A stretch of DNA of 64,000 nt from Rhodobacter sp. (lineage in GTDB: Bacteria > Pseudomonadota > Alphaproteobacteria > Rhodobacterales > Rhodobacteraceae). The position numbers and the translations under genes are program-made. The DNA lies in contig JADCDI010000031.1 of the NCBI GenBank assembly GCA_020251025.1, positions 1 to 64,000 on the forward strand, written 5' to 3'. Numbering within the stretch: position 1 is the first letter of the stretch; every line of letters starts with the position of its first letter. Below, piece after piece: positions 1-64,000 of the stretch. The notes under the pieces were generated by a model. That model was not told where the DNA came from. It was given only the letters and a program-made list of their open reading frames with translations, and made no database searches.

Positions 1-285
1 CAGGAAACGCATCGCGTTTCCCCCGCCCGCGCGGGATGGTGCCCTGTAGATCGGCAAGTCCGGGAGACACAGAGGCCAGCGCCCGACCCGGCGGGCGGGA
101 AGCGCCCGCCGAGGGCGGGGCGGGCGCTGGCCGGGGGCTTTGGGCCCCCGGCCGGTCCTGATCCCGGCGCGGCGCCGGGACAGGGGCGATGGCCCCTGCC
201 GGGATGCACAAGGCGCGCGCAGGCGGATCAGGTTCCCGCCTTGCGCTCTGCCAGACCCTGCGGCCGGCAGGTCGTCAGCACCCTG
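1..285. other. Intergenic stretch, no gene recognised
   Basis: No reading frame here looks coding. The stretch is GC-rich and full of small inverted repeats. From about 112 it contains one copy of a repeat that recurs near 38.4 kb (separate entry). It lies downstream of the stop of the leftward VOC gene, so its hairpins could end that transcript. Confidence 0.6.
112..266. repeat. Dispersed intergenic repeat, copy A (about 150 bp)
   Basis: This segment aligns by eye with 38359-38510. Shared blocks are a GGCGGGGCGGG run, the GGGGGCTT hairpin block, and the block around GCCCCTGCC-GGATGC followed by GGCGCGCG. Copy A has two clean hairpins: 129-138 pairs with 144-153 (10 bp, loop TTTGG), and 181-187 pairs with 192-198 (CAGGGGC/GCCCCTG, loop GATG). 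Both copies lie in gene-free DNA, here just past the VOC stop. It could be a dispersed intergenic element or a duplicated terminator region. The alignment was made by eye, so the edges are approximate. Confidence 0.6.
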
Positions 286-960
286 TTACGGCTGCCCGTC
301 GATGACAATGCCTTCGGGGCCTGCGATCCGGCCCACAAGGTCCGCTCCGGCGCAGACAAGCCCGCGCCAATGCCCAAGCGGCGCCGCCGTTGCACTGGCA
401 TGATCCGGCGGGCAGTAAAGCTCGATCACAGAGGGTCCAAGACCAAGAAAGGCGACCGGCACCTTGCCCCCGGCCCGGATCAGCGTGACTGCGGCCAGCT
501 CCGTGCAGCCCAGCGACCGGAAAAAGGCCTGCATCGCGGGCAGGTCGGCGCAGGGAATGCCGATATGGTCATGGCCCGGCAGTCCGGGCCGCGCCGACCC
601 GGGGCGGGAACAAAGCTCGATCCGGGCCCCTTCGGGACCCTTGAGGAAGACATAGCGGGTGCCTGCCGTCCAGAATTCCGGAATGAACTGCGGGCCGTCC
701 GGTGTGACATCGCCGTCAAGCTCCCCGCCCCGTGCCAGTGCTGCGGCAAGGGCGGCATCAACGTCATCGACAGCCAGCGCCAGATGGTCGATCCGGCCCT
801 GTCCCGCCGCGTCGGCGTCCTGCTGCAGTTCGATGATCTGATCGCCCAGACGCAGGCGGTTCGGCTTGCCGTCCGCGCGAAACCCGAAAACCTGCGCCAA
901 CTGCTCCGCGGCGGCGGCGGTATCGCGCAGGCACAGCCGGGGAATGAAATGCGCTGTCAT
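286..960 (-). CDS. VOC (glyoxalase/bleomycin-resistance fold) family protein
   Basis: A 224-residue protein with repeated vicinal-oxygen-chelate modules. The segment around residues 57-118 runs from 'DHLALAVDD' to 'GARIELCSRPG', and a second begins near residue 128 at 'GHDHIGIPCADL' and ends near 'VIELYCPP'. His and Glu residues at the usual metal-ligand places are present. VOC enzymes are metal-dependent lyases, dioxygenases or isomerases, and the sequence does not say which. Its ATG overlaps the aldo-keto reductase stop by one base (TGATG), so it is the last gene of a leftward operon AKR-VOC, probably continuous with the oxidase and ArgE-like genes upstream. Family is sure, substrate unknown. 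Confidence 0.85.
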   Translation of the reverse strand: MTAHFIPRLCLRDTAAAAEQLAQVFGFRADGKPNRLRLGDQIIELQQDADAAGQGRIDHLALAVDDVDAALAAALARGGELDGDVTPDGPQFIPEFWTAGTRYVFLKGPEGARIELCSRPGSARPGLPGHDHIGIPCADLPAMQAFFRSLGCTELAAVTLIRAGGKVPVAFLGLGPSVIELYCPPDHASATAAPLGHWRGLVCAGADLVGRIAGPEGIVIDGQP

Positions 961-1811
961 CAGACGAAGCGGTCCGGATCGGGGCCGGTGCGCTCGCCCG
1001 CGTCCAGCCTGGCTATGGCCGCAAGATCGTCCGCGGTCAGCGCAAAGCCGGACAGGGCCATATTTTCCGCCAGCCCTTGCGCGCGGGTGGACCGGGGAAT
1101 GACCGAACAGCCGATCTCAAGATGCCAGCGCAGGATGACCTGCGCCGGGCTGCAGCCCAGCCGCGCCGCGATGGCCCGGATGACGGGGTCGTCAAAGCTG
1201 CGGCCCTGCCCCAGCGGCGACCAGCTTTGGGTGACGATGCCAAGGCGGCGGTTGGTTTCCCGCAGACCGGCCTGCTGCAGGCGCGGATGCAGTTCGATCT
1301 GGTTGACTGCCGGGGTGACGCCGGTTTCGGCCACCAGCCGCTCAAGATGCGGGGCGTGAAAGTTCGACACGCCGATGGATGTTGCACGGCCCTCGTCGCG
1401 CAGGCGGATCAGGGCGCGCCATGTGTCGACAAAAATATCCCTTTGGGCGCAGGGCCAGTGGATAAGATACAGATCGACACGGTCGAGCCCGCTGCGCGCG
1501 AGGCTGGCGTCAAAGGCGCGCAGGGCCGCGTCATAGCCCTGGTCGGTGTTCCAGCATTTCGTGGTCACGAAGACATCGCCGCGCGCCAGGCCGGACCGGC
1601 GCAGCCCCTCGCCCAGCCCTTCCTCATTGCCATAGATCGCCGCCCCGTCGATCAGCCGGTAGCCAAGGCCAAGGGCCTGCTCCACGACCCGGGCCGTTCC
1701 GGCGGCGGGCACCTGCCACAGGCCGAAGCCAAGCGCGGGCAGGCTGTGTCCATCGTTCAGGGGCAGGCGGGCAAGTGGGGGCATGGCACGATCCGGTCCG
1801 GCTCCGGGCAT
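960..1811 (-). CDS. Aldo/keto reductase (2,5-diketogluconate reductase-like)
   Basis: A 283-residue cytosolic NADPH-dependent oxidoreductase of the AKR superfamily. It has the catalytic Asp/Tyr region 'GYRLIDGAAIYGNEEGLG', the Lys segment 'VFVTTKCWN', the His segment 'DLYLIHWPC', and the cofactor-binding end 'VIPRSTRAQGLAENM'. The second ATG at 1784 fits the family's usual N-terminus better (a short lead, then 'LNDGHSLPALGFGLWQV'), so the true start may lie there. It would interconvert an aldehyde or ketone and its alcohol, perhaps a product of the oxidase gene just upstream. It overlaps the following VOC gene by one base. The substrate cannot be read from the sequence. Confidence 0.9.
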   Translation of the reverse strand: MPGAGPDRAMPPLARLPLNDGHSLPALGFGLWQVPAAGTARVVEQALGLGYRLIDGAAIYGNEEGLGEGLRRSGLARGDVFVTTKCWNTDQGYDAALRAFDASLARSGLDRVDLYLIHWPCAQRDIFVDTWRALIRLRDEGRATSIGVSNFHAPHLERLVAETGVTPAVNQIELHPRLQQAGLRETNRRLGIVTQSWSPLGQGRSFDDPVIRAIAARLGCSPAQVILRWHLEIGCSVIPRSTRAQGLAENMALSGFALTADDLAAIARLDAGERTGPDPDRFV

Positions 1812-1843
1812 GGGGTAGCACAGACCTTCGCCGCAGGGAACCG

Positions 1844-3187
1844 CTACAGCGCCGGCCCCGGCGCAATCCGCGTGCCATCGCTGAACCGGGCCAGACGGAA
1901 GCGGTGCAGATCATGCCCTGCCGGATTGCCCGCGACCAGGTCGGCCACCACCCGGCCCATGCCCGGACCAATGCCAAAACCGTGGCCGCTGAGACCGGTG
2001 GCGATGGTCAGGCCCGGTATCGCCGCAACCCGGTCGATCACCGGGACAACATCGGGCATGGTGTCGATCATCCCGGCCCAGGTGGTGCGCAACTGCGGGC
2101 GGCCCAGCGCCGGAAAGGCGCGGGCAAAGGCATCCTGCACGGCGCCAAGCGCACGGCGGCTGGGGGTGGGGTTCAGGATGCGGATCGCCTCGAACGGCGA
2201 CGGGCCGTCGGCAGACCAGCGGCGCGGCGTGGTCCAGCCATCGGGATGGCCGGCCGGGGCAAAGGGGCGCAGATGCATCGACCGCCAGTCCTTTTTGAGC
2301 ACCGGCAGAAAGAGGCGCGCGTGGCGCAGGGCATCGGGGCCGGGAAAGAAATCATGCGAGGCACCCGGGGCAAGGGAATAGCCGCCATCCGCGCGGCGGC
2401 GGAAGGCAAAGTGATTGTCCGCAGCGGCACCGGGATAGATCTCGGACATGGGCGGGGTGGCCGCGACCGAGGCCAGAACAGACAGTTGCGGCAGGACCAC
2501 CCCTTCGTTGCGCGCAAACAGCGACGACCACGCCCCGCCCGCCAGCACCGCCTGATCGCAGGCGATGCGGCCCTGTTCGGTGAAAACCCCCGTGACGCGG
2601 CCCGCCGCACGGTCCAGCCCGCGCACGGCGCAGTGTTCCACCACGCGGACCCCGCGCGCGACGGCCCCGCCCACCAGAAGCGGCACCGCGACCCAGGGTT
2701 CGGCGCGTGCATCCGAAGGTGTGAACAGGCCGCCGGGCCAGTCGGCCTGCGCACCCCGAAGGGTTCGGATGACTTCGGCGCGGCTCAGCATCCGGGTGTC
2801 AACGCCATTGGCCCGGGCATGGGGCAGCCAGGCTTCGAACCCGTCCATGTCCCCGGCGGTGTTGGCCAGGTACATGACCCCGGACTGACGGAAGCCCAGC
2901 GCATCGCCGAACTCCTGCGCCAGGCTTTGCCAGATCCGCAGGCTTTCCACCATGATCGGCAATTCCGCCGGATCGCGGCCCTGCTGGCGGATCCAGCCCC
3001 AGTTGCGGCTGCTTTGTTCGCCCGCGATGCGGCCCTTTTCGCACAGCGTCACCGCCAGGCCGCGCTCTGCCAGATGCCAGGCGGTCATCACCCCCATGAC
3101 GCCCCCGCCGATGATGACGACATCGCAGGCGGCAGGGGGCGGGCCGGGAAAGCGCAGCGGGCTGTCTGACGTGATCGGAAAGGTCAT
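1844..3187 (-). CDS. FAD-dependent oxidoreductase, D-amino-acid oxidase (DAO) fold
   Basis: A 447-residue flavoprotein. The dinucleotide motif 'DVVIIGGGVMGVMTAWHLAE' sits near the N-terminus, followed by 'EKGRIAGEQSSRNWGWIRQQ', typical of the DadA/glycine-oxidase/opine-oxidase group. The C-terminal FAD segment is 'GLSGHGFGIGPGMGRVVADL'. An upstream in-frame ATG exists, but the start at 3187 forms a textbook ATGA overlap with the stop of the ArgE-like gene, so I chose it. Family members oxidise secondary or primary amines to imines, using oxygen or a membrane acceptor. With a deacylase on one side and a peptide-type importer divergent, an N-substituted amino acid is a reasonable but unproven substrate. 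Confidence 0.88.
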   Translation of the reverse strand: MTFPITSDSPLRFPGPPPAACDVVIIGGGVMGVMTAWHLAERGLAVTLCEKGRIAGEQSSRNWGWIRQQGRDPAELPIMVESLRIWQSLAQEFGDALGFRQSGVMYLANTAGDMDGFEAWLPHARANGVDTRMLSRAEVIRTLRGAQADWPGGLFTPSDARAEPWVAVPLLVGGAVARGVRVVEHCAVRGLDRAAGRVTGVFTEQGRIACDQAVLAGGAWSSLFARNEGVVLPQLSVLASVAATPPMSEIYPGAAADNHFAFRRRADGGYSLAPGASHDFFPGPDALRHARLFLPVLKKDWRSMHLRPFAPAGHPDGWTTPRRWSADGPSPFEAIRILNPTPSRRALGAVQDAFARAFPALGRPQLRTTWAGMIDTMPDVVPVIDRVAAIPGLTIATGLSGHGFGIGPGMGRVVADLVAGNPAGHDLHRFRLARFSDGTRIAPGPAL

Positions 3188-4344
3188 GTCAGCATCGCGA
3201 CCAGGCGCTGCATGAAGGACCATCCGGCATCGAATTGGGACATCTCAAGGTATTCATCCGGCTGATGCGCCTGCGCGATGTCGCCGGGGCCGCAGACCAC
3301 CGTGGAATAGCCTTCGGCCTGGAACTGCCCCGCTTCGGTGCCGTAGCTGACAACATGGATGGCGTTGTCACCGGTCAGATGCCGCACCAGCGCCTCGGCC
3401 GCGCCTTCGGCTTCGGGGCGCAGCGGCGGGACCGAAAAGAAACGCTCCAGCGTGATGCCGGTTTGCGGACGGATGGCCTGCATCCCGGCAACCGCCTGCG
3501 CCACCTGTCCTTCAAAGGCCGCGACCCAGTCTTCCATATCCTCGCCGGGGACAACGCGGATTTCGCAGCTGAAACGGCAATCGGCGGCGGTGATGTTATG
3601 GGCGGTGCCGCCCTGGATCATGCCGACATGCAGTGTCGTCCAGGGCGGATCGAAGGGTTGCGCAAGGGCCGCCGGGGGCCTGGCCGCATTGGCCGCATTG
3701 ACGCGGCTGGCAAAATCGATCAGCGGGGCGGCGGCCATGATGGCGCTGACACCGGTATGGATCAGCGAGGAATGCACCTCGAACCCCTTGACGTGCACCT
3801 TGAACCCGGTGCCGCCCTTGTGGCCGGTGACCACGCGCAAGCGCGACGGCTCGCCCACGATCACGGCGGCGGCGCGCGGCAGGCTGCGGGCCATTTCGGC
3901 AATCAACGGCGGCGCGCCGGTGCAGCCCAGCTCTTCATCATAGCTCAGCGCCAGTTGCAGCGGGCGCCTGAGGCCGGCGTCCAGCGCAAGCGGCACGGCG
4001 GCAAGGGCCAGGGCAACAAAACCCTTCATGTCACAGGTGCCGCGCCCGTAAAGGCGACCGTCGCGTTCCGTCACCGTCCAGGGGTCCGAAGACCAGGCCT
4101 GCCCGTCCACAGGCACCACATCGCTGTGGCCGGACAGAACGACGCCGCCGTCCACCGCCGGGCCGATATGGGCGTAAAGGCCGGCCTTGGTCCGGTCTGC
4201 GTTCCAGACGCGGTGTGCGGCAACCCCGTGACCGTGAAGGTAGTCTTCCACCCAGTCGATCAGCGGCAGGTTGGTATCGCGGCTGACGGTGGGAAAGGCC
4301 ACCAGACGATCCAGAATCTGGCGCGGGGACAGGCGGGCAGTCAT
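3184..4344 (-). CDS. argE: M20 family deacylase, acetylornithine deacetylase (ArgE)-like
   Basis: A 386-residue zinc hydrolase of the M20/ArgE family, close to the usual ArgE length. Metal and catalytic segments are visible: 'LSGHSDVVPVDGQAW' (His ligand and Asp), 'GRGTCDMKGFVALAL' (bridging Asp), 'SYDEELGCTGA' (general-base Glu pair) and 'VVGEPSRLRVVTGHKGG'. It removes an acyl group from an N-acyl amino acid such as N-acetylornithine. It is first in the leftward operon, with a DAO-type flavoprotein in ATGA overlap, and is divergent to a peptide importer. This placement suggests catabolism of an imported N-acyl compound more than arginine biosynthesis. Family assignment is firm, arginine role uncertain. 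Confidence 0.85.
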   Translation of the reverse strand: MTARLSPRQILDRLVAFPTVSRDTNLPLIDWVEDYLHGHGVAAHRVWNADRTKAGLYAHIGPAVDGGVVLSGHSDVVPVDGQAWSSDPWTVTERDGRLYGRGTCDMKGFVALALAAVPLALDAGLRRPLQLALSYDEELGCTGAPPLIAEMARSLPRAAAVIVGEPSRLRVVTGHKGGTGFKVHVKGFEVHSSLIHTGVSAIMAAAPLIDFASRVNAANAARPPAALAQPFDPPWTTLHVGMIQGGTAHNITAADCRFSCEIRVVPGEDMEDWVAAFEGQVAQAVAGMQAIRPQTGITLERFFSVPPLRPEAEGAAEALVRHLTGDNAIHVVSYGTEAGQFQAEGYSTVVCGPGDIAQAHQPDEYLEMSQFDAGWSFMQRLVAMLT

Positions 4345-4454
4345 TCACGGCTCCTCTTTGGCGGGCAGGGTGCGGCCCGCCGCAGCCAAGGTCAAGCCCG
4401 CGCCGGGGCCTGACGCCGGGCCCTGACGCCACGGCACGGCGGCACAAAAGCATA

Positions 4455-4482
4455 TTGCGGGATGGACGAAACTGGCTAACAC
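4455..4482 (+). promoter_or_regulatory. Possible promoter for the peptide ABC operon
   Basis: The 202-bp divergent region (4345-4546) between the ArgE-like gene and the importer contains TTGCGG, a 16-bp spacer, then TAACAC on the plus strand, about 65 bp ahead of the first importer ATG. This is a modest match to a sigma70-type promoter. I saw no clear operator palindrome. Confidence 0.3.
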
Positions 4483-4546
4483 TCGGGTCCGGCACCGGAC
4501 AGGCGATGCCCTGAGCCGCAATGAAGACCGATCCGGGGAGTGACAC

Positions 4547-5554
4547 ATGCCCGATGGGGCCGAGCCCGTCCTTGACGTAAGGGGGCTGAAGACGGTGTTC
4601 CGGACCCGGGAAGGGGATGTTCACGCTGTCAATTCGGTCAGCTTCCACCTGCGCCCCGGCGAGTTGCTGGGCGTGGTCGGCGAAAGCGGCTCGGGCAAAT
4701 CCGTGACCATGATGTCGCTGATCGGCCTGCTGCCGTCGCCCCCTGCCCAGGTGCAGGCAGGACAGGTGTTGCTGGACGGCAAGGATATCCTGCATGTCGG
4801 CAACACGCAGTTGCAGTCGATCCGGGGTGCCCGGATCGGCTTTATCTTTCAGGACCCGATGACCAGCCTGAACCCGGTGTTCACGGTGGGCAACCAGATC
4901 ATGGAACCCCTGCGCAGGCATATGGGCCTGACAAAGGCGCAGGCGCAGGCGCGCGCGGCAGAGCTTCTGGACCTTGTCGGCATTCCGGATGCGAAAAAGC
5001 GGCTGTCCGGCTATCCGCACCAGTTTTCGGGCGGGATGCGGCAACGGGTGATGATTGCCATGGCGCTGGCCTGCGACCCGCGCGTGCTGATCGCGGATGA
5101 ACCCACCACGGCGCTGGACGTGACCATTCAGGCGCAGATCCTGGAACTTGTGCGCGACCTGCGCCGGAAGCTGGGCATGGCAATCATCTGGATCACCCAT
5201 GATCTGGGCGTGATCGCGGGCATCGCCGACCGGGTGATGGTGATGTATGCCGGACAGGTGGTGGAACAGGCCCCGGTCAAGGAGCTGTTCACGCGGCCCC
5301 GGCACCCCTATACCCGCGCGCTGCTGAAAACGATCCCGCGCCTTGGCGGGCCGCGCGGCGACCGGCTGCAGGTGATCGAAGGGCAACCGCCGATCCTGAT
5401 GGCCGCCCCCGCCGCCTGCCCCTTTGCGCCGCGCTGCGCCCATGCCTTTGGACGCTGCCTGCACGAGAACCCGCAGCGCCGCCCGGTCGGCCTGGGCCAT
5501 GACGTGGCCTGTCACTGGGCGGCGGGGGAAACAGCGGGGGAGATTCATGCCTGA
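4547..5554 (+). CDS. Peptide ABC transporter ATP-binding protein (DppD/OppD type)
   Basis: A 335-residue nucleotide-binding subunit on the inner face of the cytoplasmic membrane. Walker A is 'GESGSGKSV', the signature is '[15 protein letters not shown]', Walker B is '[15 protein letters not shown]', and the switch His is in 'WITHDLGVI'. The C-terminal oligopeptide domain carries the Cys pattern '[14 protein letters not shown]', which in this family often binds an Fe-S cluster. Length is normal for DppD. It overlaps the next ATPase gene by 8 bp, and together they power the two permeases downstream. GGGGAG precedes the ATG. Confidence 0.93.
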
Positions 5555-6605
5555 CGCATCCCCCCGCAAGCTGGTCGAGGTGCGGAACCTCAAGATGCAT
5601 TTTCCCATCACCAGCGGCATCCTGCGGCGCCATGCGGGCGATGTGAAAGCGGTCGATGGCGTCAGTTTCGACATCTTCGAAGGCGAAACGCTGGGCCTGG
5701 TGGGCGAATCGGGCTGCGGAAAATCCACGGTCGGGCGGGCGCTTTTGCGCCTGTATGAGGCGACATCGGGCAGTGTGGTGATCGACGGGGTCGATATCGC
5801 GCGGCTGGGGCAGAAAGAGTTGCGCCGGATCCGCCCGAAGATGCAGATGGTGTTTCAGGACCCCCAGGCCAGCCTCAACCCGCGCATGACTGTGGCGGCG
5901 ATCATCGGCGAGCCGCTGGCGGAACACACCGGTCTGCGCGGCAACGCCCGCCTGGCACGGATTCACGAGCTGATGGATCAGGTCGGGCTGAACCGCGCCT
6001 TTGCCAACCGCTTTCCGCACGCGTTTTCCGGCGGCCAGCGCCAGCGCATCGGCATTGCGCGCGCGCTGGCGCTGAACCCGCGCTTCATCGTCTGCGACGA
6101 GCCGATTGCGGCGCTGGACGTTTCCATCCAGGCGCAGGTGGTGAACCTGCTGGAGGATCTGCAGGACAGGCTGGGATTGACCTATCTGTTCATCAGCCAC
6201 GATCTGTCGATGGTGCGCCACATCGCCGACCGCGTGGCGGTGATGTATCTGGGACAGATCGCGGAACTGAGCCCGCGCGACGCGCTTTACGCCAATCCGC
6301 TGCATCCTTATGCGCGGGCGCTGCTTTCGGCCGTGCCGGAACCCGACCCCACGCTGGAATCTTCCCGCCGCCGCATCATCCTGGCAGGGGATGTGCCGTC
6401 ACCTGCGAATCCGCCGAAGGGCTGCAATTTCTGCACGCGCTGCCCGCAGGCGCAGCCTGTGTGCCACGACGTGAAGCCGCCCCTGCTTGAAGTGACGCCG
6501 GGTCGCCACGTGGCCTGCCATTTCGTTCCCCCCATAACCGCTGCCGCCGGATCAACCGGCGGTCCCGAGGCTTCTGAGCGCAACCGACAAGGAGAAGACC
6601 GATGA
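5547..6605 (+). CDS. Peptide ABC transporter ATP-binding protein (DppF/OppF type)
   Basis: A 352-residue second ATPase of the same importer. Walker A is '[15 protein letters not shown]', the signature '[15 protein letters not shown]', Walker B '[15 protein letters not shown]', switch 'FISHDLSMV', and the C-terminal Cys cluster '[14 protein letters not shown]'. The frame is open further upstream, but the ATG at 5547 sits 7 bp before the previous stop behind GGGGGAG and gives the family-typical start '[13 protein letters not shown]', so earlier starts are rejected. Its stop overlaps the binding-protein ATG (ATGA). It forms the heterodimeric ATPase with its neighbour. Confidence 0.93.
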
Positions 6606-8305
6606 AACTGAAGACAGCCCTTCTGGGCGCTGCTGCCCTGGCGATGGCCGCCCCGGCAGCCTGGGCCGAACGCGGTGCCGACGGCGAGGTCAAGCTGACC
6701 TTCCCGCAGGCCGTGTCCATCATGACCCCCTATCTGTCCGGCGGGACCAAGGATATCTGGGCCTCGTCCATGGTGCTGGAACCGCTGGCGGGGATCGATG
6801 ACCAGGGCAACCTTGTTCCCAAGCTGGCTGCCGAAATTCCAACGCTGGCCAATGGCGGCGTGTCGGCGGACATGACCTCGATCACGTGGAAGCTGATCCC
6901 GGGCCTGCTTTGGTCGGACGGCACCCCCGTGACGGCGGATGATGCTGTCTTCACCTGGCAATACTGCACGGATCCCGCCGGCGGCTGCGCGCAGGCAACC
7001 AAGTTTGATGGCGTCGCCTCGGTCGAGGCGGTGGATGCCGGCACGGTCAAGGTGACCTTCACCGGACCCAAGCCGAACCCCTATACCGCCTTTGTCGGCG
7101 CGCTGTCGCCGATCCTGCAAAAGGCGCAGTTCGCCAGCTGCCTTGGTGCCGCAGCCCCGACCTGCACCGATGCCAACACCATGCCGGTTGGCACCGGACC
7201 GTTCCGGGTGACCGGCTTTACCGTGAACGACACTGTCTCGATGGAAGCCAACCCGAATTACCGCGACCCGGCCAAGCCCGCCTTTGCGACGGCCGTGATC
7301 AAGGGCGGCGGCGATGCCGAAAGCTCGGCCCGCGCCGTGATGGAAACGGGCGAGTTCGACTATGCCTGGAACACCCAGATCCCGCCGGAAAGCCAGGCGG
7401 CCATGACCGCCGCAGGCAAGGGCCAGTTCGTCGTCGCCTTTGGCACGCTGGTCGAGCGGATCGAGATGAACATGACCGACCCGTCCCCCGACCTGCCGGA
7501 GGGAGAGCGGTCCACCGCCAAGCACCCCCACCCGATCCTGTCGGACATCAGGGTGCGCACCGCGCTGTCCAAGGCCATTGACCGGTCGATCCTGGTCGAG
7601 GTCGGCTATGGCGCGGGCGGCAAGCCCACCTGCAACGTGATCCCCGCACCGGATGCCTGGGCATCCGACAACACAGGCTGCATCGCGCAGGATATCGAAG
7701 GGGCCAAGGCCCTGCTGGAAGAAGCCGGCTGGACAGACAGCGATGGCGACGGCATCCGCGACAAGGACGGCAAGAAACTGTCGATCCTGTATCAGACCAC
7801 CGTCAACCCGGTGCGTCAGGATTTTCAGGCGCTGATCAAGGATTGGTGGTCGGAAATCGGGGTGGAGACCGAGTTGAAGGCGATCGACCCCGGCGTGTTC
7901 TTTGGCGGCGACCCCGGATCGCCCGACACCTTCCAGAAATTCTATGCCGATGTCGAGATGTATGCCAACAATTCGGACAATCCCGACCCGGAAACCTATC
8001 TGGGGCAGTATCAGTGCAAGAACGCGCCGTCGCCGGACAACCAGTGGCAGGGCGAAAACATCAACCGCTTCTGTGACCCGGCCTTTGACGCGCTGCACGC
8101 CAAGCTGACCCAGACGACCGACCTGGCCGAACGTCAGGCGATTGCAAAGCAGCTGAACGACATGGTCACCCGGGACAGCATGGTCGTGGTTCCGCTGGTT
8201 CACCGCGGCACGCTGTCGGCGCATTCCAACAGCCTGGGCGGCGTCATCATCAACGCCTGGGATTCCGAGCTTTGGAATGTCGCGGACTGGTTCCGCGTGA
8301 AGTGA
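6602..8305 (+). CDS. Peptide ABC transporter periplasmic binding protein (SBP family 5)
   Basis: A 567-residue periplasmic receptor of the DppA/OppA family. Residues 1-22 are a Sec signal peptide ('[22 protein letters not shown]', cut after AWA). The mature part has the SBP_bac_5 pattern '[19 protein letters not shown]' and '[10 protein letters not shown]', and a C-terminal half that closes over ligand. It is slightly longer than the usual 500-540 residues, with inserted stretches near 300 and 430. AAGGAGAAGACC lies right before its ATG. A strong hairpin follows the stop, typical of binding-protein genes that need higher expression than their permeases. Peptide class is likely, exact ligand unknown. 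Confidence 0.92.
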
Positions 8306-8313
8306 CGCCGTCC

Positions 8314-8346
8314 GGGGCGGGGCCGGTGATGCACCGGCCCCGCCCC
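8314..8346 (+). terminator. Strong intra-operon hairpin after the binding-protein gene
   Basis: Bases 8314-8328 pair perfectly with 8332-8346 (15 bp of G/C-rich stem, loop ATG), starting 8 bp past the binding-protein stop. There is no T-run afterwards, so it is more likely an attenuator or mRNA-protecting stem than a full terminator. The permeases follow 38 bp later. It would give more binding protein than permease. Confidence 0.7.
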
Positions 8347-8384
8347 TTCCCCGCTTCCCCCAGCAGCCCAAAGGCGCGCCCCGC

Positions 8385-9392
8385 ATGCTGACCTTCACGC
8401 TTCGCAGACTGCTGCTGGCCATACCGACGCTGCTGTTCATCAGTCTGGTGATTTTCCTGCTGGTCGATCTGGCCCCCGGATCGCCCATGTCGGAAATTCC
8501 GCTGACCGTCCCGCCCGAGGTGCGCCAGAAGATGATCGAGGCGATGGGGGCCGATCAGCCGGTTCTGGTGCGCTATCTGCTGTGGCTGCGCCAGTTCTTC
8601 TGGGTGGAACCGGCCACGCTGATTGACGGCTGGTTCGGCACGTCTTTGGCCGGGGGCGAGCAGCGCATCCTGTCCTGGCAGACACGCAGCCCGGTGTTCA
8701 CCATGATCGGCCAGCGCATTCCGCAAACGCTGACCGTCGTCGGCACGGCCTATCTGCTGGGTGTGCTGATCGCCCTGCCCATCGGCATCTATTCGGCCTA
8801 CCGGCAGTATTCCTGGTTCGATCAGGCGGGCACCCTTTTTGCGATGATCGGCTTTTCGGTGCCGACATTTTTCACCGGTACGCTGTTGATCATCATCTTT
8901 GCCGTCGGGCTGGGCTGGTTTCCGACGAAATACGACACAACCCTGACCGTGACGGATTGGGACAGCTTTCTGGCCCACGTGCGGCAGATGGCGCTGCCGG
9001 TGCTGACCCTGGCGCTGGCCAATGCGGCGGCGATCAGCCGCTACATGCGCTCGTCCATGCTGGACAACATGGGGCAGGATTACGTGCGCACCGCCCGCGC
9101 CAAGGGGATGAGCGAGCGCACGGTCGTGCTGAAACACGTGCTGCGCAATTCGCTGATTCCGGTGGTGACGGTGATTGCGCTGGGCATTCCGTCGATCTTC
9201 GGCGGGGCGATCATCACCGAAAACCTGTTCGGCGTGAACGGCATCGGGGCCGCGCTGATCCTGGCCATTCATGCCAATGATCTGCCCACGGTGCAGACGC
9301 TGGCCTTCATCTTTGCCGTGCTGATCGTGCTGTTCAACCTGATTGCGGATATCCTCTATGGCCTGCTTGACCCGAGGATCCGCTATGACTGA
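8385..9392 (+). CDS. Peptide ABC transporter permease (DppB/OppB type)
   Basis: A 335-residue inner-membrane permease with an N-terminal membrane segment ('LLLAIPTLLFISLVIFLLVD') and a BPD_transp_1 domain. The EAA loop appears around 'RTARAKGMSERTVVLKHVLRN'. About six membrane spans are visible, ending 'LIADILYGLLDPRIRYD', the canonical DppB C-terminus. A roughly 40-residue periplasmic insertion around residues 65-105 enlarges the first loop compared with E. coli DppB. Its stop overlaps the next permease gene by 8 bp. It pairs with that permease to form the channel. Confidence 0.93.
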   Translation: MLTFTLRRLLLAIPTLLFISLVIFLLVDLAPGSPMSEIPLTVPPEVRQKMIEAMGADQPVLVRYLLWLRQFFWVEPATLIDGWFGTSLAGGEQRILSWQTRSPVFTMIGQRIPQTLTVVGTAYLLGVLIALPIGIYSAYRQYSWFDQAGTLFAMIGFSVPTFFTGTLLIIIFAVGLGWFPTKYDTTLTVTDWDSFLAHVRQMALPVLTLALANAAAISRYMRSSMLDNMGQDYVRTARAKGMSERTVVLKHVLRNSLIPVVTVIALGIPSIFGGAIITENLFGVNGIGAALILAIHANDLPTVQTLAFIFAVLIVLFNLIADILYGLLDPRIRYD

Positions 9393-10299
9393 CGCGCCTA
9401 CAGCCCCTGCGCCCCGGCCCCGCAGCCAGGCAAGGGCGATCTGGGATCAGTTCCGCACCCACAAGGGGGCGCTGTTCGGTCTGATCGTGCTGTGCCTGCT
9501 GGTGCTGTTCGTCGTTATCGGCCCCCTCATCTGGCAGCCCGAAAAGCTGCGCGTGGCCGAGGCGCTGAAGGTGCGCAACCTTGGCCCGTCGTGGCGCTTT
9601 CCGCTGGGCACCGATCAGCTGGGCCGCGACATGCTGTACCGCATGATGCAGGCCGGCAAGGTCTCACTCGCGGTGGGGTTCATCGCGATGATGATCGCCA
9701 TTTTCGTGGGCACCACCATCGGGGTGCTGGCGGGCTATTTCCGCCGCCTGGACGGGCCGCTGATGCGCCTGACCGACATGTTTCTGGCGCTGCCGCTGAT
9801 TCCGCTTCTGCTGGTGCTGGTCATGCTGTTCCGGGACCGCATCGCACAGGTTCTGGGGCCGGAAACGGGGGCCTTCGTTCTGATCGTCTTTGCCATCGGC
9901 ATCACATCCTGGATGCAGGCGGCGCGGATCGTGCGGGGCGAGGTTCTGGCCCTGAGGGAACGCGAATATGTGCTGGCCGCGCGGTCCATCGGGGCGGCAC
10001 CGCGCCGGATCATCCTGCGCCATATCCTGCCCAACGTGATCTCGCCCGTCATGGTGGCGGCCACACTGGGCGTGGCAGAGGCGATCATCACCGAATCGGT
10101 GCTGAGTTTCCTGGGCCTGGGCTTTCCGCCCGATTTCCCCACCTGGGGGCGGCTTCTGTACGACGGGCTGCAATACATGCAGCTTTACCCCGAACGGGTG
10201 CTGTGGCCTGGTCTGGCGATTTCGCTGACGGTGCTGGCGGTGAACTACATCGGCGACGGGCTGCGCGATGCGCTGGACCCGCGGATCCGCGGGCGCTGA
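9385..10299 (+). CDS. Peptide ABC transporter permease (DppC/OppC type)
   Basis: A 304-residue partner permease. The frame is open from 9343, but the ATG at 9385 overlaps the preceding stop and gives the normal OppC leader: a hydrophilic tail, then the membrane segment 'ALFGLIVLCLLVLFVVIGPL'. The BPD_transp_1 domain has the EAA motif 'REREYVLAARSIGAAPRRII', and the end 'NYIGDGLRDALDPRIRGR' is diagnostic of DppC. It is the last gene of the importer operon and converges on the DUF3422 gene with only 14 bp between stops. Confidence 0.93.
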   Translation: MTDAPTAPAPRPRSQARAIWDQFRTHKGALFGLIVLCLLVLFVVIGPLIWQPEKLRVAEALKVRNLGPSWRFPLGTDQLGRDMLYRMMQAGKVSLAVGFIAMMIAIFVGTTIGVLAGYFRRLDGPLMRLTDMFLALPLIPLLLVLVMLFRDRIAQVLGPETGAFVLIVFAIGITSWMQAARIVRGEVLALREREYVLAARSIGAAPRRIILRHILPNVISPVMVAATLGVAEAIITESVLSFLGLGFPPDFPTWGRLLYDGLQYMQLYPERVLWPGLAISLTVLAVNYIGDGLRDALDPRIRGR

Positions 10300-10313
10300 G
10301 CCGCCCGTTACGG

Positions 10314-11597
10314 TCAGTCGATGTGGCGGCGGATGCGGCGGATGGCGGCCCAGACCAGAAGGATGACCAGGGGTGTGGCAATCGCCGTGGCCATGCCTTC
10401 GGAGATGTGCAGCCGGTCGGTCAGCGGATAGACGGCATAGGTGGCCAGGTTCACGGCATAATAGCTGATCGCCACCACCGACAGCCCTTCGACCGTGCGC
10501 TGCAGCCGCAGTTGCAGGTCTGCCCGCCTGTCCATGCTTTCCAGCAGTTTCTGGTTCTGGGCGCTGCGTTCCACATCGACGCGCGTGCGCAGCAACTCGG
10601 CGGCACGCTGCGCGCGTTCGGCCATGCTGCGCAGCCGCGCCTCGGCCGATTTCACGGTGCGCATGGCGGGGTCATAGCGGCGCATCATGAATTCGCCAAA
10701 GGTCTGGCGCCCCTGGATGCGGACTTCGCGCAGCACCTCGATGCGCTGGTTGACGATCGCCTCATAGGCGGCGGTCGCACCAAAGCGGAATGACACCTGG
10801 ACAGCCTGGCTTTCCAGTTCCGCCGAAATCGACAGCAGCTCGTGCAGGGTCGCCTCGGGGGTTTGCCCGGCGCTGTCCAGGCTGCTGACAAGGGCCGACA
10901 GCTTTGGGTCGATCGCGTTCAGATGGGCCGACATCTGGCGCGCGCGCATCAGGCCCAGCATCGACATGGCGCGATAGGTTTCGATTTCGCACAGGCGCTG
11001 CACGATGCGGCCCACCCGGCGCGCGCCGGTGCCGGGGCGGACGAAGACGGCAAAGCGCATCTGACCCGCCGGATCGATGCGGAAATCGCCAGCTATGATC
11101 GCAGCCCCGTCGACCACGCGCGAACAGGCCAGGCTTTCGGGCACGAACCACTCTTCCAGCCGCGCCGTTACCCCGTCCTCGTCTTCGGGCATGACCTCGA
11201 CCCGGATCAGCAGCGACACAAGGCGCTTGCCGGGCGCGGCGGCCAGCCAGTTTTCCGGAAAGACGCGCATCTCTTCGGGGTCAAAGGGGCGCGGGCCGAC
11301 GCCGGGGGAAAAGGCGGTATAGGTGACAAACTCGGTATGGCTTTCCCATTTCAGCTCGTGCCGGCCGAGGGTGCCGGAAAAATGCGTGGCCTCGGGCTGG
11401 GGATGCGGGCTGCCATTGCGGTCCAGAAGGTCGATCAGGTGCGCGCGGTCGCGGGCGCGGTCGCGGTTGGCGGCATCGACCGGTTCCTTGAAGGCCAGGA
11501 AGACCGCCGTGCAGGGCACCTCCAGCGCCGGGAAGGGGCGGGCGTGCAGCTCGTTCGTCAGCGGATAGCGCAGCGGATGGTCATCGATGGGCGGCAT
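10314..11597 (-). CDS. DUF3422 family membrane-anchored protein
   Basis: A 427-residue protein starting 'MPPIDDHPLRYPLTNELHAR', characteristic of the DUF3422 family, which is widespread in proteobacteria and uncharacterised. The central part is soluble. Residues about 280-365 are rich in Arg, Glu, Ala and Leu and look like a coiled coil. Two hydrophobic segments end the protein ('VVAISYYAVNLATYAVYPL' and 'IATPLVILLVWAAIRRI'), with a basic C-terminal tail. The soluble-coiled-coil-two-TM layout resembles a membrane-tethered sensor or CorA-like topology, but no CorA GMN motif is present. Monocistronic. Function not known. Confidence 0.85.
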   Translation of the reverse strand: MPPIDDHPLRYPLTNELHARPFPALEVPCTAVFLAFKEPVDAANRDRARDRAHLIDLLDRNGSPHPQPEATHFSGTLGRHELKWESHTEFVTYTAFSPGVGPRPFDPEEMRVFPENWLAAAPGKRLVSLLIRVEVMPEDEDGVTARLEEWFVPESLACSRVVDGAAIIAGDFRIDPAGQMRFAVFVRPGTGARRVGRIVQRLCEIETYRAMSMLGLMRARQMSAHLNAIDPKLSALVSSLDSAGQTPEATLHELLSISAELESQAVQVSFRFGATAAYEAIVNQRIEVLREVRIQGRQTFGEFMMRRYDPAMRTVKSAEARLRSMAERAQRAAELLRTRVDVERSAQNQKLLESMDRRADLQLRLQRTVEGLSVVAISYYAVNLATYAVYPLTDRLHISEGMATAIATPLVILLVWAAIRRIRRHID

Positions 11598-11730
11598 TGT
11601 TCGGGCCTTTGAAGAGACAGACAGAGCCTAGCGGTACCTGCCAAAGTGTCCACGTGGCAAAGGGACACCGGACGGCAGATGGCGGGAAATGCCTTGGCGG
11701 ACTGGCATCCCTGCCACAGTCGGGCCGCGT

Positions 11731-12198
11731 TTAACGCAGGTCGATTGTCCGTCCGTTTCCGCGCCAGGCACCGCGAAACACCCCGCCTTCGATCTGCCCG
11801 GCGATAAGGTAAAGCCCGCCGGGCACCGCCCTCCGGGCCATTGCGCAGGAATGATCGGTCTGTGCGACGATGAGGCGGACGGGCAGGCCCGGGCCCCGGA
11901 TCAAACGTACCGGTTCAACCTCGGTCAGTTGCAAAGGGTCACCCGGCGGCGCGGCAGGATGGGCGATCACGCGCACCACGGCAACCACCGGCATCGCAAG
12001 CACCGCGTCCGGAAAGGTGCCGGGCGGCAGATCCGCCGAAAGCAGCGGCTCGTAGAGCGGTGGGCCGGAGCTGCCCAGAAAGGGCGTGCCTTCGGAAGCA
12101 AGCCCCCGACAGGCATGCGCCCGGTCTGCCCACAGCATCAAAAGTGCGGGCAGGACAACCGCAAACAGGGCGCGCGCCTGCCCCCCTGCCCCGCTCAT
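11731..12198 (-). CDS. Small exported protein of unknown function, coupled to pntB
   Basis: A 155-residue protein with an N-terminal signal peptide (positive start, then '[20 protein letters not shown]' and a Cys two residues after AHA). The mature part is compact and rich in Val, Arg and Pro, with '[10 protein letters not shown]' and '[14 protein letters not shown]' resembling beta strands, and two further Cys residues that could form a disulphide. The frame is open upstream, but the ATG at 12198 overlaps the pntB stop as ATGA, which settles the start. It is therefore translated from the pntAB message. I do not recognise the family. A periplasmic role beside the transhydrogenase is only suggested by position. 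Confidence 0.7.
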
Positions 12199-13628
12199 CC
12201 GATCATCGGCAGCAGCGCATCGATGCTTTTCTTGGCGTCGCCGTAGAACATCCGCGTGTTTTCCTTGTAAAACAGAGGGTTTTCGATGCCCGAATACCCG
12301 GTGCCCTGCCCGCGCTTGGACACGAAGACCTGTTTGGCCTTCCAGCATTCCAGCACCGGCATTCCGGCGATGGGGCTGTTGGGGTCTTCCTGGGCCGCAG
12401 GGTTCACGATGTCGTTCGAGCCGATGACAATGGCCACATCGGTCTCGGGGAAATCCCCGTTGATCTCGTCCATCTCCAGCACGATGTCATAGGGCACCTT
12501 CGCCTCGGCCAGCAGCACGTTCATATGGCCGGGAAGGCGCCCCGCCACCGGGTGGATGGCAAAGCGCACCGTCTTGCCACGGGCGCGCAGGCGCTTTGTA
12601 AGCTCGCTGACCGATTGCTGCGCTTGCGCCACCGCCATGCCGTAGCCGGGGATGATGATGACCGAATCCGCATCGTTCAGCGCCGCCGCCACCCCTTCGG
12701 CATCAATCGCAATCTGTTCGCCCGCAATTTCCATTGCCGGACCCGTGGTATTGCCGAAGCCGCCCAGGATCACGCTGATGAAGCTGCGGTTCATCGCGCG
12801 GCACATGATGTAACTCAGGATCGCCCCCGAGGAACCGACGAGCGCGCCCACCACGATCAGCAGATCATTCGACAGCGAAAACCCGATCGCCGCCGCCGCC
12901 CAGCCCGAATAGCTGTTCAGCATCGACACGACCACGGGCATGTCCGCCCCGCCGATGCCCATGATCAGGTGATAGCCGATGAAGAGCGCCGCCGCCGTCA
13001 TCCCGATCAGGGCCGGCGTGGAGCCGGTGTTGAGATAAACCACCAGCAGCACCACCGAAACAAGCGCCGCAGCCGCATTCAGCACATGCCCCCCCGGCAG
13101 CTTCTTCGCCTTGCCGTCGACCTTTCCGGCCAGCTTGCCAAAGGCAATGACCGATCCGGTAAAGGTCACCGCCCCGATGAACACGCCCAGAAAGGTTTCG
13201 ACCCGCAGGATCGCCACCTCGGCCCCGCTCTTGTGCGCGATGACGCCGGCAAAGCCGCTCAGCGCATCGCGCGCCGCCTGATCCATCCCGGCCACGCGCG
13301 CGAGTTCGATATGGGTGTTGTACCCGATCAGAACGGCGGCCAGACCGACAAGCGAATGCATCGCCGCCACAAGCTGGGGCATCTCGGTCATCTGGACACG
13401 CTGCGCCACGACCCAGCCCAGCGCCCCGCCCACCAGAATCAGCACCAGTGAGACGACCCACAGGCTTGCCCCCGGCCCGGCCATGGTCGCGGCCACCGCC
13501 AGCGCCATGCCGACAATGCCGTACCAGACCGCGCGCTTGGCGCTTTCCTGCCCCGACAGGCCGCCCAGCGACAGGATGAACAGGATCGCGGCAACGACAT
13601 AGGCCGCAATGGTGAATCCGTAGTCCAT
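12195..13628 (-). CDS. pntB: NAD(P) transhydrogenase subunit beta
   Basis: A 477-residue inner-membrane subunit of the proton-pumping transhydrogenase, which drives NADPH formation from NADH with the proton gradient. The N-terminal two thirds hold about nine hydrophobic spans. The C-terminal domain III binds NADP(H), with '[15 protein letters not shown]' (the [10 protein letters not shown] fingerprint), '[19 protein letters not shown]' and '[12 protein letters not shown]'. Length matches E. coli PntB (462) with a slightly longer N-terminus. It lies 11 bp downstream of pntA and its stop overlaps the next small gene. Confidence 0.97.
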
Positions 13629-13639
13629 CGCGCGCCCCC

Positions 13640-15217
13640 TTACGATTTCTGGAACATGGCAAGCATCCTGCGTGTCACAAGGAAGCCGCCAAAGATATTC
13701 ACCCCCGCCATCAGCACCGACAGCGCGGCCAGGATCACCACAAGCCAGTTGCCCGAGCCGATCTGCATCAGCGCGCCCAGGATGATGATCGAGGATATGG
13801 CATTCGTGACCGCCATCAGCGGCGTATGCAGGCTGTGGCTGACATTCCAGATCACCTGGAAGCCGACAAAGCAGGACAGCACGAAGACAATGAAATGGCT
13901 CATGAAGCCCGGCGGGGCGACATAGCCCACCCCCAGCATCAGCGCACCGCCCACCGCCAGCAGCGCCACCTGGTTGCGCGTCTGTCTGCGGAAGGCCGCC
14001 ACCTCCTGCGCGCGCTTTTCCGCCGGGGTCAGTTCCTTCGGCTTTTCCTTGGGCCTGGCGGCAGCGATGGCGGCCACCTTTGGCGGCGGCGGCGGAAAGG
14101 TGATGGCCCCGGCATGGGTGACGGTCGCCCCCCGGATCACGTCGTCTTCCATGTTCTGCACCAGAACGCCGTCCTTGCCCGGCGTCAGGTCGGCCAGCAT
14201 GTGGCGGATGTTGGTGGCATAAAGCGTGCTGGCCTGCGCCGCCATGCGGCTGGGAAAATCGGTATAGCCGACGATGGTCACGCCATTGTCGGTGACAATC
14301 CTCTGGTCGGGCACCGTCAGGTCGCAGTTGCCGCCGCGTTCCGCCGCAAGATCAACGATCACCGAGCCGGGCTTCATGATCTTCACCATGTCTTCGGTCC
14401 ACAGCTTGGGCGCGGGCCGGCCCGGGATCAGGGCGGTGGTGATGACGATGTCCATCTCGGGCGCAAGTTCGCGGAATTTCGCAAGCTGCTTTTCGCGGAA
14501 TTCGGGGGAAGAGGGCGCGGCATAGCCGCCGGTTGCCGCCCCGTCCTGCGTCGCCTCGAATTCCAGAAAGACGAAATTCGCGCCCATCGATTCGATCTGT
14601 TCGGCCACTTCGGGCCGCACGTCAAAGGCATAGGTGATGGCCCCCAGGCTGGTCGCCGTGCCAATGGCGGCCAGACCGGCCACGCCTGCACCCACGACCA
14701 GAACCCTGGCGGGGGGCACCTTGCCCGCCGCCGTCACCTGACCGGTGAAGAAGCGGCCAAAGTTGTTGCCCGCCTCGATCACCGCGCGGTAACCTGCGAT
14801 ATTGGCCATGGACGACAGCGCATCCATCTTCTGCGCGCGGGAAATGCGGGGCACCATATCCATCGCGATGGCGGTGGCGCCACGGTTCTTGACCTGGTCC
14901 AGCAGGTCTGCGTTCTGCGCAGGCCAGAAAAAGGATATCAGCGTCTGCCCCCCGCGCAGCATCTGCGCCTCGGACGGCTCGGGGCCCCGCACCTTGATGA
15001 TGACATCGGCAAGGGTAAAGACCGACTGCGCATCGGGCACCACGGTCACGCCCGCGGCGGCATAGGCGGCATCGGAAAATCCGGCCTTTGCCCCTGCCCC
15101 GCTTTCGATCAGGCAGGCATGGCCCAGCTTTTGCAACTGCAGGGCCGAATCCGGCGTCATCGCAACGCGGTTCTCGCCTTCGAAAATCTCTTTCGGTGCG
15201 CCGATTTTCACAGTCAT
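13640..15217 (-). CDS. pntA: NAD(P) transhydrogenase subunit alpha (fused form)
   Basis: A 525-residue subunit. Domain I (about 1-380) has the NAD-binding '[20 protein letters not shown]' and the mobile-loop region '[14 protein letters not shown]', and begins '[19 protein letters not shown]'. Residues about 425-525 hold the membrane helices of domain II. This is the E. coli-like fused layout, whereas several alphaproteobacteria such as Rhodospirillum carry it split into two genes. A linker rich in Pro, Lys and Glu (about 380-410) joins the parts. First gene of a three-gene leftward operon pntA-pntB-small exported protein. Confidence 0.97.
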
Positions 15218-15295
15218 CCCCCTGTCTGAAGGCCGTCATGACCGCCATCGGGCGGGCCGGACAGATGTATCGGTGGTCTGCTGCATAGCGCAACA

Positions 15296-15826
15296 TTATT
15301 TCTTCTGAAACCCGCCGCTTTCCGGCATATACCGGCCCGACGGTTGTCCCCGCGACAGCAAGCGGCGGGTCTGCGCCGCATAAGGGTCAAAGGCCGCGCC
15401 GGAAACGGCCCGCAGCACCGCCCCTTCCCCCCCGGGGGATGAACCGCTGCGTGATAACCCGGACGGACACCGGCACCAAAAGCAGCGATGCCGCGTCCCA
15501 CCTCGGGGCCGCGCCCGCAAGGGCCATGGCATCGGCCAGACAGATCGGGCTGCACGGCAGGGGGCAGATGCCGGTATCCATCATCGCGGCCGGCCTTTCG
15601 CGCGGCAGGTCCGTGGTGCGGTGCCGCTGGAATTCCGGCAGGGCAAAGGCGAAGACGGCAAGGGCAAGAAAACCCGGCACGGCCCCGGCAATCAGGCCCG
15701 GACGGCCCGCATCGATCAGCGGCAGGTGGCGCGCCTGCACCGCAGCCAGGCCAGGAAACAGCAAAAGCCATATGGGCGGGCTTTCCCGCTGGCGCAGAAG
15801 GCGGTGACGGGGGGCTGCCCGCGCAT
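15296..15826 (-). pseudogene. Isoprenylcysteine carboxyl methyltransferase-like relic, frameshifted
   Basis: Pieces of one small membrane protein lie in different minus-strand frames. A start near 15826 reads 'MRGQPPVTAFCASGKARP'. The frame then shifts near 15770 to a long hydrophobic stretch with 'GLIAGAVPGFLALAVFAFAL' and 'TGICPLPCSPICLADAMALA'. It shifts again in the G-run near 15435 to a tail with 'AFDPYAAQTRRLL'. The middle piece uses mostly G/C third positions, as real genes here do. Order and wording match the ICMT/PEMT family, where the core reads TG-x-Y-R-x-(S/T)-R-N-P-x-Y and the tail Y-x-x-Y-x-x-R-x-R-R-(W/L). Here the Arg-Asn-Pro core is degraded to Cys-Ser-Pro. Two shifts plus a lost core argue for a dead gene. 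Sequencing error in the G-run could explain only the second shift. Confidence 0.65.
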
Positions 15827-15929
15827 CTTTGACAGCGCGGCACAGCGGCGCAAGGCCGGCAAGCCGCCGTGCGCAGCCTGCGCCTTTCAAATCGCACACA
15901 AGGGCGATAGCCTGCGCATCAGGGAGGCC

Positions 15930-17129
15930 ATGATGACCACCGATTTTGCCGCGACCCGCGCCCAGTTCCACCTGCCCGACGGGATCATCTATCTTGACGG
16001 AAACTCGCTTGGCCCCCTGCCAAAGGCGGCGGCGGGCCGGGTGGCCCGTGCCGTGACCGAAGAATGGGGCAATCTGCTGATCACCGGCTGGAACAAGGCG
16101 GGCTGGATGGACCAGCCCATCCGCCTGGGCAACCGCATTGCCCGGCTGATCGGGGCGGCGCCGGGCACGGTCGTGCTGGGCGACACGCTGTCGATCAAGG
16201 TCTATCAGGCGCTGGCCTCGGCGCTGGAAATGAACCCCGCGCGCCGCGTGATCCTGTCGGATACGGGCAACTTCCCGTCCGACCTTTACATGGCACAGGG
16301 GCTGTGCCGCACGCTGGGCAATGGCTATGTGCTGAAAACCGTGGCCCCCGAAGAGGTGGACCATGCGCTTGACAGGACTGTCGCGGTCACACTGCTGACC
16401 GAGGTGGATTACCGCACGGGGCGCAGGCATGACATGGCGGCGATCACCGCCAAGGCCCATGCGGCGGGCGCGCTGACGGTGTGGGACCTTGCCCATTCGG
16501 CGGGCGCGCTGCCGGTGGACCTTGCCGGGACGGGGGCCGATTTTGCGGTCGGCTGCACCTATAAATACCTCAATTCCGGCCCCGGCGGCCCCGCCTTTAT
16601 CTATGTGGCCCCCCGCCATGCCGATGCGGCCCGCCCGGCGCTGTCGGGCTGGCTGGGGCATGAGGAACCCTTTGCCTTTGACCTGACCTACCGGCCCGGC
16701 GGCGGCATTGAGCGGATGCGCGTCGGCACGCCGCCGGTGCTGCAACTGGCGGCACTGGAGGCATCGCTGGATATCTGGGACGGCGTCTCGATGGCCGATG
16801 TGCGCGCCCGGTCGATTGATCTGACCGAGCAGTTTGTGCGCGGGGTGGAAGCGGCCTGTCCGGCGCTGGTGCTGGCCAGCCCGCGCGATCCGGCCCGGCG
16901 CGGCAGCCAGATCAGCTTTCGCCACCCGCAAGGCTATGCGATCATGCAGGCGCTGATCGCGCGCGGCGTGATCGGCGATTTCCGCGCGCCGGACATCCTG
17001 CGCTTTGGCTTCACGCCGCTTTACACCACCCATGCCGATGTGACCGGCGCGGTGCGGGTGCTGGCCGAGGTGATGGCAAAGGCCCTGTGGGACCGGCCGG
17101 AATACAAGATGCGCGCGCGCGTGACCTGA
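15930..17129 (+). CDS. kynU: Kynureninase
   Basis: A 399-residue PLP enzyme that cleaves L-kynurenine to anthranilate and alanine. Landmarks are '[16 protein letters not shown]' near the N-terminus, '[16 protein letters not shown]', the PLP Asp in '[16 protein letters not shown]', the Schiff-base Lys in '[16 protein letters not shown]', and the C-terminal '[15 protein letters not shown]'. The frame runs far upstream, but the ATG at 15930 (or the next codon but one, 15933) sits behind AGGGAGG and fits family length. It is followed, after a 31-codon reading frame, by kynA. No kynB (formamidase) is in the window, so N-formylkynurenine hydrolysis must be encoded elsewhere. Confidence 0.95.
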
Positions 17130-17134
17130 AAGGA

Positions 17135-17230
17135 ATGCCGATGCTGACACGCTGCGCGCAGACAGGCCAAGCCGGAGGTTCCGAAACCTCCTGCCGGGAC
17201 TGCTCAAGGATTCCCGGCTATGGCCCATGA
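17135..17230 (+). CDS. Possible 31-residue leader/coupling ORF between kynU and kynA
   Basis: Directly after kynU the message carries AAGGA, then ATG at 17135 and a second ATG at 17141 with ideal spacing. The frame runs 31 codons and stops in an ATGA overlap with the kynA start. The peptide has three Cys ('[10 protein letters not shown]' then '[13 protein letters not shown]') and no Trp codons, so it is not a classical Trp leader. A 7-bp hairpin (17174-17180 with 17185-17191) lies inside it. It may serve only to couple kynA translation to kynU. It is too short to judge by composition. Confidence 0.35.
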
Positions 17231-18063
17231 CCGAACCCTATGATCCTTCGCGCGAAGGTGCGCAGATGGCCTTTGACGGGCGCATGTCCTACGGCGATTA
17301 TCTGCGGATCGACAGCATCCTGGGCGCGCAGCATCTTCTGACCGGCGCGCATGACGAGATGCTGTTCATCATCCAGCACCAGACGTCGGAATTGTGGATG
17401 CGGCTGGCCCTGCACGAGATTGACGCGGCGCGCGCGGCCATTGCCGAAGACCGGCTGCGCCCGGCGTTCAAGCTTCTGTCCCGGGTCGCTCGCATTTTCG
17501 AGCAGTTGAACAGCGCCTGGGATGTGCTGCGCACGATGACACCGTCGGATTACACGCGCTTCCGCGACGGGCTGGGGCAATCGTCCGGCTTTCAGTCCTG
17601 GCAGTACCGGCTGATTGAATATGCGGTGGGCAACCGCAACGCCGCAATGCTGCGCCCGCATGCGCACCGCCCCGACCTGCTGGCCAGGCTGCAGGCGGAG
17701 CTTGCCCGACCGTCCCTTTATGACGAGGCGCTGCGCCATCTGGCCCGTGCCGGGTTGCCGGTGCCAGGGGCGGTGCTGATGCGCGACGTCTCGCGCCCCT
17801 GGCAGTTCAACGCAGAGGTGCAGGCGGTCTGGACCATGGTCTACCGCGATCCGCAGGCGCATTGGGAAGCCTATGAGCTGGCGGAAAAACTGGTGGATTT
17901 CGAAGATTACTTCCGCCGTTGGCGTTTCAACCACGTCACCACGGTGGAACGCGTGATCGGGCTGAAGCGCGGCACGGGGGGGACGGGGGGTGTCAGCTAC
18001 CTTCGGCGCATGCTGGAGGTGGAGCTCTTTCCCGAACTTTGGCGGCTGCGCACGGAATTATAG
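17227..18063 (+). CDS. kynA: Tryptophan 2,3-dioxygenase
   Basis: A 278-residue cytosolic haem enzyme that opens the indole ring of L-tryptophan to N-formylkynurenine. The family marks are all present: '[15 protein letters not shown]', '[20 protein letters not shown]', '[18 protein letters not shown]', and the haem-ligand region '[19 protein letters not shown]' followed by 'YLRRML'. Length is normal for bacterial TDO. It lies 97 bp after kynU, probably in one transcript, and supplies kynurenine for it via formamidase. Anthranilate made here could feed the CoA pathway at 46.9-58.4 kb. Confidence 0.97.
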
Positions 18064-18157
18064 GGCTGTGCCGGTGACCCGGGGCTTTGACCGGGTACGG
18101 CGTCGGTGCTAATCTGGCGCAACGGCGTGTGGTTGCCCCGTCCGGCACCGCAAAAGG

Positions 18158-18949
18158 ATGAAACTGCGCATGACCCGATACCTATTCCGGCTTCTGGCCG
18201 TTGCGGCAGCGACGGCGCTGCTGGCGGGCTGTGTAAGCGATCACGCGCTGATCAAGGCCGGTCTGGCCGAGCCGCCCGCGCCGAAGATCGACGATGCCGC
18301 CTATGTGGCCCGCCAGGACGGCAGCTTTGCCCTGCCGGCGATCCCGCTGGAAAAACTGCCCGTGGAATACCGGCGCCAGACGATCTACTACCCCTCGGAA
18401 GAGGCCCCGGGCACGGTCATCGTGGACCCCGCCGCGCGGCACCTTTATCTGATCACCGGCAACAACACCGCCGTGCGCTACGGCATATCGGTGGGCAAAT
18501 CCGGCTTTGAGTGGTCAGGTGTTGCCACCGTGACCGGCCGCAGGGCCTGGCCCACATGGACACCGCCGCCCGAGATGATCGAGCGCATGCCGGAACTGGC
18601 CAGGTGGGAAAAGGGCCAGCCGGGCGGGCCGGCCAATCCGCTGGGCGCACGCGCGCTGTATCTGACGACGGATGGCATCGATTACGGCTACCGCATTCAC
18701 GGCACGCCGGAATGGCAGTCGATCGGGCGCAACGCCTCGTCAGGATGCATCCGCATGATCAATCAGGATATCATCGATCTCTACAGCCGGGTGCCGGACG
18801 GCGCGAAGGTGGTCGTCCTGACACGCGACGGGCAGATGCCGGCCGGCCTGACCCTGCCCCCGCCCCCGCCGAAGAGGGTGGTGACCGCGACCGAACCGGA
18901 AGACGCGCCGCCCGCAGCGCCACCAATCCCGGTTTCGGGCCCGGTCTGA
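18158..18949 (+). CDS. L,D-transpeptidase (YkuD domain) lipoprotein
   Basis: A 263-residue envelope protein. The N-terminus is a lipoprotein signal ending in the lipobox 'LLAGC' (Cys 25). The YkuD domain spans about 85-220, with the catalytic 'HGTPEW...SSGCIRM' signature (His about 183, Cys about 199). It would cross-link peptidoglycan stem peptides 3-3 or attach proteins to the wall, from the periplasmic side. The C-terminal 40 residues are Pro-rich and low in complexity. A second ATG at 18170 has better distance from AAAAGG and may be the true start, and it keeps the lipobox. Monocistronic. Confidence 0.92.
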   Translation: MKLRMTRYLFRLLAVAAATALLAGCVSDHALIKAGLAEPPAPKIDDAAYVARQDGSFALPAIPLEKLPVEYRRQTIYYPSEEAPGTVIVDPAARHLYLITGNNTAVRYGISVGKSGFEWSGVATVTGRRAWPTWTPPPEMIERMPELARWEKGQPGGPANPLGARALYLTTDGIDYGYRIHGTPEWQSIGRNASSGCIRMINQDIIDLYSRVPDGAKVVVLTRDGQMPAGLTLPPPPPKRVVTATEPEDAPPAAPPIPVSGPV

Positions 18950-19013
18950 TATCTGTCAGGGCTGTGCAGACCCGGTCGCCCGACCCGTCGCAAAGACGGG
19001 CGGCAGCCTTGCA

Positions 19014-19787
19014 TCAGGCGCTTTTGCGGGCCGGGATGGCGCGTTTGGACCACGCCATGACAGCATTCCCGAAGGCCGTGAACAGCGGGCGCGACACCGG
19101 ATCGTCCGCCGCATTCCATTCCGGATGCCATTGGACGGACAGGGTGAATCCGGGCGCATCGCGGACATGCAGCGCCTCGGCCGTACCATCGGGGGCGACA
19201 CCATCGATCACGATGCGCGGGCCGGGGCGGTTGATGCCCTGTCCGTGCAGCGAATTGGTCATCACCTCCTGCGCGCCCATCAGGCGGTGAAAGACGCCAC
19301 CGGGGGTAAAGCGCACGGCATGGCGCAGGGCGAACTTTTCCTCCAGCGTGCCGTCGGGCGGCATCCGGTGATTCATCCGGCCCGGAAGGTCACGGATTTC
19401 CGGATGCAGGGTGCCGCCCATGGCAACGTTCACTTCCTGAAACCCGCGGCAAATCCCAAGGAAGGGCTGGCCCCGCTCCACGCAGGCGCGCACCAGCGGC
19501 AGGGTGATGGCATCGCGGCCGCGGTCGAAACAGCCATGGGCTTCGGTCTCTGCCTCGCCGTATTCCTCAGGATGGACATTGGGGCGCCCGCCGGTCAGAA
19601 GAAAGCCGTCACAAAGATCAAGAAGGTCAGACAGCGACACAAAGCGCGGGTCTGACGGAATGATGACCGGCAGGCAGCCCGCCACCTCGGCCACGGCCTG
19701 ACTGTTCATCGTGCCGCCCGCATGAACGGGGTAGCTTTCGTTCAACAGGTTCATGTTGCCGATGATGCCGACAACGGGGCGTTTCAT
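19014..19787 (-). CDS. Gamma-glutamyl-GABA hydrolase family protein (peptidase C26, PuuD-like)
   Basis: A 257-residue class I glutamine-amidotransferase-fold hydrolase. The nucleophile elbow is 'FLGICRGFQEVNVAMGGTL' (Cys nucleophile) and the His/Glu pair is in 'SVQWHPEWNA'. 'LLTGGRPNVHPEEYG' is typical of the PuuD branch. It would hydrolyse a gamma-glutamyl amide in the cytosol, for example gamma-glutamyl-GABA in putrescine breakdown. The frame is open further upstream, but ATG 19787 follows AAGGAACC and gives the family start 'KRPVVGIIGNMN'. No other put/puu genes are adjacent, so the substrate remains open. Confidence 0.88.
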   Translation of the reverse strand: MKRPVVGIIGNMNLLNESYPVHAGGTMNSQAVAEVAGCLPVIIPSDPRFVSLSDLLDLCDGFLLTGGRPNVHPEEYGEAETEAHGCFDRGRDAITLPLVRACVERGQPFLGICRGFQEVNVAMGGTLHPEIRDLPGRMNHRMPPDGTLEEKFALRHAVRFTPGGVFHRLMGAQEVMTNSLHGQGINRPGPRIVIDGVAPDGTAEALHVRDAPGFTLSVQWHPEWNAADDPVSRPLFTAFGNAVMAWSKRAIPARKSA

Positions 19788-20184
19788 GGCCGGTTCCTTC
19801 TGCGATCGGCAAAGTTTAACAGCTAATCTGGCGGGGTGAAGGCCCATGGACAAGGCCATTGGCGGTGGATGCGGCAAATGCCCGCGAAATCACCGCACCT
19901 GCCCCGCCGGGGCTGCAATCCTGACCGCCCCGCGCCCTGGCTGCAACCGCCATGATGCGCCCGCTACATGGCAGATGCGGCCGGCGACATTTTTCAGGGC
20001 CGCCGGATAAACCCCGTGACATCCGGGACGGGCAAGGTGACACTGGCCCCGCCCCCAAGGACCCCGGGGCCGGGGCAGAACGGACAGACAAGCGGCTGCG
20101 CCGCCCCCCCCGGCCTGCGCGGTGACCGGGCGGAAGGCCGCAGCAGTGACGGGGCGGAACTGCGGTTCAGGACAGGACAGACGG
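19788..20184. other. Divergent intergenic region, nothing recognised
   Basis: About 400 bp separate the leftward C26 hydrolase from rightward pta. I found no coding frame with family resemblance, no clear FNR-type palindrome and no convincing -35/-10 pair. A run of eight C at about 20103-20110 stands out. It should contain the promoters of both genes. Confidence 0.5.
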
Positions 20185-21198
20185 ATGACCTTTGCAAACC
20201 CCATCGCGGCAGAACCTTCGAAATACGACCGGCTGATTGCTGCAGCCCAGGCCGGGGTGGCCCCCGTGACGCTTGTTGTGCATCCCTGCGACGAGCCGTC
20301 CCTGCGCGGGGCGGTCGAGGCGGGCCGGGAGAAGCTGATCGAACCTGTCCTGGTGGGGCCGCAGGCCAAGATCCGCACGGTGGCCGCGACCTTTGGCATC
20401 GATCTGGCGGGCTGCGGGATTGTCGATGCCCCGCACAGCCATGCGGCGGCGGAAACCGCTGTCGCGATGATCCGCGCGGGCCGGGGCGCGCTTTTGATGA
20501 AGGGCAGCCTGCACACCGACGAGCTGATGCATGCCGTCGCCGACAAGGCGACCGGTTTGCAGACCGAACGGCGGATCAGCCATGTCTATGTGATGGATGT
20601 GCCCGGTCACGCCGAGACCCTGTTCATCACCGATGCGGCGGTCAACATCTTTCCCGACCTGACTGCAAAACGCGACATCGTGCAGAATGCGATTGATCTG
20701 TTCGTCGCCATTGGCCTTGGGACGCCGCGCGTGGCGATCCTTTCGGCGGTCGAAACGGTGACGCCCAAAATCCCCTCGACCATCGAGGCGGCCGCCCTGT
20801 GCAAGATGGCGGAACGCGGTCAGATCACCGGCGGCGTGCTGGACGGCCCGCTGGCCTTTGACAATGCAATCGATCCCGAAGCGGCACGGATCAAGGGCAT
20901 CAGCCCGGAGGTCGCCGGCCGGGCACAGATCCTTGTCGTGCCGGATCTGGAGGCGGGCAACATGCTGGCCAAGAACCTGATCTTTCTGACCCATGCGGAT
21001 GCCGCAGGGCTGGTCCTGGGGGCGCGGGTTCCGATTGTGCTGACATCGCGTGCCGACTCGGTCCGGGTCCGCCTGGCCTCTTGCGCCATCGCAGCCCTTT
21101 ACGTGTCGGCGCGGCCCGGGTCCATGACACGGGCTGACATGAAGGACGCTGCGGAGCCGCCCGCGCAGAGCCGCATCATTTCCGCCCGCCCGGGTTGA
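20185..21198 (+). CDS. pta: Phosphate acetyl/butyryltransferase
   Basis: A 337-residue cytosolic enzyme of the PTA_PTB family, interconverting acyl-CoA plus phosphate and acyl phosphate plus CoA. Family segments include 'EPVLVGPQAKIRTVAATFGI', 'GALLMKGSLHTDELMHAV', 'SHVYVMDVPGHAETLFITDA', 'ITGGVLDGPLAFDNAID', and the final 'ADAAGLVLGARVPIVLTSRA'. It is the short single-domain form, of the kind often called enoyl-CoA hydratase/phosphate acetyltransferase when fused to a MaoC domain, which is absent here. GACAGACGG precedes the ATG. No acetate kinase gene is in view. The last 23 bp overlap the end of mgtA on the other strand. Confidence 0.88.
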   Translation: MTFANPIAAEPSKYDRLIAAAQAGVAPVTLVVHPCDEPSLRGAVEAGREKLIEPVLVGPQAKIRTVAATFGIDLAGCGIVDAPHSHAAAETAVAMIRAGRGALLMKGSLHTDELMHAVADKATGLQTERRISHVYVMDVPGHAETLFITDAAVNIFPDLTAKRDIVQNAIDLFVAIGLGTPRVAILSAVETVTPKIPSTIEAAALCKMAERGQITGGVLDGPLAFDNAIDPEAARIKGISPEVAGRAQILVVPDLEAGNMLAKNLIFLTHADAAGLVLGARVPIVLTSRADSVRVRLASCAIAALYVSARPGSMTRADMKDAAEPPAQSRIISARPG

Positions 21199-23764
21199 GG
21201 CCAGCCCCCGCAGCTTCGCTCGCCCCGGCCCGGAAGAACCACAGCTTTGCGATTTCCGTGGCAAGCATGTAGCCGCCGACGATTGCCACAACAGCCGCCA
21301 GCGCCCCGGCGGAAAGGGGCACGAAGCCAAAAAGCGCGCTGACCCCGCCCAGGAACGGGATTGCAAAGGTGGCGGTTGCGACAGCAAGGGTCGACCACAG
21401 CAGCAATCGTCCGGGGCGGCTGCGGAAGGCGGGCTTGCGGGTGCGCAGGACCAATACCACCACCAGTTCGGTAAGAAGCGAGATCATGAACCACGAGGTC
21501 TGGAACATCCCCTCGGCGGCCTTGAACACATGAAGCAGGATGCCAAACGTCAGCAGATCGAAGACCGAGCTGATCAGGCCGAAGACAATCATGAATCGCC
21601 TGATCTCGCCGACGTTCCAGCGCTGCGGGCGGGACAGGCGTTCCGGATCGACATTGTCGCCAGAGATGGCAAGCGAAGGCAGGTCTGACAGAAAGTTGTT
21701 CAGCAGGATCTGCTTGGCGGCCAAGGGCAGGAAGGGCATCAGCGGCGTTGCAAGCGCCATGCTGATCATGTTGCCGAAATTCGCACTGGTGGTGATGGAG
21801 ATGTATTTCAGCGTGTTGACAAAGGTGCGCCTTCCATCCTCGACACCCTGGCGCAGCACGTCCAGATCACGGCTGAGCAGGATGATGTCCGCACTTTCCC
21901 GCGCGACATCGACGGCCCCGGCAACCGAGATGCCGACGTCAGCCGCATGCAGGGCGGGTGCGTCATTGATGCCATCCCCCAGATAGCCGACGGAATGGCC
22001 CGTGCGTTGCAGCGCGCGGACGATGCGTTCTTTCTGCTGGGGATCGATTTCGACAAACAGGTCGGTGCGCGGGGCAAGGTGCCACAGCGCCTCGTCCCGC
22101 ATCCCCGCAAGGTCCTCGCCCGTCAGGATCAAGGGGGCGTCCAGCCCCACCGACCTGGCCATATGGGCCGTGACATGGCGGTTGTCGCCGCTGATGACCT
22201 TGATGGCGATGCCAAGCCTGGCAAGCTGCGCGATCGTTTCCCGCGCTTCGGGCTTCGGCGGATCGAGAAACACAAGAAAGCCGCGAAACAGCATGTCGCG
22301 CTCGTCGTCCTGGCCGTAGCCGGACCTGGCGGCAACCCGGCGCGTGGCCAGCGCGAGAACGCGCAACCCCTCCTGGCCCTTTTCCCGGAACACCGCGTCA
22401 AGCTGCGCGCGCGCAGCCTGGTCCAGCGGAACCGCGCCGCCATTGCGATCAACCATGGCGCAGCGGTCCAGAACATTGGCGAAGGCCCCCTTGGTGATGA
22501 TCAGGTGATGACCGGGGTCGGAGCGTTCAGAGACAACGATGGTCAGCCGCCGCCGCACGAAGTCATAGGGGATTTCGTCGATCTTGGTCAGCCCTTCCGT
22601 CGTCAGACCCTCGGTGCAACCCGCCGCGACAATGGCGGCATCAAGGGGGTTCTCGATCCCGGTTTCCAGCGCCGCATTGACATGGGCAAGCTGGCGAACC
22701 ACGTCCGAAGGCCGGGCCGCCGCATCCAGCGCCTCGCGCAGGACGATGGTGCCTTCGGTCAGCGTGCCGGTCTTGTCCGTGCACAGGACGGTCATGCTGC
22801 CAAGATTCTCGATGGCATCCAGCCGCCGCACGATGACACCGCGCCGCCCCATCGCCCGCGCCCCCGCCGACAGCGTGACGCTGATGATCGCAGGCAGAAG
22901 TTCCGGCGACAGTCCCACCGCCAGGGCCGCAGCAAACAGCAGGGATTCCACCAGCGGACGGTCCAGCAGCAGATTCACCGACAGCACGAAGATCACGATC
23001 ACGACCATGACCCGGATCAGCAGAAAGCCGAACTGGCGGACACCGCGCGCAAAATCCGTCTCGGGCTGGCGTGCGTGCAGCCGTGCCGCGATGGTACCGA
23101 ATTCCGTCCGGCGGCCCGTTCTTGCAACCAGAACCCGCGCGGTGCCGCTGCGCACCGAAGAGCCGAGGTAGACGCTGTTCGTCCGCCCGGACAGCGGGGC
23201 TTCGGCCGCGACCGTTCCGGGGCGTTTCTCGACCGGAAAGGATTCACCCGTCATGCCGGCCTCGCTGACCAGAAAATCCTGCGCCTCGATCACAAGGCCG
23301 TCGGCGGGGATCAGGTTGCCGGCCGACAGCAGGATCACATCACCCGGCACGATCTGTGTGACCGGCAAAACCTGTTCGGTGCCGTCGCGCAGAACCCGCG
23401 CGGTCAGGGCAAGGCGTTTCTTCAGGTCCTCGACCGCCGCTGAAGCCCGGTATTCCTGATAGAAACCAAGCAGGGAACTGCCCAGCACGATGGCCAGGAT
23501 GATCGCCGCATCCACCCATTGCTGCAGGACCAGCGAGAGGACCGCCGCAATGGCCAGGATCAGGACAAGCGGGCTTTCGAACTGCCGCAGCAGCAGGCGC
23601 AGGGCCGTCAGCCGGGGGGCATCCTCTACGCTGTTGGGACCCAGGGCGGCAAGCTGCGCGGCTGCCTGTCCGGCAGTCAGCCCTTTTGCCCCGGACCCCA
23701 GGCTGGCCGCCACAGCTTCGGCACCAAGGGCCCAATAGGCAGTGTCGGTGGCGGTTCCAGGCAT
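21176..23764 (-). CDS. mgtA: Magnesium-translocating-type P-type ATPase
   Basis: An 862-residue inner-membrane cation pump of the P3B/MgtA-like group. Visible marks are the actuator 'SEAGMTGESFPVEKRPG', the phosphorylation site 'CTDKTGTLTEGTIVL', 'KVISGDNRHVTAHMA' (hinge and nucleotide domain), and 'VGYLGDGINDAPALHAADVG'. About ten membrane spans are visible, four of them after the P-domain. Length fits MgtA (about 900) with a shorter N-terminus. It would move Mg2+ or a related divalent cation inward. It is transcribed leftward after the beta-CASP protein and its 3' end overlaps that of pta. The exact ion is an inference. Confidence 0.88.
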   Translation of the reverse strand: MPGTATDTAYWALGAEAVAASLGSGAKGLTAGQAAAQLAALGPNSVEDAPRLTALRLLLRQFESPLVLILAIAAVLSLVLQQWVDAAIILAIVLGSSLLGFYQEYRASAAVEDLKKRLALTARVLRDGTEQVLPVTQIVPGDVILLSAGNLIPADGLVIEAQDFLVSEAGMTGESFPVEKRPGTVAAEAPLSGRTNSVYLGSSVRSGTARVLVARTGRRTEFGTIAARLHARQPETDFARGVRQFGFLLIRVMVVIVIFVLSVNLLLDRPLVESLLFAAALAVGLSPELLPAIISVTLSAGARAMGRRGVIVRRLDAIENLGSMTVLCTDKTGTLTEGTIVLREALDAAARPSDVVRQLAHVNAALETGIENPLDAAIVAAGCTEGLTTEGLTKIDEIPYDFVRRRLTIVVSERSDPGHHLIITKGAFANVLDRCAMVDRNGGAVPLDQAARAQLDAVFREKGQEGLRVLALATRRVAARSGYGQDDERDMLFRGFLVFLDPPKPEARETIAQLARLGIAIKVISGDNRHVTAHMARSVGLDAPLILTGEDLAGMRDEALWHLAPRTDLFVEIDPQQKERIVRALQRTGHSVGYLGDGINDAPALHAADVGISVAGAVDVARESADIILLSRDLDVLRQGVEDGRRTFVNTLKYISITTSANFGNMISMALATPLMPFLPLAAKQILLNNFLSDLPSLAISGDNVDPERLSRPQRWNVGEIRRFMIVFGLISSVFDLLTFGILLHVFKAAEGMFQTSWFMISLLTELVVVLVLRTRKPAFRSRPGRLLLWSTLAVATATFAIPFLGGVSALFGFVPLSAGALAAVVAIVGGYMLATEIAKLWFFRAGASEAAGAGLNPGGRK

Positions 23765-23903
23765 CTGTCACCTTGCAGCATGGCGCGGGCGGCGCGGGCG
23801 GCATACGTGGTGCCTGCCGGGGGCCATGCCCGTTTCGGCATAAAGACCGCCGCCGGGGCACCTTGGGTCCGTTCCAGGGCAGGTCATCGAATGAACCGTG
23901 CGG

Positions 23904-25520
23904 TCATCCCTTGTGGCGCCCCCCCGCGTCATCCGATCCCAGCGCGGCCCGCAGGCGCCGGATCACCACCGCACGCTGCCTTTCGTCGGGGCTTGCGGCA
24001 AGCGCAGCGTTGATGTCAAGGATCAGGCGCGAGACATCGTTGTGCCAGTCCAGCCTTGCCACCTTCTCGGCGGGCAGGCGCGCGGGCGGTGCGCCCGCGA
24101 TGCGGCGGGCACCCGTATCGGTCAGATCGAAAGCCTCGTCCAGCACAGGCCGCAGAATGTTCCGGGCGGCGACGACCCCGTCGAGTCGGGCCGCCAGGCC
24201 CTCGACGGCGTCCTGTTCGCCATGGACAAGAAAAAGGTCGTGACGCAGCGGCAGGCGGGCCTTGATCCATTCGGCCAGCTCGGGACCGTCCGCATGGCCC
24301 GAGTAAAGGTCGAGAGAGCGGATGCGGGCGCGGACAACGAATTCCTCGCCCTGGATGCGGATGGAACGCGCGCCGTTCTGCAAGATGCGCCCCAAGGTGC
24401 CTTCTGCCTGATAGCCGGTGAAAAGCACCGTCGCCGTATCCCGCCAGATCCAGTTTCTCAGCCGATGGCGGATCCGTCCGGCATCGCACATGCCCGAGGC
24501 GGCGATGACAATGTGAAAGCCCCGCAGCCGGTCAAGCGCCATGCTTTGTTCGCGGGTTTCGGTGAAATGCAGATTGCGGGCGCGCAGGCCCTTCATCAGA
24601 ACCGCCCCTTCTTCAAGTTTGCGGTAATGCTTGGCAAAGACCCGCGTTGCCCTGGTCGCAAGGGGGCTGTCGACATGGATCGGGATGTCGGGCAATTCCC
24701 CTTCGGCGATCAGCCGGCCGATGTCGCTGATCAACTCCTGCGCCCGTTCCACCGCGAAAGACGGAATGAGCAGCACCCCGTCCGGATGCATCGCCGCGCG
24801 CACCTCGTCACGCAGCAAGGCCCGGCGTGCCGCCGCAGTGGCATCCGGACGGTCGACATCGCCATAGGTGGCTTCGCAGATCAGGTAATCGACGCCGCCC
24901 GGCCCCTGGGGGTGTGACTGCATCAGCTTGAAGTCCGGCCCGATATCGGCCGAGATCATAAGGCGCAGCGGCGGGGTCCCATCGCCCCGGTCAACCTCGA
25001 TCTCTGCCGAAGCCGACCCCAGAAGGTGGCCCGCGTTCCAGAACCGGGCACGCAGGCCGGGCAGGACCGCGAACCAGCCATTCAGGTCATGGCGATGGAA
25101 CAGCTTGAGGCATGCATCGACATCACCGCTGTCATAGATCGGCTCCACCCGGCCACGATTGCGGTGGGCGGCACGGCGGTTGAACTGCTCGACCTCGATT
25201 TGCTGGATATGGGCGCTGTCCGGCAGCATGACCCCGGCAAGATCGGCCGTTGCGGGTGTTGCATGGATCGCGCCGCTGAAGCCGTGGCGCACCAGTTTCG
25301 GAAGAAGCCCCGAATGGTCGATATGGGCATGGCTGAGGATGACCGCCGCGATCCGATCCGGCGCGAAGGGAAACGGGCGGTAGTTCAGTTCTTTTTCGGT
25401 TTTCGACCCCTGGAACATCCCGCAGTCGATCAGGATCTGCCCCTGACCGGTTTCAAGCCGAAAGCAGGAACCGGTGACCGCCCCGGCGGCCCCGTGGAAG
25501 GTCAGGCGGGGATGGGGCAT
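23904..25520 (-). CDS. Metallo-beta-lactamase/beta-CASP (RNA-processing-type) protein
   Basis: A 538-residue hydrolase. The MBL domain begins 'LTFHGAAGAVTGSCFRLET' and has the zinc motif 'LSHAHIDHSGLLPKLVRHG'. The beta-CASP insertion follows, with 'FAVERAQELISDIGRLIAEG' and 'VIAASGMCDAGRIRHRLRNW', and the RMMBL end carries 'LYSGHADGPELAEWIKA'. The eukaryotic relatives are CPSF-73/Ysh1 and the bacterial ones exoribonucleases, but many stand-alone bacterial members have no proven substrate. AAGGAG lies 7 bp before the ATG at 25520, which fixes the start. A tail of about 80 residues past the usual end is polar. The pairing with an ion-pump ATPase and Pta suggests an energy-stress group. Confidence 0.9.
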   Translation of the reverse strand: MPHPRLTFHGAAGAVTGSCFRLETGQGQILIDCGMFQGSKTEKELNYRPFPFAPDRIAAVILSHAHIDHSGLLPKLVRHGFSGAIHATPATADLAGVMLPDSAHIQQIEVEQFNRRAAHRNRGRVEPIYDSGDVDACLKLFHRHDLNGWFAVLPGLRARFWNAGHLLGSASAEIEVDRGDGTPPLRLMISADIGPDFKLMQSHPQGPGGVDYLICEATYGDVDRPDATAAARRALLRDEVRAAMHPDGVLLIPSFAVERAQELISDIGRLIAEGELPDIPIHVDSPLATRATRVFAKHYRKLEEGAVLMKGLRARNLHFTETREQSMALDRLRGFHIVIAASGMCDAGRIRHRLRNWIWRDTATVLFTGYQAEGTLGRILQNGARSIRIQGEEFVVRARIRSLDLYSGHADGPELAEWIKARLPLRHDLFLVHGEQDAVEGLAARLDGVVAARNILRPVLDEAFDLTDTGARRIAGAPPARLPAEKVARLDWHNDVSRLILDINAALAASPDERQRAVVIRRLRAALGSDDAGGRHKG

Positions 25521-26438
25521 GCGTCATCTCCTTTCGCGGGCGGGTGCTGCCCTGTCATGACCGGAACACAAAGGTTCCGCGCGCGGCCCAAGGCGGCGCA
25601 AGATGCGCCCCCGGGCAGCGCGTGATCCGGGCCGCACTTCCGCAGCGGCAGGACGGTCGTCCGGGCGAGGCGGACATCCCCTGCGGGGCGGTTCGAGCCG
25701 CAGAAAATCCGGCGCGGGACCCCGCGTTTCCTGCCCGTGCCGCTGCCGTGCCCGATACCGCCCGGCACGACGCGCAGGCCATGACCGGCAGGAAGCCGCG
25801 TGTTGCAGACTGACCTGCAGGGGGGACTGTGACCGGTCCCGGTCGCCACCAAGAACATCCAAGGCACCCCGTTGCGCAAGAGCTGTTTCGGATCAGGACG
25901 TTTCCTGCACGTCGCATCATATATCACGAACGCGCCGTCAGGGATAACAGGCATTGCCTGCCTGCCCCATGTCCTGGCCGTCTGCCGAAACCTGGCGTCC
26001 GGGCCTGGCACAGGCCGGGGCACGGTCGCGCCTTGCCGCAGCGGTCTTCAGCGCGCCGCAGCGCGCCGCGTCACCGGCCTGTTCACGCATCCTGCCGGGG
26101 TCATGCCGCGCAGATTCGGGCGCTGCCGCCACGGAAAGGGCAGACAGGCCAACGGCCCTGATCCGTCACCATCCCAAAGGTCGGCATGCCTGGGGGCGGC
26201 GCCGGCGCAACTGATCCGCAGCGCAGTGCCCTGTTTCGCCGGCCTGCCCCGCCCTGGGCCGTGCAAAGCCCCGGCGCATGGCGGCGGCAGTGTGTTTGCC
26301 GCATCAGACATGGCCCGGAACCTTGCGCATCCGGTGAATGTGACGGCTTGCCCCGGGGTCCCGGAAACGCGGGCGGGGGCGCGCTTGCGGCCGCTGCGCC
26401 CGGGGCGGCCTGCCGCAACCGGGCCGCCGGCTGCGCCT
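25521..26438. other. 918-bp region without a recognisable gene
   Basis: This lies upstream of the leftward beta-CASP gene and downstream of the leftward amino-acid ABC ATPase. Several overlapping frames are open on both strands, but none shows a family motif or consistent G/C third positions over its length. The least unlikely is a minus-strand frame starting at about 25952 ('MPVIPDGAFVIYDATC...'), which soon becomes Arg/Cys/Pro-rich. It may hold decayed genes or a long 5' region. Confidence 0.5.
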
Positions 26439-27185
26439 TTACCCCGGAACAAAGAGTGCCCGGCGCAGGAATTTCTGGGTTTCTTCCATCTGTGGCGAAT
26501 CGAAGATCTGGCCGGGCGGGCCCTTCTCGATCAACTGGCCCTCATGCAGGAAGGCCACGGTTGTGGCCACGTCCCGGGCAAAACGCATCTCGTGTGTGGC
26601 CAGCAGCATCGTCATGCCCGACTTTGCAAGGTCCTTGAGGATATCCAGCACTTCGCCCACCAGTTCGGGGTCAAGCGCCGAGGTGACCTCGTCCAGAAGC
26701 AGAACTTGCGGGTCCATCGCCATGCAGCGGATGATCGCCACGCGCTGTTGCTGGCCGCCCGACAACTGGTCAGGCATATAGCCGGCGCGTTCGGACAGGC
26801 CGATCCGGTCCAGCAGTTTCAGCGCCCGTTCGCGGGCTTCGTCGCGGCTCAGTCCGTTGACCTTGACGGGGGCCAGCATGACATTCTCGATCACGCTCAG
26901 ATGCGGAAACAGGTTGAAGCTTTGGAACACCATGCCGACCTTGCGGCGCAGGCGGTTCACGTCCACCCCGATGCCCGACACCGGGTCGCCGTCCAGCGCG
27001 ATCACGCCGCTGTCGATCCTCTCCAGCGCGTTGACGCAGCGCAGAAGCGTCGACTTGCCGGAACCCGAGGCGCCGATCAGGCAGACCACCTCGTGGCGGT
27101 TGACCGAAAGGTCGATGCCTTTCAGCACCTTGTGCGCGCCGTAAGACTTTTCCAGGGCGGTGATGGTCAGAAATGCATCGGCCAT
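26439..27185 (-). CDS. Amino-acid ABC transporter ATP-binding protein
   Basis: A 248-residue ATPase of the GlnQ/HisP (polar amino acid) class. Walker A is 'LIGASGSGKSTLLRC', the signature 'LSGGQQQRVAIIRCM', Walker B 'VLLLDEVTSALDPEL', switch 'LATHEMRFARDVA'. Length is normal. The ATG at 27185 is one base from the permease stop. It energises the importer formed with the permease and binding protein upstream. Position beside two KstD-like dehydrogenases suggests the cargo is their substrate or a precursor. Confidence 0.92.
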   Translation of the reverse strand: MADAFLTITALEKSYGAHKVLKGIDLSVNRHEVVCLIGASGSGKSTLLRCVNALERIDSGVIALDGDPVSGIGVDVNRLRRKVGMVFQSFNLFPHLSVIENVMLAPVKVNGLSRDEARERALKLLDRIGLSERAGYMPDQLSGGQQQRVAIIRCMAMDPQVLLLDEVTSALDPELVGEVLDILKDLAKSGMTMLLATHEMRFARDVATTVAFLHEGQLIEKGPPGQIFDSPQMEETQKFLRRALFVPG

Positions 27186-27186
27186 G

Positions 27187-28293
27187 TCAGCGGATCGCGT
27201 TGCGTTTCTGCCGGTCGATCAGATAGTCGACAAAGCGGGTCTGCGGGATGGTGATGACGAAAAAGAACAGCCCCACCACAGACACCGGCGACAGGTTGAA
27301 GAAGTTCGCGGCAAAGTATTTCGCCTGCCCGAAAATGTCGGAAAGCCCCAGGATCAGCACAAGCGCGGTATCCTTCTGCAAGGCCACGAAGAACCCGAGC
27401 AAGGGCGGGATAACCCGGCGAAACGCCTGCGGCACCACGACATAGGCATAGGCCTGCACCGCCGTCAGGCCCAGCGACCGCGCGGCGGCGATCTGGCTGG
27501 GGTGGATGCTGTCGATGGCCGAGCGGAACAATTCCGTCACATAGGCGCTGAAACTCAGGCTGAGCGCCAGCACCGCATACCACATGCCGTCCCAGCCGCT
27601 GACAAAGCCGATCTTGGTCAGGGGAAGGCCGAAACCGATCAGGTAGATCACGATGATCGTGGGAACGGCGCGGAAGAAATCGACATAGGCGATGACCATC
27701 CAGCGGATCGGCCGCCCCGCCGCCCCCGGGATCATCCGGAGAAGCGCCAGCGCCAGGCTCAGCACGAGGATGATGACGCTTGCGGCAAGGGTGATGTAAA
27801 GGTTCAGCTTCGCAGCCGCCAGCACCATGGGTGCGCTTTGCACCATATAGCCGGGGTTGAGGAAGGCCCGCTGCACCGCAAAGTTGTTTGTGGTCAGAAA
27901 GACATAGAACGCCACAATCACCAGCAGCGTCGCGCCAAAGCCGATGCCGCTCAGCCCCTGCTGGCGGCAGGCCCAGGCGGGCAGGCGCGCGGCGACCAGA
28001 TCGCCCCTGGCAACCAGCCCGTCGGCCCGGCGCAGGTGCCCCAGGGCGCGGACCGGAAAGATCATCAGCAGGGCTGCAAGGCCGGTTCCGCCGATGGCAA
28101 TCCCGCGCAGCCAGCGCGACAGGCCGGGGTTATCGGCAGTGAAGGACAGCGCATGGCTGAGGCCAAGCCAGGTCAGGCCAATGGTGATCAGGCCGGTGAC
28201 GGCCGACAGGTAGGCGATCGCGTGGTAGCTGACCGGCGCAGAGACCGGGCCCGCAGCACGGGCGTGCGTCGTGGCTGCCGTGGCGTTGCTCAT
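27187..28293 (-). CDS. Amino-acid ABC transporter permease with N-terminal extension
   Basis: A 368-residue inner-membrane permease of the His/Glu/Gln/Arg opine class. The conserved domain occupies about residues 160-360, with 'NLYITLAASVIILVLSLAL', 'VDFFRAVPTIIVIYLI', and the EAA loop 'IAAARSLGLTAVQAYAYVVV'. Most single-domain permeases of this class have about 220-250 residues. This one has about 130 extra at the N-terminus, with three further hydrophobic stretches (for example 'AIAYLSAVTGLITIGLTWLG'). It is the only permease gene of the system, so it probably acts as a homodimer. Confidence 0.9.
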   Translation of the reverse strand: MSNATAATTHARAAGPVSAPVSYHAIAYLSAVTGLITIGLTWLGLSHALSFTADNPGLSRWLRGIAIGGTGLAALLMIFPVRALGHLRRADGLVARGDLVAARLPAWACRQQGLSGIGFGATLLVIVAFYVFLTTNNFAVQRAFLNPGYMVQSAPMVLAAAKLNLYITLAASVIILVLSLALALLRMIPGAAGRPIRWMVIAYVDFFRAVPTIIVIYLIGFGLPLTKIGFVSGWDGMWYAVLALSLSFSAYVTELFRSAIDSIHPSQIAAARSLGLTAVQAYAYVVVPQAFRRVIPPLLGFFVALQKDTALVLILGLSDIFGQAKYFAANFFNLSPVSVVGLFFFVITIPQTRFVDYLIDRQKRNAIR

Positions 28294-28371
28294 CCCGGTC
28301 CTTTCTGCGGTTTCGGTGTTCGGGCAGCGACCGGCCCGCAGGCCGGGGCCGGTCGCCGGGCGCAGACGCGC

Positions 28372-29220
28372 CTACTTGTCCCAATAGGGGATTGTCGCCG
28401 GGTCCACCCCCCAAAGCGGGGCATACCAGGTGGCGACCAGTTGATCGATGGTCCCGTCGGCCTTCATCGCCCCGATCGCGGCATCAAAGCCTGCCTTGGC
28501 CTGCGAACCCTTGACCAGCACGCCGCCGACATTGCCGCCGACATCATACTGCCCGATCACCGTCAGCGCCCCGTTCGAGGCGGTGGCGGCGGGCAGTACC
28601 CCCGACAGGTCGAACAGGACGGCATCGATCTGCCCGGCGCTGAGGGCGGTGAACATGTCGGCGGTCGCCTCGAACCGGCGCACCTCGCCCGTGGGCTTCA
28701 GCGTCTGGTCAAGGAACCGGTCCTGCACGGATGCCAGGAATACGCCCAGACGCTTTTCCCCCAGATTGTCCCTGGTGATTGTCGCCGCGTCTTCCGAACG
28801 GACCATGACGCCGCTGGTTGCCACAAAGTAGGGGGCCGTGAAATCGACGTTCTGCAGGCGTTCCTCGGTGATGAAGATGTTGGTCATCGCGGTGTCAAAG
28901 CCCGAAAGCTGGCCTGCGATCAGGGCGGGCCAGGGCACATTCTGCACGGTCACCGACTTCAGTCCCGCACGATGCGCAATTTCGGCCGCCAGGCAGTATT
29001 CGAAACCGCCGGTGATGGTTTCGGGCGAATTGCCCTTGAAGCTGTCGGGCGCGGGCAGGATCGCGGCCACGGTCAGGGTGCCTTCGGTCACGGTCGGGAT
29101 CTGGATCGAGCCCGCCGTGCCCGTCACCTTGCACTCGCCGAAACCTTCGGCCAGCGCGGGCACGGACAGCCCGAACAGCGCCAGCCCGGCTGCGGTGGCC
29201 AGTCTTGTCATCATCGTCAT
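28372..29220 (-). CDS. Amino-acid ABC transporter substrate-binding protein (SBP family 3)
   Basis: A 282-residue periplasmic receptor. The start at 29220 gives 'MTMMTRLATAAGLALFGLSV' and a signal-peptide cut after 'PALA', and GGGAGAGTAACC precedes it. The frame continues far upstream without a plausible start. Domain marks of SBP_bac_3 include 'GGFEYCLAAEIAHRAGLKSV', 'WPALIAGQLSGFDTAMTNIF', 'VDFTAPYFVATSGVMVRS', and 'IDAVLFDLSG'. The Arg that clamps the alpha-carboxylate of amino acids ('YxxxR' region) is not obvious to me, so the ligand could be another small polar molecule. It is 55 bp downstream of the first KstD-like gene and may share its transcript. Confidence 0.9.
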   Translation of the reverse strand: MTMMTRLATAAGLALFGLSVPALAEGFGECKVTGTAGSIQIPTVTEGTLTVAAILPAPDSFKGNSPETITGGFEYCLAAEIAHRAGLKSVTVQNVPWPALIAGQLSGFDTAMTNIFITEERLQNVDFTAPYFVATSGVMVRSEDAATITRDNLGEKRLGVFLASVQDRFLDQTLKPTGEVRRFEATADMFTALSAGQIDAVLFDLSGVLPAATASNGALTVIGQYDVGGNVGGVLVKGSQAKAGFDAAIGAMKADGTIDQLVATWYAPLWGVDPATIPYWDK

Positions 29221-29275
29221 GGTTACTCTCCCTTGTCTGATGCCGCAGGGTGTTGCGGCCGCCTGTGGTCTTTCG

Positions 29276-31015
29276 TCATGCCGATCTGGCAGACCGCGTG
29301 AAGGTCCTGTCCCCCTGCGCGGCCCCGCCTTGCGACATGTGTTCTTCGGCCATGGCGCGTGCGGCAAGCCAGGCGAAGGTGATCGCGGGACCAAGAGTGA
29401 TGCCCGCCGCCGGATAGCTGCCCCCCGCGACGGATTCGGCATCCGCCCCCAGGGCGTAAAGCCCCGGAATGGGCCGCCCCGCGACATCCAGAACGGCACC
29501 GGTGGCGTCGGTATCAAGGCCAAGGAATGTGGACAGATTGCCCGGATGAATGCGGATGGCGTTGAACGGCCCCTTGACCAAAGGGGCCATGGTCGGATTG
29601 GGCGTGCAGGCCGCATCACCCGCTGCCCGGTCAAAGGCGGAAGCCCCGCGCTGAAAATCCTTATCGACGCCCGCCCCCGCCATGGTGTTGAAGCGCTCGA
29701 CCGTGCGGGTCAGGGCGGCAGGGTCGATGCCTGTGGCCCTTGCAAGGTCGGCAAGCGTGCGCCCCCTGAACAGATAGCCGCAGCGCAGGTGCGGCCCCAG
29801 GGGTGCGGGGAAGGGGCCGACCCGGCCAAGGCCATAGCGGCGCAGGGCACGGTCGTCGGCAATCAGCCAGCCCTCGGCGGCACCGCTTGCGATCAGGGCG
29901 CGGCAGAAGTCGTGGTAGTTCGCCGCCTCGTTCGCGAAACGCTGGCCGTTCGGCAGGACGGCGATGATCCCCGGCTTGGCCTTGTCACCGAAATGCGGCA
30001 CGTGCCACACGGTGTCGCCCCTTTGCCGGCGCGATACGGCGGTCCAGGCTGCGGGGTCCGATGTCTTGCCCCGCACCCTGCCCCCCACCCGCCGCGCAAG
30101 GGTCAGACCATCGCCCGCCACCTCGCCGGGCGGCAGGGCAAAATGGCTGCCGCCTGCGGCCAGATGCGGATACAGTTGCCGCTGGCGCAGCGGGTCGTGC
30201 GAGAATCCGCCTGTGGCAAGCACGACGCCGCGCGTGGCGTTGATCTGGATCACCCCGCCGGGCAAGGTCACCTTTGCCCCGCACACCCGCCCCGTCCCGA
30301 CCACAAGGTCGGTCAGTGTGGCGCAACACCAGATCTGCACGCCCCGGGCGCGCAGGGCCGCCATGAAGCGCGCCACCATGGCGTTGCCCATCGTCGTCCG
30401 CGCCCCGCGATGCAGGCCGCCAAGCCGCTGCAGCCCATGCGAAACCAGCAGACGCAGGACATGAAGCATCGAGCGGGGCGAACGGGCCATCGCCTGAAGG
30501 TGCCCGATATCCTCGCGCGCCACCGACAGCCCGCCAAAGATCTGCCCGGCAAGCAGCGGATCGCGCAGCCGGCGGAAATCCGGCCCCAGACCGCGCCCGT
30601 CGAAAGGGACCGTCCGCAGCGTGCGCCCGCCCTTGTGCGCACCGGGCAGGCTGTCGAAGTAGTCGGGCGCATCTGCCATCAGTTCAACCTGCATCGCACC
30701 TTTTGCCACGTAATAGTCAAGCGCGGCGGCGGCCTGGCTGACATAGGCGGCGATCCGGGCAGGGTCGGCGCGACCGTCGGCGGCCGCTGTCAGATAGCGC
30801 AGGGCATCCTCATGCCGGTCGGCTATCCCCGCCTTCGCCTGCGGGCTGTTGCAGGGCACCCAGACCTCGCCCCCCGACCAGGCGGTGGTGCCGCCGATCG
30901 TCGCGGCCTTTTCGATCACGATCACATCAAGGCCCATGTCGCGTGCCGCAAAGGCGCAGGCAAGGCCCGCCGCCCCGCTTCCCGCCACCAGCACATCGCA
31001 GGACAGCGGTTCCAT
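29276..31015 (-). CDS. KstD-like FAD-dependent dehydrogenase, copy 1
   Basis: A 579-residue flavoprotein of the fumarate reductase/3-ketosteroid-1-dehydrogenase superfamily. The FAD motif 'DVLVAGSGAAGLACAFAARD' is followed by 'IGGTTAWSGGEVWVPCN', which matches the KstD fingerprint GGTTAxSGGxxWxPxN. It has 'VLATGGFSHDPLRQRQLYP' and, near the C-terminus, 'AGGSYPAAGITLGPAITFAW', again KstD-like. The segment 'FANEAANYHDF' is where KstD enzymes have their catalytic Tyr. Such enzymes remove two hydrogens beside a ring ketone. It overlaps the EthD-like gene by one base (TGATG). No steroid genes are near, so a smaller cyclic ketone is more likely. Paralogue at 33039. Confidence 0.85.
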   Translation of the reverse strand: MEPLSCDVLVAGSGAAGLACAFAARDMGLDVIVIEKAATIGGTTAWSGGEVWVPCNSPQAKAGIADRHEDALRYLTAAADGRADPARIAAYVSQAAAALDYYVAKGAMQVELMADAPDYFDSLPGAHKGGRTLRTVPFDGRGLGPDFRRLRDPLLAGQIFGGLSVAREDIGHLQAMARSPRSMLHVLRLLVSHGLQRLGGLHRGARTTMGNAMVARFMAALRARGVQIWCCATLTDLVVGTGRVCGAKVTLPGGVIQINATRGVVLATGGFSHDPLRQRQLYPHLAAGGSHFALPPGEVAGDGLTLARRVGGRVRGKTSDPAAWTAVSRRQRGDTVWHVPHFGDKAKPGIIAVLPNGQRFANEAANYHDFCRALIASGAAEGWLIADDRALRRYGLGRVGPFPAPLGPHLRCGYLFRGRTLADLARATGIDPAALTRTVERFNTMAGAGVDKDFQRGASAFDRAAGDAACTPNPTMAPLVKGPFNAIRIHPGNLSTFLGLDTDATGAVLDVAGRPIPGLYALGADAESVAGGSYPAAGITLGPAITFAWLAARAMAEEHMSQGGAAQGDRTFTRSARSA

Positions 31016-31371
31016 CAGGGGGCCTTGGGTGCGGGAAGGATGACGTGTTCCTCGACGATGATCCGTTCGAACCGGCTCACATGGGCCAGCACATCGGCGC
31101 GGCCCTCGGGGGCCGAGGGCAGGGTCAGGGCCGCGCGGGCCGCCTCAACCGAGTGAAACACCTCTTCGGCCAGCCCGTCCCATTCCGATGCAACCCCGGT
31201 TCCGGCGGGCAGAAGGCTGTCATCCTCTACCGCCAGATTGACCGAATAATAGGCCAGGTAGCTGCCCTGACGCCCGGCGATATACGGCGCGTGGCGGTTC
31301 AGCCACCAGTCGGCGAAGGCCTGCCGCGACAGCCCCTCTGCCCGCTTCAGCAGCCAGAACACCTTTACCAC
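31015..31371 (-). CDS. EthD-like small protein, copy 1
   Basis: A protein of about 118 residues with the ferredoxin-like EthD/dimeric alpha-beta barrel pattern. 'FADWWLNRHAPYIAG' corresponds to the conserved Trp/His helix of EthD proteins. I chose GTG 31371 over ATG 31380 because it sits about 9 nt from GGAAGG and aligns exactly with the start of its paralogue at 35519 (VVKVFWLLKR against MIKVMWFLRR). EthD-type proteins act as small enzymes or helpers in catabolic operons, and their reactions are mostly unknown. It is first in the leftward arm, behind a strong promoter, with the KstD-like gene in TGATG overlap. Confidence 0.8.
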   Translation of the reverse strand: MVKVFWLLKRAEGLSRQAFADWWLNRHAPYIAGRQGSYLAYYSVNLAVEDDSLLPAGTGVASEWDGLAEEVFHSVEAARAALTLPSAPEGRADVLAHVSRFERIIVEEHVILPAPKAP

Positions 31372-31431
31372 AAGGCACATCCTTCCCCGTCACCGGGCCA
31401 GGGGAAAAACCCGCAGGCCCCGGTATGTGAT

Positions 31432-31448
31432 TAATATATTTTTAATAT
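31432..31448. promoter_or_regulatory. Paired TTAATAT repeats, candidate GntR operator
   Basis: Two direct copies of TTAATAT (31432-31438 and 31442-31448) lie exactly 10 bp apart on one face of the helix, in an otherwise GC-rich genome. They overlap the -10 element of the leftward promoter and lie 80 bp ahead of the GntR gene. A regulator bound here would block the EthD/KstD arm and could autoregulate. Confidence 0.45.
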
Positions 31449-31462
31449 CCAAAACGTGTCAA
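31434..31462 (-). promoter_or_regulatory. Sigma70-type promoter for the leftward EthD-KstD arm
   Basis: On the minus strand TTGACA (31462-31457) is followed by a 17-bp spacer and TATATT (31439-31434). This is a near-consensus sigma70 promoter, rare in such GC-rich DNA. Transcription would begin near 31427, leaving a leader of about 55 nt before the EthD-like start. Confidence 0.7.
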
Positions 31463-31525
31463 GTCTGGATCAATGCGGAACGGAATGCTAGACAGACCCG
31501 GACAGCGCTGACCGAGGCACAGCAC

Positions 31526-32278
31526 ATGGCGAAAGCCGCAATCAAACCGACAGCCGAAATCCCGGGCCGCAGGCGACGCACAAGGGGGATGGGTGCGGAA
31601 GAGGTCTACCGCAAGCTCAAGACCCAGATCATCCGGATGGAACTGGCCCCCGGCACCGTGATCGATGACGTGGCGCTGGGCGCGCAGCTTGGCGTGTCGC
31701 GCCAGCCGGTCCGCGAGGCAATCATCCGCCTGTCTGGCGAAGGGCTGGTCGAATCGAACCGCAACCGGTCCAGCATTGTCGCCAGTTTCGACATCTCGGC
31801 CTTGCGCGATTTTCTGGAAAGCATCTCGTTGCTTTACCGCCTTACCGCGCGGCTTGCCGCGATCAACCGGCGGGCCGAACATCTGGCGCGGATCGCCGAG
31901 ATCGGTCGCGCACATTCGGCGGCAATCGCGATGGATGATGTGGATGCCGTGGTCGAGGCCAACCGGCAGTTTCATCTTGCGGTAGCCGAGGCGGCGGGCA
32001 ATGCGATTTACCTGACCTGGGTGCGCAACCTGCTTGATCATGGCGAACGGATCCTGCGGCTTTACCTGCGCCAGTACGACAATCATGTGATCGACCCCGC
32101 GATGGAGGGACACCGCGCCATGGTCGAGGCGATCGTGGCGCAGAACCCCGATGCCGCCGAGGCGGCGGGCGCGCTGGATGCCCGGATCATCGCCGAAGGC
32201 CTGTCGAAGTTCTTCCTGCGCCGGGGCGCGCCGGATTTCGCGCTGGCACCGCCCGCCGAAGCGGCGGCATCGCGATGA
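31526..32278 (+). CDS. GntR family regulator, FCD (FadR-like) subfamily
   Basis: A 250-residue DNA-binding regulator. The winged helix spans about 25-90, with the recognition helix 'LGVSRQPVREAIIRLSGEGL'. The all-helical FCD ligand domain follows (about 100-230) and has the metal/ligand His residues in 'ANRQFHLAVAEAAGN' and 'EGHRAMVEAI'. FCD regulators usually sense carboxylates and repress until induced. The frame is open from 31427, but ATG 31526 behind GAGG gives a normal basic leader. It is divergent to EthD copy 1 and overlaps the following SDR gene by ATGA, so it is co-expressed with the rightward arm and probably controls both. Confidence 0.92.
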   Translation: MAKAAIKPTAEIPGRRRRTRGMGAEEVYRKLKTQIIRMELAPGTVIDDVALGAQLGVSRQPVREAIIRLSGEGLVESNRNRSSIVASFDISALRDFLESISLLYRLTARLAAINRRAEHLARIAEIGRAHSAAIAMDDVDAVVEANRQFHLAVAEAAGNAIYLTWVRNLLDHGERILRLYLRQYDNHVIDPAMEGHRAMVEAIVAQNPDAAEAAGALDARIIAEGLSKFFLRRGAPDFALAPPAEAAASR

Positions 32279-33006
32279 GACAGGTTCTGATCACCGGCGG
32301 CGGGGGCGGCATCGGCGCTGCGCTGTCGGCCGGGTTCGCGGCACTTGGGGATCATGTGATCGTGCTGGACCGTGACGGCGCGGCTGCACGGGCCGTTGCC
32401 GCGCGCCTTGCCGGCGACGGGGGCTCTGCCGAGGCGGTGACCTGTGACCTGACGGACGAAGCGCAGACGGCCCGGATGCTGGCGGGTTTGGGCAAGGGGC
32501 TGGACGTGCTGATCAACAATGCCGGGATCGAGGCAAGGGCCGTCTCCGGTTCGGCCGGTTTCGGGGCTGACTGGCGGCGCGTCATGGCGGTCAACCTTGA
32601 TGGCGCGGCCTATCTGTCGCAGGCCGCCCTGCCGCTGCTGGAACGGGCGCAGGGCTGCATCATCAACATCGCCTCGATCCAGTCCTATGCGGTGCTGCAC
32701 ACCGCAAACACCGTCTACACCGTCAGCAAGGCCGCCCTTGCGCAGTTGACCCGGGCGATGGCGGTGGAATACGCGCCGCGCGGCGTGCGGGTGAACGCGA
32801 TTGCGCCCGGCGTTGTGGAAACGCCGATGATCCGGCAGGCCGGACAGCAGGCAGACCGCTTCAGGCTGTTCCTTGACCGGATTCCGATGAAACGCTTTGC
32901 CCTTGCGGAAGAGATTTTCGGCCCCGCGCAGTTCCTTGCCTCGTCGGGCGCGGCCTATGTCACAGGGATCATCCTGCCGGTGGACGGAGGCTTTCTTGCC
33001 ATGTAG
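32275..33006 (+). CDS. Short-chain dehydrogenase/reductase, copy 1 of the island
   Basis: A 243-residue classical SDR. The NAD(P) motif is 'ITGGGGGIGAAL', then 'VLINNAGIEARA' (NNAG), the catalytic Ser in 'IINIASIQSYAVL', and Tyr/Lys in 'VYTVSKAALAQL'. The acidic 'VLDRDG' after beta-2 suggests NAD over NADP. It would oxidise a secondary alcohol to a ketone or the reverse. It is coupled to the GntR gene (ATGA) and 32 bp from the second KstD-like gene. An SDR that makes a ring ketone next to a KstD-like desaturase is a coherent pair. Confidence 0.9.
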   Translation: MRQVLITGGGGGIGAALSAGFAALGDHVIVLDRDGAAARAVAARLAGDGGSAEAVTCDLTDEAQTARMLAGLGKGLDVLINNAGIEARAVSGSAGFGADWRRVMAVNLDGAAYLSQAALPLLERAQGCIINIASIQSYAVLHTANTVYTVSKAALAQLTRAMAVEYAPRGVRVNAIAPGVVETPMIRQAGQQADRFRLFLDRIPMKRFALAEEIFGPAQFLASSGAAYVTGIILPVDGGFLAM

Positions 33007-33038
33007 CGGGCCGAAGCCTTTGCGACGGACGACGTGCC

Positions 33039-34763
33039 GTGTCGGGTGACCGGCCGGATCAGGCGCTGTGTGATCTGGTCGTCATCGGTTCGGGTGCGGC
33101 GGGTCTGACGGCGGCTCTTCTGGCGCTGGACCGGGGGTGTTCGGTCATCCTTCTGGAAGCGGACGGATGGCTGGGCGGTGCAACTGCGCTGTCCGAAGGG
33201 ATGATCTGGGTGCCGAACAATCCCGAGGCGGCACAACTGGCCGATGCGCCCGACCGGCAGGCAGAGGCCGATGCCGCGGTTGCCTACCTTCTGGCAAATT
33301 CCGGGAACCGCGTCGATGCGGCCCGGCTGCGGTCCTTTGTTGATGCCGCCCCGCAGGCGCTGGATTTCCTGACCGCCCGGGCGGGGGTGCGGTTCGCGCT
33401 GAACCGGGGGTCGCGCGACTACTACCCGGAAATGCCCGGCGCAACCCTGGGTCGGCGCGCCCTGAACCCGCTGCCGTTCGATGCGCGCGGAATGGAAAAG
33501 GGGCTCTTCGCCCGCATCCGCCCGCCGCTGGGCACAATGATGCTGTTCGGCGGCCTGAGCATCGCAAGTCAGGACATGGCCGACTACACCCGCGTCCTGC
33601 GCAGTCCCGGGGCTGCGTTGCGGGTCGCGGGGCATGGCTTGCGTTATCTGGCGGACCGGCTGCGGGGTTGGCCGCGGGGCACGCGGCTGGCCAACGGCAA
33701 TGCCATCGTGGCCCGGCTGGCCGATGCCGTGGCCCGGTCGGGGGGACAGATCAGAACGCACTGGCCGGTGGCGCAGATCGGGTACGACAACGGCCGGGTT
33801 GTGGGGGTTTGCGGCCCGAAGGGCAAGGTTGCGGCGCGTCTGGGCGTGATCCTGGCCAGTGGCGGATTGAATGCCAGCCATGCGGCACGACGCCAGCTGC
33901 TCGGCCCATCGCCGCATGTCGCGATCCCTGCCGGGCCAGAGACCCCGGACCTTGCCGCCCTGACCCGGAGCACGGGGGCGCAGATCGTGACGGCGGTGTC
34001 GCAGCCCGTTCTGTGGGCACCCTGCTCGGTGGTGCCGCCGGGTCTGGCCCGCGCCGGTGCCTGGCCCCACTTTGGCGACCGCGCCAAGCCGGGGGTGATC
34101 TGCCTTGGCCCGGACGGACGGCGCTTCACCAACGAGGCGCAGGTCTATCATGATTTCGTGCCCGCGATGATTGCGGCCACGGCGCACCACCCCGAGGGGC
34201 CGCATTGCTGGATCGCCGCCGACCATGCGGCGATCCGGCGCTATGGGCTTGGCCCCATCGGCCCGTCACCGGTCCGGCTGGGCCCCTACATCCGGGCGGG
34301 CTATCTGCGGCGGGGAAAAACCCCGGCCGATCTGGCCCGCAACACCGGCTTGCCGCCCGAAGCGGTCGCCGCCAGCATTGCGCGGTTCAACGCAGCGGCC
34401 CGGCAGGGCGTTGACCCCGATTTCGGGCGGGGGACAAGCGCCTATGACCGGGGCAATGGCGATCCGCTGCACCGGCCCAACCCGGCGCTGGGCGCGCTGG
34501 AACGGGGGCCGTTCTATGCCATAAGGATGACGCCGGGGGATATCGGAACCTTCATCGGCCTTGCAACGGATGATGCCGCCCGGGTTCTGGATGCACAGGG
34601 CCGGCCGGTTCCGGGCCTGTGGGCGGCGGGCAATGCCGCCACACCGATCACCGGGGGCAGCTATCCTGCCGCCGGGTTGACCATCGGGTCGGCGATGATC
34701 TTTGGCTATCTTGCAGCCTGCGATGCCACTGCCGGCATCCGTCGGCAAAGTGCCGCGCAATGA
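33039..34763 (+). CDS. KstD-like FAD-dependent dehydrogenase, copy 2
   Basis: A 574-residue flavoprotein, paralogous to the product of 29276-31015. The FAD motif is 'DLVVIGSGAAGLTAALLALD'. The next block, 'LGGATALSEGMIWVPNN', is a looser form of the KstD fingerprint (SGG became SEG). 'RFTNEAQVYHDF' retains the Tyr and 'GGSYPAAGLTIGSAMIFGY' the C-terminal FAD contact. It starts with GTG, and no better start is in the frame. The changes from copy 1 suggest a different position or substrate. Its stop overlaps the next SDR start (ATGA). Steroid activity is not implied. Confidence 0.85.
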   Translation: MSGDRPDQALCDLVVIGSGAAGLTAALLALDRGCSVILLEADGWLGGATALSEGMIWVPNNPEAAQLADAPDRQAEADAAVAYLLANSGNRVDAARLRSFVDAAPQALDFLTARAGVRFALNRGSRDYYPEMPGATLGRRALNPLPFDARGMEKGLFARIRPPLGTMMLFGGLSIASQDMADYTRVLRSPGAALRVAGHGLRYLADRLRGWPRGTRLANGNAIVARLADAVARSGGQIRTHWPVAQIGYDNGRVVGVCGPKGKVAARLGVILASGGLNASHAARRQLLGPSPHVAIPAGPETPDLAALTRSTGAQIVTAVSQPVLWAPCSVVPPGLARAGAWPHFGDRAKPGVICLGPDGRRFTNEAQVYHDFVPAMIAATAHHPEGPHCWIAADHAAIRRYGLGPIGPSPVRLGPYIRAGYLRRGKTPADLARNTGLPPEAVAASIARFNAAARQGVDPDFGRGTSAYDRGNGDPLHRPNPALGALERGPFYAIRMTPGDIGTFIGLATDDAARVLDAQGRPVPGLWAAGNAATPITGGSYPAAGLTIGSAMIFGYLAACDATAGIRRQSAAQ

Positions 34764-35491
34764 CCGTGCCGGCCGGTTTCGCGCCCGATCTGTTCCAGGG
34801 CCAGGCGGTGCTCATCACCGGAGCCGCCGGGGGCATCGGGCGCGCGGTGGCCCGGGCCTTTGCCGCCTGCGGCGCGCGGATCTGGGCGCTGGACCTTGCC
34901 GGGGCGCTGGACCCCGGGCTTCCCGGCCGGCAGATCGCTTGCGATCTGTCCGACCGCGCGGCGCTTGGCGAAGCCGCCGGAACCATCTGCGCCGCCGGTC
35001 CGCTGGCCGCGCTGGTCAACTGCGCCGGAGTGTTCCGCAGGGTGGCGATGACTGACCCGCAGGCGGTGGAGGAATGGGACCGCACCCTTGCCGTCAACCT
35101 GGCCGCACCCTTCCTGCTGGGCCGTGCGCTGGTGCCCGTGCTCGGGGGCGGCGCGGTCGTCAATGTCACCTCGGTGCGGGCCGGAACCGCCAGCACGCGG
35201 GCCTCGGCCTATACGGTGTCAAAGGGGGGGCTGGCGGCGCTGACGCTTGCGATGGCCGACGAGTTCGCGCCCCTGGGCATCCGCGCCAATGCCGTGGCAC
35301 CGGGCGATGTCGATACGGCCATGGGCAAGGACGACCCTGCAATCATCGCCAAACTGCTGGAGCGTACCCCGATGCGCCGCCTTGCCACCCCCGCCGAGGT
35401 TGCCGCCGCCTGCGTCTTTCTTGCGTCACCCCTTGCGTCCTGTATCACGGGTGCCACCTTGCGCGTCGATGGGGGTTTTCTTGCTGTCTGA
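34760..35491 (+). CDS. Short-chain dehydrogenase/reductase, copy 2 of the island
   Basis: A 243-residue SDR. It has 'ITGAAGGIGRAVARAF', 'ALVNCAGVFRRVAM' (NNAG-like, here NCAG), 'VVNVTSVRAG' for Ser, and 'AYTVSKGGLAALTLAM' for Tyr/Lys. 'WALDLAG' after beta-2 favours NAD. The end 'CITGATLRVDGGFLAV' is classic. ATG 34760 overlaps the upstream stop, which fixes the start although the frame is open earlier. It shares the message with both neighbours. Confidence 0.9.
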   Translation: MTVPAGFAPDLFQGQAVLITGAAGGIGRAVARAFAACGARIWALDLAGALDPGLPGRQIACDLSDRAALGEAAGTICAAGPLAALVNCAGVFRRVAMTDPQAVEEWDRTLAVNLAAPFLLGRALVPVLGGGAVVNVTSVRAGTASTRASAYTVSKGGLAALTLAMADEFAPLGIRANAVAPGDVDTAMGKDDPAIIAKLLERTPMRRLATPAEVAAACVFLASPLASCITGATLRVDGGFLAV

Positions 35492-35518
35492 TCCCTGCCC
35501 CAAAACCGGAGGATGCGA

Positions 35519-35857
35519 ATGATCAAGGTCATGTGGTTTCTGCGACGCGCGCCGCACCTGTCGCGGGCCGAGTTTGCCGACTGGTGGCTGAACCGCCATG
35601 CCAAAGACATCGCCGCCGATCAGGCCCCCTATCTGCGCCGCTATGTGATCGATGTGGCGGTCGAAGATGACAGCGGCCTTGCCGGAAAACCTGCCGGCAC
35701 ACCGGAATGGGACGGCATCGCCGAACAGTGGTTCGCCACCGAAGCCGATTACAACGCCGTCTATGGCCGCGCCGACCGCCCGACCCGCGCCGATACGCTG
35801 GCCCATACCTCGGCCTTTCAGCGTCTGGTGGTGCGCGAATATGAACAGCCTTTGTGA
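35519..35857 (+). CDS. EthD-like small protein, copy 2
   Basis: A 112-residue paralogue of the product of 31015-31371. The central 'EFADWWLNRHAKDIAA' and 'EWDGIAEQWF' align with 'AFADWWLNRHAPYIAG' and 'EWDGLAEEVF' of copy 1. GGAGG lies 6 nt before ATG 35519, so the ATG at 35513, which overlaps the Shine-Dalgarno sequence, is rejected. Probably dimeric by analogy with EthD folds. The invariant Trp-Trp-Leu-Asn-Arg-His in both copies may mark the active site. Reaction unknown. Confidence 0.8.
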   Translation: MIKVMWFLRRAPHLSRAEFADWWLNRHAKDIAADQAPYLRRYVIDVAVEDDSGLAGKPAGTPEWDGIAEQWFATEADYNAVYGRADRPTRADTLAHTSAFQRLVVREYEQPL

Positions 35858-35867
35858 CGTGTGACAT

Positions 35868-36614
35868 ATGCGGTTCACGGGCCAAAAGGTTCTGATCGTC
35901 GGCGGGGCATCGGGCCTTGGGGCCGCCGCTGCGCGCGCCTTTGCCGGCGAAGGGGCTGACCTTGTGCTGGTTGACCGCGACGGTGCGGCGGCAGAACGGG
36001 TGGCGGCGGGGCTTTCGCGCGCGCGGGCCGTACAGGGCGATGCGGCAGACCCCGCGACGGCGGCGGCCGCCCTTGCGCTGGCCGCGCCGGACATCCTGTT
36101 TCATGCGGCCGGGATCGACCCGGCTTCGGCCGCAGATGTGCCGGGCACCAGTCTGGCCGACTGGCAGGCGATCCTTTCGGTCAACCTGACGTCGGCTTTC
36201 CTGTTCGCCCGGGCCGTCCTGCCGGGGATGATCGCGCAGCGGCGGGGCTGCCTTTTGTTCACCGGCTCGATCGCCGGGATCAGGCCAACACCGCAGGAGG
36301 CCGCCTATGCCGTGTCGAAGGCCGGGGTGATTCAGCTTGCCCGCGCCATCGCGCTGGATCACGCCCGCGACGGTATCCGCGCCAATGCGCTGTGCCCGGG
36401 GTTTCTGGAGGCGGTGATGGCAGATCGCCGCGCGGCCATGACGGCGGCCGATCTGGCCGAACGGTCGCGGCTGGCCAGAGCAAGGGTGCCGATGGGGCGC
36501 GAAGGGGGCTATGCAGAGACGGCGCAACTGGTGCTTTCGCTGTGTGATGATGCGGTGTCGGGCTATGTCACCGGGCAGGCGGTGGTGGCGGACGGCGGGG
36601 TCTTGCTGGCCTGA
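35868..36614 (+). CDS. Short-chain dehydrogenase/reductase, copy 3 of the island
   Basis: A 248-residue SDR. It has 'IVGGASGLGAAAARAFAG', 'VLVDRDGAAAERV' (Asp favours NAD), 'ILFHAAGIDPASA' in place of NNAG, 'LLFTGSIAGIRPTP' for Ser, and 'AAYAVSKAGVIQLARAI' for Tyr/Lys. It is the last gene of the rightward arm, 10 bp after EthD copy 2. A hairpin follows its stop. Three SDRs in one arm imply successive or stereospecific alcohol/ketone steps. Confidence 0.9.
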   Translation: MRFTGQKVLIVGGASGLGAAAARAFAGEGADLVLVDRDGAAAERVAAGLSRARAVQGDAADPATAAAALALAAPDILFHAAGIDPASAADVPGTSLADWQAILSVNLTSAFLFARAVLPGMIAQRRGCLLFTGSIAGIRPTPQEAAYAVSKAGVIQLARAIALDHARDGIRANALCPGFLEAVMADRRAAMTAADLAERSRLARARVPMGREGGYAETAQLVLSLCDDAVSGYVTGQAVVADGGVLLA

Positions 36615-36618
36615 CGCG

Positions 36619-36633
36619 CGGGGCAAAGCCCCG
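36619..36633 (+). terminator. Hairpin after the rightward arm
   Basis: CGGGGC-AAA-GCCCCG begins 5 bp after the SDR stop, giving a 6-bp GC stem with a 3-base loop. No T-run follows. It is a candidate transcript end between convergent genes. Confidence 0.4.
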
Positions 36634-36753
36634 GCAGGGCCGCCCCGGCGCGGGCGGACAGGTGCCGTCACCGTCTGCACCCCGCGTCGGTGGGCGGAAC
36701 GGCGAACCTGCCTCGGGCCTTCGGTCTTTGGCCTGAATGGGCGACGGCATGCG

Positions 36754-37512
36754 TCAGGTGTAGATCAGGGGCGCCTTTTTCAGCAGCGGCCACTGGTCTG
36801 GCGCATGTCCGTAGATGACGAAAGCCCCGGTCTGCGCGGCCAGCGCCATAAGGCGCGCGGCGCTGTGCCGGGCAAGGACGGGGTCGTCGGCGGTGGCGAA
36901 CCCTTCCCCGATCTCGGCCGGGCGCGAGATGGCATCGCCGGTGATCAGCACCGGCCCGGTTTCGGGCAGGTCAACCAGAAGGGCAAGCTGGCCCGGCACA
37001 TGCCCGGGCACCGCAAGCAGCCGCAGGCCCGGTGCAAGGGTGACGTCTTCGGTGACGGTGACATAGGTTCGGTCGGGCCAGTCCATCGGGCGGGTCTTGC
37101 CGAAATACAGCGGGCGCGGTTCGTCCCGCTCTGCCCTGGCAAGCAGGATCGGCGCGCGGGGAAAACCGGCAATGCCGCCGACATGGTCGATGTGGCTGTG
37201 GGTCAGGATCAACAGATCAACGGCCTGCGGGGTCAGGCCCAGAAGCGAAAGCTGGTGGGGCGGAAGGTGGGTTTCGGTCAGCGTCAGAACCCGTCCGAAC
37301 CGGCCCAGTCCGTCGGCGGCGCTGGCCCCGGCCGCATCGCGCGCATAGGCTTCGGGAAAGCCGGTATCGACAAGGATGATCTCATCCCGGTCCGTCCGGA
37401 TCAGAAATCCCGCGATGCCGATGATGCGACCGTTGTCATGGACCTGAAACAGACCGTAATCCAGTACGGCAAGACTGGCCGGCCTGCCCTTGATAAGCTC
37501 TTGCGCCCGCAT
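36754..37512 (-). CDS. Metallo-beta-lactamase-fold hydrolase
   Basis: A 252-residue MBL-fold protein with the zinc motif 'LILTHSHIDHVGGIAGFP' (HxHxDH) near residue 105, a third His in 'AVPGHVPGQLALLVD', the bridging Asp in 'VLITGDAISRP', and the last His in 'IYGHAPDQWP'. The arrangement is that of the AHL-lactonase/hydroxyacylglutathione-hydrolase-like group. A lactone or thioester made by the neighbouring oxidoreductases is a plausible substrate, since lactone opening often follows ketone oxidation. It converges on SDR copy 3 and may not share its regulation. Substrate not readable. Confidence 0.85.
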   Translation of the reverse strand: MRAQELIKGRPASLAVLDYGLFQVHDNGRIIGIAGFLIRTDRDEIILVDTGFPEAYARDAAGASAADGLGRFGRVLTLTETHLPPHQLSLLGLTPQAVDLLILTHSHIDHVGGIAGFPRAPILLARAERDEPRPLYFGKTRPMDWPDRTYVTVTEDVTLAPGLRLLAVPGHVPGQLALLVDLPETGPVLITGDAISRPAEIGEGFATADDPVLARHSAARLMALAAQTGAFVIYGHAPDQWPLLKKAPLIYT

Positions 37513-37729
37513 CCCCGCCCCCGCCCTTGCCGGCGCCTTCCCCCGTGAAGGTCAGGACCCGCGCCCTGTTTCAGTATCCGCCCGACATCACCGGTACACA
37601 ACCCGGGGCGACCACCGGCTTCCTGCCGCCGCGCGCGCCGCGCCCCGGTGACGTCATGGCAGGGCTGGACCCGGACCTGCCGCTGGACCGGAACCGGCCG
37701 CCGTTCCGGGGCCTGCACGCGCGGCGGTG
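37513..37729. other. Short gap ahead of the aminotransferase relic
   Basis: No gene recognised. A plus-strand frame from 37527 is open but Pro/Arg-rich and without family resemblance. It could hold the decayed N-terminal part of the aminotransferase whose middle follows. Confidence 0.4.
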
Positions 37730-38275
37730 ATCCGGCAGGCGGGAAGGATCTGTACGCCGGATGATGGGCTGATCACGGCAGGCACGGCAGAGGCAAACCG
37801 TCCGGCGATCCGCCAAACGGTCCGGTCAAGGGACGGGGTTGACATATGAACCCCCGGCCGGCCGCAGGCGGCGGTGCTGGCGCAGGCGCTTGGGGCAAAC
37901 CTGCGCCCGGTTGAAAGGCGCAGGGATCAGGGTCGGCGTCTGCCGCCGGATGCGCCGGACGCGGCCATGACAGGGCGCATGCGGCTGATCTTCCTGTCAC
38001 ACCACAACAACCCGGCCGGGCCGGTCCTGACGGCACAGGAACTGGCGCAGGTTGCAGCGATTGCGGCACGGGCGGGTGCCTGGCTTGCGGTGGACAAGGT
38101 CTGTGCCGGTCTGGAATGGGACGGGGCGCGCGCACCCCCGATTGCGGGGATATGCGGGCGGGGCATCAGCACGGGCAGCGTCCCCAAGGTGCCGGGGCTG
38201 CGGACGGGATGGATGTTCCGCCGCGATCCCGGCCTGATCGGGGATGCGATGATCTTGCGCAAAAACTCATTTAAT
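37730..38275 (+). pseudogene. Class I aminotransferase relic
   Basis: One plus-strand frame reads like the middle of a class I/II PLP aminotransferase: 'GLITAGTAEANRPAIRQTV', an in-frame TGA at 37847, 'QAAVLAQALGANLRP', 'LIFLSHHNNPAGPVLTAQEL' (NNPxG motif), 'AWLAVDKVCAGLEWDG' (the PLP Asp is in place but the usual Glu-Val-Tyr is lost) and 'RGISTGSVPKVPGLRTGWM', where the Schiff-base SxSK has become SVPK with the Lys retained. It ends abruptly near 'DAMILRKN'. The N- and C-terminal parts are missing. Internal stop, missing ends and lost Tyr mean it is dead. Confidence 0.8.
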
Positions 38276-38358
38276 ATCATGATTTTTCCGGGCGCAGTTA
38301 ACCCATCACATTCACTGCGGCCTGCCCGGCCTGGCCTGGCGCTGAACCTTGAGCGCCG

Positions 38359-38510
38359 CGAAGGCGGGGCGGGTGCCGGTCGGGGGCTTCGGGCTTCCGG
38401 CAGGCAGGGGGCAGCGTGGCGCTGTGGCAGGGGCCATCGCCCCTGCCAGGATGCGCAGGGCGCGCGGGGCGCAAAAGCTTCCCGCTTTTCGATCCGGCAG
38501 CCCATGCGGA
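38359..38510. repeat. Dispersed intergenic repeat, copy B
   Basis: This segment matches 112-266 over most of its length, with point changes. It has a perfect 9-bp hairpin: 38426-38434 pairs with 38439-38447 (GGCAGGGGC/GCCCCTGCC, loop CATC). The first hairpin, perfect in copy A, is worn here. It lies between the aminotransferase relic and the export operon. Alignment by eye only. Confidence 0.6.
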
Positions 38511-38696
38511 GGGGACTTCCCGGGCACCCTGCCCGGGCACCCTGCCCCGTCACCCTGACTGAACGGGTCGCGTTGGCCCGGCTGATATGTCGTGAACCGG
38601 TGCAGCGCCTTGACCGAGGGGGGCGGGCACTGGCATTGTTGCGGACACTGCTGGAAAGCGTGTCCGCACCGGTGCCTTGCGGACCAAGGAGATAGC

Positions 38697-39686
38697 GTGA
38701 AACCCCGAATTCTTGCGATCCTCACTGCGGCCTTGCTCATTGCCGCGATTGCCGCCTGGGCGTGGTTTTCCGGCTGGTTCGGTGGCGAGACGCTGGCGGG
38801 TTTCGCCAGGTCGAACGGTCGGATCGAGGTCGAGCGCATCGACATCGCCTCGAAGTATGACGGTCGCATCGCCTCCATTCTTGTGAACGAGGGCGACCCC
38901 GTGACAGCCGGCATGGTCGTTGCCCGGATGGACACGAACGAGATCGAAGCCCGGCTTGAAGAGGCCAAGGCGCTGGCCCGGCAAGCGGCGCAGGCTGTCC
39001 GCCGCGCCGAGGCGGAAGTGGCACAGCGGGTGGCGGACGCCCGCCTTGCCGAGGTCGAACTCACGCGCGCGCGCGCGCTTGAAAGCCGCGAAGCGGGCAC
39101 CGTCGCCGATGTCGACCGGCGCACCGCACAGCGCGACGTCGCGGTCGCCGCCGTCGATTCGGCGAGGGCCGCCGTCGGCGATGCCGAAGCGGCAAGGGAG
39201 GCGGCCGAGGCACGCGTCGCCGCGCTCGGGGTGACGATCGCCGAAATGACACTGGTCTCGCCGGTTTCGGGCCGGGTCGAATACCGGCTTGGCCAGCCGG
39301 GAACGGTGATCGGCGCGGGTGACAGGGTCGTGACCGTGCTCGACCTGTCCGACGTGCACATGACCGTATTCCTTCCGACCGCCGAGGCCGGGGCGCTCGC
39401 GATTGGCGCAGACGCACGCATCGTGCTCGACGCCGCGCCGGGCTATGTCTTTCCTGCCACCGTCGCTTTCGTCGCGTCAGAGGCCCAGTTCACCCCGAAG
39501 ACGGTCGAGACGAGCGATGAGCGTCAGAAGCTTGTCTATCGTGTCAAGCTCACTGCCGATCCGAAGCTTCTTGCGACCTATCGCGACCAGATCAAGGCCG
39601 GATTGACGGGCGACGCATGGGTCCAGCTTGATCCAGCCGCAGCCTGGCCAGAGACGCTTGCCGTGAGGCTGCCGGATGCCCCTTGA
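38697..39686 (+). CDS. yhiI: HlyD-family membrane fusion/adaptor protein (YhiI-like)
   Basis: A 329-residue periplasmic adaptor anchored by one N-terminal helix ('ILAILTAALLIAAIAAWAWF'). A lipoyl-like half precedes a long Ala/Glu/Arg coiled coil (about 90-185), and the second half begins 'MTLVSPVSGRVEYRLGQPG'. It starts with GTG at 38697 behind AAGGAGAT, and the earlier open frame has no such signal. The set HlyD protein, double-ATPase/permease fusion, and second permease is the E. coli yhiI-rbbA-yhhJ arrangement. The coding end overlaps rbbA by 11 bp. Confidence 0.9.
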   Translation: MKPRILAILTAALLIAAIAAWAWFSGWFGGETLAGFARSNGRIEVERIDIASKYDGRIASILVNEGDPVTAGMVVARMDTNEIEARLEEAKALARQAAQAVRRAEAEVAQRVADARLAEVELTRARALESREAGTVADVDRRTAQRDVAVAAVDSARAAVGDAEAAREAAEARVAALGVTIAEMTLVSPVSGRVEYRLGQPGTVIGAGDRVVTVLDLSDVHMTVFLPTAEAGALAIGADARIVLDAAPGYVFPATVAFVASEAQFTPKTVETSDERQKLVYRVKLTADPKLLATYRDQIKAGLTGDAWVQLDPAAAWPETLAVRLPDAP

Positions 39687-42414
39687 CGCACCGACATGTG
39701 TCGTCGCCTCATCCCTTTCCTATCGCTATGGCGCGACGCTTGCGCTGGACCAGGTCTCGCTGACGATCCCGACGGCCTCTTTCACCGCCGTCGTCGGCCC
39801 GGACGGCGTCGGCAAGTCGACGATGCTTGGCCTGATCGCGGGCGCACGCGCCCTTCAGTCGGGCGAAATCACGGTTCTTGGCGCGCGCATGGGCGACAGG
39901 CGCGCGCGCGAGGCCGTGTTCGGGCGCATCGCCTTCATGCCCCAGGGGCTGGGCCGGAACCTTTACCCGACATTGTCCGTCCTTGAGAACATCGACTTCA
40001 TCGGGCGGCTGCACGGGCTTGACAAAGCTGACCGCGCGTCGCGCATCGAGCGGCTGACGCTTGCGACCGGCCTTTCGCCCTTTCTCGACCGGCCGGCCGG
40101 GAAGCTTTCCGGCGGCATGAAGCAGAAAGTGTCGCTTTGCGCCGCACTGATCCACGATCCTGATCTGCTGATCCTTGACGAGCCGACCACCGGCGTTGAT
40201 CCGCTGTCACGCCGCCGGTTCTGGGCGCTGATCGGCGCACTTCATGCCAGCCGGCCATCGATGAGCGTGCTTGTCTCGACCGCCTACATGGAAGAGGCGG
40301 AGCGCTTTGAACGCCTGGTCGTGATGGATCGTGGCCGGGTCCTTGCCGCCGGGCCGACGCGCGAGGTCATCGCAGGTACCGGCCAGGCAAGCCTTGAGGC
40401 GGCGTTCCGCAAGCTGTCCGATCCGCAGTGGCGCGGCGAGCCGCTTGTCATACCGCCGCGGGTTGACCGGCGCGACGGGCCGGCGATCGTCGCCGAAGGG
40501 CTGACGCGGAGCTTCGGCGATTTTGTTGCAGTGGACCGTGTCAGCTTCACCATCGCGCGCGGCGAAATCTTCGGATTTCTCGGTTCCAACGGCTGCGGCA
40601 AGACGACGACGATGAAGATGCTGACCGGCCTCTTGCCGGCGACCGGGGGGCGGGCCGAACTGCTTGGCGAGCCGATCACGCAACCCCGGCTCGAACAGCG
40701 GCTGCGCATCGGCTACATGTCTCAGGGTTTCTCGCTTTACGAGGAACTGAGCGTGCGCGCCAATCTTGATCTGCACGGCAAGCTTTACCAGATACCGGCC
40801 GACAAGATCGGCCCGCGTGTTCAGGCGGCGCTGGCGCGGTTCGACCTTGCCGATTTTGCCGATGTCTTGCCGAAATCGCTGCCGCTCGGCATCCGACAGC
40901 GCCTGCAGCTTGCGGCGGCCTGCCTGCACGAGCCCGAAGTGCTGATCCTTGACGAGCCGACGTCGGGCGTCGATCCTGCGGCGCGCGACCTGTTCTGGCG
41001 CCGGATGGTCGAATTGTCACGCGACGGCGGCGTGACGATCTTTGTCTCGACGCATTTCATGAACGAGGCCGAACGCTGCGACCGCATCTCGCTGATGCAT
41101 GCAGGCAAGGTGATCGCCATCGGCGCGCCGGCCGAACTGATCGAACGGTCCGGCGCGGCCAGCCTTGAAGAGGTCTTCACGGGCTATCTGGAGAAAGCCG
41201 CGCTTGAGGCCGGTGAAGCACCTGACGGGATGTTGGCCACCCCGGCCGAACTTCCCTCGCCCGGCCCGCCGCCGCGGCACGGTCTGGTCGCACCGCTTGT
41301 CCGGATTGCGGCCTTCGCGCAGCGCGAGACGGGTGAACTGCTGCGCGATCCGATCCGGCTTGTCTTCGCCCTTGCAAGCCCGATGCTGCTTCTGTTCGTC
41401 TTCGGCTATGGCATCGGCTTCGATGTCGAGCGCGTCGCCTTCGCCGCGCTCGACCGCGACCAGACCGCCGCAAGCCGCGAGCTGATCGAGGAATTCCGCA
41501 GTTCGCCCTGGTTCGAGGCGCATCCGCCGCTTCTGGCCGAAGAGGATGTCGGCCTAGCTTTGGCTTCGGGCAGTGTCGTGCTTGTCATCGACATTCGGCC
41601 GGGCTTCGGGCGCGATCTTGCGCGGGGCCTCAGCCCGGAGGTCGCCTTTCTGCAGAACGGAGCGAAACCCTTCGAGGCGGAGACTGTGCGCAACTATTTT
41701 GAAAGCGTGATGCTTGGCCTGATGGCGCGCGTGTCGGCTGAAACGCCGGCCAGCCGCAGCGAGGTTCTGCCGGTGCAGATCGAGTCGCGCTATCGCTACA
41801 ATCAGGACTTCCGCAGCGTCTTTGCCATCGTGCCCGGCAGTATCATGATGATTCTTGCCCTTATTCCGGCGATGTTGACGGCCCTTGCGGTTGTGCGCGA
41901 ACGCGAGATCGGCTCGATCAGCAATTTCCGGGTCTCGTCGGCCCGTGTCGCCGAATTCCTGATCGGCAAGCAGATTCCCTATGTCGCGGTTTGCTTCCTG
42001 AGCTTCCTGTCGCTGATCCTGCTGGCGGTGCTGCAATTCGGCCTGACTGCAAAGGGGTCGATACCGGCGCTGCTGCTTGGCGGTCTGCTTTATGTCTTCG
42101 CCACGTCCGGGCTTGGCCTTCTTGTCTCAAGCTTCGCGCGCACCCAGGTCGCAGCGCTGGTGGCGACCGCAGTGATCGTCGTCGTGCCTGCGCTGCAGTT
42201 TTCGGGCTATCTATCTCCGGCGGCCGCGCTGGACGGGTTCGGCTACTGGATGGGCCATCTGTTTCCATCGCTGTGGTTTCAGAACATCAGCATCGGCGTC
42301 TTCGCCAAAGGCAGGAGCCTTGCGGCACTGGCGACGGACCTTGCCGTTCTGTCGCTGTTCGGCTTTGTCTTTCTTGTGGTCGCGAGCCTTGTCCTGAAAA
42401 AGCAGGAGCGGTAA
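39676..42414 (+). CDS. rbbA: ABC transporter fusion: two ATPases plus permease (RbbA-like)
   Basis: A 912-residue protein. The first ATPase (about 5-230) has Walker A 'VGPDGVGKSTML', signature 'LSGGMKQKVSLCAAL', Walker B 'LLILDEPTTGVDP'. The second (about 270-500) has 'LGSNGCGKTTTMK', a weak signature 'LPLGIRQRLQLAA', and 'VLILDEPTSGVDP'. An ABC-2 permease follows (about 550-912), with a periplasmic loop of about 190 residues after the first span and five later spans. E. coli RbbA was described as ribosome-bound ATPase, but this layout with adaptor and second permease argues for export or lipid/drug extrusion. It shares one operon with both neighbours. Confidence 0.92.
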   Translation: MPLDAPTCVVASSLSYRYGATLALDQVSLTIPTASFTAVVGPDGVGKSTMLGLIAGARALQSGEITVLGARMGDRRAREAVFGRIAFMPQGLGRNLYPTLSVLENIDFIGRLHGLDKADRASRIERLTLATGLSPFLDRPAGKLSGGMKQKVSLCAALIHDPDLLILDEPTTGVDPLSRRRFWALIGALHASRPSMSVLVSTAYMEEAERFERLVVMDRGRVLAAGPTREVIAGTGQASLEAAFRKLSDPQWRGEPLVIPPRVDRRDGPAIVAEGLTRSFGDFVAVDRVSFTIARGEIFGFLGSNGCGKTTTMKMLTGLLPATGGRAELLGEPITQPRLEQRLRIGYMSQGFSLYEELSVRANLDLHGKLYQIPADKIGPRVQAALARFDLADFADVLPKSLPLGIRQRLQLAAACLHEPEVLILDEPTSGVDPAARDLFWRRMVELSRDGGVTIFVSTHFMNEAERCDRISLMHAGKVIAIGAPAELIERSGAASLEEVFTGYLEKAALEAGEAPDGMLATPAELPSPGPPPRHGLVAPLVRIAAFAQRETGELLRDPIRLVFALASPMLLLFVFGYGIGFDVERVAFAALDRDQTAASRELIEEFRSSPWFEAHPPLLAEEDVGLALASGSVVLVIDIRPGFGRDLARGLSPEVAFLQNGAKPFEAETVRNYFESVMLGLMARVSAETPASRSEVLPVQIESRYRYNQDFRSVFAIVPGSIMMILALIPAMLTALAVVREREIGSISNFRVSSARVAEFLIGKQIPYVAVCFLSFLSLILLAVLQFGLTAKGSIPALLLGGLLYVFATSGLGLLVSSFARTQVAALVATAVIVVVPALQFSGYLSPAAALDGFGYWMGHLFPSLWFQNISIGVFAKGRSLAALATDLAVLSLFGFVFLVVASLVLKKQER

Positions 42415-42416
42415 GC

Positions 42417-43541
42417 ATGCGCTGGCTCCGCAATGTGTGGTATCTTGGCCGCAAAGAGATCGCCAGTCTCGGGCGCGATACCGTGCTGTTGCTGTTCCTC
42501 GTCTATTCCTTCTCCTTTACCGTGTATTCCGAGGCGACGGGCGTCGATATCGAGGTGCGCGACGCCAGCATCGCCATCGTCGACGGCGACCATTCGACGC
42601 TTTCACGCTCGATCAGCGCGGCGCTGCGGCCGCCCTGGTTTCGCCCGCCGGTGTTGATCGACCGCGCTGATCTCGACCAGGCGATGGATTCGGGCCGTTT
42701 CAGCTTCGCGCTGGAGATTCCGCCCGGCTTTGAGGCAGACCTGCTGCGCGGTCTTCGGCCGGAATTGCGGCTTGATGTCGACGCAACCGCCATGGCGCAG
42801 GCCGGGATCGGCGATTCCTACATCCAGCGCATCGTACTTGAAGAGGTGTTCGCCTTTCTGAAAAGCCGCGGCATCGAGGCCGATCTGCCGATCAGGATCG
42901 TCGCCCGCGCCTGGTTCAACCCGAATCTCAAAAGCGTCTGGCAGAATTCGCTGATGTCGGTGATCGAGCAGATCACGCTTATGTCGATTCTGCTTGTCGG
43001 GGCCGCCGTCATCCGCGAGCGCGAGCATGGCACGATCGAGCATCTTCTGGTGATGCCGGTGCGCGCCTCTGAAATCGCCATGGCCAAGGTCGCGGCGAAC
43101 GGGCTGGTGGTGCTCGTCGCCACCGCGCTGTCGCTTTTGATTATGGTGCGCGGCGTGCTGGCGGTGCCGGTCACCGGGTCGGTGCCGCTGTTCCTGCTTG
43201 GCGTGCTGCTTTATCTTTTCGCCATGAATTCGCTGGGTATCCTGCTTGCGACGATCGCCAATTCGATGCCGCAATTCGGACTGCTCGCGACACCGGTGTT
43301 TCTGGTGCTGATCATGCTTTCCGGTGCGAACTCGCCGCTTGAATCGATGCCGGCGCAACTGCGATTGGCGATACAGGGCTCGCCCACCGTGCATTTCGTC
43401 GAGATCACAAGCGCCGTCCTGTTTCGCGGTGCCGGGATCGGTGTGGTCTGGCCGCAATTCCTGGCGCTTGCGGCTTTCGGCACAGTCGCGTTCGTGGTGG
43501 CGCTTGCCCGTTTCCGCGGCATGCTGGCACGGCAGGGCTGA
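42417..43541 (+). CDS. yhhJ: ABC-2 type permease (YhhJ-like)
   Basis: A 374-residue inner-membrane permease. One N-terminal span ('DTVLLLFLVYSFSFTVYS') is followed by a periplasmic domain and five spans, including 'NSLMSVIEQITLMSILLVGA' and 'GLVVLVATALSLLIMV', with the cytoplasmic 'REREHGTIEHLLVMPVR' loop typical of ABC-2 permeases. The first ATG after the rbbA stop is 42417, two bases on, with AGGAGCGG just before. It pairs with the permease half of RbbA to complete the pore. Confidence 0.92.
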   Translation: MRWLRNVWYLGRKEIASLGRDTVLLLFLVYSFSFTVYSEATGVDIEVRDASIAIVDGDHSTLSRSISAALRPPWFRPPVLIDRADLDQAMDSGRFSFALEIPPGFEADLLRGLRPELRLDVDATAMAQAGIGDSYIQRIVLEEVFAFLKSRGIEADLPIRIVARAWFNPNLKSVWQNSLMSVIEQITLMSILLVGAAVIREREHGTIEHLLVMPVRASEIAMAKVAANGLVVLVATALSLLIMVRGVLAVPVTGSVPLFLLGVLLYLFAMNSLGILLATIANSMPQFGLLATPVFLVLIMLSGANSPLESMPAQLRLAIQGSPTVHFVEITSAVLFRGAGIGVVWPQFLALAAFGTVAFVVALARFRGMLARQG

Positions 43542-44147
43542 CACCCGGGCAAGGGGGGGGGACGGCAGGGTGGCAGGCTGGATTGCACCCGCAGCCCGTG
43601 CCGTCCCTGCCCCGGACGGGGCAGGATCGCAGGGGGCCGCAGCCCGTACCGTCCCCGGCAGCATCCGCTTTGTGCTTCGGCCGCGCCGGGCTGAACCCCG
43701 TCGGCAAGGTTTGGGCCTGTCTCTTTTCCCCAACGTCCGCCATCACCGTCTTGGGCACCTGCGACGGCATCACCCGCACCCACCGCCGCGCCCGGGCCTT
43801 CCTTGCCGGGAAACCGAAGGTCTTTGCTTCCCTGCCTGATGCGCAGGGCAAAGGTCCCCGGCAAGGGCCGTAAGCCTGTTCCCCGCCCGAAGACCAAGGG
43901 GGGAATGATCAGGGGCAAGCCGTGCCTGCGACGGGCACCGCCTGCCGGCCCCGCCCTGTCGCACCTTTCTGCGGCCCGGCACCGTCTGCGACCGGCCCGC
44001 GCCTGTCCGTCTTTGGGTGGGCCGGGACGAGGAGGTTGATCCTGAGACATGTCTTTCCCGCAGCGCGCATCGGCCTGCCGCCCGGGACCGACGGCGGCGT
44101 GCCACCAGTCCGCAACAGAGGGTTCCGCGGCATTCACTTGTTTCAGG
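43542..44147. other. 606-bp convergent intergenic region
   Basis: Between yhhJ and the leftward mprF, no frame resembles a known protein. It holds a C/G-rich hairpin (separate entry), a direct repeat CGCAGCCCGT(G/A)CCGTCCC at 43590-43607 and 43638-43655 (17 of 18 bases alike, 48 bp apart) and a nine-G run at 43552-43560. It may mark the right edge of an inserted module. Confidence 0.5.
43606..43625 (+). terminator. Hairpin after the yhiI-rbbA-yhhJ operon
   Basis: CCTGCCCC (43606-43613) pairs with GGGGCAGG (43618-43625) around GGAC, 65 bp past the yhhJ stop. A perfect 8-bp GC stem without a clear T-run makes it a plausible but not certain terminator. Confidence 0.45.
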
Positions 44148-46775
44148 TCAGGCATGGCCCCGGGCAGGGACCACGCCCCGCGTGCCGCCGGCGATCAGCA
44201 GTGCGGCATCCGCCAGCGGCATCAGCGGCGGGCGGGACGAAGGCACGGCCAGATAGCGCGGCTCCCACTGCGGATCGAACTTTGCCTTGAAGGCGCGCAG
44301 CCCGGAGAAGTTATAGAAATGGCCGCCGTGCTGGAAGATGGCCGCACCGAACCGGTTCCAAAGCCGCACACCCTTGCGCGAGTCAAGGCCGGAAAGGGGG
44401 GCCATACCCATGGAAAAGCGTGCGGTCCCCTGCGCTTTCATTTGCAGCATCAGGTCGGTGAACAGGAAATCCATGACCCCGGCGGGCACATCGGACCGGT
44501 GGCGCATCAGATCGACCGTTACTTCCAGCCGGTCTTCGGTTTGCAGGAGATTTGCAAATCCGACGATCCTGCCCTGATGACGGACCAGCGCGACGGGCCA
44601 GCGCTGTATCCAGCCCGGATCGAACCGACCGACCGAGAAGCGCTTTTCGCGCGTCTTCTTTGCCGCCAGCCATTCGTCGGAAATCCGGCGAAGTCCGGCA
44701 ATCAGGGCGGGCTCATGCGGTGGGTGCTGAATTTCCAGCGTCAGACCATCGCGCCCGGCCCTGGCATGGGCGGCGCGCAGCTTCTTGCGCCCCGCCCCTT
44801 CCAGCGAGAAGGCGCGAAGATCCACCACGCCGCGCTCGCCAAGTTTGTGCAGGCTCAGCCCCAGATCCAGCATCAGCGGCAGATCGTCTTCGCCCACCTG
44901 GTAGAAGACCGGGCGCGCACCGGCGCGCCGCGCGGCATCACAAAAGGCCCAGCCCAGTTCGGGGCCGGTTTCGGGGGCACCGACCGGCCCGCCAAAGGCA
45001 ATCCACGACCGGCCTTGCACGCCGTACATGATAAAGCCGCGCCCGTCGTCGGAAAACAGCAGCGATTTGTCGCCCGTCAGCGACAGGGCCGCATCGGGGT
45101 TGGCCTGTGACGCCACAATGCGCGCGGCCCGGGCCAGATCGGCATCCGTCGGCGCGACGGGATGCAGGCGCGGAACCCGCAGCAACAGGGTCAGTGCCGC
45201 CACAGCCACCAGAAGGGCAAGCAGAAGGCCGGCCCGCAGCGCGCGCGGAACCTGCTGATCGGCGGCAAACTGCCACCACAGTTCGGACGAATAGGGCGTG
45301 CCCCTGTGCGCAAAGACCAGAACGAACCCAACCGACAGGATCAGTCCAAACACCAGAACAAACCAGACCGGAGACAGCGCGCCGTGAACCAGACCGGTGC
45401 GGCGGTGGAATTCGCGCCGGAACGGCAACAGGATCAGCATGCCGATGCCCAGGGTGATCACGCTTTCGATGTCGAAGGCGTGGATCATCGCCACGACGAT
45501 GCCCACTGCCATCGCGCCCAGCGTCAGCCAGTAGGCCCCCAGGCTGCGGCGCGCCACGCCCAGCGCCAGCACGATCAGAACGGCACCAAGGATGCTGGAC
45601 ATCAGCGCCCCGCCTTCCAGCAGCACCAGCGGGAACACGCGTTCCAGCGCCGCGCCCGCCTCGGTGGTGGACGGGATCAGCGCCGCGAAGGACATCCACA
45701 ATCCGGCACCGAAGATCATGACCGAAAGCACCGCCGGTGCCATCGGGCTGATCGCCCCCAGGGTCGGGGCCATGGCCGCCATGCGCCGTCCCAGCCGGAA
45801 CAGGGGCTGTCGGCCGGTGGCCCTGCGCACCACCACCAGCGCCTCGTAAAGCGCAAGAACCACAAGGGCCATAAGGAAGGGCACGATGAAATAGATGATC
45901 CGGAACATCAGCAGGGCGGCTGCGGCCGTTTCGATGGGAACGCTGTCGGGCAGCGCCGCCAGCACGACCGTCTCGAACACCCCCACGCCGCCCGGGACAT
46001 GGCTGATGACGCCGGCCATGGTTGCGGTGGCGAAAATGCCCACAAAGGCACTGAATCCGATGTCGCCCGCAGGCAACAGAAGATAGAGCGTCATCGCCGC
46101 ACAGGTGATGTCGCCCAGACTGAACAGCGCCTGGCCCAGCAGAACGGGCAGCGACGGCGCGCGCAAGGTAAAGCGCCCAAGACGCAGGCTGATGTTGTAT
46201 GCACCGGCCACCACCAGTGGCAGGGTCATGGCAAGGATCAGACCGATCGCCAGCCAGCGCATCTGGGACGCGGGAAAAGGCGCAAGCGACCCCAGAAGAT
46301 CGGGATAGAGGGCCACGGCGCCAAGCCCCACGACCGTGGCCGCAATACCATAGGACACAGAGACAAAGGTGGACACCGCCGCCACGTCAAAGGCATCCAG
46401 CCCCTGCCCCGAATAGATCCGGTAGCGCACCGCGCCGCCCGACACGACGCTCAGCCCGATCGTGTTGCCAAAGGCATAGGCCATCAGCCCGCCCGTCAGG
46501 GTCACCGGCAGCGGCAGCGGCTTGCCGATGTAGCGCAGGCCCGACCAGTCATAGCCGACCAGAAACAGATATCCCGCCAGCGCCGAAAGTTGTGCCAGCA
46601 CCAGAATCAGGACGGGCGTGCTGCGCACCTGGGCAATCACATCCGCCAGCTTCACTTCGGCCAGAAGGTTCAGGACCGCATAAAGACCCAAGGCAAACAG
46701 GGCCATGGCCAGGGCATAGGGAAAAACCGCACGCACCGTTTGCCAGATGCCGGCGGCCCTGTCGGATAAAGGCAT
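44148..46775 (-). CDS. mprF: Bifunctional lysylphosphatidylglycerol flippase/synthetase
   Basis: An 875-residue inner-membrane protein. About 14 hydrophobic spans fill residues 15-530: a UPF0104/flippase part with 'SVVSGGAVRYRIYSGQGLDAF' and 'ISHVPGGVGVFETVVLAALP', then further helices. The C-terminal DUF2156 synthetase (about 560-860) has 'FSDDGRGFIMYGVQGRSW', 'QRWPVALVRHQGRIVGFANL', and 'DLMLQMKAQGTARFSMGMAP'. It transfers lysine or another amino acid from tRNA to phosphatidylglycerol and flips the product, lowering net surface charge and protecting against cationic peptides and acid. Length is typical. Monocistronic; the donor amino acid cannot be read. Confidence 0.93.
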   Translation of the reverse strand: MPLSDRAAGIWQTVRAVFPYALAMALFALGLYAVLNLLAEVKLADVIAQVRSTPVLILVLAQLSALAGYLFLVGYDWSGLRYIGKPLPLPVTLTGGLMAYAFGNTIGLSVVSGGAVRYRIYSGQGLDAFDVAAVSTFVSVSYGIAATVVGLGAVALYPDLLGSLAPFPASQMRWLAIGLILAMTLPLVVAGAYNISLRLGRFTLRAPSLPVLLGQALFSLGDITCAAMTLYLLLPAGDIGFSAFVGIFATATMAGVISHVPGGVGVFETVVLAALPDSVPIETAAAALLMFRIIYFIVPFLMALVVLALYEALVVVRRATGRQPLFRLGRRMAAMAPTLGAISPMAPAVLSVMIFGAGLWMSFAALIPSTTEAGAALERVFPLVLLEGGALMSSILGAVLIVLALGVARRSLGAYWLTLGAMAVGIVVAMIHAFDIESVITLGIGMLILLPFRREFHRRTGLVHGALSPVWFVLVFGLILSVGFVLVFAHRGTPYSSELWWQFAADQQVPRALRAGLLLALLVAVAALTLLLRVPRLHPVAPTDADLARAARIVASQANPDAALSLTGDKSLLFSDDGRGFIMYGVQGRSWIAFGGPVGAPETGPELGWAFCDAARRAGARPVFYQVGEDDLPLMLDLGLSLHKLGERGVVDLRAFSLEGAGRKKLRAAHARAGRDGLTLEIQHPPHEPALIAGLRRISDEWLAAKKTREKRFSVGRFDPGWIQRWPVALVRHQGRIVGFANLLQTEDRLEVTVDLMRHRSDVPAGVMDFLFTDLMLQMKAQGTARFSMGMAPLSGLDSRKGVRLWNRFGAAIFQHGGHFYNFSGLRAFKAKFDPQWEPRYLAVPSSRPPLMPLADAALLIAGGTRGVVPARGHA

Positions 46776-46868
46776 GATTCCCTCGGCAAGGTGTAAGCGG
46801 ACGCAGCTTGCGCACTTATGCCCAAAGCGCGGCGGCGGGCAATCGGATGGTCGGGCAGACCGGGCAGA

Positions 46869-48494
46869 TCACCCGGGGCGGCGCAGGCGGAACCTTTGGA
46901 TCTTGCCGGTCTGGGTCTTGGGCAGCGCGGGACTGAACAGGATGCGGCGGGGATACTTGTAGGGGGCGATCACCGCTTTCACATGGGCCTGCAACTGCGC
47001 CACAAGGGCATCGTCCGGGGTCTGTCCCGGCACCAGAACCACATGCGCCTCGACAATCTGGCCGCGGTCACCGTCTGCGGCCCCGATGACCGCGCATTCC
47101 AGAACGGCGGGATGCGCCAGAAGGGCCGCCTCGACCTCGGGTCCGGCGATGTTGTAACCGGCGGAAACGATCATGTCGTCGCTGCGGGCGGCAAAGTGGA
47201 AACAGCCGTCCCCGTCCTGCCAGAAACTGTCGCCGGTCAGGTTCCAGCCGTTCTGCACATAGGCCCCCTGACGGCTGTCGGCCAGATAGCGGCAGCCGGT
47301 CGGGCCGCGCACGGCCAGACGGCCCACGTCGCCGCGCGGCAGCTCATTGCCCGCGTCATCGACGATTTTCGCCTCGTACCCTGTCACGGGCCGCCCCGTA
47401 CAGGCGGGGCGGTGATCGTCAAAACGGTTGGTGATGAAGATGTGCAGCATCTCGGTGGCACCGATACCGTCCAGAATGGGCTTGCCGGTGCGCCTGATCC
47501 ACTCGTCATAGACCGGTGCGGGCAGGGTTTCGCCCGCGCTGACGGCGGCGCGCAGCGACGACAGGTCTGCCCCGTCCGCCATCGCCTTCAGCATGACGCG
47601 GTAGGCGGTGGGGGCGGTGAAACAGACCGTGGCGCGGTGGCGTTCGATGATCCCGATCATCTCGGGCGGTGTCGCCTGTTCCAGCAGCACCGCCGAGGCG
47701 CCAAAGCGCAGCGGAAAGATCGCAAGCCCGCCCAGGCCGAAGGTGAAGGCCAGCGGCGGCGAACCGACAAAGACATCCCCCGGCGTGACCTGCAGCACCT
47801 CTTTGGCGTAGCCGTCCGCGATGATCAGCAGATCGCGGTGGAAATGCATCGTGGCCTTCGGCTCTCCCGTGGTGCCGCTGGTGAACCCCAACAGCGCCAC
47901 ATCATCGCGGCCCGTGGGCGGCGGGGTGAAGCGGACCGGCCTGGACAGGGCCGCCCGGTCAAGTTCGGCATCATGATTGGCGGTGCCGTCAAAGCCCACG
48001 ATCTGTTTCAGCCAGGCCGAGTTCCCGGCGCAGGCAACCAGGTCTTCCATCAGGCGCGTGTCGCACAGGGCCAGGCCAATCTGCGCCTTGTCGATGATCT
48101 TGCCCAACTCGCCCGCGCGCAGCATCGGCATGGTATTGACCACAACCGCCCCGGCCTTGGTCGCGGCCAGCCAGCAGGCGACCATCGCCGGATTGTTGGC
48201 CGACCGGATCAGCACGCGGTTGCCCGGCCTGACGCCGTAATCCTCGACCAGGGCATGGGCGATGCGGCTGGACCACTCCGCCAGTTCCCGGTAGGTGCGC
48301 TGCCGCCCGTTGCCGATCAGCGCGGTATGCGCGCCAAAGCCGCGCTCGACCATCCGGTCGGTCAGTTCCACCGCAGCATTCAGCCACTCGGGATAGTCAA
48401 AGCCCGCCTGCGGCAGGTCCGGCCACTCTTCGGGCGGCGGCAGGGCGGCGCGGGCGAAACCATCGATATGTCCCGTGGGACCAAGCCGGTGCAT
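46869..48494 (-). CDS. abmG: 2-aminobenzoate-CoA ligase-type acyl-CoA synthetase
   Basis: A 541-residue AMP-forming ligase. The P-loop is 'LLGFTSGTTGEPKATMHFH', A5 'LDGIGATEMLHIFIT', A7-A8 'GDSFWQDGDGCFHFAARSDD' and 'SAGYNIAGPEVEAALL', and the catalytic Lys is in 'LPKTQTGKIQRFRLR'. The leader 'PPEEWPDLP' and the A5 core GIGATEMLHIFI are typical of the benzoate/2-aminobenzoate/cyclohex-1-ene-carboxylate CoA-ligase group. It would convert anthranilate to anthranilyl-CoA in the cytosol, the entry step to the pathway encoded just upstream (Rid, thioesterase, dehydrogenases, monooxygenase/reductase). It lies last in that leftward operon. A benzoate relative remains possible. Confidence 0.82.
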   Translation of the reverse strand: MHRLGPTGHIDGFARAALPPPEEWPDLPQAGFDYPEWLNAAVELTDRMVERGFGAHTALIGNGRQRTYRELAEWSSRIAHALVEDYGVRPGNRVLIRSANNPAMVACWLAATKAGAVVVNTMPMLRAGELGKIIDKAQIGLALCDTRLMEDLVACAGNSAWLKQIVGFDGTANHDAELDRAALSRPVRFTPPPTGRDDVALLGFTSGTTGEPKATMHFHRDLLIIADGYAKEVLQVTPGDVFVGSPPLAFTFGLGGLAIFPLRFGASAVLLEQATPPEMIGIIERHRATVCFTAPTAYRVMLKAMADGADLSSLRAAVSAGETLPAPVYDEWIRRTGKPILDGIGATEMLHIFITNRFDDHRPACTGRPVTGYEAKIVDDAGNELPRGDVGRLAVRGPTGCRYLADSRQGAYVQNGWNLTGDSFWQDGDGCFHFAARSDDMIVSAGYNIAGPEVEAALLAHPAVLECAVIGAADGDRGQIVEAHVVLVPGQTPDDALVAQLQAHVKAVIAPYKYPRRILFSPALPKTQTGKIQRFRLRRPG

Positions 48495-48511
48495 GATGCG
48501 CTTTCCCCCGT

Positions 48512-48937
48512 TCAGTCTTTGCCCGCTTTGCCCGCATGCGGGATCACTGCCGTCGCCTCGATTTCCACCTTGGCGCGGTCTTCGACAAGGGCCACGACCT
48601 GCACCAGGGCCATCGCCGGATAATGGCGCCCCAGCACCTCGCGGTAGGCGCGGCCAAGATCCTTCAGCCGCGACAGGTAATCCTGCCTGTCGGTGACATA
48701 CCAGGTCAGGCGCACGATATGTTCCGGCCCCGCCCCGCCTTCCGCCAGCACGGCGACGATGTTGCGCAGCGCCTGGCGGACCTGATCGACGAAGTCGTCG
48801 CTGTCAAACTGCTGATCGGCGGTCCAGCCGACCATCCCGCCGGTGAAGATCATCCGGCCTTCGGCGGCGATGCCGCTGGAATAGCCCAGGGCGGGTTTCC
48901 AGGATTTGGGGTGCAGAAACGCATGCGGCGATGTCAT
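48512..48937 (-). CDS. Rid (YjgF/YER057c) family protein lacking the deaminase Arg
   Basis: A 141-residue trimeric Rid-fold protein. It has 'GRMIFTGGMVGWTADQ', 'VRQALRNIVAVLAEGGAGPE', and 'VVALVEDRAKVEIEATAVIP'. In RidA the equivalent of the 'PAMALVQVVAL' stretch reads PARSCVEVARL, whose Arg is needed for enamine/imine hydrolysis. Here that Arg is Met, so it belongs to a Rid branch without proven deaminase activity. The 2-aminobenzoyl-CoA pathway yields an enamine intermediate, so a binding or ring-deamination role is tempting but not shown. Its ATG overlaps the thioesterase stop (ATGA). Confidence 0.85.
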   Translation of the reverse strand: MTSPHAFLHPKSWKPALGYSSGIAAEGRMIFTGGMVGWTADQQFDSDDFVDQVRQALRNIVAVLAEGGAGPEHIVRLTWYVTDRQDYLSRLKDLGRAYREVLGRHYPAMALVQVVALVEDRAKVEIEATAVIPHAGKAGKD

Positions 48938-49344
48938 GGGACGACCCTTTCCAGATGGGCGGCAAGGCGGCTGCGCAGGGCCTCCGGCCAGGCGGCGGGC
49001 CGCCCCGCCTCGACCCAGACCAGCGTCAGATGCGCCGTGATCCGCAACTCCTGCGCGCAGCGCGCCGTCAGCGTCAGGCCGACAGAGGCACCGCCGATGC
49101 GCGTGACGGCCAGCGTGAATTCCAGCCGGTCGCCCAGGCGGGACGGGGCGTGAAAATCCGTTTCCAGCCGCGCGGCCGGAACCCCCTGGCCTTCGGCCAT
49201 CATCCGGGCAAAGGAATGGCCCACTTCGGCAGCGAAGAAGTTTTCGACCACCGAATTCGTCATCTCGAAGTAGCGGGGGTAAAAGACGATCCCGGCCGGA
49301 TCGCAGTGGTTGAATTCGACGGGGATGCAGCGTGTGTAGCTCAT
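48934..49344 (-). CDS. Acyl-CoA thioesterase (4-hydroxybenzoyl-CoA thioesterase type)
   Basis: A 136-residue hot-dog-fold thioesterase. The start '[19 protein letters not shown]' carries the catalytic Asp of the Pseudomonas-type 4HBT motif. The rest follows the family: '[18 protein letters not shown]' and '[16 protein letters not shown]'. It would release CoA from an aromatic or alicyclic acyl-CoA in the cytosol, perhaps as a safety valve that frees trapped CoA. Coupled on both sides by ATGA overlaps to the Rid and acyl-CoA dehydrogenase genes. Confidence 0.88.
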
Positions 49345-50477
49345 GCCAGAACCGATCTGGCGATGATCAGCTTTTGCACGTCGCTGGCCCCTTCATAGAT
49401 GCGCAGCGCCCGGATTTCGCGGTACAGGCTTTCCACCGCGAACCCGCTGCGCACGCCATCGCCGCCATGCAGCTGCAGCGCGGTGTCGATGACCCGCTGC
49501 GCGGCTTCGGTGGCCGCCAGCTTGGCCATCGCGGCCTCGCGGCTGATGCGCGGCGCGCCGCTGTCCCTGGCCCAGGCGGCCCGGTAAACCAGCAGGGCGG
49601 CCGCATCGATATCCAGCGCCATGTCGGCGATATGGCCCTGCACCATCTGCAGCGCCGCCAGCGGCCGGCCGCCGATTCTGCGCGATTGCACGCGCGCCAG
49701 CGCCTCGTCAAAGGCGCGGCGCGCGAACCCCAGCGCCGCCGCCCCGACCGTGGGGCGGAAGACGTCCAGTACGGACATCGCGATCCGGAAACCTGCGCCG
49801 GGCTCGCCGATCAGGGCCGTCGCGGGCAGCAGGCAGTCGGTCAGCACCAGCCGCGCCAGCGGATGGGGTGCCATGACGCCGATGCGTTCGGCCACCCGCA
49901 GCCCGGGCGTGTCGGCAGGCAGGAGAAAGGCCGACAGCCCCCCGGTGCCCGCCCCCTCGCCGGTGCGCGCGATGATCACATAGACATCGGCGATCCCGCC
50001 GTTGGAGATATAGGTCTTCTCGCCGTTCAGCACCCAGCCGCCTTGCGCCCGCACCGCCGTTGTCGCCGTGCCCGCCACGTCCGATCCGGACGCAGGTTCG
50101 GTCAGCGCAAAGCCTGACAGGGCGGTACCACTGCGGGTCCGGTCCAGCCAGCGGCGCTGATCCGGCGTGCCGAACAGGCTGACGGCCCCCATGCCCAGAC
50201 CCTGCATGGCAAAGGCGAAATCGGCCAGGCCATCGTGCCGCGCCAGGGTCTCGCGGGTCAGGCACAGGCTGCGCAGGTCCAGCCTTTCGCCCTGGCCCGC
50301 GCCGGTCTGGCGCAGCCAGCCGTCCCGCCCCAACAGCGCCACCAGCGCCCTGCAGGCGGCATCGACATCACCATGATCGACCGGCAGGTTCGCGGCGCAC
50401 CAGGTGTCCAGCGCCAGCGCCAGGTCGCGGTGCCGCGCCTCGAAAAAGGGCCAGTCCAGAAAGCTGCGATCGGCCAT
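49341..50477 (-). CDS. Acyl-CoA dehydrogenase
   Basis: A 378-residue flavoenzyme. It has '[20 protein letters not shown]' (substrate/FAD signature), '[20 protein letters not shown]' and the C-terminal '[20 protein letters not shown]' with '[19 protein letters not shown]'. The base Glu is in 'IYEGASDV'. Length is normal. It would introduce a double bond next to the thioester in the alicyclic or chain product made after ring reduction. Starts 99 bp after the enoyl-CoA hydratase gene, in one leftward set. Confidence 0.92.
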
Positions 50478-50510
50478 GTCTATTTTCCGTTCCCAAATAT
50501 CCCGGGGGTC

Positions 50511-50526
50511 GGGGGGCTGGCCCCCC
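50511..50526 (-). terminator. Conserved-looking GC hairpin between operon genes
   Basis: GGGGGG-CTGG-CCCCCC follows the words 'aaatatcccggggg' in the 99-bp gap between the acyl-CoA dehydrogenase and enoyl-CoA hydratase genes. I know this unit as a common intergenic element of Rhodobacteraceae (recalled, not searched). It may end or dampen the upstream transcript. Confidence 0.5.
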
Positions 50527-50576
50527 GTCCCCGCTTCATCCGGAAGGCTGCCCTGGCCGGTGGCTGCGCCATTCGT

Positions 50577-51389
50577 TCAGTTCCCTTCGAACACAGGTGT
50601 CTGCTTTGCCACGAAGGCGCGGTAGGCGCGTTCGAAATCCCTTGTCTGCATGCAGATCGCCTGGGCCTGGGCTTCGGCCTCGATCGCCTGATCCAGGCTC
50701 ATGTCCCATTCCTGCGCAAGCTGGGTCTTGGTGATGCCATGGGCAAAGGTCGGCCCGGCGGCAAGGCGCGCGGCCAGGGCCTGCGCCTCGGCCTCCAGCG
50801 CATCGGCGGGGTGCAGGGCGTTCCAGAAACCCCAGGCGGCACCCTCGGCGGCGGTCATGAAGCGCCCGGTGTAAAGAAGTTCGGCCGCGCGCCCCTGGCC
50901 GATCAGGCGCGGCAGCATCGCACAGGCCCCCATGTCACAGCCGGCCAGCCCGACACGGGTGAACAGGAAGGCGCATCTGGCCTGCGGTGTCGCCAGGCGC
51001 AGGTCGGCGGCCATGGCAAGGATCGCCCCCGCACCGGCGCAGATGCCGTCGACCGCCGCGATCACCGGCTTGCCGCAGGTGATCATCGCCCTGACCAGAT
51101 CGCCGGTCATCCGGGTGAAGGCCAGAAGATCCGTCATCGGCAGGCCGATCAGCGGGCCGATGATCTCGTGCACATCCCCGCCGGAACAGAAATTGCCACC
51201 GTTCGAGGCGAAGACCACGACATCGACATCGCGGGCCTGGGGCAGCTTGCGGAAGGTGTCGCGCAGTTCGCCGTAGCTGTCAAAGGTCAGCGGGTTCTTC
51301 CGTTCGGGCCGGTTCAGGCGGATCGTGGCGATGCGGTTTTCGACGTGCCACAGGAAATGGTCGGGCCTCAGCCCGGCAAGCGCGGTCAT
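50577..51389 (-). CDS. Enoyl-CoA hydratase/isomerase family protein
   Basis: A 270-residue crotonase-fold enzyme. The oxyanion-hole segments are '[20 protein letters not shown]' and '[18 protein letters not shown]', and the conserved '[20 protein letters not shown]' replaces the usual Glu of hydratases by Asp/Met, so it may be an isomerase or ring hydrolase. Such a variant would fit hydrolytic opening of an alicyclic ring, as in the benzoyl-CoA type pathways. Overlaps the MarR gene by ATGA. The exact reaction cannot be read. Confidence 0.88.
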
Positions 51390-51838
51390 GCCGCCCCTCC
51401 CATACGTTTGAGGATCTCTGTCAGGCGGTCAAGGTCTGCCTCTGACAGCCCTTTGAACAGCCGCCCGATTTCGCGTTCATGCGCTTCGGCCAGACGTTCG
51501 AAGCGCGTCAGTCCCGAAGGTGTCAGCGCCACGAAAACCGTGCGCCTGTCGGCCTGCGAAGGGGTCCGGCGCACCAGGCCGTCGGATTCCAGCCGGTCCA
51601 CCACCGCAGTGGCATTGCCGTTCGACACCAGCAGCATCCGCGACAGTTCCGACATCGTCACCCCGTCGCGGCGGCGGTACAGCGCCGCCAGCACGTCAAA
51701 GCGGGGCAGCGTGGTGCCATGGCTCGCCCGCAGGAATTCCCGCAGGCGCGCTTCCGCCCCGCGCGTGACGCCCAGCAGGCGGATCCACATCTTGAGGCGG
51801 CGCTTGGACAGCGGGTCCACTGCATCGGTCCCGCTCAT
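51386..51838 (-). CDS. MarR family transcriptional regulator of the anthranilate cluster
   Basis: A 150-residue dimeric winged-helix repressor. The recognition part is '[20 protein letters not shown]' and the wing '[20 protein letters not shown]'. The frame is open upstream, but ATG 51838 overlaps the SDR stop (ATGA) and gives the usual length. It sits inside the operon, so it is probably autoregulated. MarR repressors of CoA-type aromatic pathways commonly sense the aryl-CoA. The palindrome at 54912-54927 in the divergent promoter is a candidate binding site. Confidence 0.9.
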
Positions 51839-52575
51839 GTCTCGCCCCCCGAAATGGCAATCGCCTGTCCGTTCACACCCCCGGACCCGGGGCCGCACAG
51901 CCAGAGTGCGGCGGCGGTAACCTCGGCCGGGGCGATCAGGCGGTTCTGCGGGTTGACGCCTTCCAGCGCGGCGCGGGCCGCCTGTGGCGTGCGGCCGGTC
52001 TTCCCGACAATGACGGCAATGCTGCGTTCGGTCATTTCCGTATCCAGAAAGCCGGGACAAAGCGCGTTGACGGTGATGGGGCGCCTTGCGATTTCCAGCG
52101 CCAGGCAGCGCGTCAGGCCGATGACACCATGTTTGGCGGCGGCATAGGGCGCGATCCTGGCATAGCCCTTCAGCCCGGCGGTCGAGGCCACGCAGATCAG
52201 CCGCCCCCAGCCGGTCATCTGGTTCAGCCCGTCGCGCAGGGTCAGAAAGGTGCCGGTCAGGTTGACGGCCAGAATGGCGTTCCACTGATCCAGCGTGGTG
52301 CGGCCAAAGGGGGCGGAATCCGCAGCCCCCGCATTGGCGATGACGATGTCGCAGGGGCCGGCGGCGGCAAACATGGCCCGCACGCCAGCCTCGTCGGTCA
52401 CGTCGGCCTGAACGGTGCGCAGGCCCGGATAAAGGGCGGCGACGCGGGCCAGCGCCCCGGCCCGGCGCCCGGCGATCACCACCTCGGCCCCGGCCCCGGC
52501 AAAGCCGCGCGCAAGATCGGCCCCGGCGCCAGAGCCGCCGCCGGTGATCAGCACGCGTTTGCCGTGAAGGGTCAT
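51835..52575 (-). CDS. Short-chain dehydrogenase/reductase
   Basis: A 246-residue SDR. It has '[18 protein letters not shown]', '[15 protein letters not shown]', '[12 protein letters not shown]' for Ser, and '[20 protein letters not shown]' for Tyr/Lys. '[11 protein letters not shown]' after beta-2 suggests NADP. In this cluster it could reduce or oxidise the ring ketone of the 2-amino-5-oxocyclohexene intermediate. ATGA overlaps join it to the MarR gene and the monooxygenase/reductase gene. Confidence 0.9.
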
Positions 52576-54857
52576 GCCCGGATCGCCTCTTGCGCGCGTC
52601 CGGCCAGACGGCGGGCCTGTTCGGCACCGGGCAGATAGGGCAGCGGCCAGTCCGTGCCGCTGTCGCCCAGTTGGATGGCAGCGTGCAGTGTCCAGTAGGG
52701 GTCGGCCAGATGCGGGCGGGCCAGGCAGACAAGGTCGGCCCGGCCCGCCAGAAGAATGGAATTCACATGGTCAGGCTCGGTGATATTGCCCACCGCCATG
52801 GTCGCCAGACCCGCCTCGTTGCGGATGCGGTCGGAAAACGGGGTCTGGAACATCCGGCCATAGACGGGCCTCGCGTCAAGGCTGGTCTGCCCGGCAGAGA
52901 CATCGATGATATCGGCCCCGGCGGCGGCGAACATCTGCGCAATCCGCACCGCTTCGGACGGCGTCACCCCATCGTCCCCCACCCAGTCCGTGGCCGAGAT
53001 GCGCACCGACATCGGCTTTTGCGCAGGCCAGGCGGCACGCATTGCGCAAAACACCTCCAGCGGAAAGCGCATGCGGTTGTCCAGCGACCCGCCGTAGCCG
53101 TCGGTCCTGATATTGGATTTCGGCGATATGAAGGACGAAATCAGATAGCCATGCGCAGCGTGAAGTTCGATCATGTCGAAACCGGCGCGGTCCGCCATCC
53201 GCGTGGCGGCAACGAACTGGGCCGTAACGGTGTCCATATCCGCCCGGTCCATGGCCCTGGGCACCTGGTTTTCCGGCCCCCAGGGCAGGGCCGAGGCGGA
53301 CATGACCGGCCAGTTGCCGTGTTCCAGCGGCGCATCGCCCTTTTCCCAGCCCGGCCGGGTGGACCCCTTGCGTCCCGAATGACCGATCTGGCAGCACAGT
53401 CTGGCCCCGGTTTCGGCATGGGCAAAGGCCAGGATGCGCGCCCAGGCCGCTTCATGTTCGGGCGCGTAAAGGCCGGGGCAGCCGGGGGTGATGCGCCCTT
53501 CGGGCGATACGCAGGTCATCTCGGTAAAGACAAGCCCTGCCCCGCCCTTGGCGCGTTCGGCATAATGGACGAAATGCCAGTCGGTCGGGCAGCCAGCTAC
53601 GGCACGGTACTGGGCCATGGGCGAGACGACGATGCGGTTCTGCAACGTCATGTCGCGCAGCCGAAAAGGGGCGAACATCGGCGCGCGGCCCTTTTGCCCG
53701 CCTGCCCGTTCCTGAAACCAGTACTCGGCGGCGCGCAGCCAGGCGGGATCGCGCAGGCGCAGGTTTTCATGGCTGATCCGCTGGCTGCGGGTCAGCAGGG
53801 AATAGGCGAACTGGATGGGCGGCATGTCGAGGTACCGCTCGACCTGTTCAAACCATTCCAGCGAATTGCGCGCCGCCGATTGCAGGCGCAGCACCTCGAC
53901 CCGGCGTTCGTCCTGATAGCGCCGGAAGGCGGCCTCCATCGTGGGTTCCGAATGCAGATATCCGGCCAGGGCAATGGCGGAATCAAAAGCAAGGCGAGAG
54001 CCGGAGCCGATCGAGAAATGCCCCGTTGCCGCCGCATCGCCCATCAGCACGACATTTTCGTGGTACCAGGTTTCGCAGATCACCCGGGGAAAATTCATCC
54101 ACACGGCAGAGCCGCGCAGATGGGCAGCGTTGGACATCAGCGCGTGACCGCCCAGATGGGCCGCAAAGATCCGTTCGCAGGTGGCGACCGTTTCTTCCTT
54201 TTCCATCTGCGCAAAGCCCCAGCGATCCCAGGTGTCCTGCGAACATTCCACGATAAAGGTCGCGGTGGTGTCATCGAATTGATAGGCATGGGCCCAGACC
54301 CAGCCATGTTCGGTCTTCTCGAAGATGAAGGTGAAGGCATCACCGAACTTCTGGTGCGTGCCCAGCCAGACGAACTTGCACAGGCGCATGTCGATGTCCG
54401 GCCTGAACACATCGCCATATTCGCGGCGCACCGCCGAATTGATGCCATCGCAGGCGACGACAAGGTCATATTCACCCCGGTAATCTTCCGCCCTCCTGAA
54501 TTCGGTTTCAAAGCGCAGGTCCACACCCAGCTCCCGCGCCCGGTCCTGCAGCAGCATCAGGATGCGTTTGCGCCCGATGCCGGCAAATCCATGCCCGCCC
54601 GAAACCGAACGCACGCCGTTGTGCACCACCGCAATATCGTCCCAATAGGCAAAATCCGCCTTTATCGCCGCCGTGCTTACGGAATCGTTGCGGGCCATGT
54701 TGGACAGGGCATCATCAGACAGCACCACCCCCCAGCCGAAGGTGTCATTTGCCTTGTTGCGCTCCAGCACGGTGACCCGGTGCGACGGATCCCGCAGCTT
54801 CATCGAGATGGCGAAATAAAGCCCGGCGGGGCCGCCCCCAAGGCAAAGAACCTTCAC
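52572..54857 (-). CDS. abmA: 2-aminobenzoyl-CoA monooxygenase/reductase (FAD hydroxylase-OYE fusion)
   Basis: A 761-residue two-domain flavoenzyme. The N-terminal half (about 1-370) is an FAD monooxygenase with '[20 protein letters not shown]', '[19 protein letters not shown]', and '[19 protein letters not shown]'. The C-terminal half (about 385-755) is an old-yellow-enzyme reductase, with '[20 protein letters not shown]', '[19 protein letters not shown]', and '[16 protein letters not shown]'. This fusion matches the Azoarcus enzyme that hydroxylates and then reduces anthranilyl-CoA to 2-amino-5-oxocyclohexene-1-carboxyl-CoA. Databases also call close relatives salicylyl-CoA 5-hydroxylase. 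The GTG at 54857 behind AAGGA gives the family N-terminus. It is first in the leftward operon. Confidence 0.88.
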
Positions 54858-54911
54858 GTTTCGATCCTTTCCGGTGCAAGACATCGCGAAGGGTGCCATC
54901 AGGATCAAACC

Positions 54912-54941
54912 ATTTCAAGCTTGAAATTTCAGACTTGAAGT
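54912..54941. promoter_or_regulatory. Palindromic operator candidate in the divergent abm promoter
   Basis: Bases 54912-54927 form a perfect 16-bp palindrome, ATTTCAAG-CTTGAAAT. A near copy (54926-54941, 13 of 16 identical) adjoins it, centres 14 bp apart. The pair lies in the 132-bp region between the monooxygenase/reductase gene and the rightward dehydrogenase gene, an AT-rich island in GC-rich DNA. Size and place suit a MarR dimer, so the regulator at 51386-51838 may control both arms. Confidence 0.65.
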
Positions 54942-54989
54942 TTTCTGTCCGTCACGCATTGTGCCCATGCAGGCAGGGGGTGGGACAGC

Positions 54990-56120
54990 ATGGCGGAACG
55001 GCCCGTGATCGGCGTTGTGGGTCTGGGCACAATGGGCCTTGGCATTGCACAGGTGTTTGCGCAGGCCGGATTTCCGGTTCTGGCGACGGATGCGTCAGAG
55101 GCTGTGCGCGGCACGGCGGCGTTGCGCCTTGCCGGGGCGCTTGAGGCCCGCGTTGCGGCCGGCAAACTGACCCTGGCCGAACGGGATGCCGCATGTGACC
55201 GGGTGCAGGTCATCGGGTCGGTCAGCGGCCTTGCGGCCGCCGCCCTGGTTATCGAGGCGATTGCCGAACGTCCCGAGGCAAAGCGCGCCCTGTTGGCCAC
55301 GCTGGAAGGTGTCGTGGGGCCGGATGCGGTTCTGGCCACGAATACCTCTTCCCTGTCGGTTGCGGCCCTGGCGCAGGGGCTGGCCCATCCGGGCCGGGTT
55401 CTGGGCCTGCATTTCTTCAATCCCGCCCCGGCGATGCGGCTGGTGGAACTGATCGCCCCGCAGGGCTGCGATCAGGCATCGGTTGATCTGGCCCGGCGCA
55501 GCGCCGTGGCAGCCGGAAAAACCGTGATCCCCTGTGCGGACAGGCCCGGTTTCATCGTGAACCGCTGTGCCAGGCCCTTCTACGGCGAGGCGCTGGCCCT
55601 GCTGGAAGAAGGCCGCCCGGCGGCAGAGATTGACGCGGCGATGCTGTCGGCGGGCTACAGGATCGGGCCTTTCGCACTGATCGACCTGATCGGGGCGGAC
55701 ATCAACCTTGCCGCGACCGAAAGCCTGTCGGCAGCGATGGGGGGGCACGCGCGCTATCATGTCTTCCAGGCGCTGCGCACGCAGGTGGCGCGGGGTGACC
55801 TGGGCCGCAAGACCGGGCGCGGCTTTGTTTTTCCGGCCAGGGCGGGTGCCCCGCCTGCGGATGCCGACGCGATCATCCTGCGGATCGAGGCGGTGCTGGC
55901 CAACGAGGCCGCCTGGCTGCTGGCGGAAGGCGGCACAACGGCCGAAGGCATCAATCAGGCGATGATGCTGGGGCTGAACTTTCCGCGCGGGCCGCTGGAC
56001 GGCTTGCACCGCCACGGGCCCGCGCGCATTCTTCACACGCTGGCGAAGCTCGAGGCACAGGCCCCGCCCCACCTTGCGGGGCGGTACGTGCCGCCGCCCG
56101 CCCTTTCGGAGGCGACATGA
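54990..56120 (+). CDS. 3-hydroxyacyl-CoA dehydrogenase (PaaH/3-hydroxybutyryl type)
   Basis: A 376-residue NAD-dependent dehydrogenase. The Rossmann motif is 'VGLGTMGLGIAQVFAQAGF', followed by 'VLATNTSSLSVAALAQGLAH', the catalytic His in 'VLGLHFFNPAPAMRLVELIA', and 'RPGFIVNRCARPFYGEAL'. An extra C-terminal HAD repeat (about 290-360) gives the two-repeat layout seen in PaaH. It would oxidise 3-hydroxyadipyl-CoA or a similar acyl-CoA to the 3-oxo form for the thiolase that follows with ATGA overlap. It leads the rightward arm of the cluster. Confidence 0.9.
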   Translation: MAERPVIGVVGLGTMGLGIAQVFAQAGFPVLATDASEAVRGTAALRLAGALEARVAAGKLTLAERDAACDRVQVIGSVSGLAAAALVIEAIAERPEAKRALLATLEGVVGPDAVLATNTSSLSVAALAQGLAHPGRVLGLHFFNPAPAMRLVELIAPQGCDQASVDLARRSAVAAGKTVIPCADRPGFIVNRCARPFYGEALALLEEGRPAAEIDAAMLSAGYRIGPFALIDLIGADINLAATESLSAAMGGHARYHVFQALRTQVARGDLGRKTGRGFVFPARAGAPPADADAIILRIEAVLANEAAWLLAEGGTTAEGINQAMMLGLNFPRGPLDGLHRHGPARILHTLAKLEAQAPPHLAGRYVPPPALSEAT

Positions 56121-57295
56121 CCGACGTTTTCCTTTGCGCCATGCGCCGCACACCCATCGGGCGGTATGGCGGAGCCCTGGCGATGGTGCGCCCCGACGAC
56201 ATGGCGGCGCATGTGATCGACGGGCTTTTGACGCTGCACCCGGGACTGGCGGTGGACGAGGTGATCTTCGGCTGTGCCAATCAGGCGGGCGAGGACAACC
56301 GCAACGTCGCGCGCATGGCCGTGCTGCTGTCGCGCCTTGGGCCAGAGGTTCCGGCGCTGACGGTGAACCGGCTTTGTGCCAGCGGGCTGGATGCGGTCAT
56401 TCTGGGCGCGCGGGCGGTGCGCGACGGGGCCGGGGTGGTGATTGCGGGGGGCGTGGAAAGCATGACCCGCGCACCGATGGTGATGGCAAAGGCCGAGACC
56501 GCCTTTGCACGGCAGGCGGAGGTTTACGACACGACCATCGGCTGGCGTTTTGTCAATGACCGCATCGCAGCCGCCTTCGGGACCGAATCGATGCCCGAAA
56601 CGGCCGAGAATGTGGCGGCCGGGCATGGCATTTCGCGTGCCGATCAGGATGCCTTTGCGCTGCGCAGCCAGCAGCGTTACGACGCGGGCTGGCACGCGGC
56701 AGACATCCTGCCGGTCACGGTTCCGGCCCGCAGGGGGCAACCCGAAACCGTAACGCGGGACGAACATCCGCGCGCAACATCGGCCGATGCGCTGGCGGCC
56801 CTGCCCGCGCCCTTCCGCAAGGGCGGGACCGTGACGGCGGGCAATGCCGCTGGGATCAACGACGGGGCGGCGGCGGTCCTTCTGGCCGGTGCCGGGGCCG
56901 TCCGGCGATACGGTTTGCAGCCGCTGGCCCGGCTGGGCCTGGCGGCATCCGCCGGGGTTGCGCCGCGCGTCATGGGTCTGGGGCCGCTGGCGGCGCTGGA
57001 CCGGCTGCGCCAGCGCAACAGCCTGACGGCGGCGGATTATGACGTGATCGAACTGAACGAGGCTTTTGCGGCCCAGGTGCTGGCCTGCACGCGCGGCTGG
57101 GGACTGCCCGATGACGCACCTTGGGTGAACGCAAAGGGCGGCGGCATTGCCATGGGTCATCCGCTGGGCATGTCCGGCGCGCGCATCGCGGGGGCAGCGG
57201 CCCGGCGGCTGGCGGAAACCGGCGGGCGGGCGGCACTGGTCACGCTGTGCGTCGGCGTGGGGCAAGGCGTGGCGCTGGCGCTGCACGCCGCATGA
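56117..57295 (+). CDS. Thiolase, 3-oxoadipyl-CoA thiolase (PcaF/PaaJ)-like
   Basis: A 392-residue thiolase. The start 'MRRTPIGRYGGALAMVRPDD' and 'GCANQAGEDNRNVARMAVLL' are close to PcaF/PaaJ as I know them. The nucleophile Cys is in 'TVNRLCASGLDAVILGARA', the His in 'AMGHPLGMSGARIAG', and the second Cys in 'TLCVGVGQGVALAL'. It would split 3-oxoadipyl-CoA to acetyl-CoA and succinyl-CoA, the natural end of a ring-degradation path. Overlaps on both sides (ATGA) show one transcript with the dehydrogenase and the kynureninase-like gene. Confidence 0.92.
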   Translation: MTDVFLCAMRRTPIGRYGGALAMVRPDDMAAHVIDGLLTLHPGLAVDEVIFGCANQAGEDNRNVARMAVLLSRLGPEVPALTVNRLCASGLDAVILGARAVRDGAGVVIAGGVESMTRAPMVMAKAETAFARQAEVYDTTIGWRFVNDRIAAAFGTESMPETAENVAAGHGISRADQDAFALRSQQRYDAGWHAADILPVTVPARRGQPETVTRDEHPRATSADALAALPAPFRKGGTVTAGNAAGINDGAAAVLLAGAGAVRRYGLQPLARLGLAASAGVAPRVMGLGPLAALDRLRQRNSLTAADYDVIELNEAFAAQVLACTRGWGLPDDAPWVNAKGGGIAMGHPLGMSGARIAGAAARRLAETGGRAALVTLCVGVGQGVALALHAA

Positions 57296-58443
57296 CATCT
57301 GCGGAAAACACCATGATATCAGATGCCTCTGGCTACTTCCTTTATCATTCCATCGGGCAATATCCCGGCAAGGCAAAGGCCATGGCCCAGGCCATGGCGG
57401 AATTCGCGCAGGTCTGGGGTGCCCCGGATGATGCGCAATGGGGCTATGCCCTTGGCACCCGCGCGCGCTTTGTGGATCGCTGGCGCGCGATCATCGGCGC
57501 GCCCGAAGGCACGGTCACGACCTGCGAAAATGTGACGCAAGGGTTGCACATGCTGGTCACCGCCCTGCCGCAGGGCTTCCTGCGCGGCAGGCGCGTGCTG
57601 GTTGCGGGCGACTGCTTTCCCTCAAATCACTTTCTGCTGACGGGGCTGCAGGACCGGCTTGGCTTCACGCTGGATACGGTGCCCCTGCGGCAGGGGGCCC
57701 CCTGGGTCGAGGATGAGGATTTCGCGGCAGCCTGGGGGCCGGACGTGGGGCTGGCGCTGATCACCTGGGTCAGCTCCACCTCGTCCCACAGGGTGGATCT
57801 GGGCGCGCTGGTGGCCCATGGGCGGGCCATGGGATCGCTGATCGGGGTGGATATCACCCAGGCGGCGGGGCTTTTGCCGTTCAGTGTCGCGGACCCGGCG
57901 GTGGATTTCACCCTGTCCACCAGTCTGAAATGGATGTGCGGCACACCGGGGGCAGGCATCCTGCAGGTGGCCCCCGACCTGACCGCCGAATGCCGGCCCG
58001 GACTGCGCGGCTGGTTCAGCCAGGAAAACCCGTTTTCCTGGGATCTGGACAAATTCGCCTATGCGCCCGACATCCGGCGCTTTGACAACGGCACGCCCGG
58101 CGTCATGGCCGCCGCCGCCTCGCTGCCCGCGCTGGACTGGCATGCCGGGCAGGACATCGCCGCGATGGCCGCCCATAACCGGGCGCTGACGGCGCGGCTG
58201 ATCGCGGCAGCCGATGACATCGGGCTGGCGCTGGTCACCCCCCGGCCCGAGGCGCAGCGCGGCGGCAGCGTCATGCTGCGGCTGGCGGATGCCGGCCGCG
58301 CGCAGGCCGTGCTGGCCGGGCTGCGCACACGCGGGCTGCATGCCGATGCGCGGGGGGCGGTGCTGCGCCTGTCGCCGGGGAATGTGACGACCGAAGACGG
58401 GACAACGGCACTGATCGCGGCGCTGGAAGACCTGGCCCGCTAG
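57292..58443 (+). CDS. Kynureninase-like PLP enzyme (class V aminotransferase fold)
   Basis: A 383-residue fold-type I PLP enzyme. Visible marks are 'TTCENVTQGLHMLVTALPQG', 'VAGDCFPSNHFLLTGLQ', the PLP Asp in 'LIGVDITQAAGLLPF', the Schiff-base Lys in 'STSLKWMCGTPGAGI' and 'IRRFDNGTPGVMAAAASLPA'. It belongs to the class V group with kynureninases, but it lacks the 'YLDGNSLG' and 'FGFTPLY' signatures of kynU at 15930 and differs widely from it. ATG 57292 overlaps the thiolase stop. Its place in the anthranilate operon suggests a C-C or C-S lyase, or a second kynureninase, that releases anthranilate. Function not proven. Confidence 0.8.
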   Translation: MTSAENTMISDASGYFLYHSIGQYPGKAKAMAQAMAEFAQVWGAPDDAQWGYALGTRARFVDRWRAIIGAPEGTVTTCENVTQGLHMLVTALPQGFLRGRRVLVAGDCFPSNHFLLTGLQDRLGFTLDTVPLRQGAPWVEDEDFAAAWGPDVGLALITWVSSTSSHRVDLGALVAHGRAMGSLIGVDITQAAGLLPFSVADPAVDFTLSTSLKWMCGTPGAGILQVAPDLTAECRPGLRGWFSQENPFSWDLDKFAYAPDIRRFDNGTPGVMAAAASLPALDWHAGQDIAAMAAHNRALTARLIAAADDIGLALVTPRPEAQRGGSVMLRLADAGRAQAVLAGLRTRGLHADARGAVLRLSPGNVTTEDGTTALIAALEDLAR

Positions 58444-58464
58444 GGTCAGGGCGGTGTCCGCCGG

Positions 58465-60018
58465 TTACAGGAAGCTGCGGATCGTGGCCAGGGCACCGTC
58501 CAGCGCCCTGCCCTCTTCGTCCTTCAGCGCCGCCTCGCGCAGGCGGCGGGCCCAGTCGGCGGCGTCTTCGCGCCCGGCAACAAGGGCTATGCCCGCCAGC
58601 ACGCGGTCGAACTTGGACTGGCCGCGCGCATGGGTGTCCGAGTAGCCCTTGATCAGGCGGCGGCAGCGGATAACCTCGACCGCCAGATCATAATCCGCCG
58701 CCAGACAGTCCAGCGCTGTGGCGAGCCAGCGGTCCAGATGGGCGCGTTCCTGGCTGTGGCGCAGCGTGCGGCGGCGGTAGCCGCGCAGCGCACCCAGGGC
58801 GTGCAGCATCAGAAAGGCGGGCAGCGTATCGCTGCGCAGGCGGCGGCCCTTGCCGAACCAGCGGTCAAGCCGGGCCATCCACGCCGGGCTGGCTTCAACC
58901 CTGGCACCAAGGCGGGCAGGCAGCATTCCGGCGATTTCCTGCGCGCGGGGGTGCATGAATTCGGTCACCCGGACCAGATTGGCGTCGGTGGCACCCATTT
59001 CGGATGTGATCCGGCGAAAGCGCGCGCCCTGCGTCTTGAGGTCGGCCACACGGATCACATCGTCATAGGCCATGGCGTTGGCGATGTATTTCGCGGCTTC
59101 CCGCGTCAGGGCATGGCCCTTGTCGGCGCGGTCCTGCGGCAGAAGGGATGCAAGGCGGTCCAGGTATTCCGCGCCGTAGGCCAGGTCCTGAAACGCAACC
59201 ACCTTGCTGAGACCGGCATGGGCCATGTCCTGCACCGGGGCGGGAAATGCGGCGATACGGGCCGTCAGCGCGCGCCACCCGGCAATCAGGGGTTCGGGGC
59301 CGGTGGGCTGCGGCGCGCGGAAGGGGGCTGTTGCAGCAGCGGGTCTGTCAGGCGGTGCGGCCCCGGCCTGCGCTGCGGCAAAGGCGGCGGCAAAGGCCCG
59401 GAGCGACCCCTCTACCCCCTTGCCCGAGGCGCGGATGGCACCTTCGAAGGCCGCACGGGGAAAGGGCAGCACCCCTGCCCCGGCCAGGGCCCCGAACAGG
59501 CTGGCAGAGATCACCGAGCCTGCCTCGATGGCGATGCGGTCAAAGTCGGCGGCGATAAGGTGGCGGGCCGCGATCCCCGCCGCCGCCAGCGCCTCTTCCG
59601 TGCTGGCAATGCCGTCGCCCGGCACCGATTTTTCCGAAACGGCCAGCACGCGATGGGTCGAGGTGATCAGAACCGTGCGGTCCGGCGTGACAAAGCCGCG
59701 CAGAATGGCGCGGCCCGCCTCCATCATTTCGGCGGCAATCAGGATATCCACATCCCCCGCCGCCGGCAGCAGCGAGAACACCGGGGGGCGGCCCGTGTCG
59801 GGGCACATCTCGATATAATAGATCGTGGCACCGGTGCGCTGCGCCACCCCGGCGACAGATGTGGCCTGGCAGGCGAACCCGCAGGCGCGGGCCACATCCT
59901 CGATCCACGAGGCAAGCACGCCACCGCCCTGCCCGCCCACGGCCATGACCGCCAGCTTGATGATGCCGCCCAGGCGCGGGTCCGGCATGCCCGGCGACAG
60001 GGCGGGGTGCGCCGTCAT
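58465..60018 (-). CDS. iorB: Indolepyruvate oxidoreductase subunit beta (long form)
   Basis: A 517-residue protein. Residues about 10-215 are the pyruvate:ferredoxin oxidoreductase gamma-type domain ('IIKLAVMAVGGQGGGVLASW', 'SVAGVAQRTGATIYYIEM'). The rest (about 240-517) is an extra helical domain seen in long IorB proteins (DUF6537). Short archaeal IorB has about 200 residues, so the extension is the bacterial form. With IorA it oxidises aryl pyruvates to aryl-acetyl-CoA, passing electrons to ferredoxin. Its ATG overlaps the iorA stop. It converges on the kynureninase-like gene with 21 bp between. Confidence 0.9.
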   Translation of the reverse strand: MTAHPALSPGMPDPRLGGIIKLAVMAVGGQGGGVLASWIEDVARACGFACQATSVAGVAQRTGATIYYIEMCPDTGRPPVFSLLPAAGDVDILIAAEMMEAGRAILRGFVTPDRTVLITSTHRVLAVSEKSVPGDGIASTEEALAAAGIAARHLIAADFDRIAIEAGSVISASLFGALAGAGVLPFPRAAFEGAIRASGKGVEGSLRAFAAAFAAAQAGAAPPDRPAAATAPFRAPQPTGPEPLIAGWRALTARIAAFPAPVQDMAHAGLSKVVAFQDLAYGAEYLDRLASLLPQDRADKGHALTREAAKYIANAMAYDDVIRVADLKTQGARFRRITSEMGATDANLVRVTEFMHPRAQEIAGMLPARLGARVEASPAWMARLDRWFGKGRRLRSDTLPAFLMLHALGALRGYRRRTLRHSQERAHLDRWLATALDCLAADYDLAVEVIRCRRLIKGYSDTHARGQSKFDRVLAGIALVAGREDAADWARRLREAALKDEEGRALDGALATIRSFL

Positions 60019-62162
60019 GCCGCCCCGCCAAAATCAAGCCGGCGGGCCTGACGGCGCGCCTGCAGCCAGCCGATGACCCGCGCCCGGAAAGCGGCGCGGC
60101 GGCGTTCCCAGGGTGTGGGGTTGTGCACCACGTCGGCCCGGTAGAAGGACGGGCACAGCACGGCGGCATCGGCCACCTCGCCGCAGTTGCCGCAGCCGAC
60201 ACAGCTTTGGTCGATGCTGGCCACGGGATCGTCGCGCAGCGGGTCATCCAGCCGCTTCAGGCTGAGCGACGGACAGCCTGACAGGCGGATGCAGGCGTGA
60301 TCGCCGGTACAGATCGCCTCGTCCACGCCAAAGCGGGGTGCTTCCACCCGGCGTCCGTCGCGGATCGCCTGCTGGCGCAGCGGCTTTTCACGGCGCTGGC
60401 GGTTCAGCATGCATTCGGATGAGGCGACGATCACCTTCGGTCCGGGGGCGTTTGTGGTCAGCGCCTCGCGCAGCACATCGCGGAGATGGCCCACGTCATA
60501 GGTGTTGGTGATCTCGCGCACCCAACGGATGCCGATGCCCTTCACAGCCCCGGAAATCGGGTTCTTCGTGGCCTTGGTGGCATTTTCAGCGCGCGAGGAC
60601 ATCACGTCCTGCCCGCCGGTCGCGGCGGAATAGTAATTGTCCACCACCACCGCCAGCCCGTCGGATTTGTTGAAAACCATGTTGCTGAAGGATGACGACA
60701 GGCCGTTATGCCAGAACCCGCCGTCGCCGATGATGGAAATGGGCCGCCGTTCGCCGCCGCCGTCAAAGGCGCCGTTGGCGGCAGGGCCAAGGCCGTAACC
60801 CATGGTGGCCCCGCCAACTTCGAAGGGGGGCAGCGCGCCGAACAGGTGACAGCCGATGTCGGCACTGATCTGGTGCTGGCCCAGATCCTTCTGCACCAGC
60901 TTCAGCGCGGCAAAGATCGGGCGTTCCGGGCAGCCGGTGCAAAAGCCCGGTGGGCGGACCGGCACGGTTTTAGACAGGTCGGGAATTTGCGGCGCATCCC
61001 TGTTCGGGGCGCGCACCTGCGCGGGCAGAAGATGGGGGGCCGCCTGTTTCAGAAAAGCGGTAACGCCATCCAGCAGGACCTGCCCCGTATATTCGCCTGC
61101 CATCGGCAGCATGTCCTTGCCATGCAGCCGCACCGTGCCCTGCGCGCGGTAAAGGAAGGTGGACAGGGTCTGTTCGATGAACTCGGGCTGGCCTTCCTCG
61201 ACCACAAGAAGCGATTGCTTGCCTTGGGCAAAATCGAGAAACTCTGACGACACCAGCGGATAGGTGACGTTCAGCACATAGAGCGGCACCTGCGTTTCGC
61301 CGTAGATGTCTGCAAGCCCAAGGCGTTGCAGGGCGCGCACGACCCCGTTGTACATGCCGCCCTGCACAACGATTCCCACAGGTGCCTGCTGCGGGCCGAA
61401 CCGTTCGTTCAGCTTGTGGTCCAGCACATAGCGCTCTGCCGCAGGCCAGCGGTTCCTTACCTTGTCCTGTTCATGGACATAGGACATCGGCGGCAGGACG
61501 ACGCGGGCGAAATCGCTGCGCGGGGCTGACAGCGCCTCGCGCACCGACAGGGTGGGGCGGCGGTTGTCGCGGGTGGTGAAGGTGCCCGTCACATGGCAGG
61601 ACCGGATGCGCACCATCAGCATGACGGGGGAATTCGACGCCTCGGACAGGGCAAAGCCATGGTCCACCGCCCTGACGATGGAGGGCAGGTTGGGGCGCGG
61701 GTCCAGCAGCCAGAACTGGGATTTCATCGCAAAGGCGTGGCTGCGTTCCTGCATGATGGACGAGCCTTCGCCATAGTCTTCGCCCAGGATGATCAGCGCC
61801 CCGCCGGTAACGCCGGAAGACGACAGGTTCGCCAGCGCATCCGAGGCCACGTTGACACCGACCGGCCCCTTGAAGGTCACGGCCCCCCGGATCGGGTAAT
61901 GCACAGATGCCGCCAGCATGGCTGCCGCCGCCGCCTCGTTCGCGTTCGCCTCAAACCGCACGCCAAGTTCTGCCAGCAGGTCCTGCGCATCGGCCAGCAC
62001 ATCCATAAGGTGGCTGATCGGCGCGCCCTGATAGCCGCCGACATAACCGACGCCGTTTTCCAAAAGGGCCTTGGTCAGCGCCAGAATGCCTTCGCCGGTA
62101 AAGGTTGCCCCCGCCCCAAGACGAAGGTCTTCGACTTCTGCCCTGAACGACCGTTCCGCCAT
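60015..62162 (-). CDS. iorA: Indolepyruvate oxidoreductase subunit alpha
   Basis: A 715-residue thiamine-diphosphate enzyme. The start at 62162 gives 'MAERSFRAEVEDLRLGAGAT'. The pyrimidine-binding domain has 'GYVGGYQGAPISHLMDVLAD', the C-terminal TPP domain 'GDGGFWHNGLSSSFSNMVFN' (a GDG motif, with the usual second Asn in 'VDNYYSAATGG'), and two Cys clusters in the last 130 residues ('CIRLSGCPS', 'CVGCGNCGEVADAAVLC') that can hold 4Fe-4S centres. It converts indole-3-pyruvate and other aryl pyruvates to the acyl-CoA. Transcribed after the MarR gene, 10 bp away. Confidence 0.92.
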   Translation of the reverse strand: MAERSFRAEVEDLRLGAGATFTGEGILALTKALLENGVGYVGGYQGAPISHLMDVLADAQDLLAELGVRFEANANEAAAAAMLAASVHYPIRGAVTFKGPVGVNVASDALANLSSSGVTGGALIILGEDYGEGSSIMQERSHAFAMKSQFWLLDPRPNLPSIVRAVDHGFALSEASNSPVMLMVRIRSCHVTGTFTTRDNRRPTLSVREALSAPRSDFARVVLPPMSYVHEQDKVRNRWPAAERYVLDHKLNERFGPQQAPVGIVVQGGMYNGVVRALQRLGLADIYGETQVPLYVLNVTYPLVSSEFLDFAQGKQSLLVVEEGQPEFIEQTLSTFLYRAQGTVRLHGKDMLPMAGEYTGQVLLDGVTAFLKQAAPHLLPAQVRAPNRDAPQIPDLSKTVPVRPPGFCTGCPERPIFAALKLVQKDLGQHQISADIGCHLFGALPPFEVGGATMGYGLGPAANGAFDGGGERRPISIIGDGGFWHNGLSSSFSNMVFNKSDGLAVVVDNYYSAATGGQDVMSSRAENATKATKNPISGAVKGIGIRWVREITNTYDVGHLRDVLREALTTNAPGPKVIVASSECMLNRQRREKPLRQQAIRDGRRVEAPRFGVDEAICTGDHACIRLSGCPSLSLKRLDDPLRDDPVASIDQSCVGCGNCGEVADAAVLCPSFYRADVVHNPTPWERRRAAFRARVIGWLQARRQARRLDFGGAA

Positions 62163-62172
62163 GCCCGCCCCT

Positions 62173-62649
62173 TCAGAAATCGTGTTTACGGATATTGCCC
62201 AGCATCTTCTGCAGCGTCGCGACGAAGGCGCGACGCTCGTCTTCGGGAATGCCCTGAAACATCCGGGCATAGGCGGCGGCCATCTGCGGCCATATCGCCC
62301 CGAAAGCGGCGCGGCCGGCTTCGGTGATGTGCACGCGGGTCGCGCGGCTGTCGCCGGCATCGGTTTCGCGCTGGATCAGACCTTCGCCCGCCAGTTGATC
62401 AAGGGCGCGCGACAGGGTGGACTGTTCCACCACGGCATAGACCGCCAGTTCCCGGATCAAGGGCGCGTCAATCACCGAAAGAACCGCCAGCGCCCGCATT
62501 TTCGGCGTGGTCAGCCCAAGCCCGGCCAGGTCCGCCCGCAGGCTGGCGTTGTAGCGGCCCATGATGCGGTTCATCAGATAGGGCGCGAAATTGCCCAGGC
62601 CGATCTCGCCCAGCCCCGGCAGGCCCGCGATGCGGCGCTGATCGGTCAT
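62173..62649 (-). CDS. MarR family transcriptional regulator of the ior locus
   Basis: A 158-residue winged-helix regulator. It has 'LAVYAVVEQSTLSRALDQLA' for the recognition helix and 'IQRETDAGDSRATRVHITEA' for the wing. It sits between the FAD oxidoreductase (ATGA overlap) and iorA (10 bp). By genomic context it would sense an aryl acid or aryl-CoA and control the ior operon. It differs from the MarR of the anthranilate cluster. Confidence 0.9.
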   Translation of the reverse strand: MTDQRRIAGLPGLGEIGLGNFAPYLMNRIMGRYNASLRADLAGLGLTTPKMRALAVLSVIDAPLIRELAVYAVVEQSTLSRALDQLAGEGLIQRETDAGDSRATRVHITEAGRAAFGAIWPQMAAAYARMFQGIPEDERRAFVATLQKMLGNIRKHDF

Positions 62650-64000
62650 GCGCCCAGCGCCTTTGCCGCCAGATAGCCCGACCCGCCGCCCAGACCCGGG
62701 CCGGGATGGGTCGACGCCCCGATATGGCGCAGCCCGCGCAGGGCGAAAGTGCCGTTCGCTGAATGGGCGAAGGGTCGCCAGACAAGGAACTGGTCGATGG
62801 AACAGGCCCCGCCATAGGGATCGCCGCCGACAAGGTTCATGTTCATCGCCGCCAGATCGGCGGGCGAAAAGGCACGCCGCGCCAGCCGGATGCGGTCAAA
62901 GCCCCGGATGTGGCGCGACAGGATGCGCTCGATCCGGTCGGCAAAGGCCTCTCGCGTGGCGTCGGTCCATTCAGGTGTCGTTTCGATCTCGGCCGCGGCA
63001 TCGCCTTTGATGATGCGCGGCGCATCGGGGATCTGCAGCCAGAGCACCGCCTTGCCGTCAGGCGCGCGGGTGGGGTCCAGCCGGTGGGGTTGGCCCACAC
63101 AGATCGTCGGCGTGACGGGCAGCAGGCCGCGTTCCGCCTCGTTGGCGGATTTCGACACGCTGTCGATCCCGTCGGCCAGGTGGATCAGCGCGACATCACC
63201 CAGACCGGGCGTCAGCCAGTCCGGGGCGCGGTCCAGCGCATAGTGCACCTGGAAGTTGCCGCGCCCGTGGCGGAAGGCGGCGGCTGCGGCACGGTCCTGG
63301 GGCAAATTCACATCGCGCAGCAACCGGTGCAGGAGTTGCCCCGGCGCGACCGAGGCAAGCACCGATTTCGCCGCAATGGTTTCACCGCCTGCAAGCACCA
63401 CGCCCGTCACGCGCCCGTCGCGCTGCGTGATCCGGTCCGCATCCGCGCGGGTGCGGATCCGGCCACCCTCAGCCTCGATCAGGCGGCGGAAGGCGGCGGC
63501 GGCCTGCCCTGCCCCGCCCTTGACCACGGGTGCGCCCGCAGCCTCCAGCGCAAAGGCGATGACCCGGCCCATCTTGCCGGAAAAGGCGCTTTCCGGGGTC
63601 AGCCCGGCATGCAGGACCCACGGCGCCCACAGCGCCTGTACCAAAGGACTGTCATAGGTTTCCAGCCAGCCGCGCGCCGGGGCCAGGGCGGCCCCGAACC
63701 ACGCAAGCAGCCCGCGCGCCCCGCGTCGGCGCATCTGGCCCAAAAGCAGCCGCGCCGTCGCCCAGGACCAAAGCGACCCGCCCAGCAGCGCGAACAGAAA
63801 GGGCGCTTCGGCCCCGATCGCGCCGACATCGGCGGCGTGCCTGTCGCCATCGCCCGCAGCCAGCGCGTTCAGCGCCGCCACGTTGCGCGCCCGGTCGGTT
63901 GTCAGCACAAGGGCCGAGCCATCCGGGCGCAGCACGGCAGTCGGCTGTGCCGTATGGCAGAATTCCAGCCCGTGACGGGCCAGGTCTTCGGCCAGCGCCG
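62646..64000 (-). CDS. CrtI-like NAD(P)/FAD-dependent oxidoreductase (partial, cut by window end)
   Basis: At least 451 residues of a flavoprotein of the phytoene-desaturase-like group (COG1233). The N-terminal FAD motif lies outside the window: the frame remains open to base 64000 with sensible residues ('LAEDLARHGLEF'). Visible parts include 'GMxxPTxLxxxxx'-type mid-regions such as 'VVKGGAGQAAAAFRRLIEAE' and the C-terminal FAD contact 'ASTHPGPGLGGGSGYLAAKA'. Members dehydrogenate or isomerise polyenes and other substrates, and many are uncharacterised. Association with iorAB and a MarR regulator suggests a role in aryl-acid metabolism, not carotenoids. Stop overlaps the MarR start. Confidence 0.85.
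   Translation of the reverse strand, partial: ALAEDLARHGLEFCHTAQPTAVLRPDGSALVLTTDRARNVAALNALAAGDGDRHAADVGAIGAEAPFLFALLGGSLWSWATARLLLGQMRRRGARGLLAWFGAALAPARGWLETYDSPLVQALWAPWVLHAGLTPESAFSGKMGRVIAFALEAAGAPVVKGGAGQAAAAFRRLIEAEGGRIRTRADADRITQRDGRVTGVVLAGGETIAAKSVLASVAPGQLLHRLLRDVNLPQDRAAAAAFRHGRGNFQVHYALDRAPDWLTPGLGDVALIHLADGIDSVSKSANEAERGLLPVTPTICVGQPHRLDPTRAPDGKAVLWLQIPDAPRIIKGDAAAEIETTPEWTDATREAFADRIERILSRHIRGFDRIRLARRAFSPADLAAMNMNLVGGDPYGGACSIDQFLVWRPFAHSANGTFALRGLRHIGASTHPGPGLGGGSGYLAAKALGA

Follow-up and report, generated by a model that had tools for sequence, protein, structure and literature searches.

A rare gene cluster in the analysed stretch of Rhodobacter sp. DNA (64,000 nucleotides, hereafter the window) is best read as a catabolic island; it contains two paralogous pairs of old descent, each made up of a flavoprotein and an EthD-domain protein. 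The pairs, FAD1-EthD1 and FAD2-EthD2, diverge from one GntR regulator in two operons, which also include an ABC transporter of the amino-acid type alongside three SDRs (Table 1). The two flavoproteins share 44% identity over 564 columns (E=1e-126) and the two EthD proteins 51% (E=3e-33), with WWLNRHA in both, confirming the relatedness of the copies proposed in the initial annotation, in which the coordinates and reading frames of these genes are correct. A recent tandem duplication was rejected, because the copies are 44-51% identical while orthologues in other orders reach 55-90%. Searches of the literature on ChcC1, on EthD with flavoproteins and on tetrahydrotyrosine catabolism found no description of the cluster.

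Gene content and layout

Table 1. Genes of the module and its borders
Feature	Position	Strand	Evidence
ABC transporter ATPase	26439..27185	-	PF00005
ABC transporter permease	27187..28293	-	PF00528
Substrate-binding protein, amino-acid-type (PAAT) ABC transporter	28372..29220	-	PF00497
FAD1, KstD/ChcC-like flavoprotein dehydrogenase, SGG type	29276..31015	-	PF00890, 252 bits
EthD1, EthD-domain dimeric alpha+beta barrel protein	31015..31380	-	PF07110, 35.7 bits
GntR/FCD-family regulator, between the two operons	31427..32278	+	PF00392 and PF07729
SDR1 dehydrogenase	32275..33006	+	PF13561; YxxxK and GxxxGxG motifs
FAD2, KstD/ChcC-like flavoprotein dehydrogenase, SEG type	33039..34763	+	PF00890, 242 bits
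SDR2 dehydrogenase, between FAD2 and EthD2	34760..35491	+	PF13561
EthD2	35513..35857	+	PF07110, 30.9 bits (cut-off 22)
SDR3 dehydrogenase, beside EthD2	35868..36614	+	PF13561
Metallo-beta-lactamase-fold hydrolase, lactonase-like	36754..37512	-	PF00753; convergent with SDR3
Class I/II PLP aminotransferase-fold gene, decayed fragment	37545..38347	+	Intact in sister genome (L036)

The start of the regulator gene may lie at 31526. The pairs had been described as a two-gene module placed on both sides of one regulator. The pairing of FAD and EthD genes holds, but the unit is larger, since SDR2 separates FAD2 from EthD2, and EthD2 abuts SDR3. Similarly, the left and right placement around the GntR gene is real in the window but absent from L037 and from all single-pair relatives. 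The two-sided arrangement was discarded as a functional design: the two pairs of L037 share a strand, and other relatives have a single pair.

The module genes are under purifying selection, with dN/dS of 0.02-0.25 relative to the sister species in all genes where it was computable. The aminotransferase-fold fragment has a frame change and an in-frame stop, and its DNA identity is about 83%, versus mostly 95-98% for the module. Membership of the metallo-beta-lactamase-fold hydrolase in the pathway is uncertain; it scores 95.6 bits against the AiiA model, under the cut-off of 375. The transporter is of the PAAT amino acid type and its substrate-binding protein has a predicted alpha-amino-acid site, in which the characteristic Arg and Asp are kept (EERLQNVDF and VLFD, aligned with AncQR, 4zv1). 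No further close FAD homologue was found in the source genome.

Descent and distribution of the two pairs

The FAD and EthD trees suggested with the original description were run and their topologies are compatible. All flavoproteins paired with EthD1/2-type proteins fall inside one 19-row clade (98/96), which also includes four that have no EthD or one of a different type, and the pair-type EthD proteins form one clade (98/98) apart from all other EthDs. Further pairs occur in two other genomes, G514 (L141) and G785 (L200). In both the FAD tree (98/94) and the EthD tree (87/64), the G785 pair groups with pair 1. The G514 EthD groups with EthD2 (94/90) and its flavoprotein carries SEG, although the latter shows no grouping with FAD2 in the careful FAD tree.

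Of the old duplication of a pair that had been proposed, the old paralogy and the co-evolution of the partners stand, while the sister relationship of FAD1 and FAD2 is weakly supported and falls short of being established: once the G785 pair is added, FAD1/FAD3 and FAD2 are sisters at 76/80. A history without duplication of the pair, in which EthD alone was duplicated and the two flavoproteins, members of one family, were each recruited independently, appears rather unlikely. An earlier quick tree did part FAD1 from FAD2 by flavoproteins without such an EthD (SH-aLRT 94 and 81), but a clade uniting FAD1 and FAD2 survives AU testing (p 0.39 and 0.24), and the sister grouping obtained with the G785 pair leaves the two trees compatible.

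Among relatives, the two old pair types each occur without the other. EthD1 accompanies and abuts FAD1 in 4/4 genomes carrying it (the window, L036, L037 and L038). FAD2 is found with nearly all EthD2 carriers (the window, L036, L037 and L040-L046), the identity of EthD2 across relatives being 77-90%; an exception is L039, where EthD2-SDR3 is kept and FAD2 is absent. SDR2 adjoins FAD2 in relatives as well. G784 has pair 1 and lacks pair 2. Searches of plasmids revealed no close relatives, with a best match of 44.5% for FAD2 and one weak match for EthD2.

The proposed link between EthD and the flavoprotein is borne out at a larger scale, since an EthD gene lies within about 10 kb of 7 of the 32 genes of this FAD family, where 0.2 would be expected (P ~2e-9). 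That EthD proteins partner mainly with the SDRs is, by comparison, unlikely: EthD2 lies directly beside SDR3 in the window and in L036, L037 and L039, the last without FAD2, and in G514 an SDR follows EthD, but EthD1 adjoins FAD1 in all four of its loci and EthD genes are over-represented around the flavoprotein family as a whole.

Flavoprotein and EthD families

Both flavoproteins belong to the Pfam family FAD_binding_2 and resemble 3-ketosteroid delta1-dehydrogenases (KstD; R. erythropolis KstD1, AcmB) in full-length alignment, FAD1 and FAD2 matching AcmB (PDB 7p18) at E=4.6e-89 and E=3.8e-70. Equivalents of KstD Tyr318, Tyr487 and Gly491, whose roles have been described (PMC5348764), are intact in both and invariant in 84/84 homologues. 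The two flavoproteins differ from KstD at the Tyr119 equivalent, which is Phe in FAD1 and Glu in two FAD1 orthologues, and in FAD2 is variable, Tyr in the window copy and Asn in two orthologues. The change from SGG to SEG in FAD2 had been read as an altered KstD fingerprint. The difference is real, but it marks a clade and tracks the type of EthD: SEG is present in all 9 FAD2 proteins and in the G514 flavoprotein (10/10 of the EthD2 type) and in 0/70 others. Decay of the FAD2 fingerprint was rejected, as the E is invariant across the clade.

All NCBIfam equivalogs lie under their cut-offs for the module proteins. The nearest models to FAD1 are PRK06134, PRK12843, ChcC2 and KstD. FAD1 and FAD2 reach 374 and 373 bits for KstD (NF005882, cut-off 788), 429 and 404 for ChcC2 (cut-off 900), and 304 and 266 for ChcC1 (cut-off 1000). 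ChcC1 and ChcC2 (NF053676, NF053677) are 4-oxocyclohexanecarboxylate desaturases; both are flavoproteins from one family, and in two steps they convert a 4-oxocyclohexane ring to an aromatic one. They also have SDR partners, and ChcB models match the module SDRs, whereas an amino-acid-type transporter sets the module apart. Since the ChcC1 and ChcC2 models match both flavoproteins, albeit under cut-off, they offer a precedent for two-step ring aromatisation. To our knowledge, ChcC has no EthD partner.

EthD proteins are a family of mostly unknown function. Both copies exceed the Pfam gathering cut-off, and the AlphaFold2 monomer model of EthD1 (pLDDT 89.9) aligns to chains of EthD proteins and methylisomerases at a probability of 1.00, in the fold of a dimeric alpha+beta barrel, its dimerisation being predicted. 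The nearest solved folds are methylmuconolactone methylisomerase, CTB10 and EthD proteins, a neighbourhood of isomerases, lyases and cyclases. The closest, 4-methylmuconolactone methylisomerase (3hf5, 3hds, 3hfk; E ~1e-7), is a lactone isomerase of aromatic ortho-cleavage with 18-22% identity. A functional precedent is Hsh3, an EthD-domain 7beta-hydroxysteroid dehydratase acting on a 3-keto-delta4 steroid in bile-salt degradation (PMC12175502). By description, it resembles the module EthDs in its dimeric alpha/beta barrel and, as predicted for them, acts on an enone, in a pathway that includes hydroxysteroid and ketosteroid dehydrogenases. It differs in its near mirror symmetry (eight helices, nine strands; PMC12175502), which makes a two-lobed structure probable, and in the class of substrate expected. 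Together with the EthD-FAD linkage, this precedent suggests that EthD could generally provide the elimination or isomerisation that goes with ring desaturation by KstD-like enzymes.

Candidate pathways

Our tentative reading, which may hold, is that the module re-aromatises an imported ring-reduced cyclic amino acid towards tyrosine or 4-hydroxyphenylpyruvate, the substrate being a prediction. Such a tyrosine-related compound is suggested by the amino-acid-type transporter and by the HPPD/HmgA genes that adjoin several relatives. The imported amino acid would carry a hydroxyl group on its ring, an SDR would oxidise this alcohol to a ring ketone, the KstD/ChcC-type flavoprotein would remove two hydrogens next to the ketone, and EthD might act on the enone by a linked elimination or tautomerisation, as in Hsh3. 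Two rounds, one per pair, would aromatise the ring, leading towards tyrosine or 4-hydroxyphenylpyruvate as input to the homogentisate route. The duplication might have provided one pair per desaturation step, or one per substrate.

HPPD, MaiA, HmgA or FAH genes occur in L037, L040, L041 and L044, HPPD/HmgA adjoin half of the FAD2 loci, and in Tabrizicola TH137, where HPPD is present in two copies and HmgA in three, one set adjoins the module. Against the tyrosine model, the HPPD and HmgA of the source genome are on another contig, and both are absent from the 97%-complete assembly of the sister genome G298. HmgA is also close to two further FAD homologues, and after related loci are collapsed the association amounts to about two independent cases (P 0.03). 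The sub-cut-off equivalogs and the KstD Tyr119 position, Phe/Glu in FAD1 and Tyr/Asn in FAD2, also count against the model. Moreover, L039, with EthD2-SDR3 and no FAD2, and G784, with pair 1 alone, indicate that strict two-step cooperation is not needed everywhere.

A separate pathway for each pair, serving two substrates or stereoisomers under one regulator, is conceivable and nearest to the specialisation originally envisaged. It agrees with L040-L046, where pair 2 stands alone and has a transporter and a regulator to itself, and with G784, but both pairs share a single regulator and a single transporter in L037 and in the window, which fits one substrate. Somewhat less in keeping with the data is a non-amino-acid alicyclic substrate (steroid, terpenoid, quinate-like or cyclohexane carboxylate), for which the transporter and tyrosine genes would be incidental; we consider it improbable. 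The flavoprotein family is broad (KstD, ChcC, PRK06134), Hsh3 acts on steroids, and some homologues lie near HPPD/QuiC-like proteins of 29-35% identity (L080, L081 and others), matches that were not counted as tyrosine genes. However, the substrate-binding protein retains the amino-acid-site Arg and Asp, single-pair relatives have a different amino-acid-type transporter within the operon, and no steroid degradation genes were seen among those identified around the module or its relatives.

If the tyrosine reading is true, the module would represent an aerobic route re-aromatising ring-reduced tyrosine analogues and possibly a missing step in cyanobacterial peptide breakdown. Degradation by the module of tyrosine relatives without an aromatic ring from cyanobacterial peptides, chiefly the aeruginosin residue Choi (2-carboxy-6-hydroxyoctahydroindole), is very doubtful, and Choi is a speculative candidate substrate. 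The SDR would make the 6-ketone, EthD would expel the ring nitrogen by beta-amino ketone elimination, and the flavoprotein would aromatise the resulting cyclohexenone to tyrosine. Isolate names allow the guess that the MAGs are of lake or cyanobacterial origin, for which PMC8477515 gave no confirmation. The case for Choi is circumstantial: it is an amino acid resembling proline, with prephenate as its presumed precursor (PMC10143770), cyanopeptides are degraded by a Microcystis-associated community dominated by alphaproteobacteria (PMC4905998), and two loci carry suggestive neighbours. In L039, SDR-EthD2-SDR3 is co-operonic with a prolyl aminopeptidase above the curated cut-off; a candidate X-Pro dipeptidyl-peptidase there was weakened, the protein being a CocE/NonD family hydrolase. 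The L141 cluster contains a ureohydrolase-family gene, for which PF00491 and a weak HutG match do not establish an agmatinase, and an amino-acid-oxidase-like flavoprotein.

Two paralogous pairs around one regulator

Two divergent operons flank a GntR/FCD regulator at 26.4-37.5 kb of the window. The left operon contains EthD1, FAD1 (a flavoprotein) and then an amino-acid-type ABC transporter (substrate-binding protein, permease, ATPase); the right operon contains, in order, GntR, SDR1, FAD2, SDR2, EthD2 and SDR3, the latter convergent with a lactonase-like hydrolase gene. FAD1 and FAD2 are 44% identical from end to end, and EthD1 and EthD2 51%, confirming the paralogous FAD-EthD pairs that the initial annotation placed around one regulator. 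However, its two-gene unit is found on the left only, the right pair being split by SDR2. The SDRs are only 32-38% identical to each other, hence there is no sign that they arose from the same duplication, and no further close FAD homologue was found in the window genome. Every gene with a computable dN/dS (window versus sister species) is under purifying selection. Known families are combined here in a new way, and the role that this suggests for EthD is testable.

The SGG and SEG variants of the KstD (3-ketosteroid delta1-dehydrogenase) fingerprint, reported for copies 1 and 2 respectively, were borne out. FAD1 and its orthologues carry G at position 2; the nine FAD2 proteins and the FAD of genome G514 all carry E. 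Among 70 other homologues the residue is G in 56, A in 10 and S in 3, with a gap in the rest. The FAD of genome G785 is SGG, and from this distribution the marker tracks the EthD type. The catalytic positions Tyr318, Tyr487 and Gly491 of KstD, whose roles have been described (PMC5348764), are invariant, and Tyr119 is not kept.

Coordinates of the features discussed
Feature	Sequence	Position	Strand
FAD1	window	29276-31015	-
EthD1	window	31015-31380	-
FAD2	window	33039-34763	+
EthD2	window	35513-35857	+
Decayed class I/II PLP-enzyme gene	window	37545-38347	+
HlyD-like protein and ABC exporter genes (~5.5 kb)	window	38371-43931	
Intact PLP-enzyme gene	L036	2704-3828	
Inverted gene copy	L178	2924-4072	+
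Inverted gene copy	L179	6261-7418	-
Two-domain EthD-EthD	L068	2237-2965	
Two-domain EthD-EthD	L071	14821-15510	
Two-domain EthD-EthD	L074	2824-3708	
Two-domain EthD-EthD	L083	9208-9900	
Short EthD-like protein and StyA	L132 (G300)	5887-7432	

Distribution and history of the pairs

With EthD1 and EthD2 as queries, 84,980 named genomes yielded 15 loci, which were compared gene by gene. The EthD1/2 type is rare, occurring in 1 of 394 genomes of the family (the window's) and 2 of 385 of the class, the window's counted. The sister-species locus (L036, Rhodobacter MAG) has an identical layout at 93-99% identity. An Aestuariivirga MAG (L037) lacks the lactonase-like gene and carries the other genes of the window's module at 55-79% identity, arranged as EthD1-FAD1-transporter-FAD2-SDR2-EthD2-SDR3 on one strand and GntR-SDR1 on the other. 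L038 has EthD1-FAD1, and pair 2 is absent from its genome. Loci L040-L046 (Tabrizicola, Yoonia, Aestuariivirga, Pseudorhodobacter, Rhizobium and unplaced MAGs; the L045 stretch begins inside FAD2) read FAD2-SDR2-[transporter genes]-EthD2-ATPase-SDR3-GntR, with a transporter and regulator different from the window's, and pair 1 was not found within the compared stretch. L039 (G785) has EthD2-SDR3 without FAD2; elsewhere in that genome an EthD gene and a FAD gene diverge from each other at the end of a contig (L200), as a separate pair. A further pair, in G514, consists of FAD-SDR2-like-oxidase diverging from EthD-SDR-ureohydrolase.

EthD1, EthD2 and the G514 and G785 EthDs form a single clade (98/98), separate from all other sampled EthDs, in which G785 stands beside EthD1 (87/64) and G514 beside EthD2 (94/90). 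Every paired FAD falls inside one 19-row clade (98/96), which also takes in four FADs with EthD absent or of another type. G785 joins pair 1 here too, its FAD being sister to FAD1 (98/94). The G514 FAD lies outside the FAD2 group in the careful tree, but a grouping with FAD2 is not rejected by the AU test (p 0.26), and the SEG marker is common to both. FAD1/FAD3 is sister to FAD2 at 76/80; FAD1 and FAD2 were apart in an earlier, larger tree made without the G785 pair, and AU tests do not reject a joint clade. Hence, the pair histories are compatible and partly matching, and a single, old pair duplication, as first suggested, is plausible, not proven. The interpretation is supported in part and refined.

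EthD and its flavoprotein

In 45 other genomes, nearly all fully assembled and selected for carrying a FAD homologue, 7 of 32 EthD genes lie within ~10 kb of one, versus 0.2 expected. The P-value (~2e-9; 2e-7 at doubled FAD density) is indicative only, because of this selection, counting by eye from tables and an estimated FAD density. This agrees with the proposal that EthD works with its flavoprotein. Inside the module the constant neighbour of EthD2 is SDR3, so EthD may have its place between the step of the SDR and that of the flavoprotein.

Both FADs resemble the ring desaturases KstD and ChcC (4-oxocyclohexanecarboxylate desaturase). Dehydration of a 7beta-hydroxy 3-keto-delta4 steroid has been demonstrated for Hsh3, an EthD-domain protein of Sphingobium (PMC12175502), and the nearest folds to the EthD1 structure model (pLDDT 89.9) are those of 4-methylmuconolactone methylisomerase, CTB10 and further isomerases or lyases. 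Together these support a scheme in which SDR would oxidize a ring alcohol, FAD would desaturate and EthD would catalyze elimination or tautomerisation, probably in the order SDR, FAD, EthD. The invariant EthD residues include H30, Y45, W67, D68 and E72.

Two-domain EthD-EthD genes occur at four loci, three of them (L068, L071, L074) with a KstD-like flavoprotein gene ~5 kb away; that of L071 is also near HmgA/FAH. In G300, a short EthD-like protein adjoins the styrene monooxygenase gene StyA, which scores over its cut-off; a flavoprotein homologue lies 2.3 kb away.

Substrate and neighbouring DNA

In the substrate-binding protein, both the Arg and the Asp of the amino-acid site are conserved. 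The module in L037, L040, L041 and L044 has HPPD, MaiA, HmgA or FAH genes next to it, on differing sides; those compared with curated cut-offs exceed them. Of the three HmgA and two HPPD copies in Tabrizicola TH137, one set adjoins the module. Tyrosine genes are near four of eight adequately covered FAD2 loci versus 2 of 53 other FAD loci (P 0.002; 0.03 with related loci collapsed). However, HPPD/HmgA are on another contig in the window genome and were not found in the sister genome, hence a tyrosine-related product is reasonable but unproven. Choi (2-carboxy-6-hydroxyoctahydroindole) or tetrahydrotyrosine of cyanobacterial peptides is an improbable candidate substrate, considered for two reasons: Choi is an amino acid resembling proline, with prephenate as its presumed precursor (PMC10143770), and in L039 a prolyl aminopeptidase is joined to SDR-EthD2-SDR3. 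Elsewhere (L080, L081, L093-L097, L100), flavoprotein homologues lie ~6-8 kb from HPPD/QuiC-like proteins (29-35% identity), perhaps in a different alicyclic-acid pathway.

Transposase genes lie close to the TH137 module and inverted copies of a single gene bracket it, consistent with spread via mobile elements. These copies (383-386 aa; L178, L179) enclose the module, extra tyrosine-degradation genes and transposase genes, one Tn3-type, possibly as a composite mobile element. Beside the window module, the PLP-enzyme gene is decayed (frame change, in-frame stop, 3′ end lost), with ~83% DNA identity to the intact sister copy versus mostly 95-98% for the adjoining module; among families, the intact copy matches GntC and VioD best, both below cut-off. 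The exporter segment that follows is without counterpart at that place in L036, where the flanking genes adjoin.
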